Assembly: GCF_029338575.1 (NCBI RefSeq)
Contig: NZ_CP119993.1
Location: 682,001-746,000 of the forward strand
Source: Halomarina halobia
GTDB lineage: Archaea; Halobacteriota; Halobacteria; Halobacteriales; Haloarculaceae
Direction: 5' to 3'
Length of the DNA stretch: 64,000 bases
In this document: piece by piece, positions 1 to 64,000 of the stretch
Layout: every line of letters begins with the position of its first letter
How positions within the stretch are numbered: position 1 is the first letter of the stretch
The notes under the pieces: generated by a model
What the model was told of the DNA's origin: nothing
Seen by the model: only the letters and a program-made list of their open reading frames with translations
Databases searched by the model: none
Translations under genes and position numbers: made by a program

Positions 1-214
1 GCTGCAACCGACGGAGGCGTTCGGGATCCGGCGGTCGGCACTCGCGGCGCGCAAGCGCCCAGAGCGACCCGGCGATCCGATCGAGTCGCGGTTCGATCCC
101 GGTGTCGGGCGGCGTCTCGATCGCGCGGATGAGCGCCCGGTTCGCCGCCTCGAGGTGGGTTCGCGTCACGATCCGACGGTTGGAGCGCGGTGAGCGAATA
201 GGCGGGACCATCAT
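1..214 (-). CDS. Hypothetical small helical protein, partial (C-terminus outside window)
   Basis: An open frame starts at the ATG at 214 (a second ATG follows directly at 211) and runs without a stop off the left edge; 71 codons are visible. The product is charged, with a pattern such as EPRLDRIAGSLWALARRE that suggests amphipathic helices. It loosely resembles small haloarchaeal helical proteins of the DUF7553 kind, but that is from memory only. It is divergent from the cysteine synthase gene, with a shared promoter space of about 110 bases. No function can be assigned. Confidence 0.55.
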   Translation of the reverse strand, partial: MMVPPIRSPRSNRRIVTRTHLEAANRALIRAIETPPDTGIEPRLDRIAGSLWALARRECRPPDPERLRRLQ

Positions 215-327
215 ATCCGGGGGGTTGATCCCGGGGACGATCGCCCCGGCGGCGAACGCGACGTCCTTGAACCCCCGCCATACCCTGGTACTCTACTGAA
301 GGACGTCGCCGCCGTTCGAATCAGGCG

Positions 328-1275
328 ATGAACGTCGCAGATGACGTCACCGACCTGATCGGTACCACGCCCCTCGTCCGCCTCGATTCGTTCGGCGAGA
401 ACATCGTCGGGAAGCTGGAGGCGTTCAACCCGGCCGGCTCCGTCAAGGACCGCATCGGCGTCGCGATGATCGAGCGCGCCGAGGAGGCCGGACTCGTCGA
501 CGAGGGGACCGCGATCGTCGAACCGACGAGCGGGAACACCGGGATCGGCCTCGCGGCCGCCGCGGCGGCGAGGGGCTACGAGCTGATCCTCACGATGCCC
601 GACTCGATGAGCGAGGAACGGCGTCGGCTGTTGCGCGCGCTCGGGGCCGAACTCGTGCTCACGCCCGGCGAGGACGGGATGGCGGGCGCGATCGAGCGGG
701 CCGAATCGATCGCGAGCGAGCGCGAGAACGCCGTCGTCCCCCAGCAGTTCGCGAACCTCGCCAACCCGTGGATCCACCGCACCACGACGGGACCGGAGAT
801 CTGGGACGACACGGACGGCGAGGCGGACGTCCTCGTCGCGGGCGTGGGGACCGGCGGGACGATCACCGGCGTCTCCGAGTACGTGAAGGAGGAGCGAGGG
901 AGGGAGGACTTCCGGTCGATCGCCGTCGAACCCGCCGAGTCGCCGGTCCTCTCGGGCGGTACCGCGGGGAGCCACGGCATCCAGGGGATCGGCGCGGGGT
1001 TCGTGCCGGACGTGCTTCGACCGGGGCTGATCGACGACGTCGTCGCCGTGGAGCGCGAGGACGCGGTCACGGCCGCGCGGAAACTCGCCTACGACGAGGG
1101 GATCCTGGCGGGGATCTCCTCGGGTGCGGCCGTCGAAGCGGCGCTTCGGGTCGCCCGACGTCCGGAGAACCGGGAGAAGCTGATCGTCGTCGTCCTCCCG
1201 GACACCGGCGAGCGCTACCTCTCGACGGACCTGTATCCCGACCCCGAACCGGACGCGGTGACCACGACCGCGTGA
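328..1275 (+). CDS. cysK: Cysteine synthase A (O-acetylserine sulfhydrylase)
   Basis: This is a 315-residue fold-type II PLP enzyme that would make L-cysteine from O-acetylserine and sulfide in the cytoplasm. The PLP lysine lies in AGSVKDRIG (K40). The substrate loop PTSGNTG is at about residues 66-72, and the glycine-rich phosphate-binding loop GTGGT is near residue 175. Length matches CysK and there is no C-terminal CBS domain, which argues against cystathionine beta-synthase. A cysteine synthase with another acceptor (for example O-phosphoserine) cannot be excluded from sequence alone. It stands alone, followed after 150 bases by an acyl-CoA dehydrogenase on the same strand. Confidence 0.9.
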
Positions 1276-1424
1276 GCCGGTTCGTCGTCTCCACTGCGCC
1301 CGCTCCCCCGCCGTGACGCGTCGAGGCTACGTGTCGTCGCCGGGGACGGCGCGGGCACGTCGTTATAAAACCCCCCGATACGGTGGTGGCACAGTGACGG
1401 TCGAGCCGCGCCCCGTGTTCGTGG

Positions 1425-2642
1425 ATGAGTGAGTTCAACGACTCGGAGCGGGCGGCCGAACTCGCGGCGCGGGCCCGGGCGCTCATGGACGAGGTCGTCG
1501 TACCGAAGGAGCGAGCGCTGTCCGGTGGCGCGACCGTCTCCGCCGGGACGGTCGCCGACCTCCGGGCGGCGGCGCGCGAGTACGGCGTCTACGCCCCACA
1601 GATCGACCAGGAGTGGGACGGGATGGGAATCGACTTCCGGGACGTCCTCCCGACGTTCGAGGAGGCGGGACGCTCGCTGCTCGGCCCGACGGCGATGCGG
1701 GTCGACGCGCCCGACGAGGGCAACATGCACCTGCTCGAACTCGTCGGGACCGACCTGCAGCGGGAACACTACCTGAAACCGCTCGTCGCGGGCGAGATCG
1801 CGTCCGGCTTCTCGATGACCGAGCCGCTCCCCGGCGCGGGGTCGGACCCGAAGACGATACGCACGACCGCCCGCAGGGAGGGCGACGAGTGGGTGATCGA
1901 CGGCCACAAGTGGTGGACGACCCAGGGCGTCGAGGCCGACGTACTGATCGTCTTCGCCCGAACCGATCCCGACGCGCATCCCTACTCGGGCTGTTCGCTG
2001 TTCCTCGTGCCGTCGGACGCGCCCGGCGTCGAGGTGGTGCGGAACATCCCCCACCTCGGGGGCGGCCCGACCGGGATCAGCCACGCCGAGATCAGGTACC
2101 ACGGCGTTCGGGTGCCGGAGGAGCACCTGCTCGGCGAGGAGGGCGAGGGGTTCAGACACGTCCAGGAGCGCCTCGGCCCGGCGCGGCTCACCCACTGCAT
2201 GCGCTTTTCGGGGATGGCGCGCCGGTCGCTCGACGTGGCGGCGGCGTACGTCGCCGAGCGCGAGGCGTTCGGCGATCGACTCGCGGACAAGCAGGCGGTT
2301 CGGTTCGCCATCGCCGACGCGGAGACGGACCTGCACGCCGCCCGCGCGACGGTCCGAAACGCCGCCGAACGGATCGCCGCCGGCCACGAGGCGCGCACCG
2401 AGGTGGCGATGGCCAAGGTGTTCACCGCCACCGCGGTCCAGGAGATCGTCGACACGGCGCTCCAGTTGTGCGGCGGGAGCGGCATCGGGCGGGACCTGCC
2501 GCTCGCCGACTTCTACGCGACCGCCCGCCAGTTCCGCATCATCGACGGCGCGGACGAGGTCCACCGGCGGACGATCGCGCGCGACGCGTTCGAGGACGTC
2601 GACCGCGCCGAACTCGACGCCCTGACCCGATACGACGGGTGA
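1425..2642 (+). CDS. Acyl-CoA dehydrogenase family protein (ACAD10/11-like)
   Basis: A 405-residue flavoprotein of the acyl-CoA dehydrogenase superfamily, expected to oxidise an acyl-CoA to the enoyl-CoA with FAD and pass electrons to an ETF. Visible hallmarks are the FAD/substrate segment GFSMTEPLPGAGSDP, the middle-domain signature IDGHKWWTTQG, and the C-terminal helical domain with LQLCGGSGIGRDLPLADFYA and IDGADEVHRR. The WWTTQG and 'GGSGIGRDLPL' wording is closer to the ACAD10/11 group than to short- or medium-chain enzymes; that placement is inference. The chain length preference is unknown. The ATG at 1425 has no better alternative upstream. Confidence 0.88.
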   Translation: MSEFNDSERAAELAARARALMDEVVVPKERALSGGATVSAGTVADLRAAAREYGVYAPQIDQEWDGMGIDFRDVLPTFEEAGRSLLGPTAMRVDAPDEGNMHLLELVGTDLQREHYLKPLVAGEIASGFSMTEPLPGAGSDPKTIRTTARREGDEWVIDGHKWWTTQGVEADVLIVFARTDPDAHPYSGCSLFLVPSDAPGVEVVRNIPHLGGGPTGISHAEIRYHGVRVPEEHLLGEEGEGFRHVQERLGPARLTHCMRFSGMARRSLDVAAAYVAEREAFGDRLADKQAVRFAIADAETDLHAARATVRNAAERIAAGHEARTEVAMAKVFTATAVQEIVDTALQLCGGSGIGRDLPLADFYATARQFRIIDGADEVHRRTIARDAFEDVDRAELDALTRYDG

Positions 2643-2845
2643 CGCCGTCGGACCTGGACGCTCGACCGCCCGGGCGGATCGCGACGGGATCGGAATCGCC
2701 GATCACGTCCACGGCGTCGAGCGGCGGGGCGGGGGGTACGACGCGCTCTCCGCGTGGGCGGGCGAACGGTGCGAGGCGACTGCGCGGCGCGAGGCGGCCG
2801 ACGGGCGGCACTGAGCGGAACGAGGGGGACGGCGAGGCGGTTACT

Positions 2846-3886
2846 CTACTCGGACTTCGGCCCCGTCGTGTTCTTCGCGTGTGACCGCAGGCCGTAAAGC
2901 AGCGGCGCGGCGAGCAGCGCGGCACCCCCGCCGAGCGCGGCCGTGCCCGTCTCCGAGATGACGCGGTCGTCGGGGTCGCCGATGACGACGACCCCGCGCA
3001 TGCCGCGCTCGCCGTACGCCTCGCACTCGTACTTGCTGACGCCGCCACCGCCGAACGCCACCGCGAACCGGTGGCCGGTCCCGGAAACGCGGTCGCTCCG
3101 GTAGCCGAGGCGCTCGTCGACGACGTCGTACGCGCCCGCGTCGCCGACCCACTTCCAGACGACGATCGTGTCGGGGTCGACGTGGATCGCCGGCGGGTCG
3201 AACGCGAAGGCCCCGCCGTTGCCCTCGGCTCCCACCTTCACGGTGACGCGGTCCTCGCCCCGCCCGTCGACCACCCCGGCGTAGTTGTCGGTGTTCTCGA
3301 GCCAGCCGCCGAAGGTCCGCTCCGGGCCGCTCGCGGACTCCCCGCCGCCCGTCTCGTTCGTGGCGTTCGCGGCGTTCGTCCCACCGTCTCCGCCCAGCGA
3401 GGCCGAGACGTCGCCGACGACGAGCGCGCCCTTCATGCCCACCGACTCGTGGGGGGCACACGCGTAGGTGAGGAGGCCCTCCCCCTCGGGCGCGTGCTCG
3501 AAGGTCTCGCCCGCCGTCTGGTAGTACTCCGACTCGAACTCGCCGTTCGTCGCGACGACGTTGTGGGTGCCGCCCTCGCCGGTCCACGTCCAGACGACCG
3601 TCGTCCCCGGATCGACTCGGACCGCCGCGGGCTCGAACGCGAACGCCCCGCCGTTGCCCTCAGCACCGACCGTGATCTCGACGGACGACGTCCCGCGCTC
3701 GTCCACGATCCCGTCGGCGTTGTCGGTGTTCTCGAACCACGTCGCGAGGTCGGCGCCGCCTCCCCCGCCGCTCTGGGCGACCGCCGGGCTCGCGAGGAGG
3801 CCCGCGCCGAGCGCCGCGCCCGCGGTGCCCGCGAGGAACTGTCGCCGGGTCGCGATCGGGTGGCGCGCGTCGCTCACCGCGATCAC
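2846..3886 (-). CDS. Halocyanin-type protein with two plastocyanin domains
   Basis: A 346-residue secreted blue-copper-type protein. The N-terminus carries a Tat signal (TRRQFLAGTAGAALGAGLLA) and the C-terminus a single hydrophobic segment (about 315-333), so it is probably anchored outside the membrane. Two cupredoxin domains of about 110 residues follow each other, joined by a Gly/Asn/Thr-rich linker. Domain 1 keeps all type-1 copper ligands: H108, C143, H146, M151. Domain 2 keeps C288 and M296, but both histidines are tyrosines (Y253, Y291). The GTG start overlaps the stop of the multicopper oxidase gene by 4 bases, implying translational coupling, so it probably exchanges electrons with that oxidase. 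A GTG at 3877 is an alternative start. Confidence 0.88.
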   Translation of the reverse strand: MIAVSDARHPIATRRQFLAGTAGAALGAGLLASPAVAQSGGGGGADLATWFENTDNADGIVDERGTSSVEITVGAEGNGGAFAFEPAAVRVDPGTTVVWTWTGEGGTHNVVATNGEFESEYYQTAGETFEHAPEGEGLLTYACAPHESVGMKGALVVGDVSASLGGDGGTNAANATNETGGGESASGPERTFGGWLENTDNYAGVVDGRGEDRVTVKVGAEGNGGAFAFDPPAIHVDPDTIVVWKWVGDAGAYDVVDERLGYRSDRVSGTGHRFAVAFGGGGVSKYECEAYGERGMRGVVVIGDPDDRVISETGTAALGGGAALLAAPLLYGLRSHAKNTTGPKSE

Positions 3887-5028
3887 CCCTCGTAGCCGGC
3901 GTACGTCATGAGCTGCCGGAAGACCTCGGTGTCCATCGCCTCCCTGTAGACGATGCCGGTGAGCATGCCGCCGGGGTACGACGAGCCGTTGCGCACGTGA
4001 TCGACCTTGTGGCAGTGCAGGAGGTAGATGCCGGGGTCAGCGTCGGCCTCGAACTCGACGGTGTAGCGCTCCGCGGGGGCGACGTTACAGACGTCCTGCT
4101 CGTACTGCAGCGCCTCCGGCATCGGGCTGCCGTCCTTCTCGACCACGCGGAAGCGGTGGTTGTGGGTGTGCAGCGGGTGGCTCATGAACCCGGCGTTGAC
4201 CCAGTGGACCCGGACGGTGTCGCCCGACTCGACGATGAGCGGCGAACCGGTCTCCGGGTGGAGCGTCGCGGGCGCGGACTTCCCGTTGAGGGTGAACGCG
4301 TCCGCGCGCCGACTGGGGAGGTCGTACGCGACGTCCTCGCCGCCGTGCTGGCGCGAGAGGCGCGTGTCCCACTCCTTGGCCGTCATGAAGTACTCCTTGT
4401 CGGCCTCCTCGTACCCCTTCGGGTCGACCCGGAGGATCCCGTACATCCCCATGTCCATGTGCATCGGCGTCTGGTAGTGGCAGTGGTAGAGGTGCGTGCC
4501 GGGGACGTTCGCGGGGATGGCGTAGGTGTGCCTCTCCCCGGGCATGACCGTCACGCCGGTCGTCGTCGGGACGCCGTCGTTCTTCCACGACTTCCGGACG
4601 CCGTGGAAGTGGAGCGTGTGGGGGACCTCCATCTCCGAGTTGTCGAGGGTGATCTTCAGGTCGTTACCCTCCGTCGTCCGGAGGACGGGACCGGGCACGC
4701 TCGGCGTGCCGTCGTCGGCCTGGAACGCCCAGACGACCGGGAGCGAGATGGGACCGCCCATCGTCTCCAGGGGGTGGACGTCGTGGCGGGCCATCACCGA
4801 CCTGATCGTCACCTCGTGGCCGCGCTCGTCGAGGTCGACGACCTCGGGGCGACCGGTCGAGGGCAGGTCCGCCCCCGCCGTCGCGGCACCGTCGAGGTCG
4901 ACCTGCTGGGCGCTCGGCGAGATCGCCGCCGTGCAGCCCGCGGTCGCGAACAATCCGGCGCTCCCCGTCGCGGCGAGGAACTGGCGACGGGAGAGGCCCT
5001 TCCCGGGTGCGCCGATGGAATCCGTCAT
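3883..5028 (-). CDS. Secreted two-domain multicopper oxidase
   Basis: A 381-residue copper oxidase with a Tat signal (SRRQFLAATGS, residues 14-24) ending in a lipobox-like ATAGC (C32), so a lipoprotein is likely. Copper motifs come in two sets. Domain 1 has PHTLHFHG (H137, H140, H142) and YHCHYQTPMHMDMGM (H182, C183, H184, H190, M195). Domain 2 has HPLHTH (H284, H287, H289) and LHCHKVDH...GGM (H338, C339, H340, H344, M355). The layout fits a two-domain oxidase related to nitrite reductase and small laccases; substrate is unknown. I chose the ATG at 5028, just before the Tat region; an upstream start at 5085 would add an unlikely leader. It is the first gene of an operon with the halocyanin. 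Confidence 0.87.
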   Translation of the reverse strand: MTDSIGAPGKGLSRRQFLAATGSAGLFATAGCTAAISPSAQQVDLDGAATAGADLPSTGRPEVVDLDERGHEVTIRSVMARHDVHPLETMGGPISLPVVWAFQADDGTPSVPGPVLRTTEGNDLKITLDNSEMEVPHTLHFHGVRKSWKNDGVPTTTGVTVMPGERHTYAIPANVPGTHLYHCHYQTPMHMDMGMYGILRVDPKGYEEADKEYFMTAKEWDTRLSRQHGGEDVAYDLPSRRADAFTLNGKSAPATLHPETGSPLIVESGDTVRVHWVNAGFMSHPLHTHNHRFRVVEKDGSPMPEALQYEQDVCNVAPAERYTVEFEADADPGIYLLHCHKVDHVRNGSSYPGGMLTGIVYREAMDTEVFRQLMTYAGYEG

Positions 5029-5136
5029 AGTACACCTCAGAATACGGGGACGCCCCTCAAGACGTGGTAGTCCGATTCTCGACACCCTGGAATCGGGCGA
5101 ACACGTTCGGCTCGCCGGCGTTCTCGACTCCCTCGC

Positions 5137-5661
5137 TCAGGCCGGCGGTCGCTGCCGGTCCCGCAGCTCGCGGATCCACTCCAGGTGAACGTCGAGGAGT
5201 CGGACGGTCAGCTCCTGCATGTCGCGGCGGTAGCTCCGTTCGGGGCCGAGCTGTCGCTCGTGGGCCCGATAGACCGCGGTCCGCTCCTCGCGCGCACGGT
5301 AGAACTGGTCCTCGAGGCGGGCGAGTTCCTCGTCCCGCTCGCGCGGCGGGAGGTGGTGGAGGAAGCCGATCTTCATGCGGAGGTGCCGTCGCTGCGTCGG
5401 ATCGAGGACGTCGTCGATCGGTCGCCGCAGGAGCGATAGCAGCCGCTCGCGTCCCTCCCGCGTGAGCGCGTAGGTCTCCCCGTCTCGACCGACCCGGCCC
5501 GCGCCTTCGAGCCTCGACAGCGTCGGTCCCAGCGTCCCGTGCCCGGCGGTCCAGTGCCGACCGAAGCCGTGTTGCAGTCGTTCCCTGATCCGCGGGAGCG
5601 AGGCGTCTTCCTCCGCGAGAATCCCCAGGACACCCAGCTCGGCGATCTCGTCCGGCTCCAT
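5137..5661 (-). CDS. PadR family transcriptional regulator
   Basis: A 174-residue protein with an N-terminal winged helix of the PadR type (EIAELGVLGILAEEDASLPRI, then HGTLGPTLSRLEGAGRVGRD, the recognition helix and wing). A long C-terminal helical region (about 85-165) matches the dimerisation domain of long-form PadR proteins. It lies 108 bases upstream of the copper oxidase/halocyanin operon on the same strand and may control it; this is inference from position. Typical PadR proteins are repressors released by a small ligand or stress signal. Confidence 0.85.
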   Translation of the reverse strand: MEPDEIAELGVLGILAEEDASLPRIRERLQHGFGRHWTAGHGTLGPTLSRLEGAGRVGRDGETYALTREGRERLLSLLRRPIDDVLDPTQRRHLRMKIGFLHHLPPRERDEELARLEDQFYRAREERTAVYRAHERQLGPERSYRRDMQELTVRLLDVHLEWIRELRDRQRPPA

Positions 5662-5775
5662 GTTCGTTGGTAGCGCGTACCGACGTTAAGTGTTCGCCCC
5701 CGTCCGCGGAGACCGCCCGGCTCCCGAGCGCCGCGGACGCCAAATCTTCTTGACGGCTCCCGCACAGACGGAGGT

Positions 5776-6969
5776 ATGCGATCCGTGCTGACGGCTGACC
5801 AACGCGACCTTCGCGACGAAATCCGATCGTTCGCGAGAGAGCGTATCGAACCGCGGGCCGCCGACCTCGACCGGCGGGAGGAGTACCCGGCCGCCATCCT
5901 CGCGGAGCTCGGGGAGCGGCGGTTCGCGGGGCTGACGCTCCCCGAGGAGTACGGCGGCCGCGGCGAGGGGCTCGTCGAACTCGCCGTGGTGATCGAGGAA
6001 CTCTCCGCGGCGACGATGACCGTCGCGAGCGCGCTGGCGCTCCACCTCGGCGTCGCGACCGCGATCGAACGCCTCGGCACGGAGCGCCAGCGGGAGGAGT
6101 ACCTGCCCGCGATGGCGCGGTTCGAGACGGTCGGCGCGCTCGGGCTGAGCGAGGAGAACGCGGGGAGCGAGAAGCTCGCGATGGAGACGACCGCCTCTCG
6201 GGACTCCGACGAGGGTTCCTCGGCCGATCCCCGAGGAGCGGACGATTCTCGGGACGGCGACGACTGGGTGCTGAACGGCCACAAGCAGTGGGTGACGAAC
6301 TTCCTCGACGCCGACGTCGTCCTCACCTACGCGAAGACCGGCCCGGACGCCGACGCGCCGCACAACGTCAGCGCGTTTCTCGTCCCGACCGACGAGTTCG
6401 AGGTCGAGCGGGTCTGGGAGACGCTCGGCGCGCGCAGCGTGAAGTCCCCGCGGGTGTCGCTCGACGGCGTCCGGGTGTCCGCGGACGCGCTGGTCGGGCG
6501 AGTGGGCGAGGCGTACGCCCGGCGCGGCGAGGGCGCGATCGGCGTCAACGTGCCCGCCCGCGGCGTCGGCATCGCGCGCGCGGCCCTCGAGGACACGGTC
6601 GCGCACGCGACCGACCGCGAGCAGTTCGGACGACGTATCGGCGACTTCCAGGGGATTCGGTGGAAGATCGGGGAGATGGCGCGACGGGTCGACACGGCCC
6701 GCCTCCTCACCCTCCGAGCGGCCGACCGCGCCGACCGGGGGATGGACGTCGGCCGGGAGCTGAGCATGGCGAAGATCCAGGCCACCGAGGCCGCGGTCGC
6801 GAACGCGAACGACGCGATGCAGATCCACGGCGGGATCGGCTACACGACCGAGCGCGACGTCGAACGCTACCTCCGGGACGCCCGCCTGCTCACGATCGCG
6901 GGGGGCCCGAACGAACTCCACCGGAACGCGCTCGCCGACGCCGTCCTGCCCGATCGGGCGGCCGAGTGA
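5776..6969 (+). CDS. Acyl-CoA dehydrogenase
   Basis: A 397-residue acyl-CoA dehydrogenase. The N-terminal helical domain reads LTADQRDLRDEIRSFARERI. The FAD-binding segment GALGLSEENAGSEK and the middle-domain WVLNGHKQWVTN follow, and the C-terminal part has the conserved MQIHGGIGYTTERDVERYLRD and IAGGPNELHRN segments. Between GSEKLAMETTA and WVLNGHK there is an extra Ser/Asp-rich loop of roughly 25 residues, which looks like a haloarchaeal surface insertion. It is divergent from the padR gene with 114 bases between. It is only about 52% of the way similar by eye to the first ACAD in the window and is clearly a separate paralogue; the substrate is unknown. Confidence 0.9.
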   Translation: MRSVLTADQRDLRDEIRSFARERIEPRAADLDRREEYPAAILAELGERRFAGLTLPEEYGGRGEGLVELAVVIEELSAATMTVASALALHLGVATAIERLGTERQREEYLPAMARFETVGALGLSEENAGSEKLAMETTASRDSDEGSSADPRGADDSRDGDDWVLNGHKQWVTNFLDADVVLTYAKTGPDADAPHNVSAFLVPTDEFEVERVWETLGARSVKSPRVSLDGVRVSADALVGRVGEAYARRGEGAIGVNVPARGVGIARAALEDTVAHATDREQFGRRIGDFQGIRWKIGEMARRVDTARLLTLRAADRADRGMDVGRELSMAKIQATEAAVANANDAMQIHGGIGYTTERDVERYLRDARLLTIAGGPNELHRNALADAVLPDRAAE

Positions 6970-7056
6970 TCGCAGAGCGGACGGCTCCCCACATCGCTCG
7001 GGGACAGTCGCCGTCCCCGACCATGCCCTCTACCGTCGTCGAGTCGTGGCGATCGT

Positions 7057-7505
7057 ATGCAAGGGATCCGCTTGGTGCAGATGGCCGAGGGGGAGCTGAA
7101 CGAGTTCCTCGGGAGAGGCGGCACGGGAGTCCTCTCGTTCTCGACGGGGGGCGACGACCCGCCGTTCTCGCTGCCGGTGTCGTACGGCTACAACGCGGAC
7201 AGCGGGAGCCTCTACTACCGCCTCGCCTCCCCGCCGGACAGCGGGAAGGCGGACGTGCTCGGCAGGGCCGTCTCCTTCGTCGCGCACGCCCACACTGACG
7301 ACGGGTGGCGAAGCGTCGTCGCCACTGGCCGGCTCGAGGAGTTGGCGGAGGCACCGCACGAATCGTCCGCCGGTCAGGGGACGTGGGCGGTCCGGATCCC
7401 GCGCGTCGACATCTTCGACGCCCGCCGGAGGAGATCACGTTCCGGCCGTTCCGGCTCGTCCCCGAGACGCTGACGGGGCGGAAGGATGTCGAGTCGGCGG
7501 ACTGA
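7057..7505 (+). pseudogene. Pyridoxamine 5'-phosphate oxidase-like flavin protein, frameshifted near the C-terminus
   Basis: The frame from the ATG at 7057 encodes a split-barrel flavin-binding protein (FLGRGGTGVLSFST, PFSLPVSYGYN, VSFVAHAHTDDGWRSVVATG) typical of short haloarchaeal PPOX-fold proteins. It reads as expected until VDIFD (7405-7419) and then breaks into an arginine-rich tail. The +1 frame continues with RPPEEITFRPFRLVPETLTGRK, ending at the stop at 7503-7505, as the family requires. Adding a single C after 7419 would restore one frame of about 150 codons. Either a recent one-base deletion or a sequence error explains this. The biochemical role of the family is mostly unknown. 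Confidence 0.8.
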
Positions 7506-7527
7506 ACGGTCGTGTCGGGTTCGCGTG

Positions 7528-7848
7528 TCAGCGGCCTCCGGTGACGATCTCCGCGAGCGCGTCGCTCACCGCCGCGAGCTTCGTCGGATATTCGCACCCG
7601 ACCACGACCAGCGCGGTACACGGGTGATATCTGACGGGTTGTCCCCGTCGCCGATGTGCTCGGCGAGGCTCGACGCTTGATGGCGGAGTCGATTCGGATC
7701 ACCCAGCGCGACGTGTTCGAGCGCCTTCGCCCCTTTCTCTCCGACCTCCGGCTCGTCGAACGACAGGCCGATCCGCAGGTCGGCCAAGATCTCCGGTGCC
7801 GTGACTTCCCCGGGGTGTTCAAGTGTGACGTAGCCGAGCGTCTCGCCC
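7528..7848 (-). pseudogene. Decayed hypothetical gene, no start codon and one frameshift
   Basis: On the minus strand a protein-like frame reads GETLGYVTLEHPGEVTAPEI, continues through LSFDEPEVGEKGAKALEHV and NPSDITRVPRWSWSG, and then hits a stop after an arginine run. One base of shift at GGGTGC (about 7600) restores CEYPTKLAAVSDALAEIVTG up to the stop at 7528. There is no plausible start: the frame is closed by a TGA inside the hairpin at 7865-7880. I do not recognise the family. It appears to be the C-terminal part of a conserved acidic haloarchaeal protein, cut at its front end where the transposon-like hairpin lies. Confidence 0.45.
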
Positions 7849-7864
7849 GATTTGACATCCTTCC

Positions 7865-7880
7865 CCGCCCTTCAGGGCGG
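7865..7880. repeat. GC-rich hairpin resembling an IS200/IS605-family end
   Basis: CCGCCCT-TC-AGGGCGG forms a perfect 7-bp stem with a 2-base loop. Hairpins of this wording (CCCCGCCCTT..AGGGCGG) end many haloarchaeal IS200/IS605 (TnpB) elements, from recollection. No tnpA or tnpB remains nearby, so at most this is a solo end left by excision or decay. It sits exactly at the broken front of the decayed gene. Confidence 0.35.
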
Positions 7881-8072
7881 CTTGCGCTCGAATTTTACGC
7901 CAGTGAGCGAAGACGCCTATCACCGCCCGTATCCGCCCTCTTCGGGCCTCGTCTCGATTGGCGTTTTCCCGGGAGCGGTAGCAGGGGTTAGCGAGCACGC
8001 CACGGTTACTCGGCGAATTCGCACACCAGCGCGGGTTCCGGAACGCATGATCATCGTGAGTGGGTACGGGCG

Positions 8073-10826
8073 CTAGAGGAACCGGTCCGGTTTGAGCCGT
8101 GAGAGCCGCATCGCGTTCGCGGTCACGCCGATACTCATACCCATGTCCCCGACGACGACCGCGACGATGACGTTCACGAGACCGAACGGCACGCCGATCG
8201 CCAGGAGCGCTTTCACGCCGAGGCTCGCCCAGATGTTCTGCTGAATCACCGACGTCGCCGTTCCGGAGAGCCCGTAGAGATACGGCAGCTTCGTCAAGTC
8301 GTCGCCCATGAGCGCGATGTCCGCCGTTTCGAGCGCCGTGTCCGTCCCGGCAGCGCCCATTGCGATTCCAACGGTCGCGGTAGCGAGCGCCGGTGCATCG
8401 TTAATCCCGTCACCGACCATCGCTACCCCGTCGTATTCCTCAACGAGCTCCTCAACGACGGCCACCTTATCGTCGGGGAGCAGTTCCGCACGGTACTCGT
8501 CAATGCCGACCTGGTCGGCAATCGCGCGGGCGGTCCCTTCGTTATCACCAGTCAGCATCACCACGCGCTCGATGCCATTCGCATGGAGTCGCTCGATGGC
8601 ACGCCTGGCACCTGGCCGAACCTCGTCAGCAACCGCGATGATCCCGTCGAGCCGGTCCTCTGTACCTACGAACACGACGGTTTTCCCCTCCTGCTGGAGC
8701 CGAGGGATCGCGTCATCGACCAAATCCAGATACGCCCCGTGTTCGCACTGGTGGCCTTCCATGGCTGCGCCGCCGTCGGTTGCAACGTGAACGTGAGTGA
8801 GATCGAACCCGAGCTCTTCGAACAGTCCCGGCTTCCCGACGTAATACGTCTCACCGTCTACAACACCGGTCACGCCTTTCCCGGTCACGCTCTCGAACGA
8901 TTCGACGGGCTGATCGGACGTTACTCCCCCGTCTGCTGCCTCCACGATGGCTTCCGCGATCGGGTGCTCACTTCGCGCCTCGACACGTCCCGCCCTTCGG
9001 AGCACAGCGTCACGACCTGCGCTCCCGAGCGGAATCACGTCCGTAACCGTGAGTTCCCCCTTCGTGAGCGTCCCGGTCTTATCGATGGCGACCACATCGA
9101 CGCCGCCGACTGCTTCGAGATCAGGCCCGCTTTTGATCAAGACCCCGTTCTTCGCCGCGCTCGTGACACCCGATACGACGGTGACTGGCGTACTGATGAC
9201 CATCGCACACGGACACGCAAGGACGAGAAGCGTAAGTCCCTGGACGAAGCCCGTCCGCCACGTCGCACCGAACACGAGCGGCTGGACGAACACGAGGGCG
9301 ACGGCCGCCGTCACCACGACCGGCGTGTAATAACTGGCGAACCGGTCTACGAATCGTTCGTGTTCGGTCTTCTCTCGTTGGGCGTCCTCGACGAGTTTGA
9401 CGATTCGAGCGATCGTGTTGTCAGCGGCCGTCGCGGTAACGCGGACTTCGAGGTACCCCTCTTCGTTGATGGTCCCGGCGTAGACGTCGTCGCCAGTGGT
9501 TTTGTCTATCGGAACGCTTTCGCCAGTGATGGGAGCCTGGTTGACGGCGCTCTCTCCGTCGAGCACCTCGCCGTCCATCGGGATTTTCTCCCCGGGACGG
9601 ACGGTGACCACGTCCCCGATAGCGATATCATCGACGTGGAGCGTGACCTCGCCGTCGTCACGGCGGACCGTCGCGGTCTCCGGCGCAAGCTCCATAAGTT
9701 CGGTCAGCGAGCTCCGCGCCTGTCCCATCGAGTATCGCTCCATCAACTGCGCGACGCTGAACAGCACCGCGAGGGTACCGCCTTCGAAGTAGAGCGGTTC
9801 GCCGAAGAGCAGGCTGGCAGCGACGGCACCGAGAATGCCGAGGCTCATCAGCAGGTCGATGTCGAGCGAGACGTTCCGCGCGGAGTAGTATCCGTTGCGA
9901 ATGATTCGCTCGCCGCCCGCGACGATCCCGATCAGGTAAAGGAGCTCTGCGAGAACGAACTCCTGGCCGACCGCGCTTACGAGCGTCACGTCGAGCGCGG
10001 GGATGAGAAATTCGACGGCGAGTCCGAGGGCGAGGAAAAGTCCACCTGTGTAGACTTTCACCGCCCGAGTGCTCCGCCAGACCGCCGACGGATCGTCTCG
10101 CGGACGGGCACCGCCCTCATCTGCCCCTTCCGTCCGCGTTCCTTCGACAGGGTATCCAGCGCCTTCGATGACCTCTATGATCGCCTGCTGTGGAAGCCGG
10201 TCGGGATCATAGGAGACAGTAACCGTTCCGGTCGTCGGTTGCGTGTCGAATGTGAGAACGCCGTCACGGCCTTCGAGCGCGTTATCGATCCTTCCAGCGC
10301 AGGACGCGCAATCCATCCCGGGCACGTCGAACGTATCGGTTCGCTCGTTCTGGCGTGTCGCGACCGAGTACCCCGCAACCTCGATCCGCTTTTGGATCTG
10401 CTCCGGACTCGTCTCCGAGGACTCGTATTCGACGTGGACGGTTCCGGAGGTTACTTCCGGTTCGACTGTCCGGATACCCGAGAGTCGCTCGACACTGCTC
10501 GTGACTTTCCGAGCACAGGATGGGCAATCCATCCCCGGGACGCTGAACGAAGCGGAGTCGAGTTCTTCGTTCGAACGTACGGTATAGCCGGCGGCTTCGA
10601 TACGATCCGTGATCGCTGCCTGATTCGTTCTCCCAGGATCGTACGTGACCGACACGACCCCACTCATCACCCGTGGCTCGACAGTCTGGATCCCGGAGAG
10701 GGAGGTAACGCTCTTCGTGATTTTCTCCGCACACGACGGACAGTCCATCTCGGGAACCTCGAAGGTAACAGGTTCGAGTGGGCCACCGTCCGAAGACGAC
10801 GAGTCCCGGTTCGACTCCTTACGCAT
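8073..10826 (-). CDS. Heavy-metal P1B-type ATPase, Zn/Cd/Pb type, with three HMA domains
   Basis: A 917-residue membrane pump that would use ATP to export a soft divalent metal. Three N-terminal HMA domains carry CxxC metal sites: DCPSC (C29, C32), DCPSC (C101, C104) and DCASC (C173, C176). About eight membrane segments follow. The core motifs are TGES (near 434), the CPC metal motif in TM6 (538-540), phosphorylated DKTGT (D582), SEHPIAEA and GDGINDAP. The last membrane segment holds DMGMS, with a lysine 22 residues before it in the previous helix, which points to the Zn/Cd/Pb group rather than copper pumps. A His/Cys-rich insertion (LTHVHVATD..GHQCEHG) lies in the nucleotide domain. ATG 10826 is preferred over a GTG at 10877. 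The regulator gene ends 70 bases upstream. Confidence 0.92.
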   Translation of the reverse strand: MRKESNRDSSSSDGGPLEPVTFEVPEMDCPSCAEKITKSVTSLSGIQTVEPRVMSGVVSVTYDPGRTNQAAITDRIEAAGYTVRSNEELDSASFSVPGMDCPSCARKVTSSVERLSGIRTVEPEVTSGTVHVEYESSETSPEQIQKRIEVAGYSVATRQNERTDTFDVPGMDCASCAGRIDNALEGRDGVLTFDTQPTTGTVTVSYDPDRLPQQAIIEVIEGAGYPVEGTRTEGADEGGARPRDDPSAVWRSTRAVKVYTGGLFLALGLAVEFLIPALDVTLVSAVGQEFVLAELLYLIGIVAGGERIIRNGYYSARNVSLDIDLLMSLGILGAVAASLLFGEPLYFEGGTLAVLFSVAQLMERYSMGQARSSLTELMELAPETATVRRDDGEVTLHVDDIAIGDVVTVRPGEKIPMDGEVLDGESAVNQAPITGESVPIDKTTGDDVYAGTINEEGYLEVRVTATAADNTIARIVKLVEDAQREKTEHERFVDRFASYYTPVVVTAAVALVFVQPLVFGATWRTGFVQGLTLLVLACPCAMVISTPVTVVSGVTSAAKNGVLIKSGPDLEAVGGVDVVAIDKTGTLTKGELTVTDVIPLGSAGRDAVLRRAGRVEARSEHPIAEAIVEAADGGVTSDQPVESFESVTGKGVTGVVDGETYYVGKPGLFEELGFDLTHVHVATDGGAAMEGHQCEHGAYLDLVDDAIPRLQQEGKTVVFVGTEDRLDGIIAVADEVRPGARRAIERLHANGIERVVMLTGDNEGTARAIADQVGIDEYRAELLPDDKVAVVEELVEEYDGVAMVGDGINDAPALATATVGIAMGAAGTDTALETADIALMGDDLTKLPYLYGLSGTATSVIQQNIWASLGVKALLAIGVPFGLVNVIVAVVVGDMGMSIGVTANAMRLSRLKPDRFL

Positions 10827-10895
10827 TACCAGCGGTAGGCTTCTCGGTGGCTTACCGCTTCGGTTGGTACACACCAAACCAGGCGGGTTGTCCGG

Positions 10896-11651
10896 TCACT
10901 GGGTCACGTCATTGAGTGAGGAGAGCGGGCGATTTTCGACGTGTGCAACTGCGAGTTTAGCTTCAGCGCGGCGGAGTCGATACGAGAGAGTCGAACCTGG
11001 AACGCCGAGGCTCTCGGCGAGGTCGTACGTTTCGATCGCTCGTGGCGTTTCGTAGTATCCGCGTTCGACGGCGGCGCGAAGCGCTTGGTCTTGCTCGGGT
11101 GAAAGCACCGTCTCGGAGTCCGGGTCACTCATCCCAAGTTCGTCCGCGCCGGTGCCCCGAACACGAACGATATCGACGCCGCCAGTGTCCGCGATCTCCG
11201 CGTCGAGCGCCCCGTGGAATTCCGAGAGCGTTACATCGCCCGGAAGGATGAGCCGCCACTGATACCGACGGCCACGCCACGTCGTTTCGAAGATAAGTCC
11301 GTCGCCGAAGTGTTCGAGCGCAAGGTGCGGAATCGACGTACAGGACTGGGTTCGGTTCCAGTAAGAATAGAGAATGAGTGTCTCAGCAGACCGGTCCAGC
11401 GTTCGGGTCTCCCACTCACCTTCGCAGTCACGTCGCACGAGACAATCAGCGTAGTAGTCCGCCGTCGTAACGGCGTCTACAACGGCATTGAGCGCTTCTT
11501 CGGAGCCAGTAACGTGATCGACTCGCCAGAGCGTCTCGGCGGTGACGTGGCAGGATAACGACCGGAGTTTCGTCTCCGGGTACTGCGCCAAGAGATCGGC
11601 GACCGGGTTAGTTTCGGGTTCAAATTCGAGGGCGAAGACGAACTCGCGCAT
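10896..11651 (-). CDS. Bat-type helix-turn-helix transcriptional regulator
   Basis: A 251-residue protein with an N-terminal sensor-like domain and a C-terminal HTH of the haloarchaeal bat/HTH_10 type: LSPEQDQALRAAVERGYYET, then the helix-turn-helix YDLAESLGVPGSTLSYRLRRAE at about residues 205-230. Such proteins are haloarchaeal activators or repressors of neighbouring genes. It is directly upstream of the metal pump on the same strand, so it is probably the metal-responsive regulator of this two-gene operon; this is inference. The N-terminal half contains cysteines (C34, C91, C98, C130 approximately), which might bind metal. Confidence 0.88.
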   Translation of the reverse strand: MREFVFALEFEPETNPVADLLAQYPETKLRSLSCHVTAETLWRVDHVTGSEEALNAVVDAVTTADYYADCLVRRDCEGEWETRTLDRSAETLILYSYWNRTQSCTSIPHLALEHFGDGLIFETTWRGRRYQWRLILPGDVTLSEFHGALDAEIADTGGVDIVRVRGTGADELGMSDPDSETVLSPEQDQALRAAVERGYYETPRAIETYDLAESLGVPGSTLSYRLRRAEAKLAVAHVENRPLSSLNDVTQ

Positions 11652-12114
11652 TATCGAGTTATACCCCCGCTACCCGTATGAGACTTGCCTATACCCATTT
11701 CGACCTGCGGAAAAGTGATCGGGCGATTCTACAGGTCCGTTCGGACGATTCGGGAATTACCCACATCCACTCATTACCTCGGACCTGCGTCGACAGCCCG
11801 TGATAACGGATGGTGCGTGCTCCAACCAGAATTCATCCCACGGAGGGAAGCACAGAGACGCCGAGGCCGACACGCTCTCGACCGATCTCTCACCCATCAG
11901 AGACGGTCACTCACCCGACCCCGTGTTCCATTACGGCCCCGTGAAGCACGGTGCATCGAACGAGCGCGCTACCACGACGCTCATCGGAGCACCCGGTGAC
12001 GACGAGCGGTACCGGTTCGGCAAAACACCGGCATTCGCCACTCCATGACCGAAGTTTGGTATAGCGAAATGCGATATATGTGTCGCCTGGCGATCGTCGG
12101 GCGTCGAATCCACT
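11652..12114. other. Intergenic region, 463 bases
   Basis: This holds the upstream region of the bat-type regulator and the downstream end of the integrase. An 82-codon frame at 11800-12048 (+) has no recognisable family and no clear promoter, and I do not call it. An AT-richer patch near 12055-12085 (GGTATAGCGAAATGCGATATATG) is promoter-like but has no gene to serve on either strand. Confidence 0.5.
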
Positions 12115-13164
12115 CTACACCACCGAGTAGACGTTGGCCTCGTATACCTCGCGGACGCGGTCGCCCCAGTTGTGGGTGTAGGTGTCGATGACGTCGGCGG
12201 CCACGTCCCCGCGGAGGTACTTGACGATCCCGCGGTCGCCGGTGCGGTCGCGCAGGTGCGTCGTGAAAAAGTGCCGGAAGTAGTGGGGCGTCACGTTCTC
12301 CTCTGCCCCCCCGCCCGGCCGATACCAGCCGTTTCGCTCGGCCTGCCTGACGACGCGTTGCCGAACGAGGCCCGTCGTCACCCGCTCGCCCCACGCGTCG
12401 CTCGTCGACACGAACAGCGGTTCCGCCGGCGACACCGCCTCGGGGCGGATCGCGAGCCAGACCTTCAACACCCGCTTTAGCTCCCGGTCGATCGGGATCA
12501 CCGTCGAGCGCTTGCGTTTGTTCGAGGCCGATCGCTCCTCGCCGTTCACCGCGCGGCCGCGAGCGACCTCGCTCGCGACGAAGATCGAATCGGGTCGCCC
12601 GTCGAGCGCCCCGCGTGGCGTCACCGGGTAGGCGGCCCGCACCTCCTCGTCGTCGAGGGAGACGTCCCGCAGGTCGAGGTTACAGAGCTCCCCGACGCGC
12701 ATCCCCGTCTTCAGCAGGGTGACGACGAGCGCCCGATCGAGCGGGTGACCGAGGCGACCGACGAACGCGCGCATCTGGGGGATCGAGAGCTCCCGGCGGG
12801 TGGGATCCGCGTCGACCGATTCGTCCATCTCCTCTATGACCAGGGCCATCGGATTCGCGTCGAACGCGCCGACCTGCGTCATGTAGGCGTAAAAGCGGTT
12901 GAGATACGACGCGTAGGTGGCGACGGTGCTGGGAGCGTGCTCCTCCCTGAGGCCGTGGACGTAGGCCATGCAGTCGCGCCGATCGGCGGCGGCGAGCGTC
13001 CCACCGCGTTCCCGAAGAAACGTCCGGAAGGTGCGAAGCACGCGCCCGTAGGCCCGTCGGGTGCGCTCGCTCTTCCCGTGGTATTCGAGGTCCCGCAGGA
13101 AGTACGCGATCGGATCGTCTACGGCGTCGTCCCGTCGCGCGGGTGCGGGATCCGACTCGCTCAC
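12115..13164 (-). CDS. Tyrosine-type site-specific recombinase/integrase
   Basis: A 349-residue XerC/D-like recombinase. Residues 15-110 form the SAM-like core-binding domain (YFLRDLEYHGKSERTRRAYG). The catalytic domain follows with R156 in LKTGMRVGEL, a basic beta-strand region (SNKRKRSTVIPI), H294/R297 in HYFRH and the nucleophile Y329 in IDTYTHNWG. The His/Trp position before the tyrosine is replaced within YLRGD, a variation I remember from chromosomal haloarchaeal recombinases. Its start overlaps the stop of the preceding gene by 4 bases, so the two are co-translated. No att repeat or tRNA target is visible, so whether it serves an integrated element or acts as a host Xer enzyme is open. 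Confidence 0.9.
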   Translation of the reverse strand: MSESDPAPARRDDAVDDPIAYFLRDLEYHGKSERTRRAYGRVLRTFRTFLRERGGTLAAADRRDCMAYVHGLREEHAPSTVATYASYLNRFYAYMTQVGAFDANPMALVIEEMDESVDADPTRRELSIPQMRAFVGRLGHPLDRALVVTLLKTGMRVGELCNLDLRDVSLDDEEVRAAYPVTPRGALDGRPDSIFVASEVARGRAVNGEERSASNKRKRSTVIPIDRELKRVLKVWLAIRPEAVSPAEPLFVSTSDAWGERVTTGLVRQRVVRQAERNGWYRPGGGAEENVTPHYFRHFFTTHLRDRTGDRGIVKYLRGDVAADVIDTYTHNWGDRVREVYEANVYSVV

Positions 13165-13571
13165 CGGTCGTCACCCCCCGCTTCGACGAGCGTGTACCCG
13201 CCGCGGCGTCCGCTGTACCGAATCACGTTCTCGGCCTGGAGGCGCTCGAGTTCCTCCTCGAGGTCGTCCTCGATGTCCGCCGTGAGTGCAGAGACGAGGG
13301 CGTCCCACGAGCGATAGTCGCCCTCGCGGAGAATCCCGAGGAGGCGCGTTCGAAGACCGTCACCCCCGGGGGTACCGTCGTCCGCAGGGGCGTCCGCGGA
13401 CACCTCCCGGTCGACGTCGAGCGAGAAGCCCCGGCGGCCCGCCTGAACCATCGTGCGGAGGTACTCCGACTGGCTCATCTCCAGCTCCTCGGCGTGGGCC
13501 TGCCACTCCCGCTTCTGATAGACGGGAAGGTAGGTGGTGATCTGCGTACGCGACGTGTCGCGATCGGCCAT
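13161..13571 (-). CDS. Ribbon-helix-helix-like protein partner of the recombinase (DUF5805-like)
   Basis: A 136-residue protein. The N-terminal part (TQITTYLPVYQKREWQAHAE, MSQSEYLRTMVQAGRRGF) has the beta-strand plus two helices pattern of ribbon-helix-helix DNA-binding proteins. The C-terminal part (SWDALVSALTADIEDDLEEE, LQAENVIRYSGRRGGYTLVE) looks like a small winged helix. It resembles the haloarchaeal DUF5805 family, from memory. It overlaps the recombinase start by 4 bases, so it likely regulates or directs recombination; this is inference. Confidence 0.75.
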   Translation of the reverse strand: MADRDTSRTQITTYLPVYQKREWQAHAEELEMSQSEYLRTMVQAGRRGFSLDVDREVSADAPADDGTPGGDGLRTRLLGILREGDYRSWDALVSALTADIEDDLEEELERLQAENVIRYSGRRGGYTLVEAGGDDR

Positions 13572-14784
13572 TGTCCGGCGTACGAGGGCATCGGTATTGA
13601 GTGTACCGTACTCTGTGAGATAAGTGCCCTAATCCGAGAGGGTACTAGCGCATATCTGCCGGTATCCAGCCTAATATCACAGAGGATACCAGTAGAGAGT
13701 CTATTCGAGCTAGCGTTACGTCGGATACGTGGATCGGCGGGCGACGTCGACGGACGCGTTCGAATCGGTGACGCGAGGGGACCCGGCGGCTACGGACGCA
13801 CCCCCACGGTCGACGGAGACCAATCGCGGACGCGGGCAACCGCCGGCGTGCAGGGGTGGGTCCGGGATCGCGTGGACCCGGCGAGCGTCATGCAACGTCG
13901 GGTCGCCCCGACATTCGCCGTCGGTTTCTCACCCGCCGTGGGAAGTCGAAGGGACCGGTCGGCCGACGAGCCGGTTCTGCGCCGGTGGTCGGAGGGATCG
14001 GCGGTTCGCAGGTCGCCGAGCGCGCGCAGCGCCCGCCTCGGTTCGATGTGGCGGCACACTGTGACCGCCGGCGGAATGGTACGAGGGATTCGCTCACTGA
14101 ACAGTGTCGCCGGATAACCACACTGTCCATCTACGTCACCTATTCAAACGATACAGTCACACTGATTTGTAACACTATCTGGTTACATTGATTGGTGGCG
14201 CTGTATAGTTACGTTTCGTAGTGACGCTGCCCCGGCAGTGAGTTTGACCGGTGTTACTGACCCGACGTTCTGACCGGATCGTGTATCTCTTCGACCCGTG
14301 GAGCAGGTACAGCGGGGCCGATCATCGACACCGAATAGTGGGTTGATTTAGTGATGCTATTTAGTATGAATAGTTAGAATAACTAATCAGTGTTACTGAC
14401 GCTGCTTACCGTCGGCGTATCTCTCCCCGCGCTACGGTCCCTACCGACCCGACGACCCGGGGCTGTCGCCCCCGGATCACGGTGCTCGTCGATACGTCGG
14501 TCGCGTCGTTTTCCCGGTCCGTCGACGGCCGGAGCCTGCCCGTCGAGAGTCCGAACGCGGATTCGACGGTAGTGGAGCCCCCTCGAGTGACACCGGGAGC
14601 AAATCGAGTGCGCCCGGACCTCGTACACCGTATGTCGCGATATCAATTCGGCGTCGTCGGGGCGAGACGTTGATCGAACGGGACAGTAGAACAGCCATCG
14701 GGAAGACACGTTCAACGGTGGAATTCGATCCGGCGGTCGTTCGTCCTCACACGCTCGGCGCGGTGTCACGCAGGGGTATCGCAG
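13572..14784. other. Gene-poor region, 1.2 kb
   Basis: No frame here has haloarchaeal protein character: candidates are arginine- and serine-rich and overlap each other. The first 150 bases (13572-13720) are AT-richer and include the promoter of the DUF5805-like gene (TATCACAGAGGATACC region). 14110-14400 holds a set of short degenerate motifs treated separately. A minus-strand frame at 14383-14769 was considered and rejected. Confidence 0.5.
14110..14400. repeat. Cluster of degenerate short motifs related to GAATAGTGTNACT
   Basis: Inverse copies occur first: AACCACACTGTCC (about 14116), AGTCACACTGATT (about 14155), TGTAACACTATCT (about 14168). Forward-like copies follow: GTGTTACTGAC (about 14251 and 14390), GAATAGTGGGTT (about 14330) and GAATAGTTAGAA (about 14368). 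The same wording forms a tighter array at 40826-40910 beside the origin. The spacing here is irregular and matches are imperfect. Confidence 0.35.
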
Positions 14785-14958
14785 TCAGCGGTTCGCGATG
14801 TACCGAGCGGCGAGGGCGATCGGTATCAGCGGGATCGCCGTCGCGGTAACGACCAGGACGACGACGATTCCGACCTTCAGCAGCGGTCCGGAGTCGTCCC
14901 AGACGGCTCTCGTAATGTCGTCTATACCCCGCGCGACGCGCTTGATTCGTCCGGTCAT
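14785..14958 (-). CDS. Small single-span membrane protein
   Basis: A 57-codon gene with ATG at 14958 and TGA at 14785. The product begins with a basic amphipathic stretch (MTGRIKRVARGIDDITRAVW) and continues with one long hydrophobic segment (LLKVGIVVVLVVTATAIPLI, about 26-50), ending in RYIANR. This is a typical positive-inside small membrane protein. Codon use is haloarchaeal. No family or function is recognised. The preceding upstream stretch has no strong TATA box. Confidence 0.6.
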   Translation of the reverse strand: MTGRIKRVARGIDDITRAVWDDSGPLLKVGIVVVLVVTATAIPLIPIALAARYIANR

Positions 14959-15095
14959 CGTGGGTCCTGTACCTCCTTGCGGGTGTTCGCTACGCGGTCC
15001 GCGGGGATGGCTCTACCGGGGATCGGTGTCGTCAGACCGGCGATCGTCGCGCCCCGGGAGGTGAACAGTCAGACGCTCCGGGCTCCGCTGTCCGA

Positions 15096-15248
15096 TCACG
15101 TGTCGCCCGTGAGCCTCCGCTCGCCGAACGTCCTGTAGTCCCGCCAATCGCACTCCGCGCACTCGCGTCGCTCCTCTCCGGAGGCCTCGATCAGCACGAC
15201 GACGCGGGGTTCCGAACACTCGGGGCAGATGTGCCTCTGACGTCCCAT
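15096..15248 (-). CDS. Small zinc-ribbon protein
   Basis: A 50-codon gene with ATG at 15248 and TGA at 15096. It carries two cysteine pairs: HICPECSEPRVVVL (C8, C11) and RRECAECDWRDYRTFGERR (C30, C33). This gives the CxxC-x18-CxxC spacing of a one-zinc ribbon, common among very small haloarchaeal proteins that bind nucleic acid or act as partner proteins. Function is unknown. It is too short for usual gene-calling cut-offs but has convincing composition. Confidence 0.7.
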   Translation of the reverse strand: MGRQRHICPECSEPRVVVLIEASGEERRECAECDWRDYRTFGERRLTGDT

Positions 15249-15456
15249 GTCTATGACTGCTGACTGTCGCGAATCGAAATAAGTGCGGTGGCCGCGCCCG
15301 CTCGTTCTCGATCTCGGACCGCGTCTGACGCCCGCCAGACACGCGCCTGACGGAAACTTATGAGGGAGCGCCGTCGTGTGATTCTATGGTCTACTATCGA
15401 GCGCGGCGTATCGGAACGAGCGCGAACGGAGGTGCACCCACCAGGGGGTCCGCGAC

Positions 15457-15747
15457 ATGAACCGACGACCGATCGAGATCGACATCCTCGTCGCGAACGG
15501 GACGGAGACGCCCTCCGTGGAGTCGGGTACCCGCGTCGACGTCTCGGTGAACGGCGACATGTACCCGACCGCGAAGCTCGAGGACGGACGCTACGTCGCG
15601 TGGTGGTTCGACACGGAGGCACCGGACCCCGAGTCGGACGTGAACTCCGAGTGGGTGGTAGCCCCGACCCGGTATCTGGCCGCGGCGACGGTCGGCGAAC
15701 TCTGGAACGATCCCGCGGCGTTCCACTCGCTCGTCGAATCGGCCTGA
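15457..15747 (+). CDS. Conserved hypothetical small acidic protein
   Basis: A 96-residue acidic protein (IEIDILVANGTETPSVESGT, then DGRYVAWWFDTEAPDPESD and a C-terminal NDPAAFHSLVESA). It has no signal peptide, membrane segment or cysteine motif. The composition is strongly haloarchaeal, supporting a real gene, but I do not recognise a family. It is monocistronic, with gene-free DNA on both sides. Confidence 0.65.
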   Translation: MNRRPIEIDILVANGTETPSVESGTRVDVSVNGDMYPTAKLEDGRYVAWWFDTEAPDPESDVNSEWVVAPTRYLAAATVGELWNDPAAFHSLVESA

Positions 15748-16306
15748 GGGGATCGTCGTTCGGCGGTCGTGAGGTGCCAAATGACGGGAGGTACGTGCTG
15801 CTCGTATTCTCACCGACAACGTCACGGAACAGTCCGACACTCGGTCAAAATATACAACTATATCCACTGCGAAATATGATCAGATGGGTATTAAAATAAT
15901 GCTAGAATGGTGTGAGATTCAAGGGTGTCAGGGAGTGACCGTACGGGCGCAACACGCTTGAGCGGCGGTTCCACGGATCGAGTGGGGCAACGACATGTAG
16001 GAGAAACCCGCGAAAATACCGAATGTGAACCCATCACTACCCGGCTATCGACTAATCGGTCGTGTGTACGCTTTCGGAGGTCTCGTCCCGGTCGGAGGCC
16101 GCGAGAGGGGTCGCGGTTTCGTACTCGGACGCCTCCTCGGACAGCGCCAGTGCCTCTGGGTGTTATTCGGCCTCGGGACTCGTACGCTACCGAGGTCATC
16201 TAACCGCCATTCATGGATATGAGAAACGCTCCGGGAGGATCACAAAGGGACCAGACGTGCCGGGGGGAGGGATCGAATTCCCGGAGATGGCGGGACGAGA
16301 GTGCGT
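15748..16306. other. Intergenic region upstream of the glycan cluster, 559 bases
   Basis: Positions 15840-15900 are markedly AT-rich (ATACAACTATATCCACTGCG, ATGGGTATTAAAATAATGCT), forming a promoter-like zone. It contains GAATGGTGTGAG, again similar to the repeat motif seen near 14.1 and 40.8 kb. The rest has frames on both strands that look like neither known proteins nor acidic haloarchaeal ones. I see no gene. Confidence 0.45.
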
Positions 16307-17842
16307 ATGACCAGTAAATCGTTGCAGACGGTCTTAGGCGGTGGGAGCCTGATACTCGTTGGGACAGCAGTTCAACTCGCTCTCGGCTTCGTTGCGAGGG
16401 TAATAGCGGCCCGCTATCTCGGTAGCGTCGATTACGGAGCACTCGCACTCGGGATCACCCTCGTGACTTTCCTCTCTACGATCTGTTTACTCGGCACTGA
16501 TATCGGAGTCGCCCGGTTTCTTCCTCGGTTCGACGACGGAGGGGTGCGACGAGGTGTACTCATCTCGGCATTCTCGATCAGCGCACCCGTCGCTGGGTTC
16601 ACCGGCATAGCGATCGCCCTGTTTCCACACACTGCGGCACGTATGCTTGGTGCTCCGGACGCTGCCGCCGTCCTCCAGATATTCGGCCTGGTAGTACCGT
16701 TCGCTGCGATGCTCCGCCTCTCGGTCGGTGGCGTGCGCGGCCTCCAACGGGCGATGCCCCGGGTATACTCCCAGGACATCGCGCTACCCGTCGCACGCCT
16801 CGCCCTCATTGCGGCGGTTATCATCGCAGGAGGTACCGTCCTCGATGTCGCTTACGCCTATCTCGCGGCGTATGCCCTGGCAGCAACGCTCTCCGTGGTG
16901 TTCCTTGCCCAGTACAGTTCCCTGTTCGATCGCGGTGTCCGCCCGGAGTGGATGTACCGACGACTGCTCGTCTTCTCGACGCCATTAGTACTCTCGTCGC
17001 TGGCGTTCACCGCCCTCTCCAGTATCGACGTGTTCCTCTTGAGCTTCTACCTTCCGACGACCCGACCCGTCGGCATATACCAGGCAGTGTATCCGCTCTC
17101 GAAGCTCCTCTCCATGTTCGCCGGACCGTTCGGATTCATTTTGCTGCCAGCACTCTCCGAACTCGACAGCGACGGGAACACCGCAGAGATCCGGCGAGTC
17201 TACCGGACGACGGTGAAGTGGATCTTCGTTCTCACGCTCCCCGTCGGGCTCGTCTTCCTCGCCTTTCCGCGCACCGCCATCCTGTACACCCTCGGCTCGG
17301 AGTACGTTGTCGCTGGACCGACGCTCGCGGTACTTTCCCTCGCGTACTTAGTCCACTCAGCCGTCGGGCCGAATACGGAGGCACTCACCTCCCTCGGCGC
17401 CAGTCGATTGGTACTGGTCGATCACGTCCTGATCGCGTGCGTTAATATCGCACTCAACGCTCTCCTCATCCCTCGCTACTCGTACTTCGGGGCCGCTATC
17501 GCAACGGCACTCTCGTTCACTCTGTTGAACGTACTCGTATCGGGACAGCTCTACCGGCGGAGTCAGGTATTTCCGATATCGAGCGACACAGTTCGAATCG
17601 GGATCACCGGTACCGGGTCGTTCGCCGCGTTCGTTTGGGTCGTTACCTCCTGGCTACGCGTTGAGGGATTAGCCGCCGTAGTAGTCGTCGCGTCCCTGTT
17701 CGCCATCGCCTACGTTGTAATCGTTCTCCGCTTCGGGATCGGTCCCGACGAACTCGCCCTCTTCGAGAGCTTGGAGCACCGCTTCGACTTCGAATCCAGT
17801 CGGCTCAAGCGAGGGCTCCGACGAGCGGCGGGCGAGAAATGA
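16307..17842 (+). CDS. Oligosaccharide flippase (polysaccharide biosynthesis/MATE-like transporter)
   Basis: A 511-residue polytopic membrane protein with 12-14 hydrophobic segments, of the Wzx/AglR-like MOP superfamily. The N-terminus (GGGSLILVGTAVQLALGFVA, ARYLGSVDYGALALGITLVT) is characteristic of this family. It would flip a lipid-linked glycan across the membrane for S-layer glycosylation or exopolysaccharide. ATG 16307 is preferred; a GTG two codons earlier is in frame. The next gene overlaps by 4 bases, so both are co-expressed. Codon use is less GC-biased than in the rest of the window, suggesting that this cluster was acquired. Confidence 0.88.
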   Translation: MTSKSLQTVLGGGSLILVGTAVQLALGFVARVIAARYLGSVDYGALALGITLVTFLSTICLLGTDIGVARFLPRFDDGGVRRGVLISAFSISAPVAGFTGIAIALFPHTAARMLGAPDAAAVLQIFGLVVPFAAMLRLSVGGVRGLQRAMPRVYSQDIALPVARLALIAAVIIAGGTVLDVAYAYLAAYALAATLSVVFLAQYSSLFDRGVRPEWMYRRLLVFSTPLVLSSLAFTALSSIDVFLLSFYLPTTRPVGIYQAVYPLSKLLSMFAGPFGFILLPALSELDSDGNTAEIRRVYRTTVKWIFVLTLPVGLVFLAFPRTAILYTLGSEYVVAGPTLAVLSLAYLVHSAVGPNTEALTSLGASRLVLVDHVLIACVNIALNALLIPRYSYFGAAIATALSFTLLNVLVSGQLYRRSQVFPISSDTVRIGITGTGSFAAFVWVVTSWLRVEGLAAVVVVASLFAIAYVVIVLRFGIGPDELALFESLEHRFDFESSRLKRGLRRAAGEK

Positions 17843-19617
17843 CGAATCGGTCGATGCGTTCGAAACGTACTTGGCGGCGAGTATTGAATTCATCCGTAAT
17901 GGACATGAGAGTAAGTCTTGGATTGTCGATCAGTGTTTTCTCGATCGCCATCCTTTATTCCCACACCGTCAATTCCCTCTTCCCAATACTTCCTGTTGGG
18001 ATAGTTATCGCGGTCGGGATACCGTTGTTCGCAGTACTTCGACGGTCCACCGTCGACCGCCGCACGGCGTACGCCGTCTTGTCGATGTTCGTCCTACTGT
18101 CGACGTTACACAAAGTGTATATATTTTCGTTTCCGGCGAGCCTCATCGGATACGATCCGGGGTTGTACGTCCAACAGATCGATCAGTTGATAGAGGCGAA
18201 CAGGGTCAGCGCTATCGACGAGACCGAGATCAGCTTCTATTCGAAGGCCCCCTTCTTCCTTCTTCTGGTCGCCGCCATCAGTTTCGTCGGTGGAGTGACT
18301 CCGGAGGCAGCTATGATCGTGTACCCGGTGATCGTCGGCGTCATGTATCCCGTGTCGGCGTTCGCGATCATACGTCGGATCGCGCCAGTCGATCCGCTGC
18401 GAACCGCCACGGTGGGCACCGCCCCCGCGACCGTCGCAGCACTGTCCCTCCACTACGGGTTCCACCCCCTCGCGCAAACGCTGGCGGTCGTACTCTGGCT
18501 GGCGTTCGTTATATCGGTTACGAGGTACTATGTACACCGAACGTCGGCCGATTTCCTGGTGATCATGTTACTTCTCATGGCGATGTTGAGTACTCACAAA
18601 GTCCCGGGTGTCCTGGTCGTCGGGACCTTTCTGCTTCTGTTCGTGGGGACGCTCTCTACGCACAGCGTCAGCGAGATGCAGGACGCGTGGCGGGACAGAT
18701 CCGTTCGTTCGCTGTTGTTACTCACCGGCGTCACGTTGTTCGCCCACTGGACGTTTATCGCCGAGTTCATCGACCGGGTACTCTTTCGGATAGCGCTATT
18801 GTTCTCCCCTACGTTCCTCACTATTTTCCTCGAACGGGTATTCAGGCTGTTCGGAGGCGGTGCCGCGTCAGGGGGGCCCGCTTCCGAGGCCATCGTCAGT
18901 CCACTAGTGGTGTTCCTCATGAACAACCTGTACGCCGTCGTCCTCTTTCCGCTCGCAGCGATCGGCTGGGTAGCGTTGTTCGTTCGCCACCGATCGGATC
19001 CGGCAACCCGGGTACTCTTGACGGCGTCGGCGCTCATCTCGTTCCTCGTCGTCTTGGGGTACGTTCAGCGAGTCGCGGTGAATCCCCGACGATTCACGTT
19101 CTTCGCGGAGGTATTGCTCCTCGTCCTCGTCGCCGTAGTCATCGGTCGGCTAGTTGCCACCGGTGCTCGCGGCCGAACACCGGTAACGGGCGCGATCATT
19201 TTCGGGCTGTTGCTCGTTCTACTGAGCACGCAGGTGTTCGCGACGGTCGCGCTCCCGAATCACCCCGTTAGCTCTCCAGACGGGCTCACAGCGGGTGAAC
19301 AGCAGGCGAAGAGGTTTACTCATGCCCACGTTCCCGGCGAGGTGCACACCGATTTCTTCTACGCGGTTAAGCCCCCTGCCGATCCGTCCCGATCAGGCGA
19401 GTCGGAGAAGTACATCTCGATGGGTGAGGAACTGTTGAATCAGTCTGAAAACCTCTCCCGACACGATTACGTGCTGTATCGAGAACGAGTTGATACCCAC
19501 CGTACGCCGGGGAAAACGTGGCGAGTGACCTGGGACGCGCAACGCTACCTCGATGGGGAGTACTCCCGCATTTATTCGAACAATGACGTCACGTTATACA
19601 CTCGTAGGGGCGAGTGA
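17839..19617 (+). CDS. Polytopic membrane protein, probable GT-C/GT39-like glycosyltransferase
   Basis: A 592-residue protein with about 12 membrane segments and a hydrophilic C-terminal domain of about 110 residues. The first extracytoplasmic loop contains SLIGYDPGLYVQQIDQLIEA, an acidic motif where GT-C enzymes keep their catalytic aspartate. The tail ends with YSRIYSNNDVTLYT, a wording I associate with haloarchaeal membrane glycosyltransferases. It overlaps the flippase by 4 bases. It lacks the WWDYG motif of the oligosaccharyltransferase AglB. A role in adding a sugar to a lipid-linked glycan is inferred from this context; it could also be a polymerase. Confidence 0.65.
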   Translation: MTNRSMRSKRTWRRVLNSSVMDMRVSLGLSISVFSIAILYSHTVNSLFPILPVGIVIAVGIPLFAVLRRSTVDRRTAYAVLSMFVLLSTLHKVYIFSFPASLIGYDPGLYVQQIDQLIEANRVSAIDETEISFYSKAPFFLLLVAAISFVGGVTPEAAMIVYPVIVGVMYPVSAFAIIRRIAPVDPLRTATVGTAPATVAALSLHYGFHPLAQTLAVVLWLAFVISVTRYYVHRTSADFLVIMLLLMAMLSTHKVPGVLVVGTFLLLFVGTLSTHSVSEMQDAWRDRSVRSLLLLTGVTLFAHWTFIAEFIDRVLFRIALLFSPTFLTIFLERVFRLFGGGAASGGPASEAIVSPLVVFLMNNLYAVVLFPLAAIGWVALFVRHRSDPATRVLLTASALISFLVVLGYVQRVAVNPRRFTFFAEVLLLVLVAVVIGRLVATGARGRTPVTGAIIFGLLLVLLSTQVFATVALPNHPVSSPDGLTAGEQQAKRFTHAHVPGEVHTDFFYAVKPPADPSRSGESEKYISMGEELLNQSENLSRHDYVLYRERVDTHRTPGKTWRVTWDAQRYLDGEYSRIYSNNDVTLYTRRGE

Positions 19618-19737
19618 GGCCGCTCTCGAAACGAATGATCACGTGACCTGTCGCTTCGATCGACGATCATCTCGAACGGAGTCCGCTGTCCGAAGAGTCG
19701 CGACCTCTCGGTCGGCAGCCTTACTGATTCCGAGACA

Positions 19738-20267
19738 GTGAGAAATGTCGTATTCATCGGGACAGTCTTCGCTACGATGCCTTGCCAGCAGTCGTTTCCG
19801 AGCGTGGCGTCACCTCACGGGTAGTTGCGCCGGGTACACACACCGGTTCCAGCATACCATCACTGCTCTCGGGCAATTACCCAGCCACTCACAGCGTGTC
19901 GGGCCGAAAGCGTGAGATAACGGCCTACGCAGCGACCTCCGTGTGGGCACCGGATGACGACAGTGGCGTCGTATTCCATCGCGGGAATTCGGTAGCCCGA
20001 ATCGTCCACGCCCACTACCACCACTACTACGCAGCCCCTCACGCTGCACTGATGCGCTCCGAATGGAGTCCGAGGCAATACGTCGCGTTCAGTCGCACGT
20101 ACGCTCACTCACACCGTCAGTACGGGCCACCGTCCGTGTCACCCGACGACGACACGCTACCGGCGACGTTCGAGGATCGCCCCGACGCGGATCGCGAGGT
20201 CGACGCCTATACACGTGATCAGCTGTCGAAGCGTGGGTACGTCGAGCAGCCACCCGTCGTGACGTAG
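19738..20267 (+). pseudogene. Sulfatase/alkaline-phosphatase-superfamily gene, frameshifted and internally deleted
   Basis: From the GTG at 19738 the frame reads RNVVFI. After a one-base shift near 19758 it reads DSLRYDALPAVVSERGVTS, then THTGSSIPSLLSGNYPATHS, which is the front of haloarchaeal sulfatase-like proteins; in them IPSLLSG matches the C/S-x-P-S-x active-site region. After THSV about 250 residues of the fold are missing. The frame resumes with the family's C-terminal pattern (EVDAYTRDQLSKRGYVE). An insertion-free deletion together with a frameshift marks this as a pseudogene. It lies inside the glycan cluster, where such genes decorate glycans. Confidence 0.7.
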
Positions 20268-20307
20268 TTCGCCTGGATCGTAAACGGTCGACGGAAGCAG
20301 GGACGAC

Positions 20308-21408
20308 TCACCCCGCGCTGAACACGTGTTCTGCGAACCGCTCTCGTTCGTTCTCCCAAGAGATATCCTCTGCCCGCTCACGAGCTAAGACGGCCAATTG
20401 CTCCAGTTCATCCGCGCTCATCGCGGCAATCCCTCGAAGCGCCGTAGCGATGTCCCGCGGCGTCGGGTCGGTGTAGACGCCCGCTTCGCGTGCGAGCGTT
20501 CGCATACCAGGGAAATCGGACATCACGGGGATGGCACCCGCCGCTAGGTACTCGCCAATTTTTATCGGGTACGCGTACCGAAAGTCGTCGAACGCTGTCA
20601 GCGTACACAGCCCTACGTGCGCCTTTTCGATAGATCGACAGACCTGTTCGTGAGATACGTTTCCGTGAAATCGCACTTGATCGCTCAGACCGAGTTCGGC
20701 GGACACTGCTTCCGCGCGGGAGGTGGGTTCCCCGTACACGTCGACCACGAGGTCCGTGTCGACGTACGTGAGCGCTTCGAGTAGCGACTCGATCCCCCAC
20801 CCGCGACCGGTTTTCCCCACCCAGACGCAACGCAGGGGCGGCTGCGTCGGTTTTCGTTCGTGAGTTATCGACGATACCGGGGAACCGTTTAGCGCGAACC
20901 GCGTGGACCGGCCCAGATGCGAGCGAGGACCATCGGGGTGTAACGTGGTCACTACGACATCCGCCCTGTCGATCACCCGAAGCAACATGCGCGATGTGAT
21001 CTGGTGTGGAGAATAGATCGGACGACGGATCGACAGCTGTAACGGGTCATCGAAGACATCGACAACCCACTTGGCGTTAGAGAGATATCCCGAAAGCACC
21101 TGTGCGTACGTGAACTCGGTGACGTATGTAACGTCACCATCTGCCGACCGATCGCGGACGGTATTGACGATTCTTCGCGCCTGTAGTGTCCGTTCCAGTA
21201 CGTGCTTGCCGCTCGTTATATCACCGAGTACGTGCACGGTGTCGTACTCGTCCTGAACGCGCTCCGGGGGAGCCCGGTTCGTAAGGAGAACCGACGACCG
21301 AGCCCGTCTCGCAAGCGCTACCGCGTGATTGTACCGTGTCGTACTGCTAATATCGGGTACGTGATGTGAATAGTAGACGACGTCCCCCGCGCCCCTCCTT
21401 TTTTCCAT
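20308..21408 (-). CDS. Glycosyltransferase family 4 protein
   Basis: A 366-residue GT-B enzyme. The C-terminal half has the nucleotide-sugar-binding features: RCVWVGKTGRGWGIESLLEA, VDVYGEPTSRAEAVSAELGL, QVRFHGNVSHEQVCRSIEKA, and the EXnE-like KIGEYLAAGAIPVMSDFPGM. The N-terminal acceptor domain begins VVYYSHHVPDISSTTRYNHA. The ATG at 21408 precedes this directly; the frame is open further upstream to 21645, but that stretch has no protein character. It runs opposite to its neighbours and has its own promoter. Donor and acceptor are unknown. Confidence 0.85.
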   Translation of the reverse strand: MEKRRGAGDVVYYSHHVPDISSTTRYNHAVALARRARSSVLLTNRAPPERVQDEYDTVHVLGDITSGKHVLERTLQARRIVNTVRDRSADGDVTYVTEFTYAQVLSGYLSNAKWVVDVFDDPLQLSIRRPIYSPHQITSRMLLRVIDRADVVVTTLHPDGPRSHLGRSTRFALNGSPVSSITHERKPTQPPLRCVWVGKTGRGWGIESLLEALTYVDTDLVVDVYGEPTSRAEAVSAELGLSDQVRFHGNVSHEQVCRSIEKAHVGLCTLTAFDDFRYAYPIKIGEYLAAGAIPVMSDFPGMRTLAREAGVYTDPTPRDIATALRGIAAMSADELEQLAVLARERAEDISWENERERFAEHVFSAG

Positions 21409-21756
21409 CGTGTATGTCGTCGTAGAGTACGTTATTAATGACTTTGGTCGGTGTACCTGGTGACGGGGCCAGGGTCGTGTCGCGCGATACGTGCGGACGG
21501 ATCCACTGAGCGGATCACGTCCTTGATTCTCCCCAGTCACTCTCGAAACGACCGAAATTACGCAGTTGCTCCCAACGGTGATAGAGGGCCCCGACAACGT
21601 CCCCTCTAGAGGGGCGTATCGATCCCGGGACGAACCGCCACACACCCCGGACGGAAGCCCGATTATTCCGAACGGTCATTACGGGCCCCTTCGGCACCGT
21701 CGCGGGATCGGTTCTAAATCCGAGCAGTATATGATGGGAATAAATATGGGTCCAGG
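21409..21756. promoter_or_regulatory. Divergent promoter region between two glycosyltransferase genes
   Basis: This 348-base region contains AT-rich stretches at both ends: GTCATTAATAACGTACTCTA-type sequence by the minus-strand gene, and CAGTATATGATGGGAATAAA by the plus-strand gene. It also contains a perfect palindrome at 21601-21614. No gene is seen. Confidence 0.4.
21601..21614. repeat. Perfect 14-bp palindrome CCCCTCTAGAGGGG
   Basis: The 14-base sequence reads the same on both strands. It lies in the divergent intergenic region about 150 bases before the plus-strand GT gene and 190 before the minus-strand one. It may be an operator for a dimeric regulator; nothing in the sequence shows which. 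Confidence 0.4.
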
Positions 21757-22935
21757 ATGGGACTCCACTACCAGATGCGCGTACTCAACAGTCTCCCGGA
21801 CCCTCGCGTGGGGGGGCCGCAGCTACGTTCATTTCAGGTCGCTAAGGGATTACGCGTCGAGGGGATCGAAACCGTCTTCCTGTTACCGGAGGGTGATGAC
21901 ACCTTCGCTGAGATGGCGACCGCCGAGGGCTTTACCGTCCGACGTCCGGGCATCCGGACGATGCGTCCGCCTCGGCAAGTGTTGGCCAACGTGCAGTACG
22001 TACTCGACCTGCCGAGAGCGGTGTTAAAGATACGGACGTTACTCGACGAGGAGGAAGTGGACCTCGTTCAAGCGAACATGCCGACCGATATCCCGACGGG
22101 ATTGGCCGCAGGGTTCTCGGATCTCCCGCTCCTGTGGAATTTCGAGGACGTCTCCACGCCGTGGCCCGTCGGCCGAACGGCGGCAGTACTCGCGGCACGG
22201 ATAGCCGACGAGGTGACTGTCGTCGCTGACGCAGTTGCCGACCATTATTTCCCGGGTGACGAGGTTGAAGCCCGGGTGATCCACGCGCCAGTGGACCTCG
22301 ATAAATTCGATCCCGACCGGGTAACCGCTAGCCGAGAGACGCTCGCAGCCGAGATCGGGGCGGACCTCCGTCGCCCGATCATCGGTACGATCGGGAATAT
22401 AAACCCCGTGAAAGGACACGAGTATCTGTTGAGAGCGACGCGGCGTCTCACCGATCAGTTCGGGCCTGTGACGGTACTCATCGTCGGCGGCGCACCCGAA
22501 ACGCGCGCCGAATACGTTCGGGACCTGAAGGCGCTCCGGGCGGAGCTCGGCCTCGAGGAGTCGGTGCACTTCCTCGGACGGCGCTCCGACGTCCCCGAGC
22601 TGCTGTCGCTGTTCGACGTGTTCGCGCTCCCGTCGGTGGCGGAGGCCTGCCCGATGGTGGTGCTCGAGGCGATGGCGATGGAGCGGCCGATCGTCGCGAC
22701 GCGCGTCGGCGGCGTCCCCGAGCAACTCGACGACGGCGTCCACGGGCGGCTCGTGCCGCCGGCCGACCCGGACGCGCTGACCGCCGCGATCGGGGAGGCC
22801 CTCTCTGACCCCGCCGTCGCGCGACGGTGGGGCGAGCGCGCCCGAGAGCGCGCGAAGGAGGAATTCTCGCTCGATCGGTGCGTCGAGCGCCACGTCGCCG
22901 CGTACCGGGCCGCGGCCGGTCACGAGTGCGGGTAG
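21757..22935 (+). CDS. Glycosyltransferase family 4 protein
   Basis: A 392-residue GT-B enzyme. The N-terminus reads LPDPRVGGPQLRSFQVAKGL. The C-terminal domain has IIGTIGNINPVKGHEYLLRA, FLGRRSDVPELLSLFDVFAL and the retaining-GT signature ACPMVVLEAMAMERPIVATR with E/E spacing. It would transfer a sugar from a nucleotide donor on the cytoplasmic face. Base composition changes inside the gene: the first two thirds use codons like the low-GC glycan cluster, while from about 22,450 on nearly every third base is G or C. This suggests a recombination joint within the gene. Confidence 0.88.
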   Translation: MGLHYQMRVLNSLPDPRVGGPQLRSFQVAKGLRVEGIETVFLLPEGDDTFAEMATAEGFTVRRPGIRTMRPPRQVLANVQYVLDLPRAVLKIRTLLDEEEVDLVQANMPTDIPTGLAAGFSDLPLLWNFEDVSTPWPVGRTAAVLAARIADEVTVVADAVADHYFPGDEVEARVIHAPVDLDKFDPDRVTASRETLAAEIGADLRRPIIGTIGNINPVKGHEYLLRATRRLTDQFGPVTVLIVGGAPETRAEYVRDLKALRAELGLEESVHFLGRRSDVPELLSLFDVFALPSVAEACPMVVLEAMAMERPIVATRVGGVPEQLDDGVHGRLVPPADPDALTAAIGEALSDPAVARRWGERARERAKEEFSLDRCVERHVAAYRAAAGHECG

Positions 22936-22994
22936 CGCAACCGAAGCCCCTCGTGGGCCGACGGAGGTGGACGTCAGACCGCGTCCCCCGCGCC

Positions 22995-23106
22995 GGTCGC
23001 CGAGATTATTTCACTACTTATGAGGATTTAATGATCTCTTAAACACTTAAACATAGGTTGATATATCCGTAGATTAATTACGCGTCAACGGTATCACGCG
23101 ATTGTA
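22995..23106 (+). promoter_or_regulatory. AT-rich promoter region of the epimerase operon
   Basis: A run of AT-rich sequence (TTATTTCACTACTTATGAGG, CTTAAACACTTAAACATAGG, GATATATCCGTAGATTAATT) stands out in otherwise GC-rich DNA. It precedes the ATG at 23107, and no other gene is nearby. Several TATA-like boxes (for example GATATATCC near 23062) make the exact transcription start uncertain. Confidence 0.45.
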
Positions 23107-24024
23107 ATGTCTCAGGTGCTGATCACGGGTGGACTAGGTGCTATCGGGGCACCGCTGACGGAGGAACTGGAGTCCCGCGGCCACGAGGTGTGGATCGCCG
23201 ACCTGCCGTGGAGCGAGCGCGAGCGGTACTACCGCTGTGACGTGAGCGAGTACCGCCAGCTCGAATCGGTGTTCGAAGACCGGGACTTCGACTACGTCTA
23301 CCACCTCGCCGCCGAGTTCGGCCGGAAGAACGGCGAGGACTTCTACGAGACGATGTGGAAGTCGAACGCCATCGGGACGAAGAACGTGCTCCGGCTCCAG
23401 CGCGAGCACGGCTTTCGGATGGTGTTCTCGTCGAGCAGCGAGGTGTACGGCGACTACGACGACGTCATGGTCGAGGACGTGCCGCGCCGGGTCGGCCCGA
23501 GACAGCTCAACGACTACGCCATCTCGAAGTGGGTGAACGAGCAACAGATCCTGAACGCGACGGACCGATACGGCACCGAGACGGTTCGCGTTCGGTTCTT
23601 CAACACGTACGGCCCGGGCGAGTACTACAGCGAGTACCGGAGCGTCGTCGCGAAGTTCTGCTACCGCGCGCTCCACGACCTGCCGTACCACGTCTACGAG
23701 GACCACCACCGGTCGTTCACCTACATCGACGACACGATCGTGACGCTCGCGAACGTCGTGGAACACTTCAACCCCGGCGAGGTGTACAACATCGGCGGCG
23801 AACGCTACCGGAACATCGAGGAGCTGTCCGACATCGTCCTCGACTACCTCGACAAGGACGACGACCTCGTCGAGTACCGGGGCACCGAGGAGCACAACAC
23901 GCTGAACAAACGGGCCAGCGTGGAGAAGGCCAAGCGAGACCTCGGCCACGAACAGCGGATCACGCTCGAGGAGGGCGTACCGGAGACGATCGAGTGGATG
24001 CGCGAGGTCTATGACGTCGAGTAG
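23107..24024 (+). CDS. NAD-dependent nucleotide-sugar epimerase/dehydratase
   Basis: A 305-residue short-chain dehydrogenase of the extended type. The Rossmann motif is GGLGAIG (8-14), and the catalytic pair is Y137 and K141 in NDYAISKW, with SSSSEVYGD before it. The C-terminal part binds the sugar nucleotide (NTYGPGEYYSEYRSVVAKFC, HRSFTYIDDTI). This could be a UDP-sugar 4-epimerase, a GDP-sugar dehydratase or a UDP-glucuronate decarboxylase; the sequence does not settle which. It overlaps the nucleotide-sugar dehydrogenase by 14 bases, so the pair probably works on the same sugar nucleotide pool. Confidence 0.85.
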   Translation: MSQVLITGGLGAIGAPLTEELESRGHEVWIADLPWSERERYYRCDVSEYRQLESVFEDRDFDYVYHLAAEFGRKNGEDFYETMWKSNAIGTKNVLRLQREHGFRMVFSSSSEVYGDYDDVMVEDVPRRVGPRQLNDYAISKWVNEQQILNATDRYGTETVRVRFFNTYGPGEYYSEYRSVVAKFCYRALHDLPYHVYEDHHRSFTYIDDTIVTLANVVEHFNPGEVYNIGGERYRNIEELSDIVLDYLDKDDDLVEYRGTEEHNTLNKRASVEKAKRDLGHEQRITLEEGVPETIEWMREVYDVE

Positions 24025-25324
24025 CGACGCGGTCGGCGGTACGGAGGCGGGGCGACTCGACCCGATCGACGAGGTCGTCGTCGTCGGGACCGGGTTCGTG
24101 GGGCTGCCGCTCGCGTTGCTCCTCGCCGAGCGCGGCAAGCGCGTCGTCGGCGTCGACATCGACGAGAACCTGGTGGACGCGATCAACGACGGCACGCTCA
24201 ACCTCGACGAGGACCGCCTCCAGGCGCTGCTCGACAGCGAGGGGGTGAACGAGAACCTCGTCGCGCGGACCACGCCGACCGACGGCGACGCGTTCGTGAT
24301 CTCGGTACCGACGCCGCTCGCGGAGAAGACGAAGAGCCCCCAGTTGGCCCACGTCGAGGGTGCCGTCGAGTCGATCCTGCCGCACCTCGAAGCGGGCGAC
24401 CTCATCAACGTCGAGTCGACGATCCCGCCGCTCACGTGTGAGCAGGTGATCGTCCCGCTGCTCGAGGACGCGGGCTTCGCGGTCGGCGAGGACGTCCAGC
24501 TGGCGCACTCGCCCGAGCGGATCCTCCCCGGGAACGTGTTCGAGGAGATCGTCAACAACGACCGCGTGATCGGCGGCGCGGACGACGCGAGCCGCCGCCG
24601 GGCCGCGATGATCTACGAACCGTTCCTCGAGGGGGAGATCTACTACACCGACCTGCTCTCGGCCGAGCTGTGTAAGCTCCTCGAGAACACGTACCGCGAC
24701 ATCAACATCGCGATAGCGAACGAGTTCGCGCTCATCGGGGACGCGCTCGGCGTCGACATGAACGACGTGATCGACCTCGCGAACCACCACCCGCGCGTCG
24801 ACATCCTCACGCCCGGCATCGGCGTCGGCGGCCACTGCCTCCCCGTCGATCCGTGGTTCCTGAACGAGGCCACCCCGGAGTACACGGACCTCATCACGAC
24901 CGCGCGTCGGATCAACGAGCGGATGCCCGAGGTCACCGCCGGCAAGGTGCGCCGCGCGGTCGCCGACCTCTCTGACCCGCGGATACTGGCCCTCGGCGCG
25001 ACGTACAAGCCCGACACCTACGACCTCCGGAACAGCGCGGCGGTCACGGTCGTCGAGGACCTCGACGCCGACGGCTACGACGTCGTTCACTACGACCGGT
25101 ACGCCGACGAGGTGGGATACGACGACCTCGCCGCGCTGATCGACCGCGAGTCCCCGGACGTCGTGCTCCAGCTCGTCCCGCACGGCGAGTCGGTCGCCGA
25201 ACTCGACGAACTGCGCCCGTCCCTCGAGTCCGAGGGGATCCGCGTGCTGCAGTTCGGCACCGGGAACCCGGTCGATCCCGAACCCCAACCCGAACTCGAG
25301 CCCGAGCCCGAGCCCAGCCCATGA
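24011..25324 (+). CDS. Nucleotide sugar dehydrogenase (UDP-ManNAc/UDP-glucose dehydrogenase family)
   Basis: A 437-residue enzyme that oxidises the C6 hydroxyl of a UDP-sugar to a carboxylate in two NAD steps. The Rossmann motif is VVGTGFVGLPLALLLAERG. The catalytic cysteine is C276 in GVGGHCLPVDPWF; the 'GGHC(I/L)PVDPWF' wording favours a UDP-N-acetylmannosamine dehydrogenase (WecC-like) over UDP-glucose dehydrogenase. The C-terminal domain has LGATYKPDTYDLRNSAAVTV. The last 20 residues are a Pro/Glu repeat (PQPELEPEPEPSP), unusual for this family. The stop overlaps the next gene's ATG by 4 bases. Confidence 0.9.
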   Translation: MTSSSDAVGGTEAGRLDPIDEVVVVGTGFVGLPLALLLAERGKRVVGVDIDENLVDAINDGTLNLDEDRLQALLDSEGVNENLVARTTPTDGDAFVISVPTPLAEKTKSPQLAHVEGAVESILPHLEAGDLINVESTIPPLTCEQVIVPLLEDAGFAVGEDVQLAHSPERILPGNVFEEIVNNDRVIGGADDASRRRAAMIYEPFLEGEIYYTDLLSAELCKLLENTYRDINIAIANEFALIGDALGVDMNDVIDLANHHPRVDILTPGIGVGGHCLPVDPWFLNEATPEYTDLITTARRINERMPEVTAGKVRRAVADLSDPRILALGATYKPDTYDLRNSAAVTVVEDLDADGYDVVHYDRYADEVGYDDLAALIDRESPDVVLQLVPHGESVAELDELRPSLESEGIRVLQFGTGNPVDPEPQPELEPEPEPSP

Positions 25325-26589
25325 CCGATCGAGGGGGCGACGACCCGATACGGGTGCTCGCGATCTCGCAACTGTTCCCCCCGGAGTCGATGGGCGGCGC
25401 TCATCGGTGGCACAAGCTGGCCCGGCACCTCCCGGACGGGTTCGAGTGTCACGTGATCGCGCCGCCGCCGATCGTGCCGCTCGGCACGTTCGAGCGGAGC
25501 AACCGGCCGTGGCGACGCGAGACCGTCGACGGCGTCTCAGTCACGCGGCTCTGGACGTACCAGCCCGCCGGCGACGACGACTGGGCCGGCGTCGGCCGGA
25601 TCCTCAACTACCTGGTGTTCGCGCTCCTCGCCTCGCTGTACGTCGTCGTGAACTGGCGGCGCTACGACTGCGTGGTCACGTTCGTCGGGCCGCACTCGAC
25701 GCTCGTTCCCGGAATCGTCGCGAAGGCGCTCGGACGCGCCTGGATCGTCGACGTCGACGATCTGTGGATCGACAACGCGGTCGATCTCGGGTTCATCGAG
25801 CGCGACTCGGCGGTCCACCGGGCGGTCGAGGCGCTCGAACGGCGCGCGTTCGCGCTGGCCGACCACGTCGTCGTACTCACGCCGACGATGGCCGAACAGT
25901 ACGCCGCGAAGCACGACGCCCCCGACGACGACTTCACCCCGGTCCCGTACGGTATCGACCTCGACGAGTTCGCGACGACGACCGCGACGGCCGACGGAAC
26001 CGACCCCCTCGACGACCGACCCGTCGTCTACACGGGCAAGTTCGGACAGGCACAGGCGTTCGAACCGTTCTTCCGGGGCTTCGCCCGCCTCGACGGTGAC
26101 CGCGAACTGCTCGTCGTCGGGTTCGGCGACCGCCGCGACGAACTGGAGCGCCTCGCCCGCGACCTGGGGATCGAGGACCGCGTCTCGTTCGAGGGGCCGG
26201 TCCCGCGCGAGGAGATCCCGTCGATCCTTCGCTCGGCCGCGCTGAGCTGGGTGCCGCTCAAGACGGAGCACAGCCTCGACTACGCGCGGCCGACGAAACT
26301 CCTCGAGACGATGGCCGTCGGCACGCCCTACGTGGCGAGCCGAGTGACTGAGATCGAGGTCGTGACCGAGCGCTCGGGGGCCGGCGTCGCGGTCGACAAC
26401 GACCCGGCGGCGATCGCCGACGCGATGCGCGACGTGCTCGCCGACGACGCAGCGCGCGCCGAGATGGGTCGGCGCGGCGCGGCGTTCGTCTCCGAGCACC
26501 ACCGCTGGGAGACGCTCGGCGCGCGCGTCGGCGACGTGATCGCCGACGCGACGGGGGGTCGGTCCCGCCGCGCGACCACCGCACCGTGA
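25321..26589 (+). CDS. Glycosyltransferase family 4 protein
   Basis: A 422-residue GT-B glycosyltransferase. The N-terminus (LAISQLFPPESMGGAHRWHK) is a typical acceptor-domain start, and a hydrophobic segment at about 97-113 suggests membrane association. The C-terminal domain shows RPVVYTGKFGQAQAFEPFFR, RVSFEGPVPREEIPSILRSA and ARPTKLLETMAVGTPYVASR, the donor-binding end. It is the last gene of the epimerase-dehydrogenase-GT operon, so it may use the uronic acid made by the previous enzyme; this is inference from order. Full high-GC codon use contrasts with the first half of the cluster. Confidence 0.88.
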   Translation: MTDRGGDDPIRVLAISQLFPPESMGGAHRWHKLARHLPDGFECHVIAPPPIVPLGTFERSNRPWRRETVDGVSVTRLWTYQPAGDDDWAGVGRILNYLVFALLASLYVVVNWRRYDCVVTFVGPHSTLVPGIVAKALGRAWIVDVDDLWIDNAVDLGFIERDSAVHRAVEALERRAFALADHVVVLTPTMAEQYAAKHDAPDDDFTPVPYGIDLDEFATTTATADGTDPLDDRPVVYTGKFGQAQAFEPFFRGFARLDGDRELLVVGFGDRRDELERLARDLGIEDRVSFEGPVPREEIPSILRSAALSWVPLKTEHSLDYARPTKLLETMAVGTPYVASRVTEIEVVTERSGAGVAVDNDPAAIADAMRDVLADDAARAEMGRRGAAFVSEHHRWETLGARVGDVIADATGGRSRRATTAP

Positions 26590-26718
26590 CCCGACGTCGT
26601 ACCCGCCGATCGGAACGCGACCGTGGTAGCTGTCGGTTTCCGGGTACAGTGAGGGTACCTTGCGAGGGTACGCACAACAGTCGAGTGGCCCGGGCGAGTG
26701 ACCCCACCTAGACGCCAC

Positions 26719-27222
26719 ATGAGCGACCGACCCGCCAGCGAAGGTCCGGCGCCCGACGGCGAGCGGACGCGGCGGGCGCTTCTCGCCGCGGGGATCTTCG
26801 GCTTCGGCTTCAGCGGCTTGATCGACGTCGTCGTCCTCCACCACGTCCTCCAGCTTCACCACCTGGTGTCGGGGATCTACCCGACGTCGACGGTGGCGGG
26901 GTTGCGCACGAACGTCCGCGCGGACGGCCTCTTCTCCGTCGCGACGCTCGTGATCGCGAGCGTCGGCGCTGGACTCCTCTGGCGCGCGGAGCGACGCGCG
27001 AGCGCACCGCTTGCGCTGCGCCCGATCGCCGGAGCCGCGGTGATCGGCCTCGGCCTCTTCGACCTGTTCGACGTGGTCGTCAACCACACCCTGCTGGGTC
27101 TCCACCACGCGACGGACGGTCCGGGGTACTACGACCCCCACTGGGCGGTGATCAGCCTGCTTATCGTCGGCGCGGGCGCGTACGTCTACTGGACGGGGCG
27201 CTCGGGAGCCGAGTCGAGGTGA
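26719..27222 (+). CDS. DUF2243 family membrane protein
   Basis: A 167-residue protein with four hydrophobic segments. The first carries histidine-rich GLIDVVVLHHVLQLHHLVSG, and the third LFDLFDVVVNHTLLGLHHAT, the duplicated His pattern that defines DUF2243. These membrane histidines could bind a metal or haem; the family's role is not established. I start it at ATG 26719; an in-frame GTG at 26698 is possible. Two small membrane-protein genes follow in the same direction. Confidence 0.85.
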   Translation: MSDRPASEGPAPDGERTRRALLAAGIFGFGFSGLIDVVVLHHVLQLHHLVSGIYPTSTVAGLRTNVRADGLFSVATLVIASVGAGLLWRAERRASAPLALRPIAGAAVIGLGLFDLFDVVVNHTLLGLHHATDGPGYYDPHWAVISLLIVGAGAYVYWTGRSGAESR

Positions 27223-27228
27223 TCGAGC

Positions 27229-27399
27229 GTGATTCCGCTCCTCGCCGTTCCCCTGCACGGGGGCGGCGCGTCACCGATCGGGCCGTACCCCCACTGGCTA
27301 GTGCTGATCGCGGCGGTGATCGGCGTCTGGCTACTGACCGCGGGCGGCGTACCGACGGTCGACGTTGTCCTGTCGACGGTCCTCGAACGGCGGGAGTGA
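27229..27399 (+). CDS. Small membrane protein downstream of the DUF2243 gene
   Basis: A 56-codon frame from GTG 27229, six bases after the DUF2243 stop. The product has a short exported-looking start (IPLLAVPLHGGGASPIGPYP) and one membrane segment (HWLVLIAAVIGVWLLTAGGV), ending VLSTVLERRE. The tight spacing suggests one transcript. There is no known family. The GTG start and small size keep confidence moderate. Confidence 0.5.
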   Translation: MIPLLAVPLHGGGASPIGPYPHWLVLIAAVIGVWLLTAGGVPTVDVVLSTVLERRE

Positions 27400-27540
27400 A
27401 GCGTCACCGCGCGTCGTCGGTCCGCGCGTTCCCTATACACAGGGACCGCATCGCAAACAGTTTCGAAATAGTTATAACATCGAGGGCGGAACTTCCGGGA
27501 ATTTAAAATTAACCAGCCACTCGTATAATTTAATAAGATA

Positions 27541-27552
27541 ATTTTATTTTTG
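27541..27552 (+). promoter_or_regulatory. TATA-like box of the small gene at 27574
   Basis: ATTTTATTTTT lies 22-33 bases before the ATG at 27574, in a conspicuously AT-rich stretch (27465-27555). This spacing fits a leaderless haloarchaeal transcript. Upstream TTTAATAAG may extend the element. Confidence 0.45.
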
Positions 27553-27573
27553 TAGTGCCGATGTAGAAGGTGT

Positions 27574-27723
27574 ATGTCGGAGAAGAGAACCGGCGATTCC
27601 GCGGTCGCAACGTACCTGGCAGAGCACCCCAAGATGACCGGCGTCCTGTTCACGACGCTCCTTCTCCTCACGCAGGCGCAGGCCGTCGTCGCGGCGCACG
27701 GGAGCTCGACCACCGGCCCGTGA
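27574..27723 (+). CDS. Small hydrophobic haloarchaeal protein (DUF7503-like)
   Basis: A 49-codon gene with a strong own promoter. The product is charged at first (MSEKRTGDSAVATYLAEHPK), then forms one hydrophobic segment (MTGVLFTTLLLLTQAQAVVA) and ends AAHGSSTTGP. This pattern (YLAEHPKMTGVLF..LL) is one I remember from a widespread set of tiny haloarchaeal proteins labelled DUF7503. The hydrophobic part followed by AxA could be a signal peptide releasing a 10-residue peptide, or a membrane anchor. Function is unknown. Confidence 0.7.
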   Translation: MSEKRTGDSAVATYLAEHPKMTGVLFTTLLLLTQAQAVVAAHGSSTTGP

Positions 27724-27773
27724 ATATCGTGGTCGTTTCCCCATAACGGTACTACCCCCACGAAGCGGATCAC

Positions 27774-29909
27774 TCATTCTCGGTTCAGTACGTCGTCTAT
27801 TCCCCCGTTTAGCAGTCGGTCGCTCCAGTAGAGCACACCCTCATACATGACGGGGAAGCGCTCGAGCGCCAGAAACTCCTCGAGCTCGGAGTGCGTGACG
27901 ACGAACTCCGAGATCCTACCGGAATTGAGGTACCGACGCTCGTTCTGGGCGATGTACGGTGTATACAGCGTGCCAAGCGGGACACGCGGCGTCGGATACC
28001 CCCAGAGAGCCACCGCGTATCGGTCGGCTGCCACCCGGGTCAGGTCCATAGATATCGGCGTTCCCGCCCGATTGTCCGTCAGCGCGAGTTGCGCGTCCCC
28101 GACGACGCCGTACTGCTGGCCGGTGACGGTGGTCCGACCGACGATGTCGAGCACGCCCGCGAGCGAGAAGCCGGAATTGAGTAGCCGCGCGGTGGTGCGG
28201 CCGATCCGCGTGGCCGGTTCGTTCCCCACCTTCGAGGCGGTCACGACGCCGGCGATCGCCCCCGCCCGCACGAGGCGCATGCCCTGTTCGTAGGAGTTGC
28301 AGGCGTTGAGGACGAACGCGCGCGTGCCGACGGCGTCGAGCGTCCCCGTATCGAGGAACCCGTCCGCGCACTGCACGCCCTCGGCGTCGACGTGCCCGAC
28401 GTAGTGGACGAAGTCCAGTTCGGTCGCGAACAGATCGGCCAGCTCCTCGCGCGTGAGGTCCTCGTAGAGGGCGACGTCGAACTCGACCAGTTCGCGGAGA
28501 CCGTAGTACTCGCTGACGTCGTTCTCCGCTCGCATCTCCGGGGAGTTCGAGACGACCGCGACCCGGATGCTTCCGCTCGGCTTCGCCGCCAGCCGCCGTT
28601 TGCACGCGGCGATCGTCGGCTTCGAGGCGGCCAGCGGGTACCCGTCGCCGATCCAGGTGTGTTCTATCGTCTCGGAGGGGGGTACGCCGATGACGCGCTC
28701 GGCCATGTCGTCGTCCCGATTCCGTCGCGTGGGTTCCGCCCTGCCGCTCTCGCGCCACACGTTCGACTCCGCGACGGACCGGCCCCCGGATCGGAAGAAG
28801 TCGGCGAGGACCACCGGCGTCTCGGCCTCCGTGGGACGACGCGTCGGCGGACACCGGACGAGCGCGAGGTCCGCCGCGAGAAACGGGAGGTACTCGACGT
28901 GGTCGGCCCTGGGAGCGACGTCCGCGGTCTGTTTCCACGTCGGGATCTCGTCGGCGACCGCGTCGAACGGGACGTCGAGGTACGCCGCGAGGCGATTCCC
29001 GGCGGATCGGTCATAGAGGTCGGCGAAGTCCAGGTCGAGGCGTTCCTCGAGACGTTCGCGAACGTTCAGCTCGACCGGGTAGTACCCTTCGGTGCGCGTC
29101 ACGCAGTCGAGGAGGAACACCTGCTTCAGCGTCCGGTGGACGGCCGTCTCGTACCCGCGCTCCGAGTCGAGTTCGTGGACGGAGTCGTCGAGCAGCAGGC
29201 GGGGAGCGTCCCCCGGTCTCACCTCCGCGTCGAGGTAGTAGGCGAGCGACGCGGCCGGGAAGACGTACTCGTACTCCGGCGGGAGTTCGAGCGTCGTGGT
29301 GTGTTCCCGGTCGCGGAGCGACGACGGCCGGTCGAAGCGATCGCCGAACTCGATGAGGGGCGGATGTCCGCGAAGCGAGGGCCACGACCGTTCCGCCGAG
29401 GTGGTCTTGAGCGCCGACCCGAGCGTCGACAGCGCCCGCATCACGTCGATCGGATCCTCCGTCGTCGTGACGGTCGCCGCGGGGTACTCGTGGCGCGACC
29501 GAACGCCCAGCCGAACGTGGTCGGTGTCGAGGGCCTCGATGACGCGTTCGCCGCCGTCGTCGGTGATGACGAGCCGACCCTCGACGTGGAGGTACGTCAC
29601 GATGCTCAGCGAGGTGATCTCGACGGTGTACGACCCGCACTCGGTCTCGGCGCGCTTTCTGTTCGCCGCTTCGACCACGACGTCGGCGTCGGCGTTCCGG
29701 ACGATCACGTTGACGAGGTGCGGAACGCGAACTTCGGTCGCGTCGAGACGGACCGCGCGGTCGACCGGGAAGGTGAAGTGATCGGTCGAACACGACTCGA
29801 TCGCGGCTCTCGACGGGAGGCGGAGCTGCGTCTGCACGCCCTGAATGTCGTCGATGATTCGTACGCCGTACGGGTCTTCCGTCTCGGTGATCGTTAGCGC
29901 GTCCTTCAT
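27774..29909 (-). CDS. CHAT-domain (caspase-like) protein
   Basis: A 711-residue protein. The C-terminal region (about 440-620) has CHAT protease features: a histidine motif DFVHYVGHVDAEG (H506) and the cysteine strand FVLNACNSYEQG (C537), followed by GAIAGVVTASKVGNEPATRI. His-Cys spacing of about 31 fits CHAT/caspase-fold peptidases. The N-terminal 400 residues (LRLPSRAAIESCSTDHFTFP) form an all-beta-looking haloarchaeal domain with no recognised name. It has no signal peptide or membrane segment, so it acts in the cytoplasm. The partner gene ends 12 bases upstream. A regulated protease in stress or defence signalling is possible, but this is inference; target unknown. Confidence 0.75.
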   Translation of the reverse strand: MKDALTITETEDPYGVRIIDDIQGVQTQLRLPSRAAIESCSTDHFTFPVDRAVRLDATEVRVPHLVNVIVRNADADVVVEAANRKRAETECGSYTVEITSLSIVTYLHVEGRLVITDDGGERVIEALDTDHVRLGVRSRHEYPAATVTTTEDPIDVMRALSTLGSALKTTSAERSWPSLRGHPPLIEFGDRFDRPSSLRDREHTTTLELPPEYEYVFPAASLAYYLDAEVRPGDAPRLLLDDSVHELDSERGYETAVHRTLKQVFLLDCVTRTEGYYPVELNVRERLEERLDLDFADLYDRSAGNRLAAYLDVPFDAVADEIPTWKQTADVAPRADHVEYLPFLAADLALVRCPPTRRPTEAETPVVLADFFRSGGRSVAESNVWRESGRAEPTRRNRDDDMAERVIGVPPSETIEHTWIGDGYPLAASKPTIAACKRRLAAKPSGSIRVAVVSNSPEMRAENDVSEYYGLRELVEFDVALYEDLTREELADLFATELDFVHYVGHVDAEGVQCADGFLDTGTLDAVGTRAFVLNACNSYEQGMRLVRAGAIAGVVTASKVGNEPATRIGRTTARLLNSGFSLAGVLDIVGRTTVTGQQYGVVGDAQLALTDNRAGTPISMDLTRVAADRYAVALWGYPTPRVPLGTLYTPYIAQNERRYLNSGRISEFVVTHSELEEFLALERFPVMYEGVLYWSDRLLNGGIDDVLNRE

Positions 29910-29921
29910 GAGATCGTCGCC

Positions 29922-30650
29922 TCAGAGTCGCATCCACGTCGTCCGCTCGTCGACGGCCGGGAGGTACCACCGGTGCTCCGGGGGCAGCGGGTCGGAAATT
30001 CGAAGATCGATGCGGACGTCGAAGTGCGGGAGGAGGGCGGCGATCCGGTCGTCGTCGTGGGAGAGCGGAGCGTGCACGTGGAAGATACCGTTCGCGGCGT
30101 GAACGGGGCTCTCGACCGTTCGGACGAACTCGATCACCTCGTCGACGCCGCTGTCGAGGAACGCACCGACCGACGTCACGCCGACGCGGAGGACGCCCGG
30201 CGACAGGTGATTGTGCCCGGCGACCTTCAGGACTGCCTCCGTGAGCGCGGCGCGAAGCGCGTCCGACTCGGCGATCTCGGAGGACGTCGCTCGCGTCTGT
30301 TGGCGCTCGGACGCGACCGGGGCTGCCTCGATTCCGTCGGCCGTTGCCCTCGTCCGTGCAGCATCGGGGTGTGACACGACGACCGCGCGACGGTCGGACT
30401 GGAGGTCGACGGGGAAATACGCGCTCGGGGCGAGCGAGGCGGTGCTCGTGCGGCCGAGGATCCGCCACCGGTCCGCCTCCGTCGAGCCGAAGAGCCGCCG
30501 CGTCATCTCCGCGCGGACGGCGTCTCCCACCACGCCGCAGACGAGCACCGAACAACCCTCGCGCTTGAGTCGCTTGAGCGTCGCCGAGAGGGGCGACGCT
30601 CCCCGGCGTTCGGGAAACCCGAGATCGGATGGTCTGTCGGCCGAGGGCAT
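29922..30650 (-). CDS. DUF7504-like protein, partner of the CHAT protein
   Basis: A 242-residue protein. Near its start LKRLKREGCSVLVCGVVGDA followed by RAEMTRRLFG looks like the N-terminal strand-loop-helix of a P-loop-like fold, but without a proper Walker A lysine. The middle (PVASERQQTRATSSEIAESD) is a polar linker, and the C-terminal half (LRVGVTSVGAFLDSGVDEVI, NGIFHVHAPLSHDDDRIAAL) resembles the haloarchaeal DUF7504 family, from memory. The ATG at 30650 sits 24-34 bases after a TATA box. It lies 12 bases before the CHAT gene, in one operon. Confidence 0.65.
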   Translation of the reverse strand: MPSADRPSDLGFPERRGASPLSATLKRLKREGCSVLVCGVVGDAVRAEMTRRLFGSTEADRWRILGRTSTASLAPSAYFPVDLQSDRRAVVVSHPDAARTRATADGIEAAPVASERQQTRATSSEIAESDALRAALTEAVLKVAGHNHLSPGVLRVGVTSVGAFLDSGVDEVIEFVRTVESPVHAANGIFHVHAPLSHDDDRIAALLPHFDVRIDLRISDPLPPEHRWYLPAVDERTTWMRL

Positions 30651-30673
30651 TCTACTGATAACGTGGGCGGCAG

Positions 30674-30684
30674 TAATACATAAA
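30674..30684 (-). promoter_or_regulatory. TATA box of the CHAT operon
   Basis: On the minus strand TTTATGTATTA lies 24-34 bases before the ATG at 30650, consistent with a leaderless transcript covering both genes. The surrounding 40 bases are AT-rich, unlike the flanks. Confidence 0.5.
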
Positions 30685-30813
30685 CAATATGTAGAAATTC
30701 GTTCATTGTCGGCCGGTTCTCGGGGTCGCACTCGGCGGGAACGGGAGTCACTACCCGCATCTGCCGGCCGGTGGCCCCTGAAGGTTCATTACCGTCTACC
30801 CTGATGGGCAGGT

Positions 30814-31590
30814 ATGGTGACGGAGGAACCGGGGGAGCGCGTCGCGACCGTTCACACGGCGTTCGAGATCGTCTCGTACGTGCAGGAGTCACGGGGAGCG
30901 CGGCTCACGGACGTCGCCGCCCATCTCGACATCGCGAAGAGCACCGCACACCGGCACATACGGTACCTCGAATCCCAGGGATACCTCGTCGAGACGGACG
31001 GCGAGTATCACGTCGGACTGCGGTTTCTCGACCACGGAATCCACGCCCGCGAGCGGATCGAGTGGATCGAACTCGCCGAGACGCGCACGGCGACGCTCGC
31101 CGACGAAACCGGAGAGTTGTGTAACTTCATGGTCGAACAGAACGGATGGTGCTACATCCTCTGTCGCGAGAAGGGACCGTCGGCGGTCGAGACGGGCTCG
31201 AGGATTGGCAAGCCGCTGTACCTCCACACGACCGCCGGTGGCAAGGCGATCCTCTCGTGTCTCCCCGAGCGGCGGGTTCGACGCATCGTGCGGCAACGCG
31301 GGCTGCCGAAGCACACCGAAACCACCGTCGAAGATACCGACCAACTGCTGGCCGACCTCGCGACGGTCCGCGAGCGCGGTTACGCGGTAAACGACGAGGA
31401 ACACATTCCCGGCCTGATGGCGCTCGGCGCACCCGTGATCGGCGCGGGCGACGTGGTCCTTGGGGCGCTCTGCATCTCCGGTCCGTCGAATCGGCTCGGG
31501 GACCGTCGGACGGCCGACCTCGCCCAGCAGCTCCTGGGAGCGGTCAACGAACTCGAACTAAACATCAAGTACACCCGTCCGCATCGGTAG
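30814..31590 (+). CDS. IclR family transcriptional regulator
   Basis: A 258-residue regulator. Residues 1-70 form the winged helix (VQESRGARLTDVAAHLDIAK, STAHRHIRYLESQGYLVE). The C-terminal IclR effector domain has the typical GSRIGKPLYLHTTAGGKAIL, followed by AVNDEEHIPGLMALGAPVIG, where a small ligand binds. The catabolic operon that ends at 32038 points towards it from the other side, with one small gene between, so it is the likely regulator of that operon. Effector unknown. Confidence 0.9.
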   Translation: MVTEEPGERVATVHTAFEIVSYVQESRGARLTDVAAHLDIAKSTAHRHIRYLESQGYLVETDGEYHVGLRFLDHGIHARERIEWIELAETRTATLADETGELCNFMVEQNGWCYILCREKGPSAVETGSRIGKPLYLHTTAGGKAILSCLPERRVRRIVRQRGLPKHTETTVEDTDQLLADLATVRERGYAVNDEEHIPGLMALGAPVIGAGDVVLGALCISGPSNRLGDRRTADLAQQLLGAVNELELNIKYTRPHR

Positions 31591-31630
31591 GGGCGATGTG
31601 TTCCGGCACCGATCTCACAGAGGGAGAACG

Positions 31631-32044
31631 ATGACCGACCGATCACACGCCGATTCGCGTCGTCCGTCCGAGCGGTGCGACCCCCTCGGTTCCGATAACG
31701 CCGAGGTCGAGGACGTTCCACCGTGGTGGCGGGCCGCCATCCGGGAACACGAGCGCTACGACCTCGGACCGTACCTCCCCCCGCGGTTCAGCGACGGCGT
31801 CCTCCTCGAACCGGAGATCGAGCGCCTGGAGGACGAACACGGCGTCGAGATAACGATCATGGGAGTAAACGTCAGGGTCGGTGATAGCTGGACGGTGTTC
31901 CTCGACGGGGAGCCCGCCTTCGAGACCGACCGCCGTCGGACCCCCGAGGGATACACTCTCTTCGAACTGTCGTCCACCCGGTTCGCGGAGCAGGTGCGAA
32001 CCGAACTCGACGCAGACGACCGACCCGACAGCCGAGGTCAGTAG
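31631..32044 (+). CDS. Hypothetical acidic protein between the IclR gene and the catabolic operon
   Basis: A 137-residue acidic protein starting at the ATG at 31631, preceded by GGGAGAACG, which may act as a ribosome-binding site. Visible parts are VPPWWRAAIREHERYDLGPY and LEDEHGVEITIMGVNVRVGD, with no known motif. The strand pattern in the second half (VGDSWTVFLDGEPAFETDRR) suggests a small beta domain. It follows the IclR gene by 40 bases and may share its transcript. Its end overlaps the end of the reductase gene by 7 bases in convergent orientation. Confidence 0.7.
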   Translation: MTDRSHADSRRPSERCDPLGSDNAEVEDVPPWWRAAIREHERYDLGPYLPPRFSDGVLLEPEIERLEDEHGVEITIMGVNVRVGDSWTVFLDGEPAFETDRRRTPEGYTLFELSSTRFAEQVRTELDADDRPDSRGQ

Positions 32045-32964
32045 CTGTGTTCCTTGCCCTTCACGAGCGCCGTCGCCATCCGATTGTACGGCGTGTCGAC
32101 GCCGACTTCCTCACCGTACTCGACGATCGCACCGTTGATGTGGTCGATCTCCGTCCGCCGCCCGAGGGTGACGTCCTCGAGCATCGATGACGTCGTATCG
32201 TAGTTGATACGACACGTTCGGTGGGTCTCGGCCACGGGATCGTCGAGGAGGATCTCGATGCCCTTCGCCCGCGCGACTGCCGCGGCCTCGGTCACCAGCG
32301 TCTCCATGACGTGGGCGGGCTCTTCGAGTTCGCTCAGTGGACCGTCGAGGAGCCCGGTGAGCGCGGCGACCGGCTTGATCCCGACGCTCACGAACTGCTT
32401 GCTCCAGATGTGGGGTTCGGGATCGTCGACGACCGTCGTTCGGAGGTCCGCCGCGTTCAGCATTCGAGCGATGCGCTCCGCCGCGGAACGGTCGACGCCC
32501 CCGAGTTTCGTCTCCCCCCATCCGGTGTGGAGCAGGTGACCGGGACCCTCCGTGCTCGAGCCCATCGTGGTCGCCCCCCCGAGGAGCCGCTCCTCCGCCA
32601 CGAACTCGCGGATCGTATCCATGTTCGTGAGGCCGTTCTGGAGAGTCACGACGAGAGTACCTTCGTCGTGGAGAGTCGCGGCGTCGCGCAGCGCCTCACG
32701 GGTGTGGTGGCTCTTGACGAAGACGAACAGGACGTCGACCGGACCGACCGAATCCGGATCGGTCGTCGCCGGGACCGTCACCCTGAGGTCGTCCCTGTCG
32801 GGACGCTCGATCAACAGTCCCTCGGCGTTGATCGCGGCCACGTGGTCCTCCCAGACGTCGACGAGGGTGACGTCCGCGCCGTCGGCCGCGAGGTACCCCC
32901 CGAACAGCCCGCCGAGCGCGCCCGCACCGAGGATTCCGACCCTCACGCGTCGGATCCCCTCCAC
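32038..32964 (-). CDS. 2-dehydropantoate 2-reductase family protein (PanE/ApbA)
   Basis: A 308-residue NAD(P)-dependent 2-oxoacid reductase. The Rossmann motif is GILGAGALGGLFGGYLA at the N-terminus. The middle part (VLFVFVKSHHTREAL, TLQNGLTNMDTIREFV, GATTMGSSTEGPGHLLHTG) and the C-terminal ApbA_C domain (ILLDDPVAETHRTCRINYDT, RRTEIDHINGAIVEYGEEVG) match the family. In the biosynthetic pathway it would make pantoate, but as the last gene of a catabolic operon a reductase for another 2-oxo or 3-hydroxy acid is more likely. It ends in a 7-base overlap with the convergent gene. Confidence 0.85.
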   Translation of the reverse strand: MEGIRRVRVGILGAGALGGLFGGYLAADGADVTLVDVWEDHVAAINAEGLLIERPDRDDLRVTVPATTDPDSVGPVDVLFVFVKSHHTREALRDAATLHDEGTLVVTLQNGLTNMDTIREFVAEERLLGGATTMGSSTEGPGHLLHTGWGETKLGGVDRSAAERIARMLNAADLRTTVVDDPEPHIWSKQFVSVGIKPVAALTGLLDGPLSELEEPAHVMETLVTEAAAVARAKGIEILLDDPVAETHRTCRINYDTTSSMLEDVTLGRRTEIDHINGAIVEYGEEVGVDTPYNRMATALVKGKEHSY

Positions 32965-33057
32965 TCGGCACGGATTCCGGTACGCGGACCGTCCGCGCTC
33001 CTGTCCGGCGAATCGCGGTGCGACGACCCGCGCGCTCCGTTCCGTCGCGCCGTGACC

Positions 33058-33447
33058 TCACACACGGACGTACACCTCTCCGTCGTCGAGTTCGGTCTCG
33101 TACGTCGGGATGCGGTACCTGCTGTGGGAGAGGTGTCGCCCCGTCTTGATCTCGAACTCCCAGCCGTGCCAGGGACACGAGACGATCTCACCCTCACACT
33201 CGTAGGTCAACTCCCAGTTCTCGTCCATCGAGAGCGTTCCGTCGACGAGCCCCTCGCAGAGGGGACCCCCCTGGTGGGTGCAGTAGTTGAGGAGGGCGTG
33301 AAACTCGTCTCCGATTCTGAACACCGCGATCTCCCGTCCCTCGATCTCGATGATCGCGCGCTCGCCGTCCTCGAGGGCGGCCGCGGCGATGACGTGGTGT
33401 CGTTTGCCGTGCGATCGTTCCGTGTCGTCAGCGTCTTTCGTCGTCAT
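33058..33447 (-). CDS. Rieske [2Fe-2S] domain protein
   Basis: A 129-residue ferredoxin-like protein. The cluster ligands are C56/H58 in NYCTHQGGPLCEG and C91/H94 in SCPWHGWEFE. The loop between them is 32 residues, longer than the usual 15-17, with an inserted LSMDENWELTYECEG. It has no signal or membrane segment, so it would be cytoplasmic. It lies between an amidohydrolase and a reductase gene in a catabolic operon, and would feed electrons to an oxygenase, but no oxygenase alpha subunit is in the window. ATG 33447 is chosen; a GTG at 33456 directly after the preceding stop is possible. Confidence 0.85.
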   Translation of the reverse strand: MTTKDADDTERSHGKRHHVIAAAALEDGERAIIEIEGREIAVFRIGDEFHALLNYCTHQGGPLCEGLVDGTLSMDENWELTYECEGEIVSCPWHGWEFEIKTGRHLSHSRYRIPTYETELDDGEVYVRV

Positions 33448-33456
33448 CGTGATCAC

Positions 33457-34632
33457 TCAGAAGTCGAAGACCTCCAGCGCGGTCCGGCCGTACACGTTGT
33501 TGATCTCCTCGTCCGAGAACGACGGGAGGAGTTTCATCAGTTCGTCCGTGTAGTCGAAGTCGAGGTGGGGGTAGTCAGAGGAGAACAGGAGGTTGCTCTC
33601 GCCGTTCATCAACCGGACGATGCTCTGAACGTACGTCGGATCGCCGGTCCCCTCGACGGGCTGGCTCGTGAAGTAGAAGTTCCGTCGGACGTACTCGCTC
33701 GGTTCCATCTCGAGCATCGGCGCGTCCTCCTTCTTCGAGTGGTACTCGTGGTCGAACCGACGCATGAAGTAGGGGACGTAACCGAGGCCCGCTTCCTGAA
33801 CGACGAACTTCAACTCCGGGAAGCGCACCGGCACGCCCCGCGTCAGCATGTCCGCCATGGTACACATGTGGATCATGGGATGGGCCACGACGTGTGCGGA
33901 GAGGAACCGGGTCAGGTGGCGGAACGGACTCGGGAACGCCGACATCATGTTCCCCGAGGCGCTGTGGAACATCACCGGGAGGTCCGCCGCCTCCGCGGCC
34001 TCGTAGATCGGGTAGTACTTCTCGTCGCCCGCTAGCGGGAAGACGCCCCCCATCGGGAGGAACACCCCGGCGACGGCCGACTCGTTCGCGCGGTCGTCGA
34101 TCTCCTCGGCGGCGCGGTCCGGACGGTGAGGCGCGACGACGGCCCCGCCGTAGATCCCCTCCTCGGCGTCGAGTATCTCGTCCAGTACCCACTCGTTGTA
34201 CGCGTGTGCCAGCGCCGGGGCGAGGTCTTCGTTCCGTACGCACCCGAGATAGAGGTTCAGCGTCGGCGTGACGACGACCCTGTCGGAGTGGATCAGCTCC
34301 ATTCCCCGACGGACGTCGTCCCTGCTCCGGACGGCGTCGGACTGGACTTTCCCGGTGGTGATCGGGTTGACGAGCCCCGCCGACGGGTAGAGGCTACTCA
34401 GGAACCCGTAGTCATCGCCCTGTCGCCGCCCGAACACCTTGCTCCAGGGCTCCGGGAGGTACGACAGGAAGTCCTCCTGGCGCTCGGTCAGGTGGAAGTC
34501 GCAGTCGACGATCTCCTCGAGGCCCTTCAGACGCCCCGGTTTCTCCGCTCGCCGCTTCGCTTCCGCTTCTCGTGTCGTTTCTGCTCCTCGCATCGGTTCC
34601 GCTTCTCGCTTCGGTTCCGCTTCTCGTGTCAT
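33457..34632 (-). CDS. Amidohydrolase-2 family metal-dependent hydrolase/decarboxylase
   Basis: A 391-residue protein with a TIM-barrel of the amidohydrolase_2 (ACMSD/LigJ-like) group. Residues from about 45 on read VDCDFHLTERQEDF, FLPMGGVFPLAGDEKYYPIY, VMFHSASGNMM, HPMIHMCTMADML and SSDYPHLDF, giving metal-binding His/Asp candidates. The first 45 residues are a low-complexity array of hexapeptides (REAEPK, REAEPM, RGAETT, REAEAK, RRAEKP), foreign to the family. The ATG at 34632 is chosen; another start at 34680 is in frame. With the RraA-family neighbour this could be a hydratase/decarboxylase of an aromatic ring-cleavage route, but that is inference. Confidence 0.8.
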   Translation of the reverse strand: MTREAEPKREAEPMRGAETTREAEAKRRAEKPGRLKGLEEIVDCDFHLTERQEDFLSYLPEPWSKVFGRRQGDDYGFLSSLYPSAGLVNPITTGKVQSDAVRSRDDVRRGMELIHSDRVVVTPTLNLYLGCVRNEDLAPALAHAYNEWVLDEILDAEEGIYGGAVVAPHRPDRAAEEIDDRANESAVAGVFLPMGGVFPLAGDEKYYPIYEAAEAADLPVMFHSASGNMMSAFPSPFRHLTRFLSAHVVAHPMIHMCTMADMLTRGVPVRFPELKFVVQEAGLGYVPYFMRRFDHEYHSKKEDAPMLEMEPSEYVRRNFYFTSQPVEGTGDPTYVQSIVRLMNGESNLLFSSDYPHLDFDYTDELMKLLPSFSDEEINNVYGRTALEVFDF

Positions 34633-34746
34633 TGGTCGTTCCGTCTCGGAAGTACTCTCGTTCGTCTCCGGTACCCGCACCGCATCGGCCCACCGCGATC
34701 GCCGCCGACAGCGTCAGCGACGCGAACACCGCCGGTGGTGTCGGTG

Positions 34747-35433
34747 TCAGTCATCCGTGTCCTGCGGAATCGCGGCGTTTCGGTCCCTCAGGAGTTCGTC
34801 GAAGCCCGCGATGTCGAACAACGCCTCCCCGCGGTCGATGCGCTGCTTTATCGACTCCTCTCTCTCGACGTGCGCCTCGAGGCGGTCGAGGACGTCGCGC
34901 GCCTCCCGTCGAGGAACGACGGTCACCCCGTCCGCGTCCCCGACGACGATGTCGCCGGGGTCGACGACGACCTCGCCGACGGTGACGGGCACGTTCACCG
35001 AGCCGACGGTCTCCTTGACCGCACCGATCTGGGAGACGGCCCGGCTGAAGACGGGAAAGCCGAGATCGTCGATCGCGTCCACGTCGCGGACGTTCCCGCT
35101 GGAGACGACGCCCTCGAGTTCGCGCTGGAGGGCGTTTCTCGTCGCGAGTTCGCCCCACGTGGCGGCGCGAGTGGTCCGGGCCTCGATGACGAGCACGTCG
35201 CCCGGCCTGGCGAGGTGTGAGCCGACGTGGATCATCATGTTGTCCCCGGTCGGGAGGCGAACGGTCGTCGCGGGTCCGCAGATCGTCCGCCGGCCGGTCA
35301 CCCGCCCGATCTCCGGGGACATGGCGTTCGTCTTGCCCATCGCCTCGTGGACGTCGGCCGCGCTGTGGCCTCGAAACGAGGCGAGGAGTTCTTCGGTCGG
35401 TCTGTCGATGTCGGTGATTATCTTTCGTGTCAT
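34747..35433 (-). CDS. RraA family protein (HMG/CHA aldolase-like)
   Basis: A 228-residue protein of the RraA/4-hydroxy-4-methyl-2-oxoglutarate aldolase family. Diagnostic parts are SAADVHEAMGKTNAMSPEIG, GPATTVRLPTGDNMMIHVGS, VSSGNVRDVDAIDDLGFPVF and the metal-binding PGDIVVGDADGVTVVP. The GNVRDVDA segment holds the arginine and aspartate of the aldolase active site. In catabolic operons such proteins cleave a 4-carboxy-4-hydroxy-2-oxoadipate or related acid to pyruvate plus a second acid. It sits 21 bases after the TRAP permease gene, supporting that role; the RNase E inhibitor role of bacterial RraA does not apply here. Confidence 0.85.
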   Translation of the reverse strand: MTRKIITDIDRPTEELLASFRGHSAADVHEAMGKTNAMSPEIGRVTGRRTICGPATTVRLPTGDNMMIHVGSHLARPGDVLVIEARTTRAATWGELATRNALQRELEGVVSSGNVRDVDAIDDLGFPVFSRAVSQIGAVKETVGSVNVPVTVGEVVVDPGDIVVGDADGVTVVPRREARDVLDRLEAHVEREESIKQRIDRGEALFDIAGFDELLRDRNAAIPQDTDD

Positions 35434-35454
35434 GGTGTGGTAGTGGTCATTCGG

Positions 35455-37509
35455 CTAACGGCCTCCGACGTTGCGCACCGAGCGGATCACGGTCGGGTTC
35501 AGGTACAGGAGCGCTCCGATGACGACGGTCACGAGGGGGATCTGTACCGCGAACGAGGGGATGAACACCGCGCCAGCGCCGGCCAGCAGGAATCCCGCTC
35601 GAACGACGGGCGGACTGTCGTCGTACCCGACCGCGGCGATCGCCAGCGAGGTGAACCCGACGGCGATGACCGCCGCGAGCACCACCGATTCGAGGGTGAT
35701 CCCCAGGAGGCTGCTGTTGAAGATGAAGACGAACGGCAGCAGGAACATGGGAAAGCCCATGCGGAGCGCGTCGACCGTCGTCTCCAGGAACTTCGACCCG
35801 GCGAGGCCCTGTGCGATGACGACGGCGACCGCGATCGGCGGCGTGATGTTCGAGACGATCGCGAAGTAGAAGACGAACAGGTGGACCGGAAGCGCCCCGA
35901 TCCCCGTCACGTCGATCAGCGGCGGGGCGACGAACAGCGCCACCAGGAGGTACGCCGCGACCGTCGGCATCCCCATCCCGAAGACGATCGAGGCGAGCGC
36001 GGCGAGCACCACCATGAGGACGACGCTCCCGCCCGCGAGGGCCATGAGTTGCGCGGAGAGGTTCTGGGCGAACCCCGTGACGATGAACGCACGGACGACG
36101 ATGCCGAGGGCGGCGACGATGATCGTGATGCCGACGACGGCCTCGGCGCTCCGCCGGGTTCCCTCGAGGGTTTCCCGTGCGAACGTTCGAATCGCCGTCG
36201 TCAGGTCGGCCGCCGCCGTCTCGCCGTCCCGGCGGGCGATGGCTACCCCGACGAGGACCTTCACGAAGCGGAGTACGACGAGCGTGGCGATGCTGTAGAG
36301 CCCGGCCAGCATCGGGTCCGACTGGACGTACACCAGCCAGTACATCAGCACGACGAAGGTGCCGAGGTATTCGTAGTGGCGGAGCCACGAGACGAGGTAG
36401 CCGCCGACAGATGGTCCGGCGCTCTCGACGGCGGCGCGGCGCGTCCGTTCGCCGAAGCGCCGAACGTACAGTTCGATCGAGACGAAGATCGTCGCGTAGA
36501 ACAGGACGGCCGGAAGGAGCGCCGCGACGATGATCTCCGTGTAGCTCGGCTCGATGAGCTCGGCCATGATGAACGCGCTCGTCCCCATCACGGGCGGCAG
36601 CACCTGTCCGCCGCAGGAGGCGACCGCCTCGAGCGCGGCGGCCACCCGCGGGGGATACCCGTTCTCCTTCATGAGCGGGATCGTGAACGAGCCGGTGGTC
36701 ACCACGTTCGCCGTGGTCGCGCCGTTGATGGATCCGAACATCATGCTAGAGAAGACCGCGACCTGACCGATGCGAAGTCGAGGGTAGCGGGCCGTTACCC
36801 GCGTGACGCCCTTGATGAACGTCGCCATACCCCCGTAGCGCTCGATCAACGCCGCCAGCATGACGAACATGACCACCCACGTGGCGACGACCTGGAGGAG
36901 CGTCCCGAAGACCCCCTGCATCTCGACCGTGTTCATCGTGACGATGCGTTCGAGCGAGAGCCCGCCGTGCGCGAGGATCCCCGGCATGTACGGGCCGAAG
37001 TACGAGTAGACGAGCCCGAGGACGACCACGGCGAGGATCAATCGCGACAGCGTCGCCAGGGCGACGAGCAGGAGACAGATGATCGTGGCCCCGACGAGAA
37101 GATCGGTGTCGCTGTAGAGGCCGGCGCTGATGAGGAGGCGCTGGTAGCTCGCGTACAGGAGGTAGAACGGCACCGCCGTCGCGACGGTGTACAGCGCATA
37201 GCCCACGGTCGCGACTTTCCCCCGTACGGTCGTCCGGTCGGCTCCGAGGAGGCCGAGCGTTCCCCAGACCATCAGGACCAGCGCGAGGTGAACGATGCCG
37301 TGTCTGGCGCGGACGATGGGCAGCGAGTACGCGTACCAGAGGTGGTAGGCGAAGAAGACGATCCCCAGTACGTACACGAGGAGTTCGGCGGGTTCCCGTC
37401 GAATCTTCTCGGAGAGCGGGCGCTCGGCCGCGACGCTGAACTGCTCGTCGATCTTCGCCTCGAGGTCGTCCGCGGTGACCCACTCGTCCGAGCCTGCCCC
37501 ACCGTTCAT
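35455..37509 (-). CDS. TRAP transporter fused permease (TAXI type)
   Basis: A 684-residue membrane protein with about 17 hydrophobic segments, combining the small (4-TM) and large (12-TM) permease subunits of TRAP transporters. The DctM-like part shows GSINGATTANVVTTGSFTIP, ASCGGQVLPPVMGTSAFIMA and GMGMPTVAAYLLVALFVAPP. It would drive Na+-coupled uptake of an organic acid delivered by the neighbouring TAXI-type binding protein. ATG 37509 is the likely start; a GTG at 37560 overlaps the upstream gene by 8 bases and would add 17 residues. It is the second gene of the operon. Confidence 0.9.
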   Translation of the reverse strand: MNGGAGSDEWVTADDLEAKIDEQFSVAAERPLSEKIRREPAELLVYVLGIVFFAYHLWYAYSLPIVRARHGIVHLALVLMVWGTLGLLGADRTTVRGKVATVGYALYTVATAVPFYLLYASYQRLLISAGLYSDTDLLVGATIICLLLVALATLSRLILAVVVLGLVYSYFGPYMPGILAHGGLSLERIVTMNTVEMQGVFGTLLQVVATWVVMFVMLAALIERYGGMATFIKGVTRVTARYPRLRIGQVAVFSSMMFGSINGATTANVVTTGSFTIPLMKENGYPPRVAAALEAVASCGGQVLPPVMGTSAFIMAELIEPSYTEIIVAALLPAVLFYATIFVSIELYVRRFGERTRRAAVESAGPSVGGYLVSWLRHYEYLGTFVVLMYWLVYVQSDPMLAGLYSIATLVVLRFVKVLVGVAIARRDGETAAADLTTAIRTFARETLEGTRRSAEAVVGITIIVAALGIVVRAFIVTGFAQNLSAQLMALAGGSVVLMVVLAALASIVFGMGMPTVAAYLLVALFVAPPLIDVTGIGALPVHLFVFYFAIVSNITPPIAVAVVIAQGLAGSKFLETTVDALRMGFPMFLLPFVFIFNSSLLGITLESVVLAAVIAVGFTSLAIAAVGYDDSPPVVRAGFLLAGAGAVFIPSFAVQIPLVTVVIGALLYLNPTVIRSVRNVGGR

Positions 37510-37552
37510 GCTTGGATCGTTCGGTGAGGGACCGACCGATCGCGGTTCACCC

Positions 37553-38695
37553 TCATTCACCAGCCTCCGGCGGGGGCGTCAGCTCGTACTGGTCCCACAG
37601 GCCCGCCTCCTGATAATACTCGTACGCCCCCTCGTGTACGGGAACTTCGGGATGAAGCGTCCCGAGGAACCAGTCGGCGTCCGGGAAGAACCCCATCGCG
37701 CTGTCCGCCTCGATCAGTTTCTCGCCGTGCTCGTGGGAGACGCGCGCGAGTTCCTTCACCACGCTCGCATCGAGATCGGCGTGCCCGACCCAGGCGTACG
37801 AGAGGTTGTACACCGTGATCTCGCCGGTGAACTTGGAGAACAGGTCCTTCCCGTCGACGGTGAGCGTCGAGGCGTACGACAACTCCTCGTCGAACGACGA
37901 GAGCGTTCCCTCCGTGAAGGGGACGTGTCGCCACTCCACCGTCGAATCGAGTTCCTGCATCCACCCGGGAACGACCGTACTCGACGTCCCGGCGTTGTTG
38001 ACGTAGCCGAAGATAGCGTCGACGCGGCCGCCGCGCAGGGCCGCCGGCTGTTCCCCGTAGCTCACGTACTCGATCCGTGCGCCGCCCTCGCCGAGTTCCA
38101 GTTCGACCATCCGCTCGCTCGGAACGCGCGTTCCGGCACCGGCCGAACCGACGGAGATCGTCTTTCCCGCCAGGTCGTCCCACGCTTCGATGCCGGAGTC
38201 CGCACGGACGACGACGAACGGCTGGACGCTGAAGAACCCCCGGATCTGACGCACATCGTCGAAGCGCTCGAGCGGCTGCTCCGCGAACGGCCCCTGATCG
38301 GGGGAGGCGTTCAGTCCGTACGTCGACGGTCCGGAGAGATTCACCTCCCCCTTGTCCATCATCCGGTAGCCGCCGGTCGCCCCCGGAGAGACGACGGCGT
38401 TCCAGGTGAAGGGGACCTCGATTCCCTCGCGCTTGAGATACTGACCGAACGACGAGCCGATTCGGAACGAGGTGGACCCCTCGACCGAGGTCGCGAGCGT
38501 CAGCTTTGCCGGTCCGCTTCCTCCACCCGTGCCACCCGACCCGTCCGATCCGCCCGATCCGTTCGACCCGTCTCCCCCATCGTTCCCCGCTCCGTCCGAG
38601 CTCGCGCAGCCAGCGAGCGTGAGGAAACCCGCAGCCGTCGCTGTCGTCTTTAACATCCCACGGCGGGTGTGACCGCCCCTCGTTCTGCGTGTCAT
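37553..38695 (-). CDS. TAXI family TRAP transporter solute-binding lipoprotein
   Basis: A 380-residue extracytoplasmic binding protein. It begins with a positively charged stretch and a lipobox (LTLAGC, C30), followed by a Gly/Ser/Asp-rich linker typical of haloarchaeal lipoproteins. The mature part has SVEGSTSFRIGSSFGQYLKR, DKGEVNLSGPSTYG and the TAXI domain features GKTISVGSAGAGTRVPSERM and RVDAIFGYVNNAG. It would capture an organic acid or glutamate-like substrate. It is the first gene of the catabolic operon and sits 26 bases after a strong TATA box. Confidence 0.9.
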   Translation of the reverse strand: MTRRTRGGHTRRGMLKTTATAAGFLTLAGCASSDGAGNDGGDGSNGSGGSDGSGGTGGGSGPAKLTLATSVEGSTSFRIGSSFGQYLKREGIEVPFTWNAVVSPGATGGYRMMDKGEVNLSGPSTYGLNASPDQGPFAEQPLERFDDVRQIRGFFSVQPFVVVRADSGIEAWDDLAGKTISVGSAGAGTRVPSERMVELELGEGGARIEYVSYGEQPAALRGGRVDAIFGYVNNAGTSSTVVPGWMQELDSTVEWRHVPFTEGTLSSFDEELSYASTLTVDGKDLFSKFTGEITVYNLSYAWVGHADLDASVVKELARVSHEHGEKLIEADSAMGFFPDADWFLGTLHPEVPVHEGAYEYYQEAGLWDQYELTPPPEAGE

Positions 38696-38720
38696 GAGTA
38701 CGCACGTACTTCCTAATTGT

Positions 38721-38732
38721 TTATTATAAAGC
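38721..38732 (-). promoter_or_regulatory. TATA box of the catabolic operon
   Basis: On the minus strand CTTTATAATAAAC lies about 26-37 bases before the ATG of the binding-protein gene, in an AT-rich island. The spacing indicates a leaderless transcript for the six-gene operon. The IclR regulator probably acts in or near this region. Confidence 0.55.
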
Positions 38733-39276
38733 TATTGTATCTGATCAGACAGTAAAGACAGGCATATGTTCAAGAGAGTCGAACGGACGTCCGCAGCCCG
38801 CCGGTTTTACTCGAGTTACCACTCGATCAATTGTATCAAATTCTATTTGTTTATCCATGCGTCGTACCGAACAGCCCTCCGAGCAGGGTTCGCGACCGGC
38901 GAGGTGCGCGCCGGACCCCGTTCCGATTCGACCGCTGTTCGAAGGAGCCTAACGATCGCGAGAGCCGCCTTGCCGTACCTGGCATCCCCCACTTCCGGGT
39001 AAAACGGTCGTACTGCCGAACATCGCGCGGAACGTCGGTTGGTCGTCGGATTCGATCTGGACCGATCCCGAGAGCGGCACCCGCTAACCGTTCGGATCAG
39101 CCGAACATCCACGCGCTTCGATAGTACGGAGGTGTCGGGTGCTCGGTGCTGTCAGATCTACCCCAATCAGACGACCGTTTCCCCCTCCCCCCGTTCGCCC
39201 GCGAGCCGAAGAGCGTGTTGCGAGCGGTGCGGCGTGGTGCTCCTCGTCGCTCCCCTCGAGTCGGAGCGGGAGCCGG
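38733..39276. other. Intergenic region between the catabolic operon and trpB
   Basis: The part next to the operon (38700-38860) is AT-rich and regulatory in appearance. The rest shows only basic, serine-rich frames that do not look like haloarchaeal proteins. No gene is called. Confidence 0.5.
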
Positions 39277-40428
39277 CTACAGGTCGAATCTGGCCGCCGC
39301 CGTCTCCATGTCCTTGTCGCCTCGCCCCGACAGGTTCACGAGGATCGTGTCGTGCTCGCCCGCCTCGGCGAGCTGGATCGCCCGCGCCACGGCGTGGCTG
39401 GATTCGAGCGCCGGGATGACGCCCTCGGTCTCGCTCAGTTCCCTGAAGGCAGACAGGGCCTCGTCGTCGGTGATCGCCCGATACTCGCACCGACCCACGG
39501 CGCGAAACATCGCGTGTTCCGGACCGACGCCCGGGTAGTCGAGCCCCGCGGAGACCGAGTGCACGTCGACGTCCTCGTCGATGACCCGGGTGCGCATCCC
39601 GTGGATCACGTCGTCCCGGCCGCGCGCGAGCGGTGCGGCGTGACGCTTCGAATCAGCCCCCTCGCCGCCCCCCTCCGCCCCGTAGAGGGCGACGTCGTCG
39701 TCCCGGAACGCGTGGAAGAGTCCGATGGCATTGGAGCCGCCGCCGACGCACGCGACCGCCGCGTCGGGGAGGTCGCCCGTCCGGTCGAGGAACTGCTGCC
39801 GCGCCTCCTCGCCGATCACGCTCTGGAAGTCCCTGACCATCCGGGGAAACGGGTCCGGACCGACGACGCTCCCCACCAGGTAGTGCGTGTCGTCGATGTT
39901 CCCGGCGAAGTCCTCGAGCGCGGCGTCGACGGCGTCGGCGAGCCCCGCGTCGCCGCGCGTGACCGCGTTGACCTCGGCCCCCATGAGCCGCATCCGGAAG
40001 ACGTTCATCTTCTGGCGCTCGACGTCCTTCTTCCCCATGTAGATCTCCGTGTCCAGGCCGAAGAGCGCCCCGACCATCGCGGTCGCGGTCCCGTGCTGGC
40101 CCGCGCCCGTCTCCGCGATGAGGCGGTCCTTCCCGGCCCGTTCCGCGAGGAGCGCCTGGCCGAGGCAGTTGTTGATCTTGTGCGCGCCGCCGTGGAGCAG
40201 GTCCTCCCGCTTGAGGTAGATATCGGCGTCGTAGCGCCCGCTCAGGTTACGGGCGTAGTAGAGGGACGTCGGTCTCCCGGCGTACTCCGCCAGGAGGTCA
40301 CGGAACTCGGTCCGGAACCCGTCGGTGGCGCTGACGTCGTCGTAGGCAGTCGCAAGTCGTTCGAGCGGTTCTCGAAGGGGCTCGGGAACGTGTCGCCCGC
40401 CGTAGCCCTCGAAGTCGCCTTCGGTCAT
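39277..40428 (-). CDS. trpB: Tryptophan synthase beta subunit (TrpB)
   Basis: A 383-residue PLP enzyme that joins indole and serine to tryptophan. The PLP lysine is K84 in LLHGGAHKINN. Other hallmarks are ETGAGQHGTATAMVGALFGL, MGKKDVERQKMNVFRMRLMG, CVGGGSNAIGLFHAF and VNLSGRGDKDM. The extended N-terminus and the length match TrpB1, the alpha-dependent type. It stands alone, with no trpA, trpC or other trp genes in the window, so it is likely a second copy or a dispersed gene. ATG 40428 is used; an upstream frame to 40491 adds a basic leader of no family character. Confidence 0.92.
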   Translation of the reverse strand: MTEGDFEGYGGRHVPEPLREPLERLATAYDDVSATDGFRTEFRDLLAEYAGRPTSLYYARNLSGRYDADIYLKREDLLHGGAHKINNCLGQALLAERAGKDRLIAETGAGQHGTATAMVGALFGLDTEIYMGKKDVERQKMNVFRMRLMGAEVNAVTRGDAGLADAVDAALEDFAGNIDDTHYLVGSVVGPDPFPRMVRDFQSVIGEEARQQFLDRTGDLPDAAVACVGGGSNAIGLFHAFRDDDVALYGAEGGGEGADSKRHAAPLARGRDDVIHGMRTRVIDEDVDVHSVSAGLDYPGVGPEHAMFRAVGRCEYRAITDDEALSAFRELSETEGVIPALESSHAVARAIQLAEAGEHDTILVNLSGRGDKDMETAAARFDL

Positions 40429-40589
40429 ACGTGCTCCATCGCCCACTACGCCAAAACGTATTCGAAGCTGACTCGCGGTACCGATTCCCACAGACGACGC
40501 ACTCGCACGTCTCGTCCGTCTCGCGGAACGACGAGCGGCTCTCGCGTCCCGGTTCCACTCGTCTCGGAATCGGCGGCGGAGCGGGTCGA

Positions 40590-40811
40590 TCAGTCCGGAG
40601 CGAAATAACCCTCGTCCTCGAGCCCCGCCATCACGTCGGCGATCTCGACAGCCGTACCCGCCACGGGGTGCAACCGGATTCGCTCCCGGACGAGGGGGAC
40701 CCGACCCCGTCGGAACCCGACGCCGGCACGTCGGAGGACCCCCAGAGGAGATCTATCAGGACTCGCTGGCCCCTTGTAGATCGGCGACTGGACGCGACTA
40801 CGTAGCGCCAT
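40590..40811 (-). CDS. Possible small hypothetical protein
   Basis: A 73-codon frame. The last 35 residues (RIRLHPVAGTAVEIADVMAG followed by LEDEGYFAPD) look protein-like, but the first half is arginine-rich and may not be coding. A start at the internal GTG near 40700 would leave only about 36 residues. No family is recognised. It might be the remains of a larger gene at the edge of the origin region. Confidence 0.3.
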   Translation of the reverse strand: MALRSRVQSPIYKGPASPDRSPLGVLRRAGVGFRRGRVPLVRERIRLHPVAGTAVEIADVMAGLEDEGYFAPD

Positions 40812-40825
40812 CGAAAAGCACTGTT

Positions 40826-40910
40826 GAATAGTGTGACTGCGCAGTGTAACTAGATAGTGTAACTGAATGGTATGACTTAATAGCGTGGCTATCCAGTCAC
40901 ACTACCTGAT
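40826..40910. repeat. Iteron-like array: five direct 11-13-bp repeats plus one inverted copy
   Basis: Units are GAATAGTGTGACT (40826-40838), GCAGTGTAACT (40841-40851), GATAGTGTAACT (40853-40864), GAATGGTATGACT (40865-40877) and AATAGCGTGGCT (40879-40890). AGTCACACTACCTGAT (40895-40910) is an inverted copy. The consensus is about GAATAGTGTRACT with unit spacing of 12-15 bases. It lies 400 bases left of the first origin box. Confidence 0.6.
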
Positions 40911-41310
40911 AGCTGCTGTCTCACTGGTTATGCTCCGTTAGACGTACGTTGCACCCTCGAACCAGAGTCGGTCTCTCGTGGACGCCGAGGTACCGCCTCC
41001 CCTCGCTGACGAGTGCACACGCGGCCGTCGGCTCCGGGTCGATAGGACGACGGACGGGCATCGGATCGTTGGGTCACGCTGGCGACGATGATTCCGCTGC
41101 CGATCGTCCGACGAGAGGAGATCGGAACGGTCGGTCTGCCGTGCAAAGCGGTACCCCCGACACCGAGTGAAAGACGGACGGCTCCGACCTCGAATCCCGA
41201 CTGTATCCGACGACGTGCCGGTGGTACACCGTGGGAACGATACCTGTTCGGACAGGTGTATCCGAGCTGACGCCGGATCGAGGCAGACGTAACACCGTAC
41301 GGATCAACTC

Positions 41311-41335
41311 ACCCACCCCTCGCACCGAGTGAAAG
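41311..41335 (-). repeat. Origin box A (inverted, left side)
   Basis: On the minus strand TTTCACTCGGTGCGAGGGG continues into TGGGT. Full match to the core consensus. Outermost left copy. Confidence 0.8.
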
Positions 41336-41360
41336 CGGGGGAACGGGGGAGGGTGATGGA

Positions 41361-41383
41361 GGTACCCCGCGTACCGAGTGTAT
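41361..41383 (-). repeat. Origin box A' (inverted, degenerate)
   Basis: On the minus strand ATACACTCGGTACGCGGGGT keeps the ACTCGGTACG core but lacks the long G-string. Possibly a weak Orc site. Confidence 0.5.
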
Positions 41384-41432
41384 GCTGAACGGGGCGGAAG
41401 GAAACGGGGTCGGTGGAGGGAACGTATCGGAG

Positions 41433-41459
41433 ACCCCCACCCCTCACACCGAGTGAAAG
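41433..41459 (-). repeat. Origin box B (inverted, next to the AT-rich segment)
   Basis: On the minus strand TTTCACTCGGTGTGAGGGG runs into TGGGGGT. Perfect core and G-string, identical over its core to box I on the right side. Confidence 0.85.
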
Positions 41460-41592
41460 CGCGAGAGAACCCGAGTGGGTAGAGGCCGTAGAAACGCGCA
41501 CGCATTTTGGATATATAAATTGCAATCCATTCTAGTCGCTAACCGTGACGTAATCGCTAGACATAGCCGATCCGGACCAACCAGATATTTTC

Positions 41593-41605
41593 CCTTACAG
41601 TAAGG
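41593..41605. repeat. Hairpin CCTTAC-A-GTAAGG in the unwinding element
   Basis: Perfect 6-bp arms around one base. It lies immediately before TATAAATAC, within the AT-rich segment. Confidence 0.5.
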
Positions 41606-41620
41606 TATAAATACTACTAA

Positions 41621-41636
41621 CTAGCACTAGTGCTAG
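41621..41636. repeat. Perfect 16-bp palindrome CTAGCACTAGTGCTAG
   Basis: The 16 bases are self-complementary. It marks the junction between the AT-rich segment and the polypurine run. A cruciform or a dimeric protein site is possible. Confidence 0.6.
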
Positions 41637-41694
41637 AGAAGAGAAGAAGGAAAGAAGAGGAGAGAGGAGGAAGAAAGGGACGAGAGGGAGAAAA
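41635..41694 (+). repeat. Polypurine tract, 60 bases with a single C
   Basis: Positions 41635-41680 are 46 purines without interruption (AGAGAAGAGAAGAAGGAAAG is the start). A single C at 41681 is followed by 13 further purines. Such complete strand asymmetry directly beside the unwinding element is unlikely to be chance. It could favour strand opening or triplex formation. Confidence 0.7.
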
Positions 41695-41737
41695 CGCACG
41701 GGGGACGGACAAATGTAGGTCAAGGCCGCACGCGATA

Positions 41738-41756
41738 TACCCTGTAACGTAGGGTA
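41738..41756. repeat. Inverted repeat TACCCT-N7-AGGGTA
   Basis: Six-base perfect arms around GTAACGT, just before the first direct origin box. TACCCT recurs at 41767-41772. Role unknown. Confidence 0.45.
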
Positions 41757-41777
41757 GCGTCGGATGTACCCTCTACG

Positions 41778-41800
41778 TTTTCACTCGGTGTGAGGGGTGT
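41778..41800 (+). repeat. Origin box C (direct)
   Basis: TTTTCACTCGGTGTGAGGGG continues into TGT. Full core match with a short G-string. Innermost copy on the right of the AT-rich segment. Confidence 0.8.
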
Positions 41801-41833
41801 CTGCCGTCGGTCAGACGACGCGCCGTGTCGCCG

Positions 41834-41855
41834 TTTCACTCGGTACGAGGGGGAG
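41834..41855 (+). repeat. Origin box D (direct)
   Basis: TTTCACTCGGTACGAGGGGG followed by AG. The core has TA in place of TG. Confidence 0.75.
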
Positions 41856-42003
41856 CGGTAAGCGTCGTCTCTCACTACGTCTATCGGACGGATCGGCGCA
41901 GTACGTTCTTGAACGGTCGATTTCCACAGAGTCCTCTTTATCGCAGTCTACCCTGTCGCACTGTTCTACCGTGCCATCTGTATCGAGAGCGTAATCGAGT
42001 GGC

Positions 42004-42025
42004 TTTCACTCGGTGTAGGGGGTGG
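42004..42025 (+). repeat. Origin box E (direct, one base shorter)
   Basis: TTTCACTCGGTGTAGGGGGT followed by GG. The GAG of the consensus is shortened to AG, but the G-string is kept. Confidence 0.7.
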
Positions 42026-42067
42026 TAAGTGGCGAGGGCTCGGTGATGGTGGGTAGACGCTCGGAGT

Positions 42068-42095
42068 ATTCACTCGGTACGAGGGGGGAAGGGGG
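42068..42095 (+). repeat. Origin box F (direct)
   Basis: ATTCACTCGGTACGAGGGGG is followed by GAAGGGGG, giving a long G-string. It has one mismatch at the front. Confidence 0.7.
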
Positions 42096-42237
42096 AGGGA
42101 GAAGGGAGAACAAGGATTGAGCAGGGAAAAACTCCCCGGAACGGCTGGAACCCTTCGTTCCGTCTCTACGTTTCTCCTTACTCCCTCTTCTCGCCCCTTT
42201 CTCGCTTCCCCCTTCACTCGTCCCCACCGCTCACGGC

Positions 42238-42264
42238 TTTCACTCGGTGCGAGGGGAGGGGGTG
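42238..42264 (+). repeat. Origin box G (direct)
   Basis: TTTCACTCGGTGCGAGGGGA continues into GGGGGTG. Full core and G-string. Confidence 0.8.
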
Positions 42265-42356
42265 CTCGAGATATGTCCCCGCCTGCGTGCGCGCGGCCGC
42301 ACAACGGACCGAGGCTCACCCACGGACGAGGCCCACCCCCTCCCCCGTTCCACCGC

Positions 42357-42383
42357 TTTCACTCGGTGCGAGGGGTGGGGGTG
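42357..42383 (+). repeat. Origin box H (direct)
   Basis: TTTCACTCGGTGCGAGGGGT continues into GGGGGTG. Full consensus. Confidence 0.85.
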
Positions 42384-42457
42384 GCGGTGACCGCGGGAGC
42401 GATAGGTCGAGGGACGGGGGATCGAGTGTGGAGGAGTCGCCCGGTACAGTCACACCG

Positions 42458-42485
42458 TTTTCACTCGGTGTGAGGGGTGGGGGTG
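42458..42485 (+). repeat. Origin box I (direct)
   Basis: TTTTCACTCGGTGTGAGGGG continues into TGGGGGTG. Full consensus, the same core as inverted box B. Confidence 0.85.
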
Positions 42486-42577
42486 AACGGACGAGCGTGT
42501 CCCGGTACGAGTCAATGGAGTGGAGTGAAGCGCGAGTGAAGGCCGGACCCCCGGACGGAGGACTCGGTCGCCTGCGC

Positions 42578-42608
42578 TTTCACTCGGTTCACTCGGTCCC
42601 TGCGGGGT
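42578..42608 (+). repeat. Origin box J (degenerate, core doubled)
   Basis: TTTCACTCGG is followed by a second partial core TTCACTCGG and then GCGGGGTG. It looks like a decayed or slipped copy. Confidence 0.5.
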
Positions 42609-42675
42609 GTCTCACCTCCAACCGCTTGATCGGCAAAAAACAGGCGGCAGTGATCTAATACGGGACGTACGTCCG

Positions 42676-42707
42676 ATACACTCGGTATCAGGTCGGTAGG
42701 CTTAATA
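42676..42707 (+). promoter_or_regulatory. orc1/cdc6 promoter with a degenerate origin box
   Basis: ATACACTCGGTATCA (42676-42690) resembles the origin box core. CTTAATACG (42701-42709) is a TATA-like element 22-30 bases before the ATG at 42731. Binding of Orc1 at this box could couple its own transcription to origin occupancy; that is inference. Confidence 0.5.
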
Positions 42708-42730
42708 CGCTTCTTCATGAGTAACCCTCC

Positions 42731-43993
42731 ATGACAGAAAACCCGTCGCGATCGCCCGGCCGGGATGCGACCCCGGATGCGGATCAGGTCGACCCCGACC
42801 CCGTGTCGGACGACGACCTGTTCAGCACTGGCGATATCTTCGCCCGGCGGGAGCTCCTCCGGGTCGGTCACGTCCCCGACCGGGACCGGATCGTGGGTCG
42901 GGACAACGAGATGCAGCAGGTCGGGAACGCCCTCGGTCCCGCGACGCACGGCGACCCGCCCCGCAATCTCGTCATCTTCGGCAAGACCGGGACCGGAAAG
43001 TCACTCGTCTCCCGACACATCTGTCGACGCGCACGCGGCCGAGCCGAGGCGAACGGCGTGGAACTGCTCCACGCGTACGTCGATTGCTCCGACGCCGACA
43101 CCGAAACGCGCGTCGTCCGCGACATGACGTTTCAGGTCCGCGACGAGATCGACCCCGACCGGGAGATCCCGATCGCGGGGATCGGGGCCTCGGAGTACTA
43201 CCGGTATCTGTGGGACCTCCTCGACGAGATCGACGTCTTCGTCGTGATCCTCGACGAGATCGACAAACTCCGCGACGATCAGGTGCTGATGCAACTGTCC
43301 CGGGCCGAGGAGTCGGGGAAGACGAACACGTTCGTCGGCGTAATCTCGATCAGCAACAAGATCGAGTACCGGGAGCGCCTGAACGAGCGGATCAACTCGA
43401 GCCTACAGGATCGGGAACTCACCTTCCACCCCTACGACGCGGAGCAGCTCCGGAACATCCTCGAGAATCGCCGCGACGCCTTCCACGACGGCGTCCTCAG
43501 CAGGGACGTGATCCCGCGAACGTCCGCGCTCGCCGCGCGGGAGCACGGCGACGCGCGGAAGGCCATCGACATCCTGTTCGAGGCCGGAGCACTCGCAGAA
43601 GCGAGCGGGGACGGGGAGGTGACGTCGGATCACGTCGACGACGCCCAACAGCGAACGGAGGTCAAGCGGTTCCAGGACCTCGTCTCCGGATCCACCCCGC
43701 ACGTGAAGTACGCGCTTCGAGCGCTCGCGTTGCTGACCGCCCAGAGCGAGGAGAGCGAGACGAAGATGTTCTCGACGAGTGAGATCTACAGCCTGTACGA
43801 ACGGCTCGCGGAGCGGGACGACACCAAACCGCTGTCGCACGACCGGGTGTACCGGCTACTGAAGGAACAGTCGTTTCTCGGGATCACCGAATCGCACCTG
43901 ACCGGCGGCGGTAAGGGGCAGGGATCGTACCTCGCACATCGCCTGATGAAGGAACCGGAGATCGTGCTTGAGGCGCTCGGCAAGGGTCCGTGA
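42731..43993 (+). CDS. orc1: Orc1/Cdc6 replication initiator
   Basis: A 420-residue AAA+ initiator that recognises origin boxes and recruits MCM. Walker A is GKTGTGKS (84-91), Walker B LDEID (174-178), sensor 1 lies in GVISISNKIEYRERL, and the initiator-specific REHGDARKAIDILFEAG follows as sensor 2. The C-terminal third is the winged-helix DNA-binding domain (MFSTSEIYSLYERLAERDDT, LSHDRVYRLLKEQSFLGITE). Length matches haloarchaeal Orc proteins. It lies directly beside the cluster of origin boxes, so it is probably the cognate initiator. Haloarchaea have many Orc paralogues; which one this is cannot be told here. Confidence 0.93.
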   Translation: MTENPSRSPGRDATPDADQVDPDPVSDDDLFSTGDIFARRELLRVGHVPDRDRIVGRDNEMQQVGNALGPATHGDPPRNLVIFGKTGTGKSLVSRHICRRARGRAEANGVELLHAYVDCSDADTETRVVRDMTFQVRDEIDPDREIPIAGIGASEYYRYLWDLLDEIDVFVVILDEIDKLRDDQVLMQLSRAEESGKTNTFVGVISISNKIEYRERLNERINSSLQDRELTFHPYDAEQLRNILENRRDAFHDGVLSRDVIPRTSALAAREHGDARKAIDILFEAGALAEASGDGEVTSDHVDDAQQRTEVKRFQDLVSGSTPHVKYALRALALLTAQSEESETKMFSTSEIYSLYERLAERDDTKPLSHDRVYRLLKEQSFLGITESHLTGGGKGQGSYLAHRLMKEPEIVLEALGKGP

Positions 43994-44859
43994 TCCGATC
44001 GAGCACGCAGTCGATCCGCCAGCCTCGGGGTGGTCGATTCGGAGTCCGCGACTCGGCTACGCGCCCGGGGTCGGACCCCGTGAGGCCGTCCAAAGGTGCT
44101 CTCTCGACCGAGTCACTTCGGATGAGGGATCGTCGAATCGATCGCCGGTACGGGACGGACGACGACGAGGCCTCGTCGAAAGTATCTACCCGATTACACC
44201 GTGAAAACTTGCCTGGTTTGATCGTGGGAACTCGGCGTCTTACGGAGGTGGTCTCGCGGTGAACGTTCGGGTTCCTCGACTGCGAACGTAGTGGGCGCGG
44301 TGGATGCCGTGAACGTGGTGGATGCCGTGAACGTGGTGGATGCCGTGAACGTGGTGGATGCCGTGAACGTGGTGGATACTGTGAACGTGGTGGATGCCGT
44401 GGTCGCGACGGCGAGGGGGCTGGGCCTCCCTGTAGACGGTCCCGGTTCGACGAAACCGTTCCAGCCCTCGGATCGTCCAGACGGGGTGACGGTGATCCGT
44501 GGTTCCCTCCTTCCTTCTTTCCTTCCTCACCGTCGAACCCGAGTGCAACGCGTGCAGCGCTCGGTCAGACTGGCGCAGTTCACTCGACCGCCTACCCGGC
44601 TCCGCGAGTCGTGGGCGTCGACATGCGACTCCTCTGTACGACTCCACCGACCGCTAGCACCTCCGGCGAGTCGGGGTCGAGCGAACGCGCGTCGAGAAGC
44701 CCTCGATCCGCCCGCGTCGATGTACGCCGGCGGCCTCTCGTCGGGATCCGTTAACGAGTGATAACTTATAATCGGTTCCGACCGTTCGGCGTGGACTACG
44801 GGGATGGACACCGTCGCCCACGAGATCCGCTAACAGGTATACGTCTGTTACTCTACCTG
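43994..44859. other. Gene-free region with an 18-bp minisatellite, 866 bases
   Basis: Frames are present on both strands, but they derive their length from the tandem repeat and from Arg/Ser-rich reading of GC-rich DNA. I see no gene. The interval separates the convergent ends of orc1 and the SMC-like gene. Confidence 0.5.
44299..44406 (+). repeat. Tandem repeat, six 18-bp units
   Basis: The unit GGTGGATGCCGTGAACGT is repeated from 44299. Units 1-4 are identical, unit 5 (44371) has ATACTG for ATGCCG, and unit 6 (44389) ends GGTCGC. Being a multiple of three, the repeat opens long frames on both strands (VDAVNV or HHVHGI), which explains spurious gene predictions here. Confidence 0.85.
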
Positions 44860-44863
44860 TTAG
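44830..44863. terminator. Inverted repeat over the stop codon of the SMC-like gene
   Basis: CTAACAGGTA (44830-44839) and TACCTGTTAG (44854-44863) form perfect 10-bp arms around a 14-base loop. The gene's TAA lies in the right arm. It may act as a transcription terminator or an mRNA-stabilising hairpin; no T-run follows. Confidence 0.5.
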
Positions 44864-46815
44864 ATCTCGGTCACGCGGTGGTAGTCCTGGTCGAGCGCCT
44901 GCGCGTCGTCCTCGAGGAGGGCGACGACGAGGTAGCTCGCGTAGTCGGCGAAGTAGTCGACGAGTCGTGCGATGCGGTCGGCGTCGATGGCTTCGAGGGA
45001 GTCGAGGAGCATGAAGGGGCAGGTTTCGTAGACGTCGTGGACGAGGTAGCCCGCCAGCGCGAAGACGAGGCCGGTGACCTCGCGTTCGGACTCGCTCAGG
45101 TGGTCGATCGTGTCCTCGTACGCCGTTCCCGATTCCGACGCCCGAATCACGTGCAGGTCGAACATGGACTTCGTGACCTTCCGTCGACCTTCACGAACGT
45201 CGCGTTCGGTGCGCTCGATCCATACGCGCTCGAGGTTCGAGTACTCGAGGATGTCGAGGACCGTCTCCATGTGTTCGTTGAACTCGGAGACGGCCCCCTC
45301 CTCGATCCGTTCGATGCGCGTCCGCAGGTCGGTCAGTTCGTCCTGAAGCTCCTCGAGCTGGGCTTCGATCTGCTCGCGCTCGGCGAGTCGGCTCTCGATG
45401 CTCGCGACCTCCTCGTCGATGTCGTGGATGTCGCTCCCGATGCGGTCGATCTCGAACTCCAGCTGGTTCACCTCCCGGTGGAGATCCAGCACCTCGCCGT
45501 AATCGGTGGTCTCGAGATCCTCCACCGCTGTCTCGAGCGAATCGACCTCCGACTGCAGCTCGTCGCGCCGCTCCTCCAGTTCCGCGATGCGCCCTTCGGT
45601 CCCCTCGATGTCGTCGTCCAGCCGGTCGACGGAGCGTTCCAGCTGCTCGCGCCGCTGCCGTTCGCGTTCGAGCTCCCGCTTCTCCGAGGTGAGGTCGTCG
45701 AGCTCCGACTCGACCTCCCGGACGTCCCCGACCTTGCGCTGAGACAGTTCACGCAGGCGGTCGACCGTCCCCTCGATCTGGTCGGCCTCGACCGGGGAGC
45801 CACACGTCCAGCACGTGACCTGTTCCTCCTCGAGGAGCTGATCGGTCACCGAACCGCCGGATTCGGCGTCAGTGTCGGTGTTCGCGTCCAACGCCTCGAG
45901 CACGTCGCTGTTCGCGTCGTCCAGGAGGTCCTGATTGAACTGGATGATGTTCTGGAGGTCGCTGATGTCCGCCTCCAGGCGCTGCTTCCGTTCGCGGAGC
46001 TGGCGGATGTCGGACTCGATGTCCGCGATGTCGCCCGCGGGCGTCTCGGAGAGCTCGTCGAGGTCGTCCTCGGCGTCGGCTCTGTCCTCCCGCAGGGACG
46101 ACAGCCGTTCACGCTGGGTCTCGATGTCGTATCGAACGTCCTCGAGCTGCGAGCGCGTCTCGCGGAGCTCCTCGAACTTCGACTCGAGTTCGGATTTCTC
46201 CTCCCGCGTCTCCTCTACGTCCCGGTCCGCCGCGTCGAGTTCCGCCTGCTTCTCCTCCAGTTCCTCGCGCTTCTCCTCGAGCCGCTGTTCGAGACGCTTG
46301 CGCTCCTGTTCGAGGTCGGGAAGGCGCTCGTCGAGACCGTCGAGGTCCTCGAGCTCCTGGCGCAGTTGGCGCTTCTCGGCTTCGAGCTGTTCGATCTCCG
46401 CCTGCAACTGGTCGGTGTCGACCGGCCGCATGATGATGTCGCGCAGGTTTTCCTGGCGCGCGACGGCGAGTCGCGCCTCGTTCGATTCCAGCAGGAACGC
46501 GAAGAGGTCCGCGACGTCCGCGTCGTCGAGATACGGGTCGCCGCTGAAGGTGAGCGAGCCGTCGGTCCGCGTGAGCCGCCGCGTGTAGGTCTCATCGCCG
46601 ATCGCGAGCTCGACTGAACCCTCGTCCGCGTCCCCCTTGAGCGACGCGCCGTTACTACCGCAGGCGGCCATGATCGCCTGGAGGAGGGACGTGCGGTTCG
46701 TCGCGTTTCGCCCCGAGAGCACGTTCACTCCCGGTGAGAGCGACGTCGCCGTCTCCTCGATCCCGCCGACGTTGCGAACGTGGAGGTCGACGTCAGCTTT
46801 CGTCTTCTGTTCCAT
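44860..46815 (-). CDS. Archaea-specific SMC/Rad50-like protein (Sph family)
   Basis: A 651-residue coiled-coil ATPase-like protein. The head begins with LHVRNVGGIEETATSLSPGV and a deviant Walker A GRNATNRTS (35-43), in which the usual lysine is arginine. Two long coiled coils (about 135-305 and 345-530) flank a Rad50-type zinc hook CWTC (C335, C338). The C-terminal head has HLSESEREVTGLVFALAGYL (signature motif) and FMLLDSLEAIDADRIARLVD (Walker B). It matches the haloarchaeal 'archaea-specific SMC-related' or Sph group. The rdfA gene lies 87 bases upstream on the same strand, an arrangement I recall from Haloferax (rdfA-sph3), where it affects cell shape. Confidence 0.85.
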   Translation of the reverse strand: MEQKTKADVDLHVRNVGGIEETATSLSPGVNVLSGRNATNRTSLLQAIMAACGSNGASLKGDADEGSVELAIGDETYTRRLTRTDGSLTFSGDPYLDDADVADLFAFLLESNEARLAVARQENLRDIIMRPVDTDQLQAEIEQLEAEKRQLRQELEDLDGLDERLPDLEQERKRLEQRLEEKREELEEKQAELDAADRDVEETREEKSELESKFEELRETRSQLEDVRYDIETQRERLSSLREDRADAEDDLDELSETPAGDIADIESDIRQLRERKQRLEADISDLQNIIQFNQDLLDDANSDVLEALDANTDTDAESGGSVTDQLLEEEQVTCWTCGSPVEADQIEGTVDRLRELSQRKVGDVREVESELDDLTSEKRELERERQRREQLERSVDRLDDDIEGTEGRIAELEERRDELQSEVDSLETAVEDLETTDYGEVLDLHREVNQLEFEIDRIGSDIHDIDEEVASIESRLAEREQIEAQLEELQDELTDLRTRIERIEEGAVSEFNEHMETVLDILEYSNLERVWIERTERDVREGRRKVTKSMFDLHVIRASESGTAYEDTIDHLSESEREVTGLVFALAGYLVHDVYETCPFMLLDSLEAIDADRIARLVDYFADYASYLVVALLEDDAQALDQDYHRVTEI

Positions 46816-46902
46816 GGTTACCGATAACCGGCGAGACGAGCATAAATCAACCGATCTCGGAACGCGTTTCCGACCGATGGAGCGAGCGCCGACGCGAGGC
46901 GG

Positions 46903-47526
46903 CTACGCCGTACCGGCGGCGCAATCGCACCCGCCCTCCTCGAGCAGTTCGTCCACCGTGTACTGGGTGTTGCAGTCCTCACAGTAGATCCGGACGTCGA
47001 CCATGGTGCGGAAGGGACCGACGTCGAGGTCGCCGCCCGCCTGTAGTTGCTCCAGTTGACTCTCCGTGACGGTGGCGGTCCGTCCGGCGAGCTTCTGGAC
47101 GCGCTCTGCGACCTTCTCGCGCTGGTCGCGGTCGTCCTTTACCCGTTCCGCGTTCCGGTACTTCAGCAGGTAGGTGCGGATCGCCTGGTACGAGACGAAG
47201 TCGCGCTGCAGTTCGTCGGGTTCGAGGCCGGCGCGTTCCAGTCGCCGTTCGATCTGGATGCGCGATGCACCGCTCACCTCGTCGTCCGTCAGAAGGCGAT
47301 AGAGGTTGTCGATCTCCTCCTCCACGGAGTTCATGCCGGCTTCGCTCATCGCGTTCCGCAGCAGCCGCTTGTTGAACCACGCGGCCAGATCGCGGAGGCT
47401 CCACCGGTCGTCGATCCGGGTCCACCGCGCTTCGAGTTCCTCGCCGGCGTCTCCGAGGCCGTACTTGTCGATCATGCGCTTGACTTTCGGTGACCTCCCC
47501 GACCCTCTCACTTTCGAACTCGTCAT
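46903..47526 (-). CDS. rdfA: Rod-determining factor RdfA
   Basis: A 207-residue protein matching the haloarchaeal RdfA family: KVKRMIDKYGLGDAGEELEA, TRIDDRWSLRDLAAWFNKRL, LYRLLTDDEVSGASRIQIER, and a C-terminal zinc-ribbon-like end with IYCEDCNTQYTVDEL and GGCDC. In Haloferax volcanii, RdfA is needed for the rod form (established, from memory). The middle region is helical and looks DNA- or protein-binding. I start at ATG 47526; an extra upstream stretch to 47577 has no family character. It forms an operon with the SMC-like gene. Confidence 0.85.
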   Translation of the reverse strand: MTSSKVRGSGRSPKVKRMIDKYGLGDAGEELEARWTRIDDRWSLRDLAAWFNKRLLRNAMSEAGMNSVEEEIDNLYRLLTDDEVSGASRIQIERRLERAGLEPDELQRDFVSYQAIRTYLLKYRNAERVKDDRDQREKVAERVQKLAGRTATVTESQLEQLQAGGDLDVGPFRTMVDVRIYCEDCNTQYTVDELLEEGGCDCAAGTA

Positions 47527-49110
47527 TGATGGGTGTATGACCCCTCCCCGTAAAGTTGTTCCGCCTTCGATCACCACGTCGGTCAGTCGGAATCGACGGG
47601 CGACGAACGGCCCCGCCCCGTGATCTATCGACGCTCCCGCGTACGAGCGCCGACCGTACTTGTAACAAAAATACCGCTGTTATCTACCGCCGCCTCCCGA
47701 CGGGGGAGAGACGGCCGGGTCAGACGGGGTGCGATCTGCCCGTTCCGTCTCGACGGCACCGACGCCCGACCGCGAAGGATCGCTCCCGATCAGCCTCAGC
47801 AGTTACCCGAGTGCGACGCACGCGGCGCGGATCGCGACCGCCACGAGGACGATGACGTCGCCGGTCGCCTCGGCGTATGACGCCTCCCCGATCCCCGGTC
47901 GGACCGCGAGTCCGGCGAGGAGGACCGAGGTCACGAGCGACCGGGAGAAGCGCCTCGAGACCTGCGCGGACCGGCGACCGGGGCCACGAGCGCCCCAGCG
48001 AATCGTCGAAGAGGTGCGTGTCGGCGTCGCCGTCTTCCAGCATCTGAACGGCGCGGTCGGCCCGCGTCTGTCAGTCCTCGCGGACGCGCTCGTTCGCGCC
48101 GTCTCGACGATCTCACGGGTGATGCCCGCGTTCGGCTCCCACTCGCGATCGTGTCGTCCCGTCGGAACGAAATTCTCCACCCGCTGAGGCGGGCCGTCAG
48201 CTACCTCTCCGGCGAGTACGCTAGCACCGGTAGCGAGAACACCCCGTCGCGACAGCAGTCTTCCTCTCCCTCGTGGACCCTTCGGCGTTACCCTCGACGG
48301 GACTGGTGGGTCAAGGACGTCGTAATCCCATCCGATCGGGGGTAGTCCACTCCAACGGGCCGGTCAGTCCGGTTCTCGGGGTGCTACTCGTCCCGGTATC
48401 CTGGGGGGTATGCGGAGGGAGTCGACAGGGCGTACGGCGGCTATAGCGAGGCGATCAGCGACGGACCCCGCGTGATGTCCCACGCGGGGTCCAAACGTGT
48501 TGAACGCGTCGAACGTTCCGAACTCGTGGCCGACTCGACGAGCGCGAGCGGCACCCGGAGCGATCAAGTACATCGGATGTATCTGCCCGTTCTGTATGGC
48601 CGTTCGTCCGAGGACGAAGCGGAATCGCGTCGTCGGATTCGTCGAACGAGGTTCTCCCTCTGGAGCGCTCCACGGTTCGAGGACGTCCGTACCGGTCTCG
48701 CCCTCCTGCCCCCTGCTGACCGGATCGCCCCGGCGGTCGAGCGTCGCCCCCGGACAACTGACGGAAGCGCACCGGTTTTCGGTGTAGCGCAGCGCGGTGG
48801 GCGCGTCGCCACCGGATTCTCCGTGTGCGCGCTCGGAGTCGCTGTGTCGACGTCCTCGACGGAACGCGAGGACGGGACGTGGTCGACCGCGTTCCGCGCT
48901 ACGATCGAGTATAAACTACTAACGAGTACGTACCTCCGAGGCGCTCGCACGACTCCGCGAAACGAACACGTTCGAGGGGTGTTTGGATCATCACGCTGTC
49001 CCACCGGCCCCGGTATAACACGTACTATTATTGCGCGGGATTCGATTACCGACGACGGGCGTCTGGCGACCCGCTGGGCCGTCCGCACTCGGCGACGGGG
49101 TCGTTGGCGT
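47527..49110. other. Gene-poor region, 1.6 kb, with one possible decayed gene
   Basis: The first 150 bases hold the rdfA promoter (AT-rich GTACTTGTAACAAAAATACC around 47656 lies further back). On the minus strand 48180-47990 there is a protein-like start (MENFVPTGRHDREWEPNAGI), continued in another frame by MLEDGDADTHLFDDSLGRSW, as if a single frameshift broke an acidic gene; no family is recognised. From 48200 to 49110 I see no credible gene, only GC-rich shadow frames and an AT-rich patch near 48905-48930. Confidence 0.4.
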
Positions 49111-50637
49111 TCAGGGCGACTTCGTCGTCCCGAACGCCTCGCGCAGCGCCACGCGGTCGATCTTCCCCGTCGCCGTCCTGGGGAGCTCGTCGACGAACTC
49201 GACGCGCCGTGGTACCTCGTGCGGCTCGAGGCGCTCCTCGCACACCTCGCGCACCCGTTCGGCCGCGAGGTCGCTGTCGCCGGGGGCGAGATCGTCGACG
49301 GGGCGGACGATGGCCGTGACGACCGCCCCGCGGATGTCGTCGCGGGCGTCGATCACCGCCGCGGCGGCGACGCCCTCGAGGTCGTAGAGGATGTCCTCGA
49401 TCTCGCGGGGGAAGACGTTCCCACAGCCGGTGGTGAACATGTCCTCGCGGCGGTCCACGACGTGGAGGTAGCCCTCGTCGTCGAGGTAGCCGACGTCGCC
49501 GGAGCGGAGCCACCGCTCGCCGTGGCGCTCGACGAACGCCGCGCTGTCGTGCTGGAGACGCTCGTAGCCGGGCGTGACGGTGTCGCCCCGCCACGCCAAC
49601 TCGCCGCGTTCGCCCCGATCCACGGCGCGGCCGGTCTCGAGATCCTCGACCCGAAGCTCGACGACCTCCCGCGCTGGCGGGCCGACGCTCCCCCGTTTCC
49701 GGTCGTCCCCCGGCCGGTTGAACGCCGCGAGCGGCGTCGTCTCGGTCATGCCGTACCCCTCGAGGACGGGACAGCCGAGCGCGGTCTCGGCGTCGTCGAC
49801 CCGGCCGGTCGGCATGGGGGTACCGCCGACGCAGACGGTCTCCAGCGCGGAGACGTCGTAGCGGTCGACGGCGTCGTGGTCGACGAGGTCGATGAGCATG
49901 CCGGGGGTGAGGAACGTGCAGGTGACGCCGTGATTCTCGATCGCGGCGAGCGCGGCAGCGGGGTCCCACGAGGGGAGCAGACGGTTCTCCGCCTCCGCGA
50001 CGAGCAGCGGCGTCGTCGTGACGTTCAGTCCGGTGACGTGGAAGCACTGGCAGGCCGTGAGGCCAACGTCGGTGCGAGTCAGATCGAAGTACGTCACGAT
50101 GCCGAGCGCGTTCGCCAGGAGGTTGCCGTGCGTGTGCCGGACGCCCTTCGGCCGGCCGGTCGTGCCGCTGGTGTAGACGACCTCCGCGAGCTCGTCGCTC
50201 CTGCGCGGCTCGACGGCGAACGTCTCGGCCGCGTCGTCGAGCAACTCGCGGTAGTCGTGGCCGACGCTCCCGTCGACGGTGACGGCCGTCTCGACGCCCG
50301 CGGCGACGTCCGCGAACGCCGCGTCGGTCACGAGCACCGTGACGTCGCTCGTGTCGAGGACGTAGCGGACCTGGGGGACGTTGAGCCGGGTGTTGACCGG
50401 GACGGACACCGCGCCCAGTTTCATCGCGCCGAGGTGGGCGGTCAGGAACGGGACGCCGTTCGAGAGACAGACGGCGACGCGGTCGCCGGCTTCGACCCCG
50501 AGCGACGCCAGCGCGTTCGCGGCCGCGGCCGTCCGCTCCGATAGTTCGGCGTGGGTCAGCAGTTCCGTCTCGTCGCCCACGGCCGGCTTCACCGCCGCGT
50601 TCCGCGCCGCGAGGTCGACGAAGTTAGCGAAGTTCAC
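49111..50637 (-). CDS. Acyl-CoA synthetase (AMP-forming)
   Basis: A 508-residue adenylate-forming ligase that activates a carboxylic acid to its CoA ester. The P-loop motif is VVYTSGTTGRPKGVRHTHGN. The adenylate-binding motif is EGYGMTETTPLAAF, followed by the hinge WLRSGDVGYLDDEGYLHVVD and RREDMFTTGCGNVFPREIED. The C-terminal catalytic lysine is in LPRTATGKIDRV. The 'TGCGNVFP' wording replaces the common SGGENIYP/VFP. A GTG at 50637 starts the protein at the usual place (NFANFVDLAARN); the open frame to 50715 covers the AT-rich promoter. The IclR gene upstream is a likely regulator. Confidence 0.88.
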   Translation of the reverse strand: MNFANFVDLAARNAAVKPAVGDETELLTHAELSERTAAAANALASLGVEAGDRVAVCLSNGVPFLTAHLGAMKLGAVSVPVNTRLNVPQVRYVLDTSDVTVLVTDAAFADVAAGVETAVTVDGSVGHDYRELLDDAAETFAVEPRRSDELAEVVYTSGTTGRPKGVRHTHGNLLANALGIVTYFDLTRTDVGLTACQCFHVTGLNVTTTPLLVAEAENRLLPSWDPAAALAAIENHGVTCTFLTPGMLIDLVDHDAVDRYDVSALETVCVGGTPMPTGRVDDAETALGCPVLEGYGMTETTPLAAFNRPGDDRKRGSVGPPAREVVELRVEDLETGRAVDRGERGELAWRGDTVTPGYERLQHDSAAFVERHGERWLRSGDVGYLDDEGYLHVVDRREDMFTTGCGNVFPREIEDILYDLEGVAAAAVIDARDDIRGAVVTAIVRPVDDLAPGDSDLAAERVREVCEERLEPHEVPRRVEFVDELPRTATGKIDRVALREAFGTTKSP

Positions 50638-50793
50638 GCGCGACGGTACTGTCTCCAGCAATATCTTCCTTTGCGTACTGTCTGACGTGTCGAGGATCGA
50701 CGAGGTCGCGAGCACGTGACGACCGGGGCGGCCGACGCTCGACCGCGGTCGAGCGCTGCGTCCCGCATTGTCGAACGCCCGGCCGCGCGCCCG

Positions 50794-51570
50794 TTACTCG
50801 ATCCCGGCGAAGACGATGTCGGCGCGGATCGCGTCGGCCCCCTGGGTGACGAGCGAGGCCAGTTCGCCACTGGCGATGCTAGGCTGGATCTCGGCCGCGG
50901 GACCGTAGGCGGCGAGCGCGCCGTACACCGTCTCCCCGGTGAGGATGGGCGCGGCGACGCCGACCATCCCCTCGATGAGTTCGCCCCAGTCGACCGCGTG
51001 TCCGCGCCGGCGGACGGTTTCGAGTTCCTCCCGGAGCGCGTCCGCGTCGGTCACGGTGCGGTTCGTCCGCGACGGGAGGCCGTGGCGCGCTACGATCTCG
51101 TCGACCCGCTCGTCGGGGAGGTGCGCGAGGATCGCCTTTCCCGGGGCGTTGGAGTGGAGGTGCGCGCGGGTCGGATAGACGTGTCGCGCCGTCGGCGGGA
51201 GGTCCTCGTAGTCCCAGCGGGTCGCCAGCAGGATGGCACCCATACCGTTCTCCTCGATGACGAGCTGGCTGTGCGCGTCGGCCTGTTCCTGGAGGCGTCT
51301 GACCGTTTCGCGGCCGCGGACGAACACCTCGCGGCTGTTGCGCGACTCCCGACCGACGTGCAAGTACTTGATGCCGAGACGGTACCGCCCGCCGTCCTCG
51401 ACGAGGTAGTCGAGCCGCTCCAGCGTCCGGAGGTGGTTGTGGACCGTACTCTTCGGCAGGTCGAGCGCCGCCGCGAGCTCGGTCACGCCGGCTCGTCCCC
51501 GTTCGCGGATCTCGTCGATCACCTGGTAGGAGCGTTTCACCGAGTTGATCGGAACCTCGGGGTCGTCCAT
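50794..51570 (-). CDS. IclR family transcriptional regulator
   Basis: A 258-residue regulator with the N-terminal winged helix (INSVKRSYQVIDEIRERGRA, LPKSTVHNHLRTLERLDYLV) and C-terminal effector domain (YPTRAHLHSNAPGKAILAHL, HAVDWGELIEGMVGVAAPIL). The ATG at 51570 is used. It lies 156 bases upstream of the acyl-CoA synthetase on the same strand, and 398 bases from the divergent dehydrogenase operon, so either may be its target. Confidence 0.9.
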   Translation of the reverse strand: MDDPEVPINSVKRSYQVIDEIRERGRAGVTELAAALDLPKSTVHNHLRTLERLDYLVEDGGRYRLGIKYLHVGRESRNSREVFVRGRETVRRLQEQADAHSQLVIEENGMGAILLATRWDYEDLPPTARHVYPTRAHLHSNAPGKAILAHLPDERVDEIVARHGLPSRTNRTVTDADALREELETVRRRGHAVDWGELIEGMVGVAAPILTGETVYGALAAYGPAAEIQPSIASGELASLVTQGADAIRADIVFAGIE

Positions 51571-51968
51571 ACCCCGTTCTCGGCGAGAGCGCACTTAGCC
51601 CTGTCCCACGATGTGGGAACGCGTCCCGTTTCGGCGAGAGCGACTGACCGAGTTTACCCCTGCTATTCAGAATATTGACATAGGTGTCGACGGTTATCGT
51701 ACCTGCGCGGTGGGAAGATTCACCGACGGCAGTCACCGACCCTCGGCACCGCTTGAAAACCGCTAACAGCGCAATTCAGGCCGTAAAAAGGCTAGATGGG
51801 GAATCGGGAGAACCGTGACGACGTCCGATACTCCGTATTCTATCCGGGGGACGACGGTGTTCAGACTGGATACTGAACACTATTTTTACCATTTCGTCGT
51901 TTGACTTAAACCCCCGCGTATGACCAGCGATGTCGTTAAGTCTTGAATGTCGAAATACGACGCGCGGC
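51571..51968. promoter_or_regulatory. Divergent regulatory region between IclR and the GMC dehydrogenase operon
   Basis: AT-rich elements face both ways: ATTCAGAATATTGACATAGG (around 51665-51685) and CACTATTTTTACCATTTCGT near 51880-51900. The nearest to the plus-strand operon, GTTTGACTTAAACCC, is about 60 bases before its start. No gene lies here. Confidence 0.45.
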
Positions 51969-53111
51969 ATGACGGAAAAAATCATGAAAAAGCGCGACAC
52001 TCCATCGATGACACGGCGCGGCGTCATGAAAGGCGTCGGCGGTATCGCCGCGTTGTCGATGTCCAACGCGACCCTCGCAGAGGCACAGGCAGCCGTAGCC
52101 GACTCGCTCCCCAGCGACCCGCACACGGCCGACACCTACCGGTCGATCGTCGACGCGATCGTCCCCCGGACGCCGGAACTGGAGGACGAACTCGGACCGG
52201 AGCACGTCCCGGGCGGGCTCGACGTCGAACTGGAGAAGTTCCTCATCTGGGACTTCAACCACTTCCAGGAGATCCGCTCGGAGATGGTCACCGAGAAGGC
52301 CGGATCGTCGACGGGTCTCCAGATGCCCCGGGGTACGTTCGAGGTCACCATCGACGCGACCGGGCCGGGGTCAGACCTCGACGCCGTGTTGGAGCTCGCC
52401 GACCTCAGTCTTCTCGATCTCGCCGACCTCGGCCTCGACGGGGACGCGCTCGAGGAGCACCTCACGTTCGGTCCCGTCGAGCGGTTCGAGGTCGCCTTCG
52501 AGGACCTCGACGCCGCCGAGGGGGCCGCGAACTTCGAGATCCGCGTCACCACCTCGGACGAAGAGTACCACCAGGTGCTTCGGAACTATCCCTACGCGCC
52601 CGTGTTCACCGTCGTGTTCGACCTCGTGGCCGCGGAGTTCCTCGCGCGCGGGCAGAACGAGGAGTCCCCGGCCCCCAACGGACAGTTCCCCGGGGGCGGG
52701 ACGTTCACCCGGCTCGCCCCCCGCGACCGGCTGCGGTGTCTCTGGACCATCGTCGACGGCGGGGCCGTCGACCGGCTCGACGAGCTGCTGTCGCCGATGG
52801 TTCCGGACGTCGGCATCCTGAAGTTCGTCGTGATGGCGATCAACGGCCTCCACGGCTTCGGCTACTACACCGAGTGGTCCGGCTACGGGAGCACGAAGAC
52901 CGCGACGCCGAACGACCGGGAACTCGAGACGCCCGCCGGCGAGGTACAGAGTCGCCGGCAGAGCGGCTACCCCGGTCCGGCCCCGGGCTACGCCGCCGAC
53001 TGGCGCCACGCCGTCCCCGGCGGGTTCAAGGACCCGAAGGCGAAGAACCTGCACCTCCCGGACGACCTGTCCGGCGACGACGTGCTCGACGGCGTCGGGG
53101 GTGACAGCTGA
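51969..53111 (+). CDS. Gluconate 2-dehydrogenase subunit 3-like protein with Tat signal
   Basis: A 380-residue secreted protein. The start at ATG 51969 is followed by a Tat-type signal (TRRGVMKGVGGIAALSMSNA, ending near ATLAEAQA). The mature protein contains the gluconate 2-dehydrogenase gamma-like region (DTYRSIVDAIVPRTPELEDE) and a long acidic insertion. In bacteria this small subunit guides its flavoprotein partner across the membrane, and here the next gene is the GMC flavoprotein, overlapping by one base, which lacks its own signal. The protein is longer than typical subunit 3 proteins (about 200 residues), owing to the central DLDAVLELADLSLLDLADLG part. Confidence 0.8.
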   Translation: MTEKIMKKRDTPSMTRRGVMKGVGGIAALSMSNATLAEAQAAVADSLPSDPHTADTYRSIVDAIVPRTPELEDELGPEHVPGGLDVELEKFLIWDFNHFQEIRSEMVTEKAGSSTGLQMPRGTFEVTIDATGPGSDLDAVLELADLSLLDLADLGLDGDALEEHLTFGPVERFEVAFEDLDAAEGAANFEIRVTTSDEEYHQVLRNYPYAPVFTVVFDLVAAEFLARGQNEESPAPNGQFPGGGTFTRLAPRDRLRCLWTIVDGGAVDRLDELLSPMVPDVGILKFVVMAINGLHGFGYYTEWSGYGSTKTATPNDRELETPAGEVQSRRQSGYPGPAPGYAADWRHAVPGGFKDPKAKNLHLPDDLSGDDVLDGVGGDS

Positions 53112-54865
53112 TGGAGGACCCCGACGTCGTCATCGTCGGTGCGGGTGCCGACGGGCCGGCCGCCGCCGCACGCCTCGCCCGCGAACACGGCCTCGACGTG
53201 CTCGTCCTCGAGGCCGGTCCGTGGCACGGCAACTCGAAGTGGCCGAAACCGCACGCCGACGCCGGCGGCACCGTGAGTACGAACCCGGACGACTTGGACG
53301 GGAAGCTGATGGACGAGCAGTTCACCCACCGCGAGGCCGACGCCAACGATCCCACGTGGGGATACCTCCGCGTCGGCCCCGCTGACCACTCGCGGGCCCC
53401 GTGGTTCCGGAACCTCCACCAGAACGCGTTCATCTGGCAGGTGTCCGCCGTCGGCGGCACCTCGATCCACTACTTCGGGAACCACCCGCGGGCGTACCCC
53501 TACGCTATCGACGAGCAGCCACACTGGCCCATCTCGTACGAGGAACTCGTCCCGTACTATCAGCTCAACGAGGAGGTGACGAGCAGCCAGCAGGCGCCGA
53601 TCACGGCCAAGGAGGAGGTGTTCATCGAGGGGGCGAAGAACGCCGGTTACGACCTCATCGACACGAAGAACGTCACCGAGACGGGGTGGCGACCGCAGAT
53701 CAACTCCGTCGAGGTGCCGGGGCGTGAGACCTCGAACGGGAAGCCGCTCGACTCGGACTACGACGGTTCGTTCAGCTACGACGACGGTTTCCGCGGCGAC
53801 ACCCTCGTCGGTGACCACTTCCAGGGCTCCTCGACGCCGATCGACGCTCCGGTCCGCGACAAGGCGCGCAAGTCGAGCAACGTGGGCTGGGTGCCGCGGG
53901 CGCTCGACGCCACCGCGGACTCCGAGATGGGGAACGTGGCGCTGCGGCCGAACACCTTCGTCACGAACATCAACACGGTCGAGGGGGCGGGCGCGCTCGA
54001 GGCCACCGGCGTCGACTACCGCGACACGTGGTCGGGGCGGACCGGCACCATCGAGGCCGACGCGGTCGTCCTCGCCGCGGGCTGTATCGAGTCGCCGCGG
54101 CTGTGGCTCAACTCCGGACTGCCGGACGACGGCTGGGTCGGCAGGGGCCTCACCACCCACTGGTTCGACTGGGTGGTCGGCGTCTACTCCGACGAGACGA
54201 TCGCGGAGATCAACCCGGAGGCGCGGCACATGGACCCGTACGTCGGGCAGAACTCCGCCGTCCGGTTCGACAAGCCCGGCGTCGGCGGAATGGAGGACAT
54301 CGGGATGTCGCCCGGGCTGGTCTCCTACGCCGACTACCTGTTCACGCGCGCCGGCTACAGCTTCGACGTCGAGGTCGACCCGGACGAGCCGTGGGACACC
54401 CGCGGCTACGTCGTCGGCGAGGAACTCAAGCGCCGCATGTCCGACTACCGGCAGACGAAGGCGCTCCTGATACTCACCGACGACCTGCCCCGTCAGGACA
54501 ACGGCGTCTCGCTCGACGACACCTTCTCCGACGAGCACGGGGCCGTCCCGAAGGTCAGGTGGGAGCCGCACCCGGACGACGACGCGAAGCGCGACGAACT
54601 CGCCCGCATCGCGGCGCGCATCCACCGGGCGGCCGGCGCAGAGCACGTCCACCGGTGCGACTGGCCGCCGCTCCTGCTGCACATGCAGTCCTCGATGCGG
54701 ATGGGCGAGGTGCTCGACTCGAACGCCGAGGCGAGGAACGTCGATCGGCTGTTCGTCGGCGACCACTCCGCGCTGGCGAACGGCGTCGGCGGACCGAACC
54801 CGACGAATAGCGGGCAGGCGCTCGCGCTGCGCACCGCCGACCGCATCGCGGACCTCTACTTCTAA
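53111..54865 (+). CDS. GMC family oxidoreductase (FAD-dependent sugar/alcohol dehydrogenase)
   Basis: A 584-residue flavoprotein. The FAD-binding motif is VVIVGAGADGPAAAARLARE at the start, and the C-terminal FAD contact is GGPNPTNSGQALALRTADRI. Between them, PHWPISYEELVPYYQLNEEV and LLLHMQSSMRMG carry family features. It would oxidise a sugar or alcohol outside the cell, passing electrons to a membrane carrier. It has no signal peptide and is probably exported together with the Tat-bearing partner (piggyback). A cytochrome c subunit, usual in bacteria, is not in the window. It is co-translated with its partner. Confidence 0.88.
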   Translation: MEDPDVVIVGAGADGPAAAARLAREHGLDVLVLEAGPWHGNSKWPKPHADAGGTVSTNPDDLDGKLMDEQFTHREADANDPTWGYLRVGPADHSRAPWFRNLHQNAFIWQVSAVGGTSIHYFGNHPRAYPYAIDEQPHWPISYEELVPYYQLNEEVTSSQQAPITAKEEVFIEGAKNAGYDLIDTKNVTETGWRPQINSVEVPGRETSNGKPLDSDYDGSFSYDDGFRGDTLVGDHFQGSSTPIDAPVRDKARKSSNVGWVPRALDATADSEMGNVALRPNTFVTNINTVEGAGALEATGVDYRDTWSGRTGTIEADAVVLAAGCIESPRLWLNSGLPDDGWVGRGLTTHWFDWVVGVYSDETIAEINPEARHMDPYVGQNSAVRFDKPGVGGMEDIGMSPGLVSYADYLFTRAGYSFDVEVDPDEPWDTRGYVVGEELKRRMSDYRQTKALLILTDDLPRQDNGVSLDDTFSDEHGAVPKVRWEPHPDDDAKRDELARIAARIHRAAGAEHVHRCDWPPLLLHMQSSMRMGEVLDSNAEARNVDRLFVGDHSALANGVGGPNPTNSGQALALRTADRIADLYF

Positions 54866-54923
54866 CCCCCGCGTCTCTCCCTTCACCGACGCCGACCTCG
54901 GAATTCGCCGCGGGTCGGCGGTA

Positions 54924-55505
54924 TCACGTCTCGTCCTCGGCGAAGTTCTTCAGGGCGTGATCGCCGAACGCGAGGACGAGCGCCGCGCCGACGAGGTTGA
55001 AGGCGAGATCGAGCAGGGTGTCGGTCCTGCCGTAGGAAACGAGAAACGGTTCGAGACCGAGGCGGTTCGCGGTGGTGTGTATGGCGTACTCCGCGAGCTC
55101 CCAGAGGAGGCCGGTGCACATCACGACGCCGACGACGCGCGCCCCGGGATCGCGGCCGCGTCGGCGGGCGACGACGTGGACGATCCCGCCGAGGAGGGTC
55201 GCGGAGTGTGCGTGGGTGAGGTGGTCCCACCACCAGACGTCGTCGTACGGGCCCAGCATCCCGACGGCGTGCGTGAGCATCGCGGTCTCCGCGTACACGC
55301 GCTGCCACGGTCGAAACTCGACGTCGTACTCGCGTTCGAGAACGTCGGGGAGGTACGCGGCGGCGAGCGCGAGTACGGCGTTCACGACCGCACCCGCGTT
55401 CCGCCGGCGGAGACCGACCACGAACACGGCCAGGAGTCCGTACCTGATCCCACGCTCGGCCTCCCGCGCGACCGACGTCCGCGCGGTCTCCGTTACGAGC
55501 TTCAT
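54924..55505 (-). CDS. Conserved membrane protein (DUF2238/YjdF-like)
   Basis: A 193-residue protein with five or six hydrophobic segments. Conserved-looking polar spots within the membrane are YDDVWWWDHLTHAHSATLLG (two His), LLWELAEYAIHTTANRL and YGRTDTLLDLAFNLVGAALV, which place acid and histidine residues inside the bilayer as in DUF2238 (YjdF-like) proteins. Function is unknown. It is convergent with the GMC gene, 58 bases apart, and its own promoter faces the gene-poor region on the right. Confidence 0.75.
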   Translation of the reverse strand: MKLVTETARTSVAREAERGIRYGLLAVFVVGLRRRNAGAVVNAVLALAAAYLPDVLEREYDVEFRPWQRVYAETAMLTHAVGMLGPYDDVWWWDHLTHAHSATLLGGIVHVVARRRGRDPGARVVGVVMCTGLLWELAEYAIHTTANRLGLEPFLVSYGRTDTLLDLAFNLVGAALVLAFGDHALKNFAEDET

Positions 55506-57193
55506 TCGCTAGAAAGGACGGCACCGTCCGGGAAATAGGTTCATGTTCCCCGGTTCACTGGATCGCGGGAGGACGGGAAGCCGATAGCTATCGCGGAACG
55601 CGAACGGTAGACCGTCCTACTTACTCGGCGAATGTTACATGGCGTACAACGATAGAGGGGGGTGATCGAAACAGAGTTACTAGTAATTGCTCGTCTATGA
55701 GTGGTATATTCGTCTCCCTTTCGCCGCTACGAGAGAGCCAGTGGTTCGGGTGATCTGGGCCTTTCGTCATGAGGGTGACGTCGCTAGGAATGCCGAGGAA
55801 GAACCACCGTATGTAAACGGTAAGGTCGCGGGGATTCACCGATCCCGGCACGCTGTCCCTCGGGCTGACTGACCAATTGACGTCGCTAGTTTCTCCGAGA
55901 TATATGATCGGCCGAGGCGGCTGTACCGGCCCGTGACGTACAAATCGTGAGTGACCGCACGTTTATCGTTTAGACGCTTACCTGGTATCAGCTGGCTTCA
56001 CTGCTAGTCGCACTATCCGGGCACTTTTATACTTTACAGGGGAACGGAAGAGGACTATCACCCCCTGAGTCAATATTTTTTGCGAGGATATCTCCCGACT
56101 GTAAACCGACGAGCGACAGTTGGAGGGATCGACTGGAGTGCACACCGTGTAACGCAACCGGATATGTAGTGTAGGTGGCTTTTTTCGATAACTCAACGCC
56201 ATGCCTCTTGAACCGGCGCTCAATACGAGTCGTTATTTATCCTGTCTGGGGCTGGAGGTTCCTACGCGCTTTGATCGGCGTCCTGCCACGAGTTGAACGA
56301 GGTATGGACGAAAGTGGAGTTCTTGGGCATCGTTCGAGGGATGAATTACTCCGCCGACGTCGCGGTTTTAGAGGTATTGCGCGTAGCAACGGTCGTCGTG
56401 CATAATGTTGTCGTTGAACCCCTTATCTCACCTCTCTCTTGGACAATGGCGACGGCTTTCTCGAACACTACCTCGACCATTTTAAATTCATGACTACACT
56501 TAATAAGTTATTAATAGAGTCGGTATAATCAACTCGCACTGGTAGTTTCCTTCTCATCCAGCACTTTTCTGGATACTTTAAATGGGAATATGTGAGGGTT
56601 ACTGTCGTGTACTAAATTACGCGGCAGTAACACCAGACACCACCGCTTCCGGAGAAAACACGCGATATGGCTACAATAACGGGCGAATTAGGACGAACGC
56701 CATTTCATAAACTGTATAGCGCGATATTAAATCGACGACTGGTGAAGCTGAGACTACACCGGGTTTAGAGGGGTTCTGATGTGCGATTTCAGCAGAATTG
56801 GGGACGCTGAAGCGCAAATAGTTGCGTCTAAACCGGCGTGTCGTCTCGTTCAAGCAACTATTCTGCCGATTCGAAGCAACTCGGGATCGTCTTGCTACTC
56901 CGACTCGGGCACGCGACCGGTTCCGACGGCGGTTTAGCCAATACCAGTTTGCTTCTTTAGCAGGGTGAGCGTTCGTACTCAGCGGTCAGCGCGACCTGTA
57001 TCAGTAGATTGACTGCCCGCCATTTCGATTTAACGCTCGTATATCTGCTCAGAGAGCGCTGAGAGGCGGATTTAGGAAAAGGTAGGAAGAACGAGCGGAA
57101 GCTCTCAAGACACCTGTCAGGGCATTCGCCGTCCGTCTTGACCAAATCAGTTGTTAGCATCAGGAGATAACAGCGATTCTTGGTTGATTAGGC
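55506..57193. other. AT-richer gene desert, 1.7 kb
   Basis: Base composition drops visibly and stop codons are frequent. Frames of 60-80 codons (for example at 55621, 55978 and 56293) show no family, no acidic bias and no promoter logic. Several AT-rich islands occur (TTAAATTCATGACTACACTT near 56480-56500). CCAGCACTTTTCTGG at about 56557-56571 is a small hairpin. I take it as degraded mobile-element or foreign DNA leading into the transposase remnant. Confidence 0.5.
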
Positions 57194-57716
57194 ATGAAAG
57201 GCTTGCACAGCGTGGTCTGGGATTGGGTGCATCGACTCACTGATAGCGGACACGACTCACCCGGCGGCACAGCCGCCAGGGGTTGTGGTTGACGAGACCG
57301 CTGTCACGATCAACGGTGAGTGGTCGTGGTTGTACGCTGCAAAAGACTTCGACACCAAAGTGATTCTCGGTGTCGAGCTGTTCGGATGGCATGGAACCGA
57401 GCCGGCGGCTCGTTTCTGCACGGTCTCTGCGAGAAACACGGCGTCGGAGAGATCGTGTTCCTCGTCGATCAGTTCGGGTATCGGACTGCCCTTGCTCGAT
57501 TAGGATTGAACGATCGAGTGGACAATACCGACAGAAACCTCATCGAGAAATGGTTTCACACCCTCAAAATGCGCATCGACCGTTTCCACAACTCGTGGGT
57601 GGGCAAGTCGGTCGAGCGCACGCGAATGGTTTGAACAGTTCGTACATTACTACAACCACCAGCGACCGCATCAATCGCTCGATGGGAAAATGCCGGTCGA
57701 GGAGGTGCTAAACTAG
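57194..57716 (+). pseudogene. IS6-like (DDE) transposase remnant with three frameshifts
   Basis: The protein can be read only by changing frame. From 57194 it reads SVVWDWVHRLTDS. A shift near 57260 leads to PPGVVVDETAVTINGEWSWL (first catalytic Asp). A shift near 57410 leads to FLHGLCEKHGVGEIVFLVDQ, followed by RNLIEKWFHTLKMRIDRFHN (catalytic Glu). A shift near 57600 leads to EWFEQFVHYYNHQRPHQSLD and the stop at 57714-57716. The wording matches haloarchaeal IS6-family transposases. The N-terminus is missing. No terminal inverted repeat was found, so the element is old and immobile. Confidence 0.75.
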
Positions 57717-58041
57717 ACAGTGCCCACGCATAACAAAGGTAGTTATGTTATTATGACCGAATCGGGTTATTACTGTTGTTGCAGCCGCAGCGACAAAGAC
57801 GACGGCGATCCAAATCTATTGTCAACGACCATTTTAGACCATATAAATCGGCTTCGTCGCCGCCCGCGTGCTCTCGAATCGGTCCGGAAAGCGCATAGGA
57901 GCGGGTCGAAGTCGGATCGTGTTCTCTGTTTGCAAACGACTCGGTGCCGGTTCGGGACGTCACCTCCCCGAAAGTCAGTGCGGTAGTCCAAGGGCTGTCG
58001 CGTGCGGTCAATATGATGATTTCCGTCAGATATGCGCTCAC
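57717..58041. other. Intergenic region between the transposase remnant and the sulfatase gene
   Basis: No gene is seen. An AT-rich part (57740-57850) follows the transposase. The rest is GC-rich with short frames lacking protein character. This marks the left boundary of the sulfatase cluster. Confidence 0.5.
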
Positions 58042-59442
58042 TCAGTTCCCGTCAGTCGAGGTGACGCCCTCGAACTCGTCACGGAATGCCCGGTACCCTG
58101 CCGGTCCATGCGTCGCGACGGTTCGAAGCGCATCTTCGTCGCTTCCGAGGTGTTCCTCGACCCAGACGGCCATCTTACACTCCAGCCGGTCCACCACCTC
58201 TAGTTCCAATTCGGACAGGTCCGATTGCTCCCACGGGTCTGCCTCCATATCGTACAGCTGAACGTCGGGGATCGGACCTTCCCACATGCCGGCGTGGTAC
58301 GTCTTAATCAGTTTCCACCGGTCCGTCCGAATAGCCCGCTGTGCAGTGTAGAGGCCGTGGTCGAAGACGACGGCGTCGCGCCAGGGTTCGTCCGCCGATT
58401 CGAGGACCGCCCGGAGCGAATCGCCTTGCCACCGGGGAGGCGCATCCAGGCCGGCATAGGCCGCCAGGGTCGGCGCCATGTCGACGTTGGTAACGAGCTG
58501 GGGCCGGTGGCCGGGTTCGTAGTCGGTGTCTGCTGGCGGCTTCACCAGCAGCGGGACTCGCTGGGTCCCGTCGTGCGTACTCCAGTGCTCACGGTAGAGG
58601 CCGTGCTCGCCGAACTCCTCACCGTGGTCCGCGGTGACGACGATTAGCGAGTTGTCGTAAACATTGTTCGACTTGAGATAGGCGAGGAGTCGCCCGGCGT
58701 GCCGGTCAGTATAGCGGATCTCTGCGTCGTAGTTTGCGATGAGTTCGCGGAGGTCGTTTCGGTCGTTGACGTCCATGTGGTCGGCGGAGCGCCAGGCGTT
58801 CCAGCACTGGTGATCGGCGATCGCGTCGGCGGTGGGATACTCGGGCATCGGGACGTCCGCGAACGCCTCTACCTCCTCGTGGGACCGTAGGTAGGGCCCG
58901 TGCGGATCCCACAATTGAATGTACGCGAAGAAGTTCCGGTCCTCGTACCGGGTCAGGACGTCGATCGCCCGGTCGACGACGCTTTCCGCGCGCGGAGTCT
59001 GGAAAGACTCATAACCGCCGGACGGTTCCTGAGGCTGGTGGACCTCGTGCCATGTATCGTGGAACCAGGGCGCGGGGTGTCGTGGGAACGAGGAGACGGC
59101 AAGCGTCGGGACCCGTTCCTCGTAGAACAGCCGCGGCAAGCTCCACCAGGGCCGGCTCGGGACGTGGTCGCTCCAGGTGCCGGCCCAGTCGACGTCGTTG
59201 ACGGGATGGTCGAGCCGCTGGGATCGCGGGCCGTGCGTCTCAACGCCGTTGCGCATTCCGTACCGGCCTGACAGGAGGGCAGCCCGAGACGGGAGGCACG
59301 GCGAGTTCGCGACGTACGCGTTGTCGAACGCGACCGCGTCCGCGGCAAACTCGTCGAGGTTCGGTGTCGTCGGCGCGTCGTACCCGTAGGTGCCGACGTG
59401 GTCGGCGCGCAGGGAGTCGATGTCGATGTAGACTACGCGCAT
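58042..59442 (-). CDS. Sulfatase (type I)
   Basis: A 466-residue arylsulfatase-superfamily enzyme. The active-site motif C-x-P-S-R is C49-LPSR in ANSPCLPSRAALLSGRYGM; this cysteine must be converted to formylglycine. Metal ligands are in IDIDSLRADH at the start and VVTADHGEEFGEHG in the C-terminal half. Substrate contacts probably include HDGTQRVPLLVK. It has no signal peptide, so it acts in the cytoplasm on an imported sulfated compound. It shares a cluster with a second sulfatase, two regulators and a sugar-type uptake protein. No maturation enzyme is visible in the window. Confidence 0.9.
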   Translation of the reverse strand: MRVVYIDIDSLRADHVGTYGYDAPTTPNLDEFAADAVAFDNAYVANSPCLPSRAALLSGRYGMRNGVETHGPRSQRLDHPVNDVDWAGTWSDHVPSRPWWSLPRLFYEERVPTLAVSSFPRHPAPWFHDTWHEVHQPQEPSGGYESFQTPRAESVVDRAIDVLTRYEDRNFFAYIQLWDPHGPYLRSHEEVEAFADVPMPEYPTADAIADHQCWNAWRSADHMDVNDRNDLRELIANYDAEIRYTDRHAGRLLAYLKSNNVYDNSLIVVTADHGEEFGEHGLYREHWSTHDGTQRVPLLVKPPADTDYEPGHRPQLVTNVDMAPTLAAYAGLDAPPRWQGDSLRAVLESADEPWRDAVVFDHGLYTAQRAIRTDRWKLIKTYHAGMWEGPIPDVQLYDMEADPWEQSDLSELELEVVDRLECKMAVWVEEHLGSDEDALRTVATHGPAGYRAFRDEFEGVTSTDGN

Positions 59443-59606
59443 CGATCGGCGGTAGGAGGTCGAAGTCTATAAACGGTTCAGTCACTTGGCCCGGACGCCG
59501 CCTACACTCTCGACGACGGTCTTCCGGGCTATATCGGGAGGACTGACGTGTGAGCACTCCGGCAACAACAGTATAACGATTGAACGGGATGGGTCTCTGA
59601 CGATGG
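59443..59606. promoter_or_regulatory. Short intergenic region upstream of the first sulfatase
   Basis: Reading the minus strand from the IclR gene, this 164-base gap contains AACGATTGAACGGG and TATAGCCCGG elements near 59530-59580 and AGTCTATAAACGG at 59463-59475 (minus-strand TTTATAGACT), about 25-30 bases before the sulfatase ATG. The last is a good TATA candidate. Confidence 0.45.
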
Positions 59607-60347
59607 TTATCGAGACCTCCGGTTGCCGCCGCGAATACCCATCCGTTTCGAGACGGTTTGGGCCGTCTTCTTGACGAGTTTCGTGTAATTTGACTCAACC
59701 TGTTCGCTCACGCTTGGAGCGTCGACGAACAGGGCGACTGCGCCGATTGGTTCGCCGTCGTCCATCGTCACCGGTGCGGCGATCTCCCGCAGGCCAGTCT
59801 CGTCGTCGGTCTGTGCGATCCAGCCCTCGCCCGCCGACCCCAAGCGCCCGGTGCCGTTAGCTGCGGACGGACCGACGGGCGAGTCTGAACCAACTCTGTC
59901 GAGACTGGCCAGAATCGCCCGACCTGAAGCGGTTTCGTCGAGCGAGATCCGAGTCCCTGCTTTGACGCCAGGTTGGCCGTCGCGGTCCGGGTCGATGGAG
60001 TGGATGTAAACGCCCACGTCGCCGTCGCGAATCAGTAACGTCGCGACTTCGTCCGCGATCGTCGCAAGCTCCTGAAGGCTAGCGATCGCCTCCTGGAATA
60101 GAGGCTCTTCGTTACGAACGGTCGACCCGAACTCATAGAACCGGTATCCGAGTCGATACTTGTCACCGTCACGACGCAGGAAACCATGGTCGTGGAGGGT
60201 CACGAGGTGCTTGTGGACGTTAGCCTTTGAGACGTCGAGCGTCCGCGCGATTTCGGTCGGGCCCGTGATTTTGCGGTCTTGGAGGACCTCCAGGATGCTC
60301 ACGGCCGTGTCGATGGCGGTGACGTGGTACCGCTCGTCGGCGATCAT
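59607..60347 (-). CDS. IclR family transcriptional regulator
   Basis: A 246-residue regulator. The winged helix covers DTAVSILEVLQDRKITGPTE and SKANVHKHLVTLHDHGFLRR. The effector domain is recognisable (GVKAGTRISLDETASGRAIL, DETGLREIAAPVTMDDGEPI). The start is at ATG 60347; a GTG four codons earlier is possible. It lies between the two divergently oriented sulfatase genes and probably controls both. The ligand is unknown but may be a desulfated sugar or derivative. Confidence 0.9.
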   Translation of the reverse strand: MIADERYHVTAIDTAVSILEVLQDRKITGPTEIARTLDVSKANVHKHLVTLHDHGFLRRDGDKYRLGYRFYEFGSTVRNEEPLFQEAIASLQELATIADEVATLLIRDGDVGVYIHSIDPDRDGQPGVKAGTRISLDETASGRAILASLDRVGSDSPVGPSAANGTGRLGSAGEGWIAQTDDETGLREIAAPVTMDDGEPIGAVALFVDAPSVSEQVESNYTKLVKKTAQTVSKRMGIRGGNRRSR

Positions 60348-60523
60348 ACCCAGAATCACATGGCGAGTGTCAATAAGCGTTCGCTATCTTCGAACAATGT
60401 CGTTGAAGAACGAGACGGTATCACTGCCATCGGCGTGACACGGGAACTGACGCGGCGACTCGGAGTCGGTCCGATCAGCGCCCGCCTACCGATATCGGGG
60501 ACTCACCGACGGTGGCACAAAAA

Positions 60524-60532
60524 ATTTAAATA
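60524..60532 (+). promoter_or_regulatory. TATA box of the second sulfatase gene
   Basis: ATTTAAATA lies 28-36 bases before the ATG at 60560, preceded by CACAAAAA as a purine-rich BRE-like stretch. This gives a leaderless transcript and supports the ATG at 60560 over an upstream TTG at 60539. Confidence 0.6.
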
Positions 60533-60559
60533 GAACCGTTGGGTTCTCTTAGTATCAGA

Positions 60560-62098
60560 ATGTCCAGGCCAAACATTGTAGTGTTATTTACGGATCAACA
60601 ACAGGCCGGGACGGTCCACCCTAATTCGCCTTGTAGGACCCCGATCTTGGACGAGTTCTCGGAATCCGGAACCAGATTCGACCGCTGCTACTCGCCAAAT
60701 CCGATCTGCTCGCCCTCGCGAGCCAGTTTCATGACCGGCGTCCTTCCGCACGTCCACGGCATGATCAACGTCACCCACGGCGTCGAACCGTACGGGGCAC
60801 AGTTCCGGTCCGATCTGGACACGTGGAGCGGACAACTCGCCGAGGCCGGCTACACGAACGGGTACTTCGGCAAGTGGCACGTTGAGCGGACCGGCGAACT
60901 GGAGGCGTTCGGCTTCGACCGGTACAGCATCAGACGCTCAGCGGAGTTCGAGTCTACATTCCATGACTACCGCGCCTCGCTCGACCTCCCACCCGTCCCC
61001 AACCGGTCCCGGTCCGGTGTCGTGGATCCGGTAGTCGTGGAGGACGAGGGGTACGATGACTACCTCCTCAGCGGTCACATCGACGAACCTGTCGAAGGGA
61101 TGTCCGACCACTTCGTCTACTCGCAGGGGCTGGATTTCATCCGAGATGCGGCCAGGGACGGCGGGCCGTTCAGCGCCGTTATCAGTACTTACGCTCCCCA
61201 TGACCCGTACCTCGCGCCGACCGAGTTCCGTGAGCAGTACGACATCGACGAAATCGAGAAACCGGCGAACTTCCACGACACGTTGAAGGACAAGCCAAGA
61301 ATATACGGCCGCCAGCGTGACATCTGGGAAGATCTCTCGTGGGAGGAATATGCCGAGGCCATCGCCTCGTACTACGGCTACTGCAGCTTCATCGACTTGC
61401 AGGTCGGTCGCGTGATCGAAGTACTCAGGGAAACGGGAGAACTCGACGACACGATAATCGTCTACACGTCCGACCATGGCGATTACCTCGGGGCTCACGG
61501 CATGTTCCTCAAGGGCGTCGCACCGTTTGAGGAAGCGTATCGGGTTCCGTGCCTTATCAGGACGCCGACCGAGTATCCGGACGGCGTCGTCCGGGACGAC
61601 ATCGTGCAACTCCAAGACCTAGCCCCGACGATAGTCAACATCGCGACGGGCGAAGACTTCCCCCCGACGTCACGGATCGGGCCTGAGAATCCGCACGCTC
61701 GTGGCGGCGAGAACGTGGCGGCGCTCGACGAGGAGCCGTCGTTCACCGCCACGTCCCTCGTCCCTTTCCTCCGCGACGAGCGGCCGGCCAACCACCGGCA
61801 GGAAGCGTTCGCGGAGTTCCACGGGCAGGACTTCGCCTGGACCCAGCGCGTGTACTGGAGGAACGACCTCAAGTACGTGTTCAACACGTTCGCCGAGGAC
61901 GAACTTTACGACCTCGCCGCGGACCCGAACGAACTGTTGAACGTCGTCGACGACGCGGAGTACGAGGAGATGAAGAAGGCGCTCTCCGAACGGATGTGGC
62001 AGATCGCCCGCGAGACCGGTGATTATCAGATTAGCGAGCTGCATTACGGGATGCATCGATTCGCCCCGGTCGGACCGAACGGGCGAGGTGACCGCTGA
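60560..62098 (+). CDS. Sulfatase (type I, choline-sulfatase/arylsulfatase-like)
   Basis: A 512-residue sulfatase. The N-terminal strand NIVVLFTDQQQAGTV carries metal-binding D12, and the active-site motif is C50-SPSR54 in NPICSPSRASFMTG. Further features are YFGKWHVERTG, TYAPHDPYLAPTEF and IIVYTSDHGDYLGAHGMFLK, the last with the second set of metal ligands. The length and the GAHGMFLKG wording fit exo-acting sulfatases of the S1 family. It has no signal peptide, so it is cytoplasmic. It is divergent from IclR and followed by a TrmB regulator after 77 bases. Confidence 0.9.
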   Translation: MSRPNIVVLFTDQQQAGTVHPNSPCRTPILDEFSESGTRFDRCYSPNPICSPSRASFMTGVLPHVHGMINVTHGVEPYGAQFRSDLDTWSGQLAEAGYTNGYFGKWHVERTGELEAFGFDRYSIRRSAEFESTFHDYRASLDLPPVPNRSRSGVVDPVVVEDEGYDDYLLSGHIDEPVEGMSDHFVYSQGLDFIRDAARDGGPFSAVISTYAPHDPYLAPTEFREQYDIDEIEKPANFHDTLKDKPRIYGRQRDIWEDLSWEEYAEAIASYYGYCSFIDLQVGRVIEVLRETGELDDTIIVYTSDHGDYLGAHGMFLKGVAPFEEAYRVPCLIRTPTEYPDGVVRDDIVQLQDLAPTIVNIATGEDFPPTSRIGPENPHARGGENVAALDEEPSFTATSLVPFLRDERPANHRQEAFAEFHGQDFAWTQRVYWRNDLKYVFNTFAEDELYDLAADPNELLNVVDDAEYEEMKKALSERMWQIARETGDYQISELHYGMHRFAPVGPNGRGDR

Positions 62099-62146
62099 CC
62101 CCGGGTCCCACGGCGCCGTTGATCGGTGACGGAGCGCCAGGCAACG

Positions 62147-62152
62147 CTTATG
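62147..62152 (+). promoter_or_regulatory. TATA-like box of the trmB-type gene
   Basis: CTTATG is centred about 26 bases before the ATG at 62176, giving a leaderless start. An upstream in-frame start at 62119 would lie before this box, so the ATG at 62176 is preferred. Confidence 0.45.
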
Positions 62153-62175
62153 ATCGCGAGTCCAGTGGATACGGT

Positions 62176-63249
62176 ATGGAAGACCGCGAATCCCTAAAAG
62201 AAATCCTCACTGACGCGGGATTCTCGAAGTACGAGGCCGAGGTCTACCTCTCGGTTCTCGAACTCACGGATGCGAGCGTCGCAGACATTGCGGAGGTCTC
62301 TCCTGTCCCCCGATCGCGGGTGTACGACGTACTCCGTAACCTCAAACGTGAAGGATACCTCGAGACGTACGAAAGGGGTTCGCTACGGGCACGGATCAGA
62401 GATCCGTCCGCCGTCGTCGAGACCCTCACGGAACGTTCGCGCGACTTCGCTGAGGCTGCAGACGGTATCGAGGAGACCTGGGAGCAACCGCAGATAACGC
62501 AGAACAGTGTTCGGGTATTCCAGGAACACGAGTCCGTTATCGCACACGCGCGCCAGCAGCTGGCGGAGGCAAAAAACATCGTTCACTTGGCCGTCTCGCC
62601 CGACGAACTGAACGCGATCAGCGATTCTCTTAAGACGTTGCGAGAACGCGGCGTCGTCGTTCAGATCGTGTTGCACGAGGGTTCGGACGGGTTCGAAGGG
62701 CCGGCGGCGTTCGATTCGCTGTATCCCGACGTGGCGACCGAAGTGCGATTCTGCGCGTCCCTACTCCCGTTCATCGTGTTGATCGATGGGGACCTGACGA
62801 TACTCGGAGTGCAGAGCCAGCGCGGCAGGGAGTACGGGATGGTTGTCAAATACCATGTCCTCTCGTCCATCCTCCACTGGTATTTCCAGATCCAGCTCTG
62901 GGAGCCCTGGGACGTAGTGTACTCGTCCTCGGAGGTCGACGAGATGACGTACGTGAGCATCCGCGAGCTGATCCGCGACCTCGAATCCGTACGCGACACT
63001 GGCGAGACGGTGACCGTGCGGGTCAAGGGGATCGAGACGTTGACAGGCGACCGAGTCACGATTACCGGCGAGGTGAACGACATCATGTACGTGGACTCTA
63101 ACGCCGCCACCGACCAGCCGTTCCGCCAGCCGTTCATACAAGCCGCCATCGTCGTCACCGACGAGTCGCGCGATTACACCATCGGCGGCTACGGCGCCAT
63201 CCTTGAGGACATCAGGGCGACTCGCATCACTATACTATCCGTGGAGTGA
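62176..63249 (+). CDS. TrmB family sugar-responsive transcriptional regulator
   Basis: A 357-residue regulator. Residues 1-75 form the TrmB winged helix (LKEILTDAGFSKYEAEVYLS, SPVPRSRVYDVLRNLKREGY). A coiled region follows, then the TrmB effector domain with the phospholipase-D-like fold (NSVRVFQEHESVIAHARQQL, IVHLAVSPDELNAISDSLK) and a C-terminal beta domain that binds sugars in the family. The sugar-type binding-protein gene starts 102 bases downstream, so a maltose- or glucuronide-type ligand controlling that transporter is likely. This is a well-supported family call but an inferred target. Confidence 0.88.
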   Translation: MEDRESLKEILTDAGFSKYEAEVYLSVLELTDASVADIAEVSPVPRSRVYDVLRNLKREGYLETYERGSLRARIRDPSAVVETLTERSRDFAEAADGIEETWEQPQITQNSVRVFQEHESVIAHARQQLAEAKNIVHLAVSPDELNAISDSLKTLRERGVVVQIVLHEGSDGFEGPAAFDSLYPDVATEVRFCASLLPFIVLIDGDLTILGVQSQRGREYGMVVKYHVLSSILHWYFQIQLWEPWDVVYSSSEVDEMTYVSIRELIRDLESVRDTGETVTVRVKGIETLTGDRVTITGEVNDIMYVDSNAATDQPFRQPFIQAAIVVTDESRDYTIGGYGAILEDIRATRITILSVE

Positions 63250-63320
63250 CCCCACGTGGCTCGATCGAGATCTTGATTGCCCGTGAACCCGTTCAGTTTC
63301 CCGGTATTGTCAGGGAAACG

Positions 63321-63327
63321 TTTATTA
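63321..63327 (+). promoter_or_regulatory. TATA box of the ABC binding-protein gene
   Basis: TTTATTA lies 25-31 bases before the ATG at 63352, preceded by GGAAACG. This is typical haloarchaeal leaderless spacing. TrmB-type regulators bind close to such boxes; an inverted repeat was not obvious here. Confidence 0.5.
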
Positions 63328-63351
63328 CCGGGGACTGCATTTCGCCACAGT

Positions 63352-64000
63352 ATGCCATTCACTACCAACAATAATCGTGTCGATAGACGAAGATTCATTT
63401 CGGCGACAGGTGCCGCGGGTGTGACGCTTCTCACGGGCTGTACAGGTGGCAGCGACGGTGGGTCGAACGGCGGCGGGAACGGCGACGGGGGCGTCTCGCT
63501 GACCATCAACATGTTCACGGGGCAAGCGACGGACAAGAACATCAAGGCCTTCGAGGAAGCTGTCGCCGCCTTCGAGGAGCAGACCGGCTACTCGGTCAAA
63601 ATCAAGGGTATCGCGCAGGCCGGACAAGTCATCAACCAGACCCAGACGGCGGTACAGGCCGGTTCGCCGCCGAACCTCGCCTTCATGCCGGCGGGCGGGC
63701 TCCTGGGCATGATCACCAACGACTTCCTCGAACCAGTCGGGGACCGCATCGACTCGGCGAAAACGTTCAGCCGTTCGGACTTCACCCGAGAACGGAAGTT
63801 CGACATCGCGTCACTCGGCGGTGAGGAAATTTACGGTGTGCCCGCCATGTCCGGCCACTGGGGTTCTCTCTACTACAATCCGGACATGCTCGAACAGGCG
63901 GGCTACGATCCGAAGAAGCCGAACTTCAAGACCTGGCCCGAGTTCCTTGACGTCGCGCGCGACGTTAAGGACGCAACTGGCGTGAAACCGATCGGACTCT
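63352..64000 (+). CDS. ABC transporter sugar-binding lipoprotein, partial (C-terminus outside window)
   Basis: The first 216 residues of an extracellular solute-binding protein (family 1). It has a Tat signal with RRR at 12-14 (DRRRFISATG), a lipobox LLTGC (C30) and a Gly/Ser/Asp-rich linker, as usual for haloarchaeal lipoproteins. The mature part shows AFEEQTGYSVKIKGIAQAGQ and VPAMSGHWGSLYYNPDMLEQ, the signature region of this family. It would collect an oligosaccharide or sugar for import. Permease and ATPase genes are expected to the right. It links the sulfatases to sugar uptake. Confidence 0.88.
   Translation, partial: MPFTTNNNRVDRRRFISATGAAGVTLLTGCTGGSDGGSNGGGNGDGGVSLTINMFTGQATDKNIKAFEEAVAAFEEQTGYSVKIKGIAQAGQVINQTQTAVQAGSPPNLAFMPAGGLLGMITNDFLEPVGDRIDSAKTFSRSDFTRERKFDIASLGGEEIYGVPAMSGHWGSLYYNPDMLEQAGYDPKKPNFKTWPEFLDVARDVKDATGVKPIGL

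Follow-up and report, generated by a model that had tools for sequence, protein, structure and literature searches.

A predicted haloarchaeal CHAT cysteine protease with an apparently dedicated peptide partner, a convergently encoded microprotein ending in Gly-Pro

The locus described here lies in the window, meaning the whole 64,000-nucleotide stretch of Halomarina halobia DNA that was analysed, and consists of a two-gene set on the minus strand and a short gene that runs towards it from the plus strand. Its features are as follows.

27475-27573, plus strand: AT-rich region 5' of the DUF7503 gene with a TATA-like element, a likely leaderless promoter of approximate extent (upstream composition of 123 relatives and the window sequence).
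27574-27723, plus strand: gene of the DUF7503 microprotein (49 aa), the convergent partner of CHAT (Pfam PF24335, linkage and family coding pattern).
27694-27720, plus strand: C-terminal nonapeptide AHGSSTTGP of DUF7503, with the conserved -GP tail (tail statistics; tandem amplification in Haloplanus).
27774-29909, minus strand: predicted CHAT (clan CD) cysteine peptidase (ORF of 711 aa; AlphaFold2 model, Foldseek and Pfam matches of homologues).
28080-28682, minus strand: peptidase (CHAT) domain of approximate extent, near residues 410-610 (conserved columns and the secondary structure seen in the model).
28299-28301, minus strand: codon of the predicted catalytic Cys537 (LNACNS).
28392-28394, minus strand: codon of the predicted catalytic His506 (HYVGH).
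29475-29909, minus strand: N-terminal beta-rich domain, about residues 1-145, unnamed (model and profile score).
29922-30650, minus strand: DUF7504 protein, 242 aa, with a KaiC/RecA-like fold, likely the first gene of the operon (Pfam PF24336, model and Foldseek).
30651-30700, minus strand: likely promoter of the DUF7504-CHAT pair, TTTATGTATT (read from the sequence only).

The two ORFs of 711 and 242 aa, and the positions of His506 and Cys537 within them, were found where an earlier note on this DNA had placed them. No significant hit to the 711-aa protein came from Pfam, NCBIfam or PADLOC, and searches of PDB sequences with the single protein or with a profile returned nothing meaningful. 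Pfam CHAT (PF12770) was matched by 11 of 70 aligned homologues (best E-value 1.8e-8), the window protein itself being unmatched. An AlphaFold2 model built from the 70 homologues reached a mean pLDDT of 89.6 and a pTM of 0.90, and its best solved structures in Foldseek were clan-CD peptidases, namely RgpB (E-value 5e-7), SAVED-CHAT (1e-6), separase (1e-5) and Craspase. The CHAT/caspase-like identity put forward in the note is upheld by this model, in which the 711-aa ORF is a protein of clan-CD (caspase-like) fold with an intact His/Cys dyad. Conservation of the two residues among homologues, on which the note had let the assignment hang, was found in 160 of 161 proteins, and the sole exception, which lies outside the class, has lost both. 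In L195 (7043-9106, minus strand), a homologue from outside the class and probably from Methanocella, both residues are replaced (FIGR and CTDS), and this protein is likely a pseudo-enzyme. No membrane segment or signal peptide was predicted in the window's CHAT protein.

Separase and gingipain RgpB share the clan-CD fold with the CHAT protein, and their long Foldseek alignments suggest a comparable two-subdomain arrangement, although the protein described here belongs to a separate family. SAVED-CHAT, the protease filament of a type III CRISPR system (8tl0), is likewise among the best structural matches, but at an identity of 13-18%, with no SAVED domain recognised and no CRISPR gene seen near the locus. 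Neither a TPR nor a SAVED domain was found in the window protein by Pfam, and the recurrent neighbours of CHAT loci are not cas genes.

The DUF7504 ORF lies on the same strand as the CHAT ORF, with 12 nt between them, and the TATA-like element ahead of the pair stands about 30 nt before the DUF7504 ATG. The earlier designation of this protein as DUF7504-like agrees with its match to Pfam PF24336 (E-value 6e-27; score 95.6 bits, cut-off 27). It had also been described as P-loop-like, which holds for the fold, since its model (pLDDT 86) matched FlaH, KaiC and RecA in Foldseek (E-value about 1e-6 for FlaH and KaiC), but not for the motif, since a Walker A sequence (GxxxxGK[TS]) was present in 0 of 92 DUF7504 proteins. 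Because this motif is absent the protein was not filed as an ATPase, and ATP binding, as judged from the usual motif, is unlikely. At 30814-35433 the window contains an IclR-type regulator and a ketopantoate-reductase-like gene (both by Pfam) together with ORFs that by eye resemble a Rieske-type ferredoxin, an amidohydrolase and RraA; this cluster is apparently catabolic and unrelated to the CHAT module.

The earlier statement that no target gene is adjacent does not stand, as a convergent gene of 49 codons lies 50 nt past the CHAT stop and is near-invariant among relatives. Its product matched Pfam PF24335 (DUF7503) with an E-value of 6e-20 (score 71 bits, cut-off 27). Across 124 distinct DUF7503 sequences the architecture comprises an N-terminal YLA.HP[RK] consensus, a hydrophobic segment, a c-region of small residues and a C-terminal tail. 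The tail has 9 residues in 100 of these sequences and ends in Gly-Pro in 118, and apart from this GP end it is highly variable, with 120 distinct tails among the 124. The -3/-1 rule of signal peptidase I is satisfied by 122 of the 124 sequences, and the tails are short. The body of the protein could be a signal peptide or, equally, a membrane anchor, and net charges leave the topology unsettled. Changes at the three codon positions of the family numbered 1229, 909 and 2576, which is a coding pattern, and in 123 relatives the DNA upstream is AT-rich across about 60 nt and carries a TATA-like element.

Linkage of DUF7503 to CHAT was assessed genome-wide in 59 relatives, of which 49 have at least one CHAT homologue. 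Of the 69 DUF7503 genes, 67 were on the strand opposite a CHAT and no more than 400 nt from its 3' end, the remaining 2 were within 2.2 kb of a CHAT, and no DUF7503 was found in a CHAT-less genome of this set. When 295 genomes of the phylum were sampled, all 44 with DUF7503 were also in the CHAT list. Among collected loci with both genes, 138 of 139 DUF7503 genes lie directly downstream of CHAT and are read from the other strand, the median distance from the end of the DUF7503 domain to the CHAT stop being 5 nt; conversely, 125 of 157 distinct CHATs are accompanied by DUF7503. As a control, a convergent ORF ending in GP was sought within 300 nt of every gene in the same loci and was present beside 129 of 155 CHATs vs 18 of 1648 other genes. 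In the window's genus, CHAT paralogues retain their own DUF7503 type in 18 of 19 nearest-neighbour comparisons, and the distances among CHATs are correlated with those among DUF7503 proteins (r 0.52, where permutations reached at most 0.15), as would be the case for a cassette. From these sequence comparisons the CHAT protease appears to have a dedicated, previously undescribed peptide partner.

Several CHATs lack a Pfam DUF7503 match and have a convergent GP-ending ORF instead (L054, L170 and L189, perhaps also L052 and L150). The partner microproteins of L170 and L189 are diverged: their N-terminus is rich in lysine and tryptophan, and at the C-terminal end a CxxC precedes TGP. In L044 and L045 two head-to-head CHAT genes flank one DUF7504, and each has its own convergent DUF7503.

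In Haloplanus the DUF7503 gene takes a second form. The standard TM form is kept by 3 of 12 genomes (L218, L220 and L221), and the other nine (L211-L217, L219 and L222, one of them partly masked) carry at this place a gene without the hydrophobic segment that encodes 2-14 nonapeptide units and shares its promoter region and start with the standard form. The transition from TM form to repeat form is thus visible inside one genus, since three congeners retain the former. The units follow the pattern GN[GS][GSA][GAV]... (e.g. GNGGGISGP, GNSGGISGP, GNGSGISGP and GNGGAVSGP), are joined by [YFMS][TN]AD linkers, and every repeat gene terminates precisely in Gly-Pro; no signal peptide was found in the repeat forms. 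The units of any one species have the same protein sequence and differ in DNA only synonymously, pairwise codon comparison in seven genomes giving 852 synonymous and 0 nonsynonymous differences (counts that are not independent events), so each unit is selected as a peptide. Together with the codon-position pattern of the family, the repeat units place DUF7503 under protein-level selection; the same two results rule out a spurious antisense ORF. Because Haloplanus lost the TM body and kept and multiplied the peptide, the GP peptide is taken as the conserved functional part of DUF7503. A cut at the conserved P-[RK] that precedes the TM segment, a separase- or gingipain-like Arg/Lys site, was also considered and is weakened by the Haloplanus repeats, which do not contain the motif.

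Yeast alpha-factor is a multi-copy peptide precursor, and precursors of its type resemble the Haloplanus repeat forms in their tandem identical short units, conserved linkers and strong protein-level constraint. The repeat forms, as putative precursors, differ from them in having no secretion signal.

CHAT genes recur in conserved neighbourhoods. The window's own genome has four copies, and haloarchaeal megaplasmids also carry copies, one of which is named 'caspase family protein' and another 'CHAT domain-containing protein' in RefSeq. DUF7504 occurs within three genes of CHAT in 85 of 157 distinct loci, and in 59 of these it is the next gene upstream on the CHAT strand; a HalX/receiver-like gene occurs within three genes in 49 of 157, a label that may include unrelated response regulators. 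In many genera one CHAT clade has glyA on one side and tbsP/ycaO on the other, and another clade adjoins metX, a distribution of conserved synteny and not of scattered islands. L036 (G000:C1:452760-454346), L105 and L106 contain a CHAT paralogue between glyA and tbsP/ycaO without the N-terminal domain or DUF7503; convergent GP-ending ORFs are present beside CHATs of the GlyA clade in L094, L096 and L208, some of which may be due to chance. A further conserved neighbourhood (L035, L071, L076, L079, L080, L082, L088 and L191) has the order unnamed protein of about 230 aa upstream, DUF7503, unnamed protein of about 140 aa, protein of 69-70 aa and DUF5789, with no Pfam family found for the two unnamed proteins. 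Outside the class, divergent CHAT homologues stand next to dnaG in four genomes of one family, probably Methanocella, and no convergent GP-ending ORF was found beside them. The CHATs of the GlyA/TbsP clade and those outside the class have the dyad and are mostly without the partner, so that the protease must serve another purpose in them, which counts against the preferred reading given below.

A role in defence, as the earlier note had suggested, is not borne out by these data. PADLOC returned no defence-system match for the CHAT or the DUF7504 protein, searches of viral contigs and phage records yielded no CHAT homologue, and several clades sit in conserved housekeeping neighbourhoods; a defence island or known defence system was rejected on these grounds. 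The distribution is more easily reconciled with signalling or stress control than with defence, and the CHAT locus may act in a signalling or regulated-death pathway.

Our preferred reading is that the CHAT protease either acts on a dedicated GP-peptide precursor or is under its control, in a signalling or stress pathway, often with DUF7504 as regulator, and on the comparative evidence above we hold it tentatively, with a little under even confidence. The locus would then comprise a CHAT cysteine protease and its own peptide partner, the convergently transcribed DUF7503 precursor, whose essential part would be the C-terminal peptide of about 9 residues ending in Gly-Pro. We infer a direct relation between protease and peptide, cleavage included: CHAT would recognise DUF7503 and cut just before the tail, at sites that would be homologous in the two forms: ahead of Gly-Asn, the TM form has [AV]-A-A and the repeat form has T-A-D. 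Such cleavage would release short GP-ended peptides as a stress or regulatory signal, and DUF7504, joined in some clades by the HalX/receiver protein, would set the timing of protease activity. More loosely, we regard as possible an archaeal ribosomal peptide system in which CHAT releases GP-ended nonapeptides, from single- or multi-copy precursors, as signals within or between cells.

The nearest CHAT precedent for such a partner is the protease Csx29, which cleaves the locus-encoded Csx30 (PMC10028731). Csx29 (TPR-CHAT) and Csx30 of type III-E CRISPR (Craspase) resemble the present locus in the CHAT fold, the His/Cys dyad and the locus-encoded protein partner, whereas Cas7-11, crRNA and sigma factor are absent here, the partner is a GP-tailed microprotein and DUF7504 stands in place of an RNA-guided activator.

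Processing is favoured because the [AV]AA or TAD residues ahead of the tail persist in each repeat, as a cleavage signal would, and a TAD|G site would be caspase-like. Against it, the P1 residue would differ between the forms, being Ala or Asp. The tail of the TM form may furthermore be extracellular, and the CHAT protein has neither a predicted membrane segment nor a predicted signal peptide, so protease and tail might not meet; contact might be feasible if the topology of DUF7503 is C-in or if cleavage precedes insertion.

The main rival to processing is that the GP tail is a ligand of CHAT, an activator or securin-like inhibitor perhaps bound via the N-terminal beta domain, with the real targets elsewhere and the repeats serving as multivalent or high-dose ligands, which we consider somewhat unlikely. 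In its favour, all forms of the protein terminate precisely in Gly-Pro, the last repeat unit too, like a C-terminal recognition motif. The profile score of the N-terminal domain, moreover, is high in DUF7503-paired CHATs, with a median of 153 bits, whereas in the GlyA/TbsP clade it is low, with a median of 30. This contrast is confounded by phylogeny, so it is suggestive of a peptide receptor at most, and domain-wise distance correlations between CHAT and partner do not discriminate the N-terminal domain as the receptor; its standing as a candidate peptide-binding domain is speculative. The retention of TAD or VAA before each unit is also more like a processing signal.

That DUF7503 is the precursor of a secreted peptide signal matured by signal peptidase, with CHAT, DUF7504 and HalX forming the intracellular response and taking no part in maturation, would suit the -3/-1 residues and the short, variable tail, but the Haloplanus repeat forms have no signal peptide and no receptor was identified, which makes this improbable. 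Bacterial gasdermin-protease pairs place a protease gene beside the gene for a membrane-related partner, and the present locus is alike in this respect; the DUF7503 partner, however, has 42-55 aa, is not gasdermin-sized and has a dispensable membrane segment. A small membrane toxin released or controlled by CHAT (gasdermin-like regulated death or abortive infection) is suggested by a small hydrophobic protein beside a caspase-like protease, and caspase-like activity is known in Haloferax (PMC3615174). It is nevertheless highly improbable, given that nine Haloplanus genomes drop the hydrophobic segment and keep and amplify the GP peptide, and that the defence and viral searches were negative. 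Tail-to-tail ends often only a few nucleotides apart could form antisense pairs, but mere proximity or antisense transcription with no relation at the protein level is scarcely credible, given that linkage is near-perfect over numerous genera and paralogues and that the tail is selected as protein.

No mention of DUF7503, DUF7504 or CHAT in haloarchaea was found in the literature searched, and a limited search found no archaeal peptide signal; if the peptide is a signal, it would represent a new type of archaeal communication or stress control. Haloferax volcanii and other haloarchaea have strong caspase-like activity to which no gene has been assigned (PMC3615174), and the CHATs, being widespread in the class with a conserved dyad, are concrete candidates for it. 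Through the linked peptide gene each protease has a nominated partner, and the pathway can be put to the test in Haloferax, which is amenable to genetics. Other Haloferax species have the complete DUF7504-CHAT-DUF7503 arrangement adjoining a HalX response regulator, and H. volcanii has DUF7503 by Pfam search of control genomes, which together make the presence of the module in H. volcanii probable.

Follow-up and report, generated by a model that had tools for sequence, protein, structure and literature searches.

The closest described system is the adjacent pair of genes sph3 and rdfA in Haloferax volcanii, where both have been linked to cell shape in a study by Schiller and colleagues. According to the consulted parts of that study (PMC10869688), deletion of either hvo_2174 (rdfA) or sph3 results in cells that form disks only and have lost motility; the deletions cause shape defects without growth defects. 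In the same parts of the paper, a survey of 24 genomes is reported in which 42 of the 50 SMC-like genes and 42 of the 54 RdfA-family genes were adjacent to each other. The SMC-like partner belongs to the archaea-specific SMC-related proteins (ASRP), a family that Yoshinaga and colleagues (PMC9389158) defined with its zinc hook and whose flanking genes, in the portion consulted, follow no consensus.

Two further papers, both consulted in part, bear on the function of these genes. In the first, on gene conversion (PMC11276520), survival was reduced in all four sph deletions, and the shape effects of deleting sph2 and sph3 were opposite; since the sph deletions hurt gene conversion, DNA may be a target of these proteins too. 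In the second (PMC13286277, from 2026), rdfA and sph3 of Hfx. volcanii belong to the CsmR regulon. The pair, its name and, for Hfx. volcanii only, its role in shape are already published, and the statement in the initial annotation of our locus that RdfA is a shape factor in Haloferax agrees with PMC10869688 as far as its consulted parts go.

The Sph-RdfA pair of the window

The DNA analysed here (from now on, the window) is a stretch of 64,000 nucleotides from Halomarina halobia. On its reverse strand rdfA (46903..47526, 207 aa) is followed by sph (44860..46815, 651 aa), with 87 bp between the rdfA stop and the sph start. The initial annotation had read positions 44860-47526 as a zinc-hook SMC-like protein together with RdfA, and profiles, alignments and models all agree with it. 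Sph reaches 713.1 bits against the NCBIfam family NF045487 "archaea-specific SMC-related protein" (cut-off 300), and RdfA 248.4 bits against the Pfam family PF21811 (gathering cut-off 27). The zinc hook of Sph, CWTC (residues 335-338, 45802..45813, reverse strand), is flanked in alignment and AlphaFold model by helices at residues 135-300 and 344-523. The body of RdfA is all-helical, and there is a Cys cluster at the C-terminal side (model pLDDT 81). When this model was compared with solved folds to see whether RdfA resembles the kleisin of an SMC-kleisin-KITE complex, Foldseek gave no match at E <= 0.001 and the best VIA Z was 4.5, so that there is no convincing solved relative among the matches listed. 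With its RdfA and SMC-like genes adjacent, as in the haloarchaeal cell-shape module, the locus is an ordinary further copy of the published pair.

The head of the window Sph contains Walker A (GRNATNRTS, residues 35-43, 46687..46713), the ABC signature (LSESE, residues 573-577, 45085..45099) and Walker B with the D-loop (LLDSLEAID, residues 603-611, 44983..45009), all on the reverse strand. Walker A is indeed atypical in having Arg in place of Lys, as had been pointed out in the initial annotation, and Ser stands at the position of the expected catalytic Glu; of the two residues that mark an active ABC/SMC ATPase, the Lys of Walker A and the Glu of Walker B, the protein has neither.

Both substitutions match the clade, Sph2 included. 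Our Sph set consists of 123 sequences, 120 of them distinct. With L171 left out as unalignable, 122 haloarchaeal sequences remain, of which 100 have Arg in Walker A and 22 have Lys. Lysine in all close relatives had been named as the sign of a local mutation; lysine is not general, and a local mutation is rejected because Arg is found clade-wide. In all 121 readable sequences the aspartate of Walker B is followed by Ser, Gly, Ala or Gln, and in none of them by Glu. The main type (n = 98) has Arg, Ser and the signature LSESE, with Leu as its H-loop residue; in a second type (n = 7) these are Lys, Ser, LAESE and His. On the Sph tree (FastTree only) the Lys/Arg state changes three times, and the Lys clade is nested in the Arg clade. 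As K-type and R-type Walker A motifs alternate within the family, Arg may be compatible with hydrolysis. Other SMC-like ATPases also lack the Walker B Glu. Judging from the alignment, the Walker A Arg is a clade trait inside a broader loss of catalytic residues.

The AlphaFold model of the window Sph is closest to Rad50/SMC heads with zinc-hook arms (E 9e-13 against Rad50 7zr1; Z 14.6 and rmsd 9.6 over 377 residues against human Rad50 9q9h). Its quality is low in the loop of Walker A and around Walker B, and it is therefore uninformative about catalysis.

RdfA lies no more than 400 bp from 110 of the 123 Sph genes. Among these close pairs, rdfA comes first on the same strand in 76, 15 are convergent, 11 have sph first and 8 are divergent; for the remaining Sph genes, RdfA is farther off in 3 and absent from the region in 10. 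The pairing is also seen in 13 of 14 sampled plasmids. Since RdfA stays near Sph in every orientation, the bond between the two seems to go beyond shared transcription. A match to Sph is present in 135 plasmid records, some of which carry several pairs per replicon, and in the family regions many pairs sit on the largest contigs. A scan of genome contigs with a single protein query returned seven loci. A viral origin of the pair is rejected: two scans of viral contigs yielded a single weak fragment of RdfA, and Sph was found neither there nor in a phage collection.

On balance, we consider it rather probable that we are dealing with a Sph-RdfA shape module of the usual haloarchaeal kind, with the degenerate head of Sph acting as a nucleotide-clamped scaffold, RdfA as a dedicated partner and the adjacency to an origin accidental. 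Sph would be a coiled-coil ATPase with a zinc hook, short and similar to Rad50; canonical catalytic residues have been lost from its head family-wide. This loss suggests that the head probably binds nucleotide and forms dimers, hydrolysis being slow or slight; Sph would then be more a nucleotide-clamped scaffold than a motor. RdfA would be dedicated to Sph, and both would be needed for rod shape and motility. We infer that ATP hydrolysis by Sph is weak and that RdfA probably contacts Sph directly.

The replication origin beside the pair

The gene next to sph is an orc1/cdc6 initiator (42731..43993, forward strand; TIGR02928, 376 bits). The two genes stand tail to tail, and the gap of 866 bp from stop to stop, in accordance with the 0.9 kb given before, contains an 18-bp tandem repeat in 5.7 copies (44299..44401). 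A layout of ORB repeats is a mark of haloarchaeal origins. Upstream of orc1, that is on its far side relative to the pair, TTTCACTCGGTNNGAGGGG matches 11 times within 41154-42477, where shuffling expects 0.25 matches. These ORB-like repeats, four in one orientation and seven in the opposite one, lie round an AT-rich core near 41500-41640. Repeats and core together, as read from the letters, make a convincing case for a genuine haloarchaeal origin beside orc1, just as the initial annotation had supposed. The distance from the pair is about 2.4 kb to the nearest ORB and about 3.2 kb to the AT-rich core. The genome has seven Orc genes, spread over three contigs.

A meaningful link between pair and origin had also been proposed, in which the operon would have a high gene dose owing to its nearness to the origin and could connect the organisation of the chromosome with morphology. 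We surveyed 77 genomes of the family with 121 Sph regions of up to 20 kb: the window and 120 full-length family places, picked from at least about 150 listed, with fragments and the weakest matches left out. As controls we used 20 regions about 100 kb from Sph genes. Genome-wide gene counts and local searches were run at different thresholds. The 121 regions include overlapping or identical ones (such as L073/L165 and L127/L128), and together with the relatedness of the genomes this makes the Poisson expectations given below guides, not probabilities.

Orc genes are found in 4 of the 121 family regions (the window, L111, L127 and L157), and 3.68 are expected from 499 Orc genes per 270 Mb. The Orc profile recovers all seven Orc genes of the window's own genome and is thus not blind. 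In the controls, 3 of 20 regions have Orc genes, which exceeds the 0.74 genes expected there. Outside the family, a single RdfA gene out of 29 has an Orc gene at 10 kb or less, with 1.32 expected; the RdfA places are those among the matches listed in 14 genomes, hand-picked from 116 with RdfA as being more complete and in few contigs. No Orc gene lies within 8 kb in any of the 14 sampled plasmid regions, which were taken at every fourth place from a list of 60 out of 135; H20 stands in for the unannotated H19, and H15 is omitted as equal to L208. In Halomarina sp. BND7, the nearest relative among those found, the orthologs of Orc1 (95% identical) and Sph (83%) are 262 kb apart: the plasmid, 617 kb long, has the former at 227 kb and carries the ortholog of Sph-RdfA at 491-493 kb.

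Nearness to an Orc gene is nevertheless seen in some relatives. In a genome of the same genus (G030, region L111) the Sph-Orc distance is 1.6 kb by profile limits, and in Halomarina sp. BCD28 a solitary RdfA has an Orc gene 1.1 kb away. Counting the places among the matches listed in the 22 plasmid records that carry both Sph and this Orc type, 7 have the two no more than 10 kb apart, where 2.46 are expected (tail 0.006), and 4 no more than 3 kb apart, where 1.07 are expected. We see in this a weak tendency of megaplasmid accessory genes to gather near one Orc type. Order and orientation vary, which speaks against a conserved unit.

The place of the pair by the window origin is mostly coincidence. 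Over the 121 family regions, the 20 controls and the 29 outside RdfA genes we reject a coupling to the origin; of the proposed synteny of orc, sph and rdfA, the conserved adjacency is absent in the family, and what survives is the weak megaplasmid tendency in the 22 records. The window origin is genuine, and some relatives also have their pair near an Orc gene, but with the adjacency kept neither in BND7 nor across the family, we find it very improbable that nearness to the origin raises the gene dose and ties chromosome organisation to morphology. The proposal of a coupling to the origin can for the most part be abandoned. The position would rather be a local accident of megaplasmid rearrangement than a conserved replication coupling.

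According to another explanation, Sph-RdfA would act with Orc and ParA in organising or partitioning its own replicon. Two Haladaptatus plasmids, from two species, have the consecutive genes orc-ParA-hypothetical-rdfA-sph, which also makes them further cases of an Orc gene near the pair, and ParA-like genes are located near the pair in Natronorubrum and Salinigranum. In the window's own genome the entire set of three Sph (ASRP) and four RdfA genes is carried by the 1.16-Mb contig C2, on which the window lies, and the orc tendency on megaplasmids, weak as it is, would fit as well. However, Orc genes are at chance level in whole genomes, some replicons carry several pairs, many pairs sit on the largest contigs, and deletion gave shape defects but no growth defects in the consulted parts of PMC10869688. 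We think that such a role in replicon maintenance is unlikely, and keep to the shape module.

A recurrent IclR-type neighbour

In an unguided clustering of the neighbouring frames, only Sph, RdfA and a frame antisense to Sph rank above the IclR-type regulators, which are thus the most frequent neighbour family. A profile search finds them in 42 of the 121 family Sph regions and in 1 of the 20 controls. The family regions hold 44 IclR genes, where the 471 such genes in 270 Mb would predict 3.48, and 26 of the 44 lie no more than 1 kb from the pair. Outside the family, an IclR gene is located within 3 kb of 10 of the 29 RdfA genes; the genome density predicts 0.35, and shuffling within the same contigs gives a mean of 1.45 and a maximum of 6 in 5000. 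In the sampled plasmid regions IclR genes are present within 8 kb in 7 of 14, often amid genes for the catabolism of sugars, uronates or aromatic compounds. The plasmid pHG3 of Haloferax gibbonsii (L227) is an example of IclR next to the pair. The IclR label (33 of 123 rows) shows 20 changes on the Sph tree and is spread over 13 genera; given these changes and the diversity of the IclR proteins, the association looks repeated, and not inherited once. It was not found in print, as far as the consulted parts of the literature on haloarchaeal SMC proteins, rod-determining factors and cell shape go, and the word "IclR" is absent from the main text of PMC10869688 in the portion consulted.

In the window, an IclR-type regulator (50794..51594, reverse strand; PF01614 and PF09339) is located 3.2 kb upstream of rdfA, with an acyl-CoA ligase gene between them. 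It is a weak instance of the association.

We regard the pair as a shape module that is frequently located in catabolic islands and possibly subject to nutrient control. Going further, pairs would have been recruited into catabolic islands, where the local IclR regulator switches them, so that the substrate sets rod shape and swimming. The enrichment over controls and expectation, the rank in the clustering, the recurrence outside the family and on plasmids, and the apparently repeated rise of the association all argue for such wiring. On the other side, the window IclR is at a distance and beyond another gene, the position and orientation of IclR relative to the pair vary, 79 of the 121 regions are without it, and the pair of Hfx. 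volcanii is regulated by CsmR according to the consulted part of PMC13286277. We consider nutrient wiring a tentative possibility. It supplements the explanation by a shape module and does not exclude it. Control of the pair by neighbouring IclR regulators is something that we infer from this association.

A rival account is that islands ruled by IclR and sph-rdfA are both accessory megaplasmid cargo, brought together at shared insertion hot spots with no functional link. The 135 plasmid records with Sph matches fit this account, and a transposase-like cluster (a family name judged by eye) is present in 21 of the 121 regions, yet also in 6 of the 20 controls. However, the same-contig shuffles fail to reproduce the IclR association, and IclR is mostly within 1 kb of the pair, so that we regard shared cargo as a somewhat doubtful explanation.

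Methanogen relatives and other known systems

Relatives of Sph on the methanogen plasmids pMETHO01 and pMETEV01 have NASGKTS, and LLDEL or VLDEL, that is the canonical Lys and Glu. The canonical state is therefore probably ancestral. In Methanohalobium the gene after the ASRP gene is annotated as RdfA (35.7 bits, cut-off 27). Its counterpart in Methanomethylovorans is annotated as "hypothetical"; it scores just below the cut-off of PF21811 (26.5 bits, E 6.5e-6) and is without the Cys cluster. Behind each of the two pairs comes a winged-helix protein. The two proteins are homologous (30% identity, E 2e-18); that of Methanomethylovorans has two separate winged-helix matches, and that of Methanohalobium one above the cut-off. 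Searched against ten non-haloarchaeal genomes, the RdfA alignment has no significant match in eight and significant ones in two (G224 and G352), both directly beside ASRP; these two probably represent the species from which the plasmid records come, and are hence not independent. By the profile and alignment matches, the Sph-RdfA pair reaches outside the haloarchaea, on plasmids.

A third gene of the KITE-like kind in haloarchaea is rejected, as the HTH proteins in BND7 (by Sph) and Salinigranum (by RdfA) are not significantly similar to the methanogen gene. The BND7 protein beside Sph has transposase-type HTH matches. In the window, no tandem winged-helix (KITE-like) gene was found adjoining the pair.

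The observations on methanogens and on IclR can be joined into one broader picture. RdfA-Sph would be a portable shape switch, with catabolic islands repeatedly having a copy of their own that answers to the local IclR sensor, and each nutrient calling up rods and swimming. RdfA would be an accessory subunit of an SMC-type complex, of which the methanogen form has a canonical ATPase and a KITE-like tandem winged-helix third subunit, and the catalytic residues would have been lost in haloarchaea when the complex became a shape scaffold. We offer this picture as speculation with perhaps one chance in a few of being right. The leads worth following are the IclR association and the methanogen operon. 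The recurrent IclR neighbour may hint at how archaeal cell shape follows nutrients, and the difference between haloarchaeal Sph without the Walker B Glu and the canonical methanogen proteins makes it possible to address whether shape control needs ATP hydrolysis.

Returning to the shape module that we favour, its nearest solved fold is Rad50, which shares head, coiled coil and zinc hook with the window Sph; the latter differs in a far shorter coiled coil, in degenerate catalytic residues and in having RdfA instead of Mre11 as its neighbour. Coalescin (ClsN) of Sulfolobus belongs to the same zinc-hook ASRP family (PMC9389158), but it acts on chromosome compartments, and the consulted portion of that paper describes no RdfA partner for it. 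Closer in gene content are the plasmid operons of Methanohalobium evestigatum (L228) and Methanomethylovorans hollandica (L226), where RdfA and ASRP are adjacent as in the window. There RdfA comes directly after ASRP, the reverse of the window order, the Lys and Glu are canonical, and a third, tandem winged-helix gene follows.

Among haloarchaea, Sph2 of Halobacterium salinarum with its RdfA (L225) has the rdfA-sph order of the window, a Walker A of GRNATGRTS and the same Walker B, LLDSLEAID; unlike the window pair, it has kdp genes as neighbours, and its identity to a main-clade Sph is about 42%. The Sph3-RdfA pair of Hfx. volcanii is like that of the window in consisting of adjacent SMC-like and RdfA-family genes of the same families. 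Its neighbour is ddfA, whereas that of the window pair is orc1, and the likeness to Sph3 is one at the level of the family.

Origin and flanking regions of the pair

Directly upstream of orc1 (42731-43993, + strand) there is a well-formed origin at 41154-42477, in which 11 ORB-like repeats form two opposed groups flanking an AT-rich core. The convergent gap between orc1 and sph contains an 18-bp tandem repeat (44299-44401; 5.7 copies, 95% matches). Towards its right end, the window has a region (51930-63249) that resembles a catabolic island, with a GMC-type oxidoreductase, two sulfatase-like genes, a TrmB-like regulator and a further IclR gene (59610-60383); apart from the IclR gene, which was identified by its match, the gene names come from inspecting the translations by eye.

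Sph, RdfA and Orc genes at other loci

For the fourth RdfA gene of the window's genome (G000:C2:580903-581484), we found no Sph among the matches nearby. An identical Sph-RdfA pair lies at each end (L127 and L128) of the 120.6-kb contig G020:C3, and this doubling is probably the uncut overlap of a circular plasmid.

The Orc1 ortholog of Halomarina sp. BND7 (L203:9001-10263, NZ_CP100455.1) is annotated solely as "AAA family ATPase". On a Halobacterium salinarum plasmid, a short Orc-like frame (L225:1555-2352; 283 bits against the Orc profile) is located about 3 kb from rdfA-sph2.

Comparison with methanogen plasmids and published phenotypes

Genes for ASRP, RdfA and homologous winged-helix proteins are consecutive on plasmids of Methanomethylovorans hollandica (L226:3068-6082) and Methanohalobium evestigatum (L228:2922-6087); the Methanomethylovorans RdfA is diverged and unannotated. 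As for the phenotype of sph3 deletion, two papers report opposed cell shapes, namely only rods (PMC13286277) versus only disks (PMC10869688).
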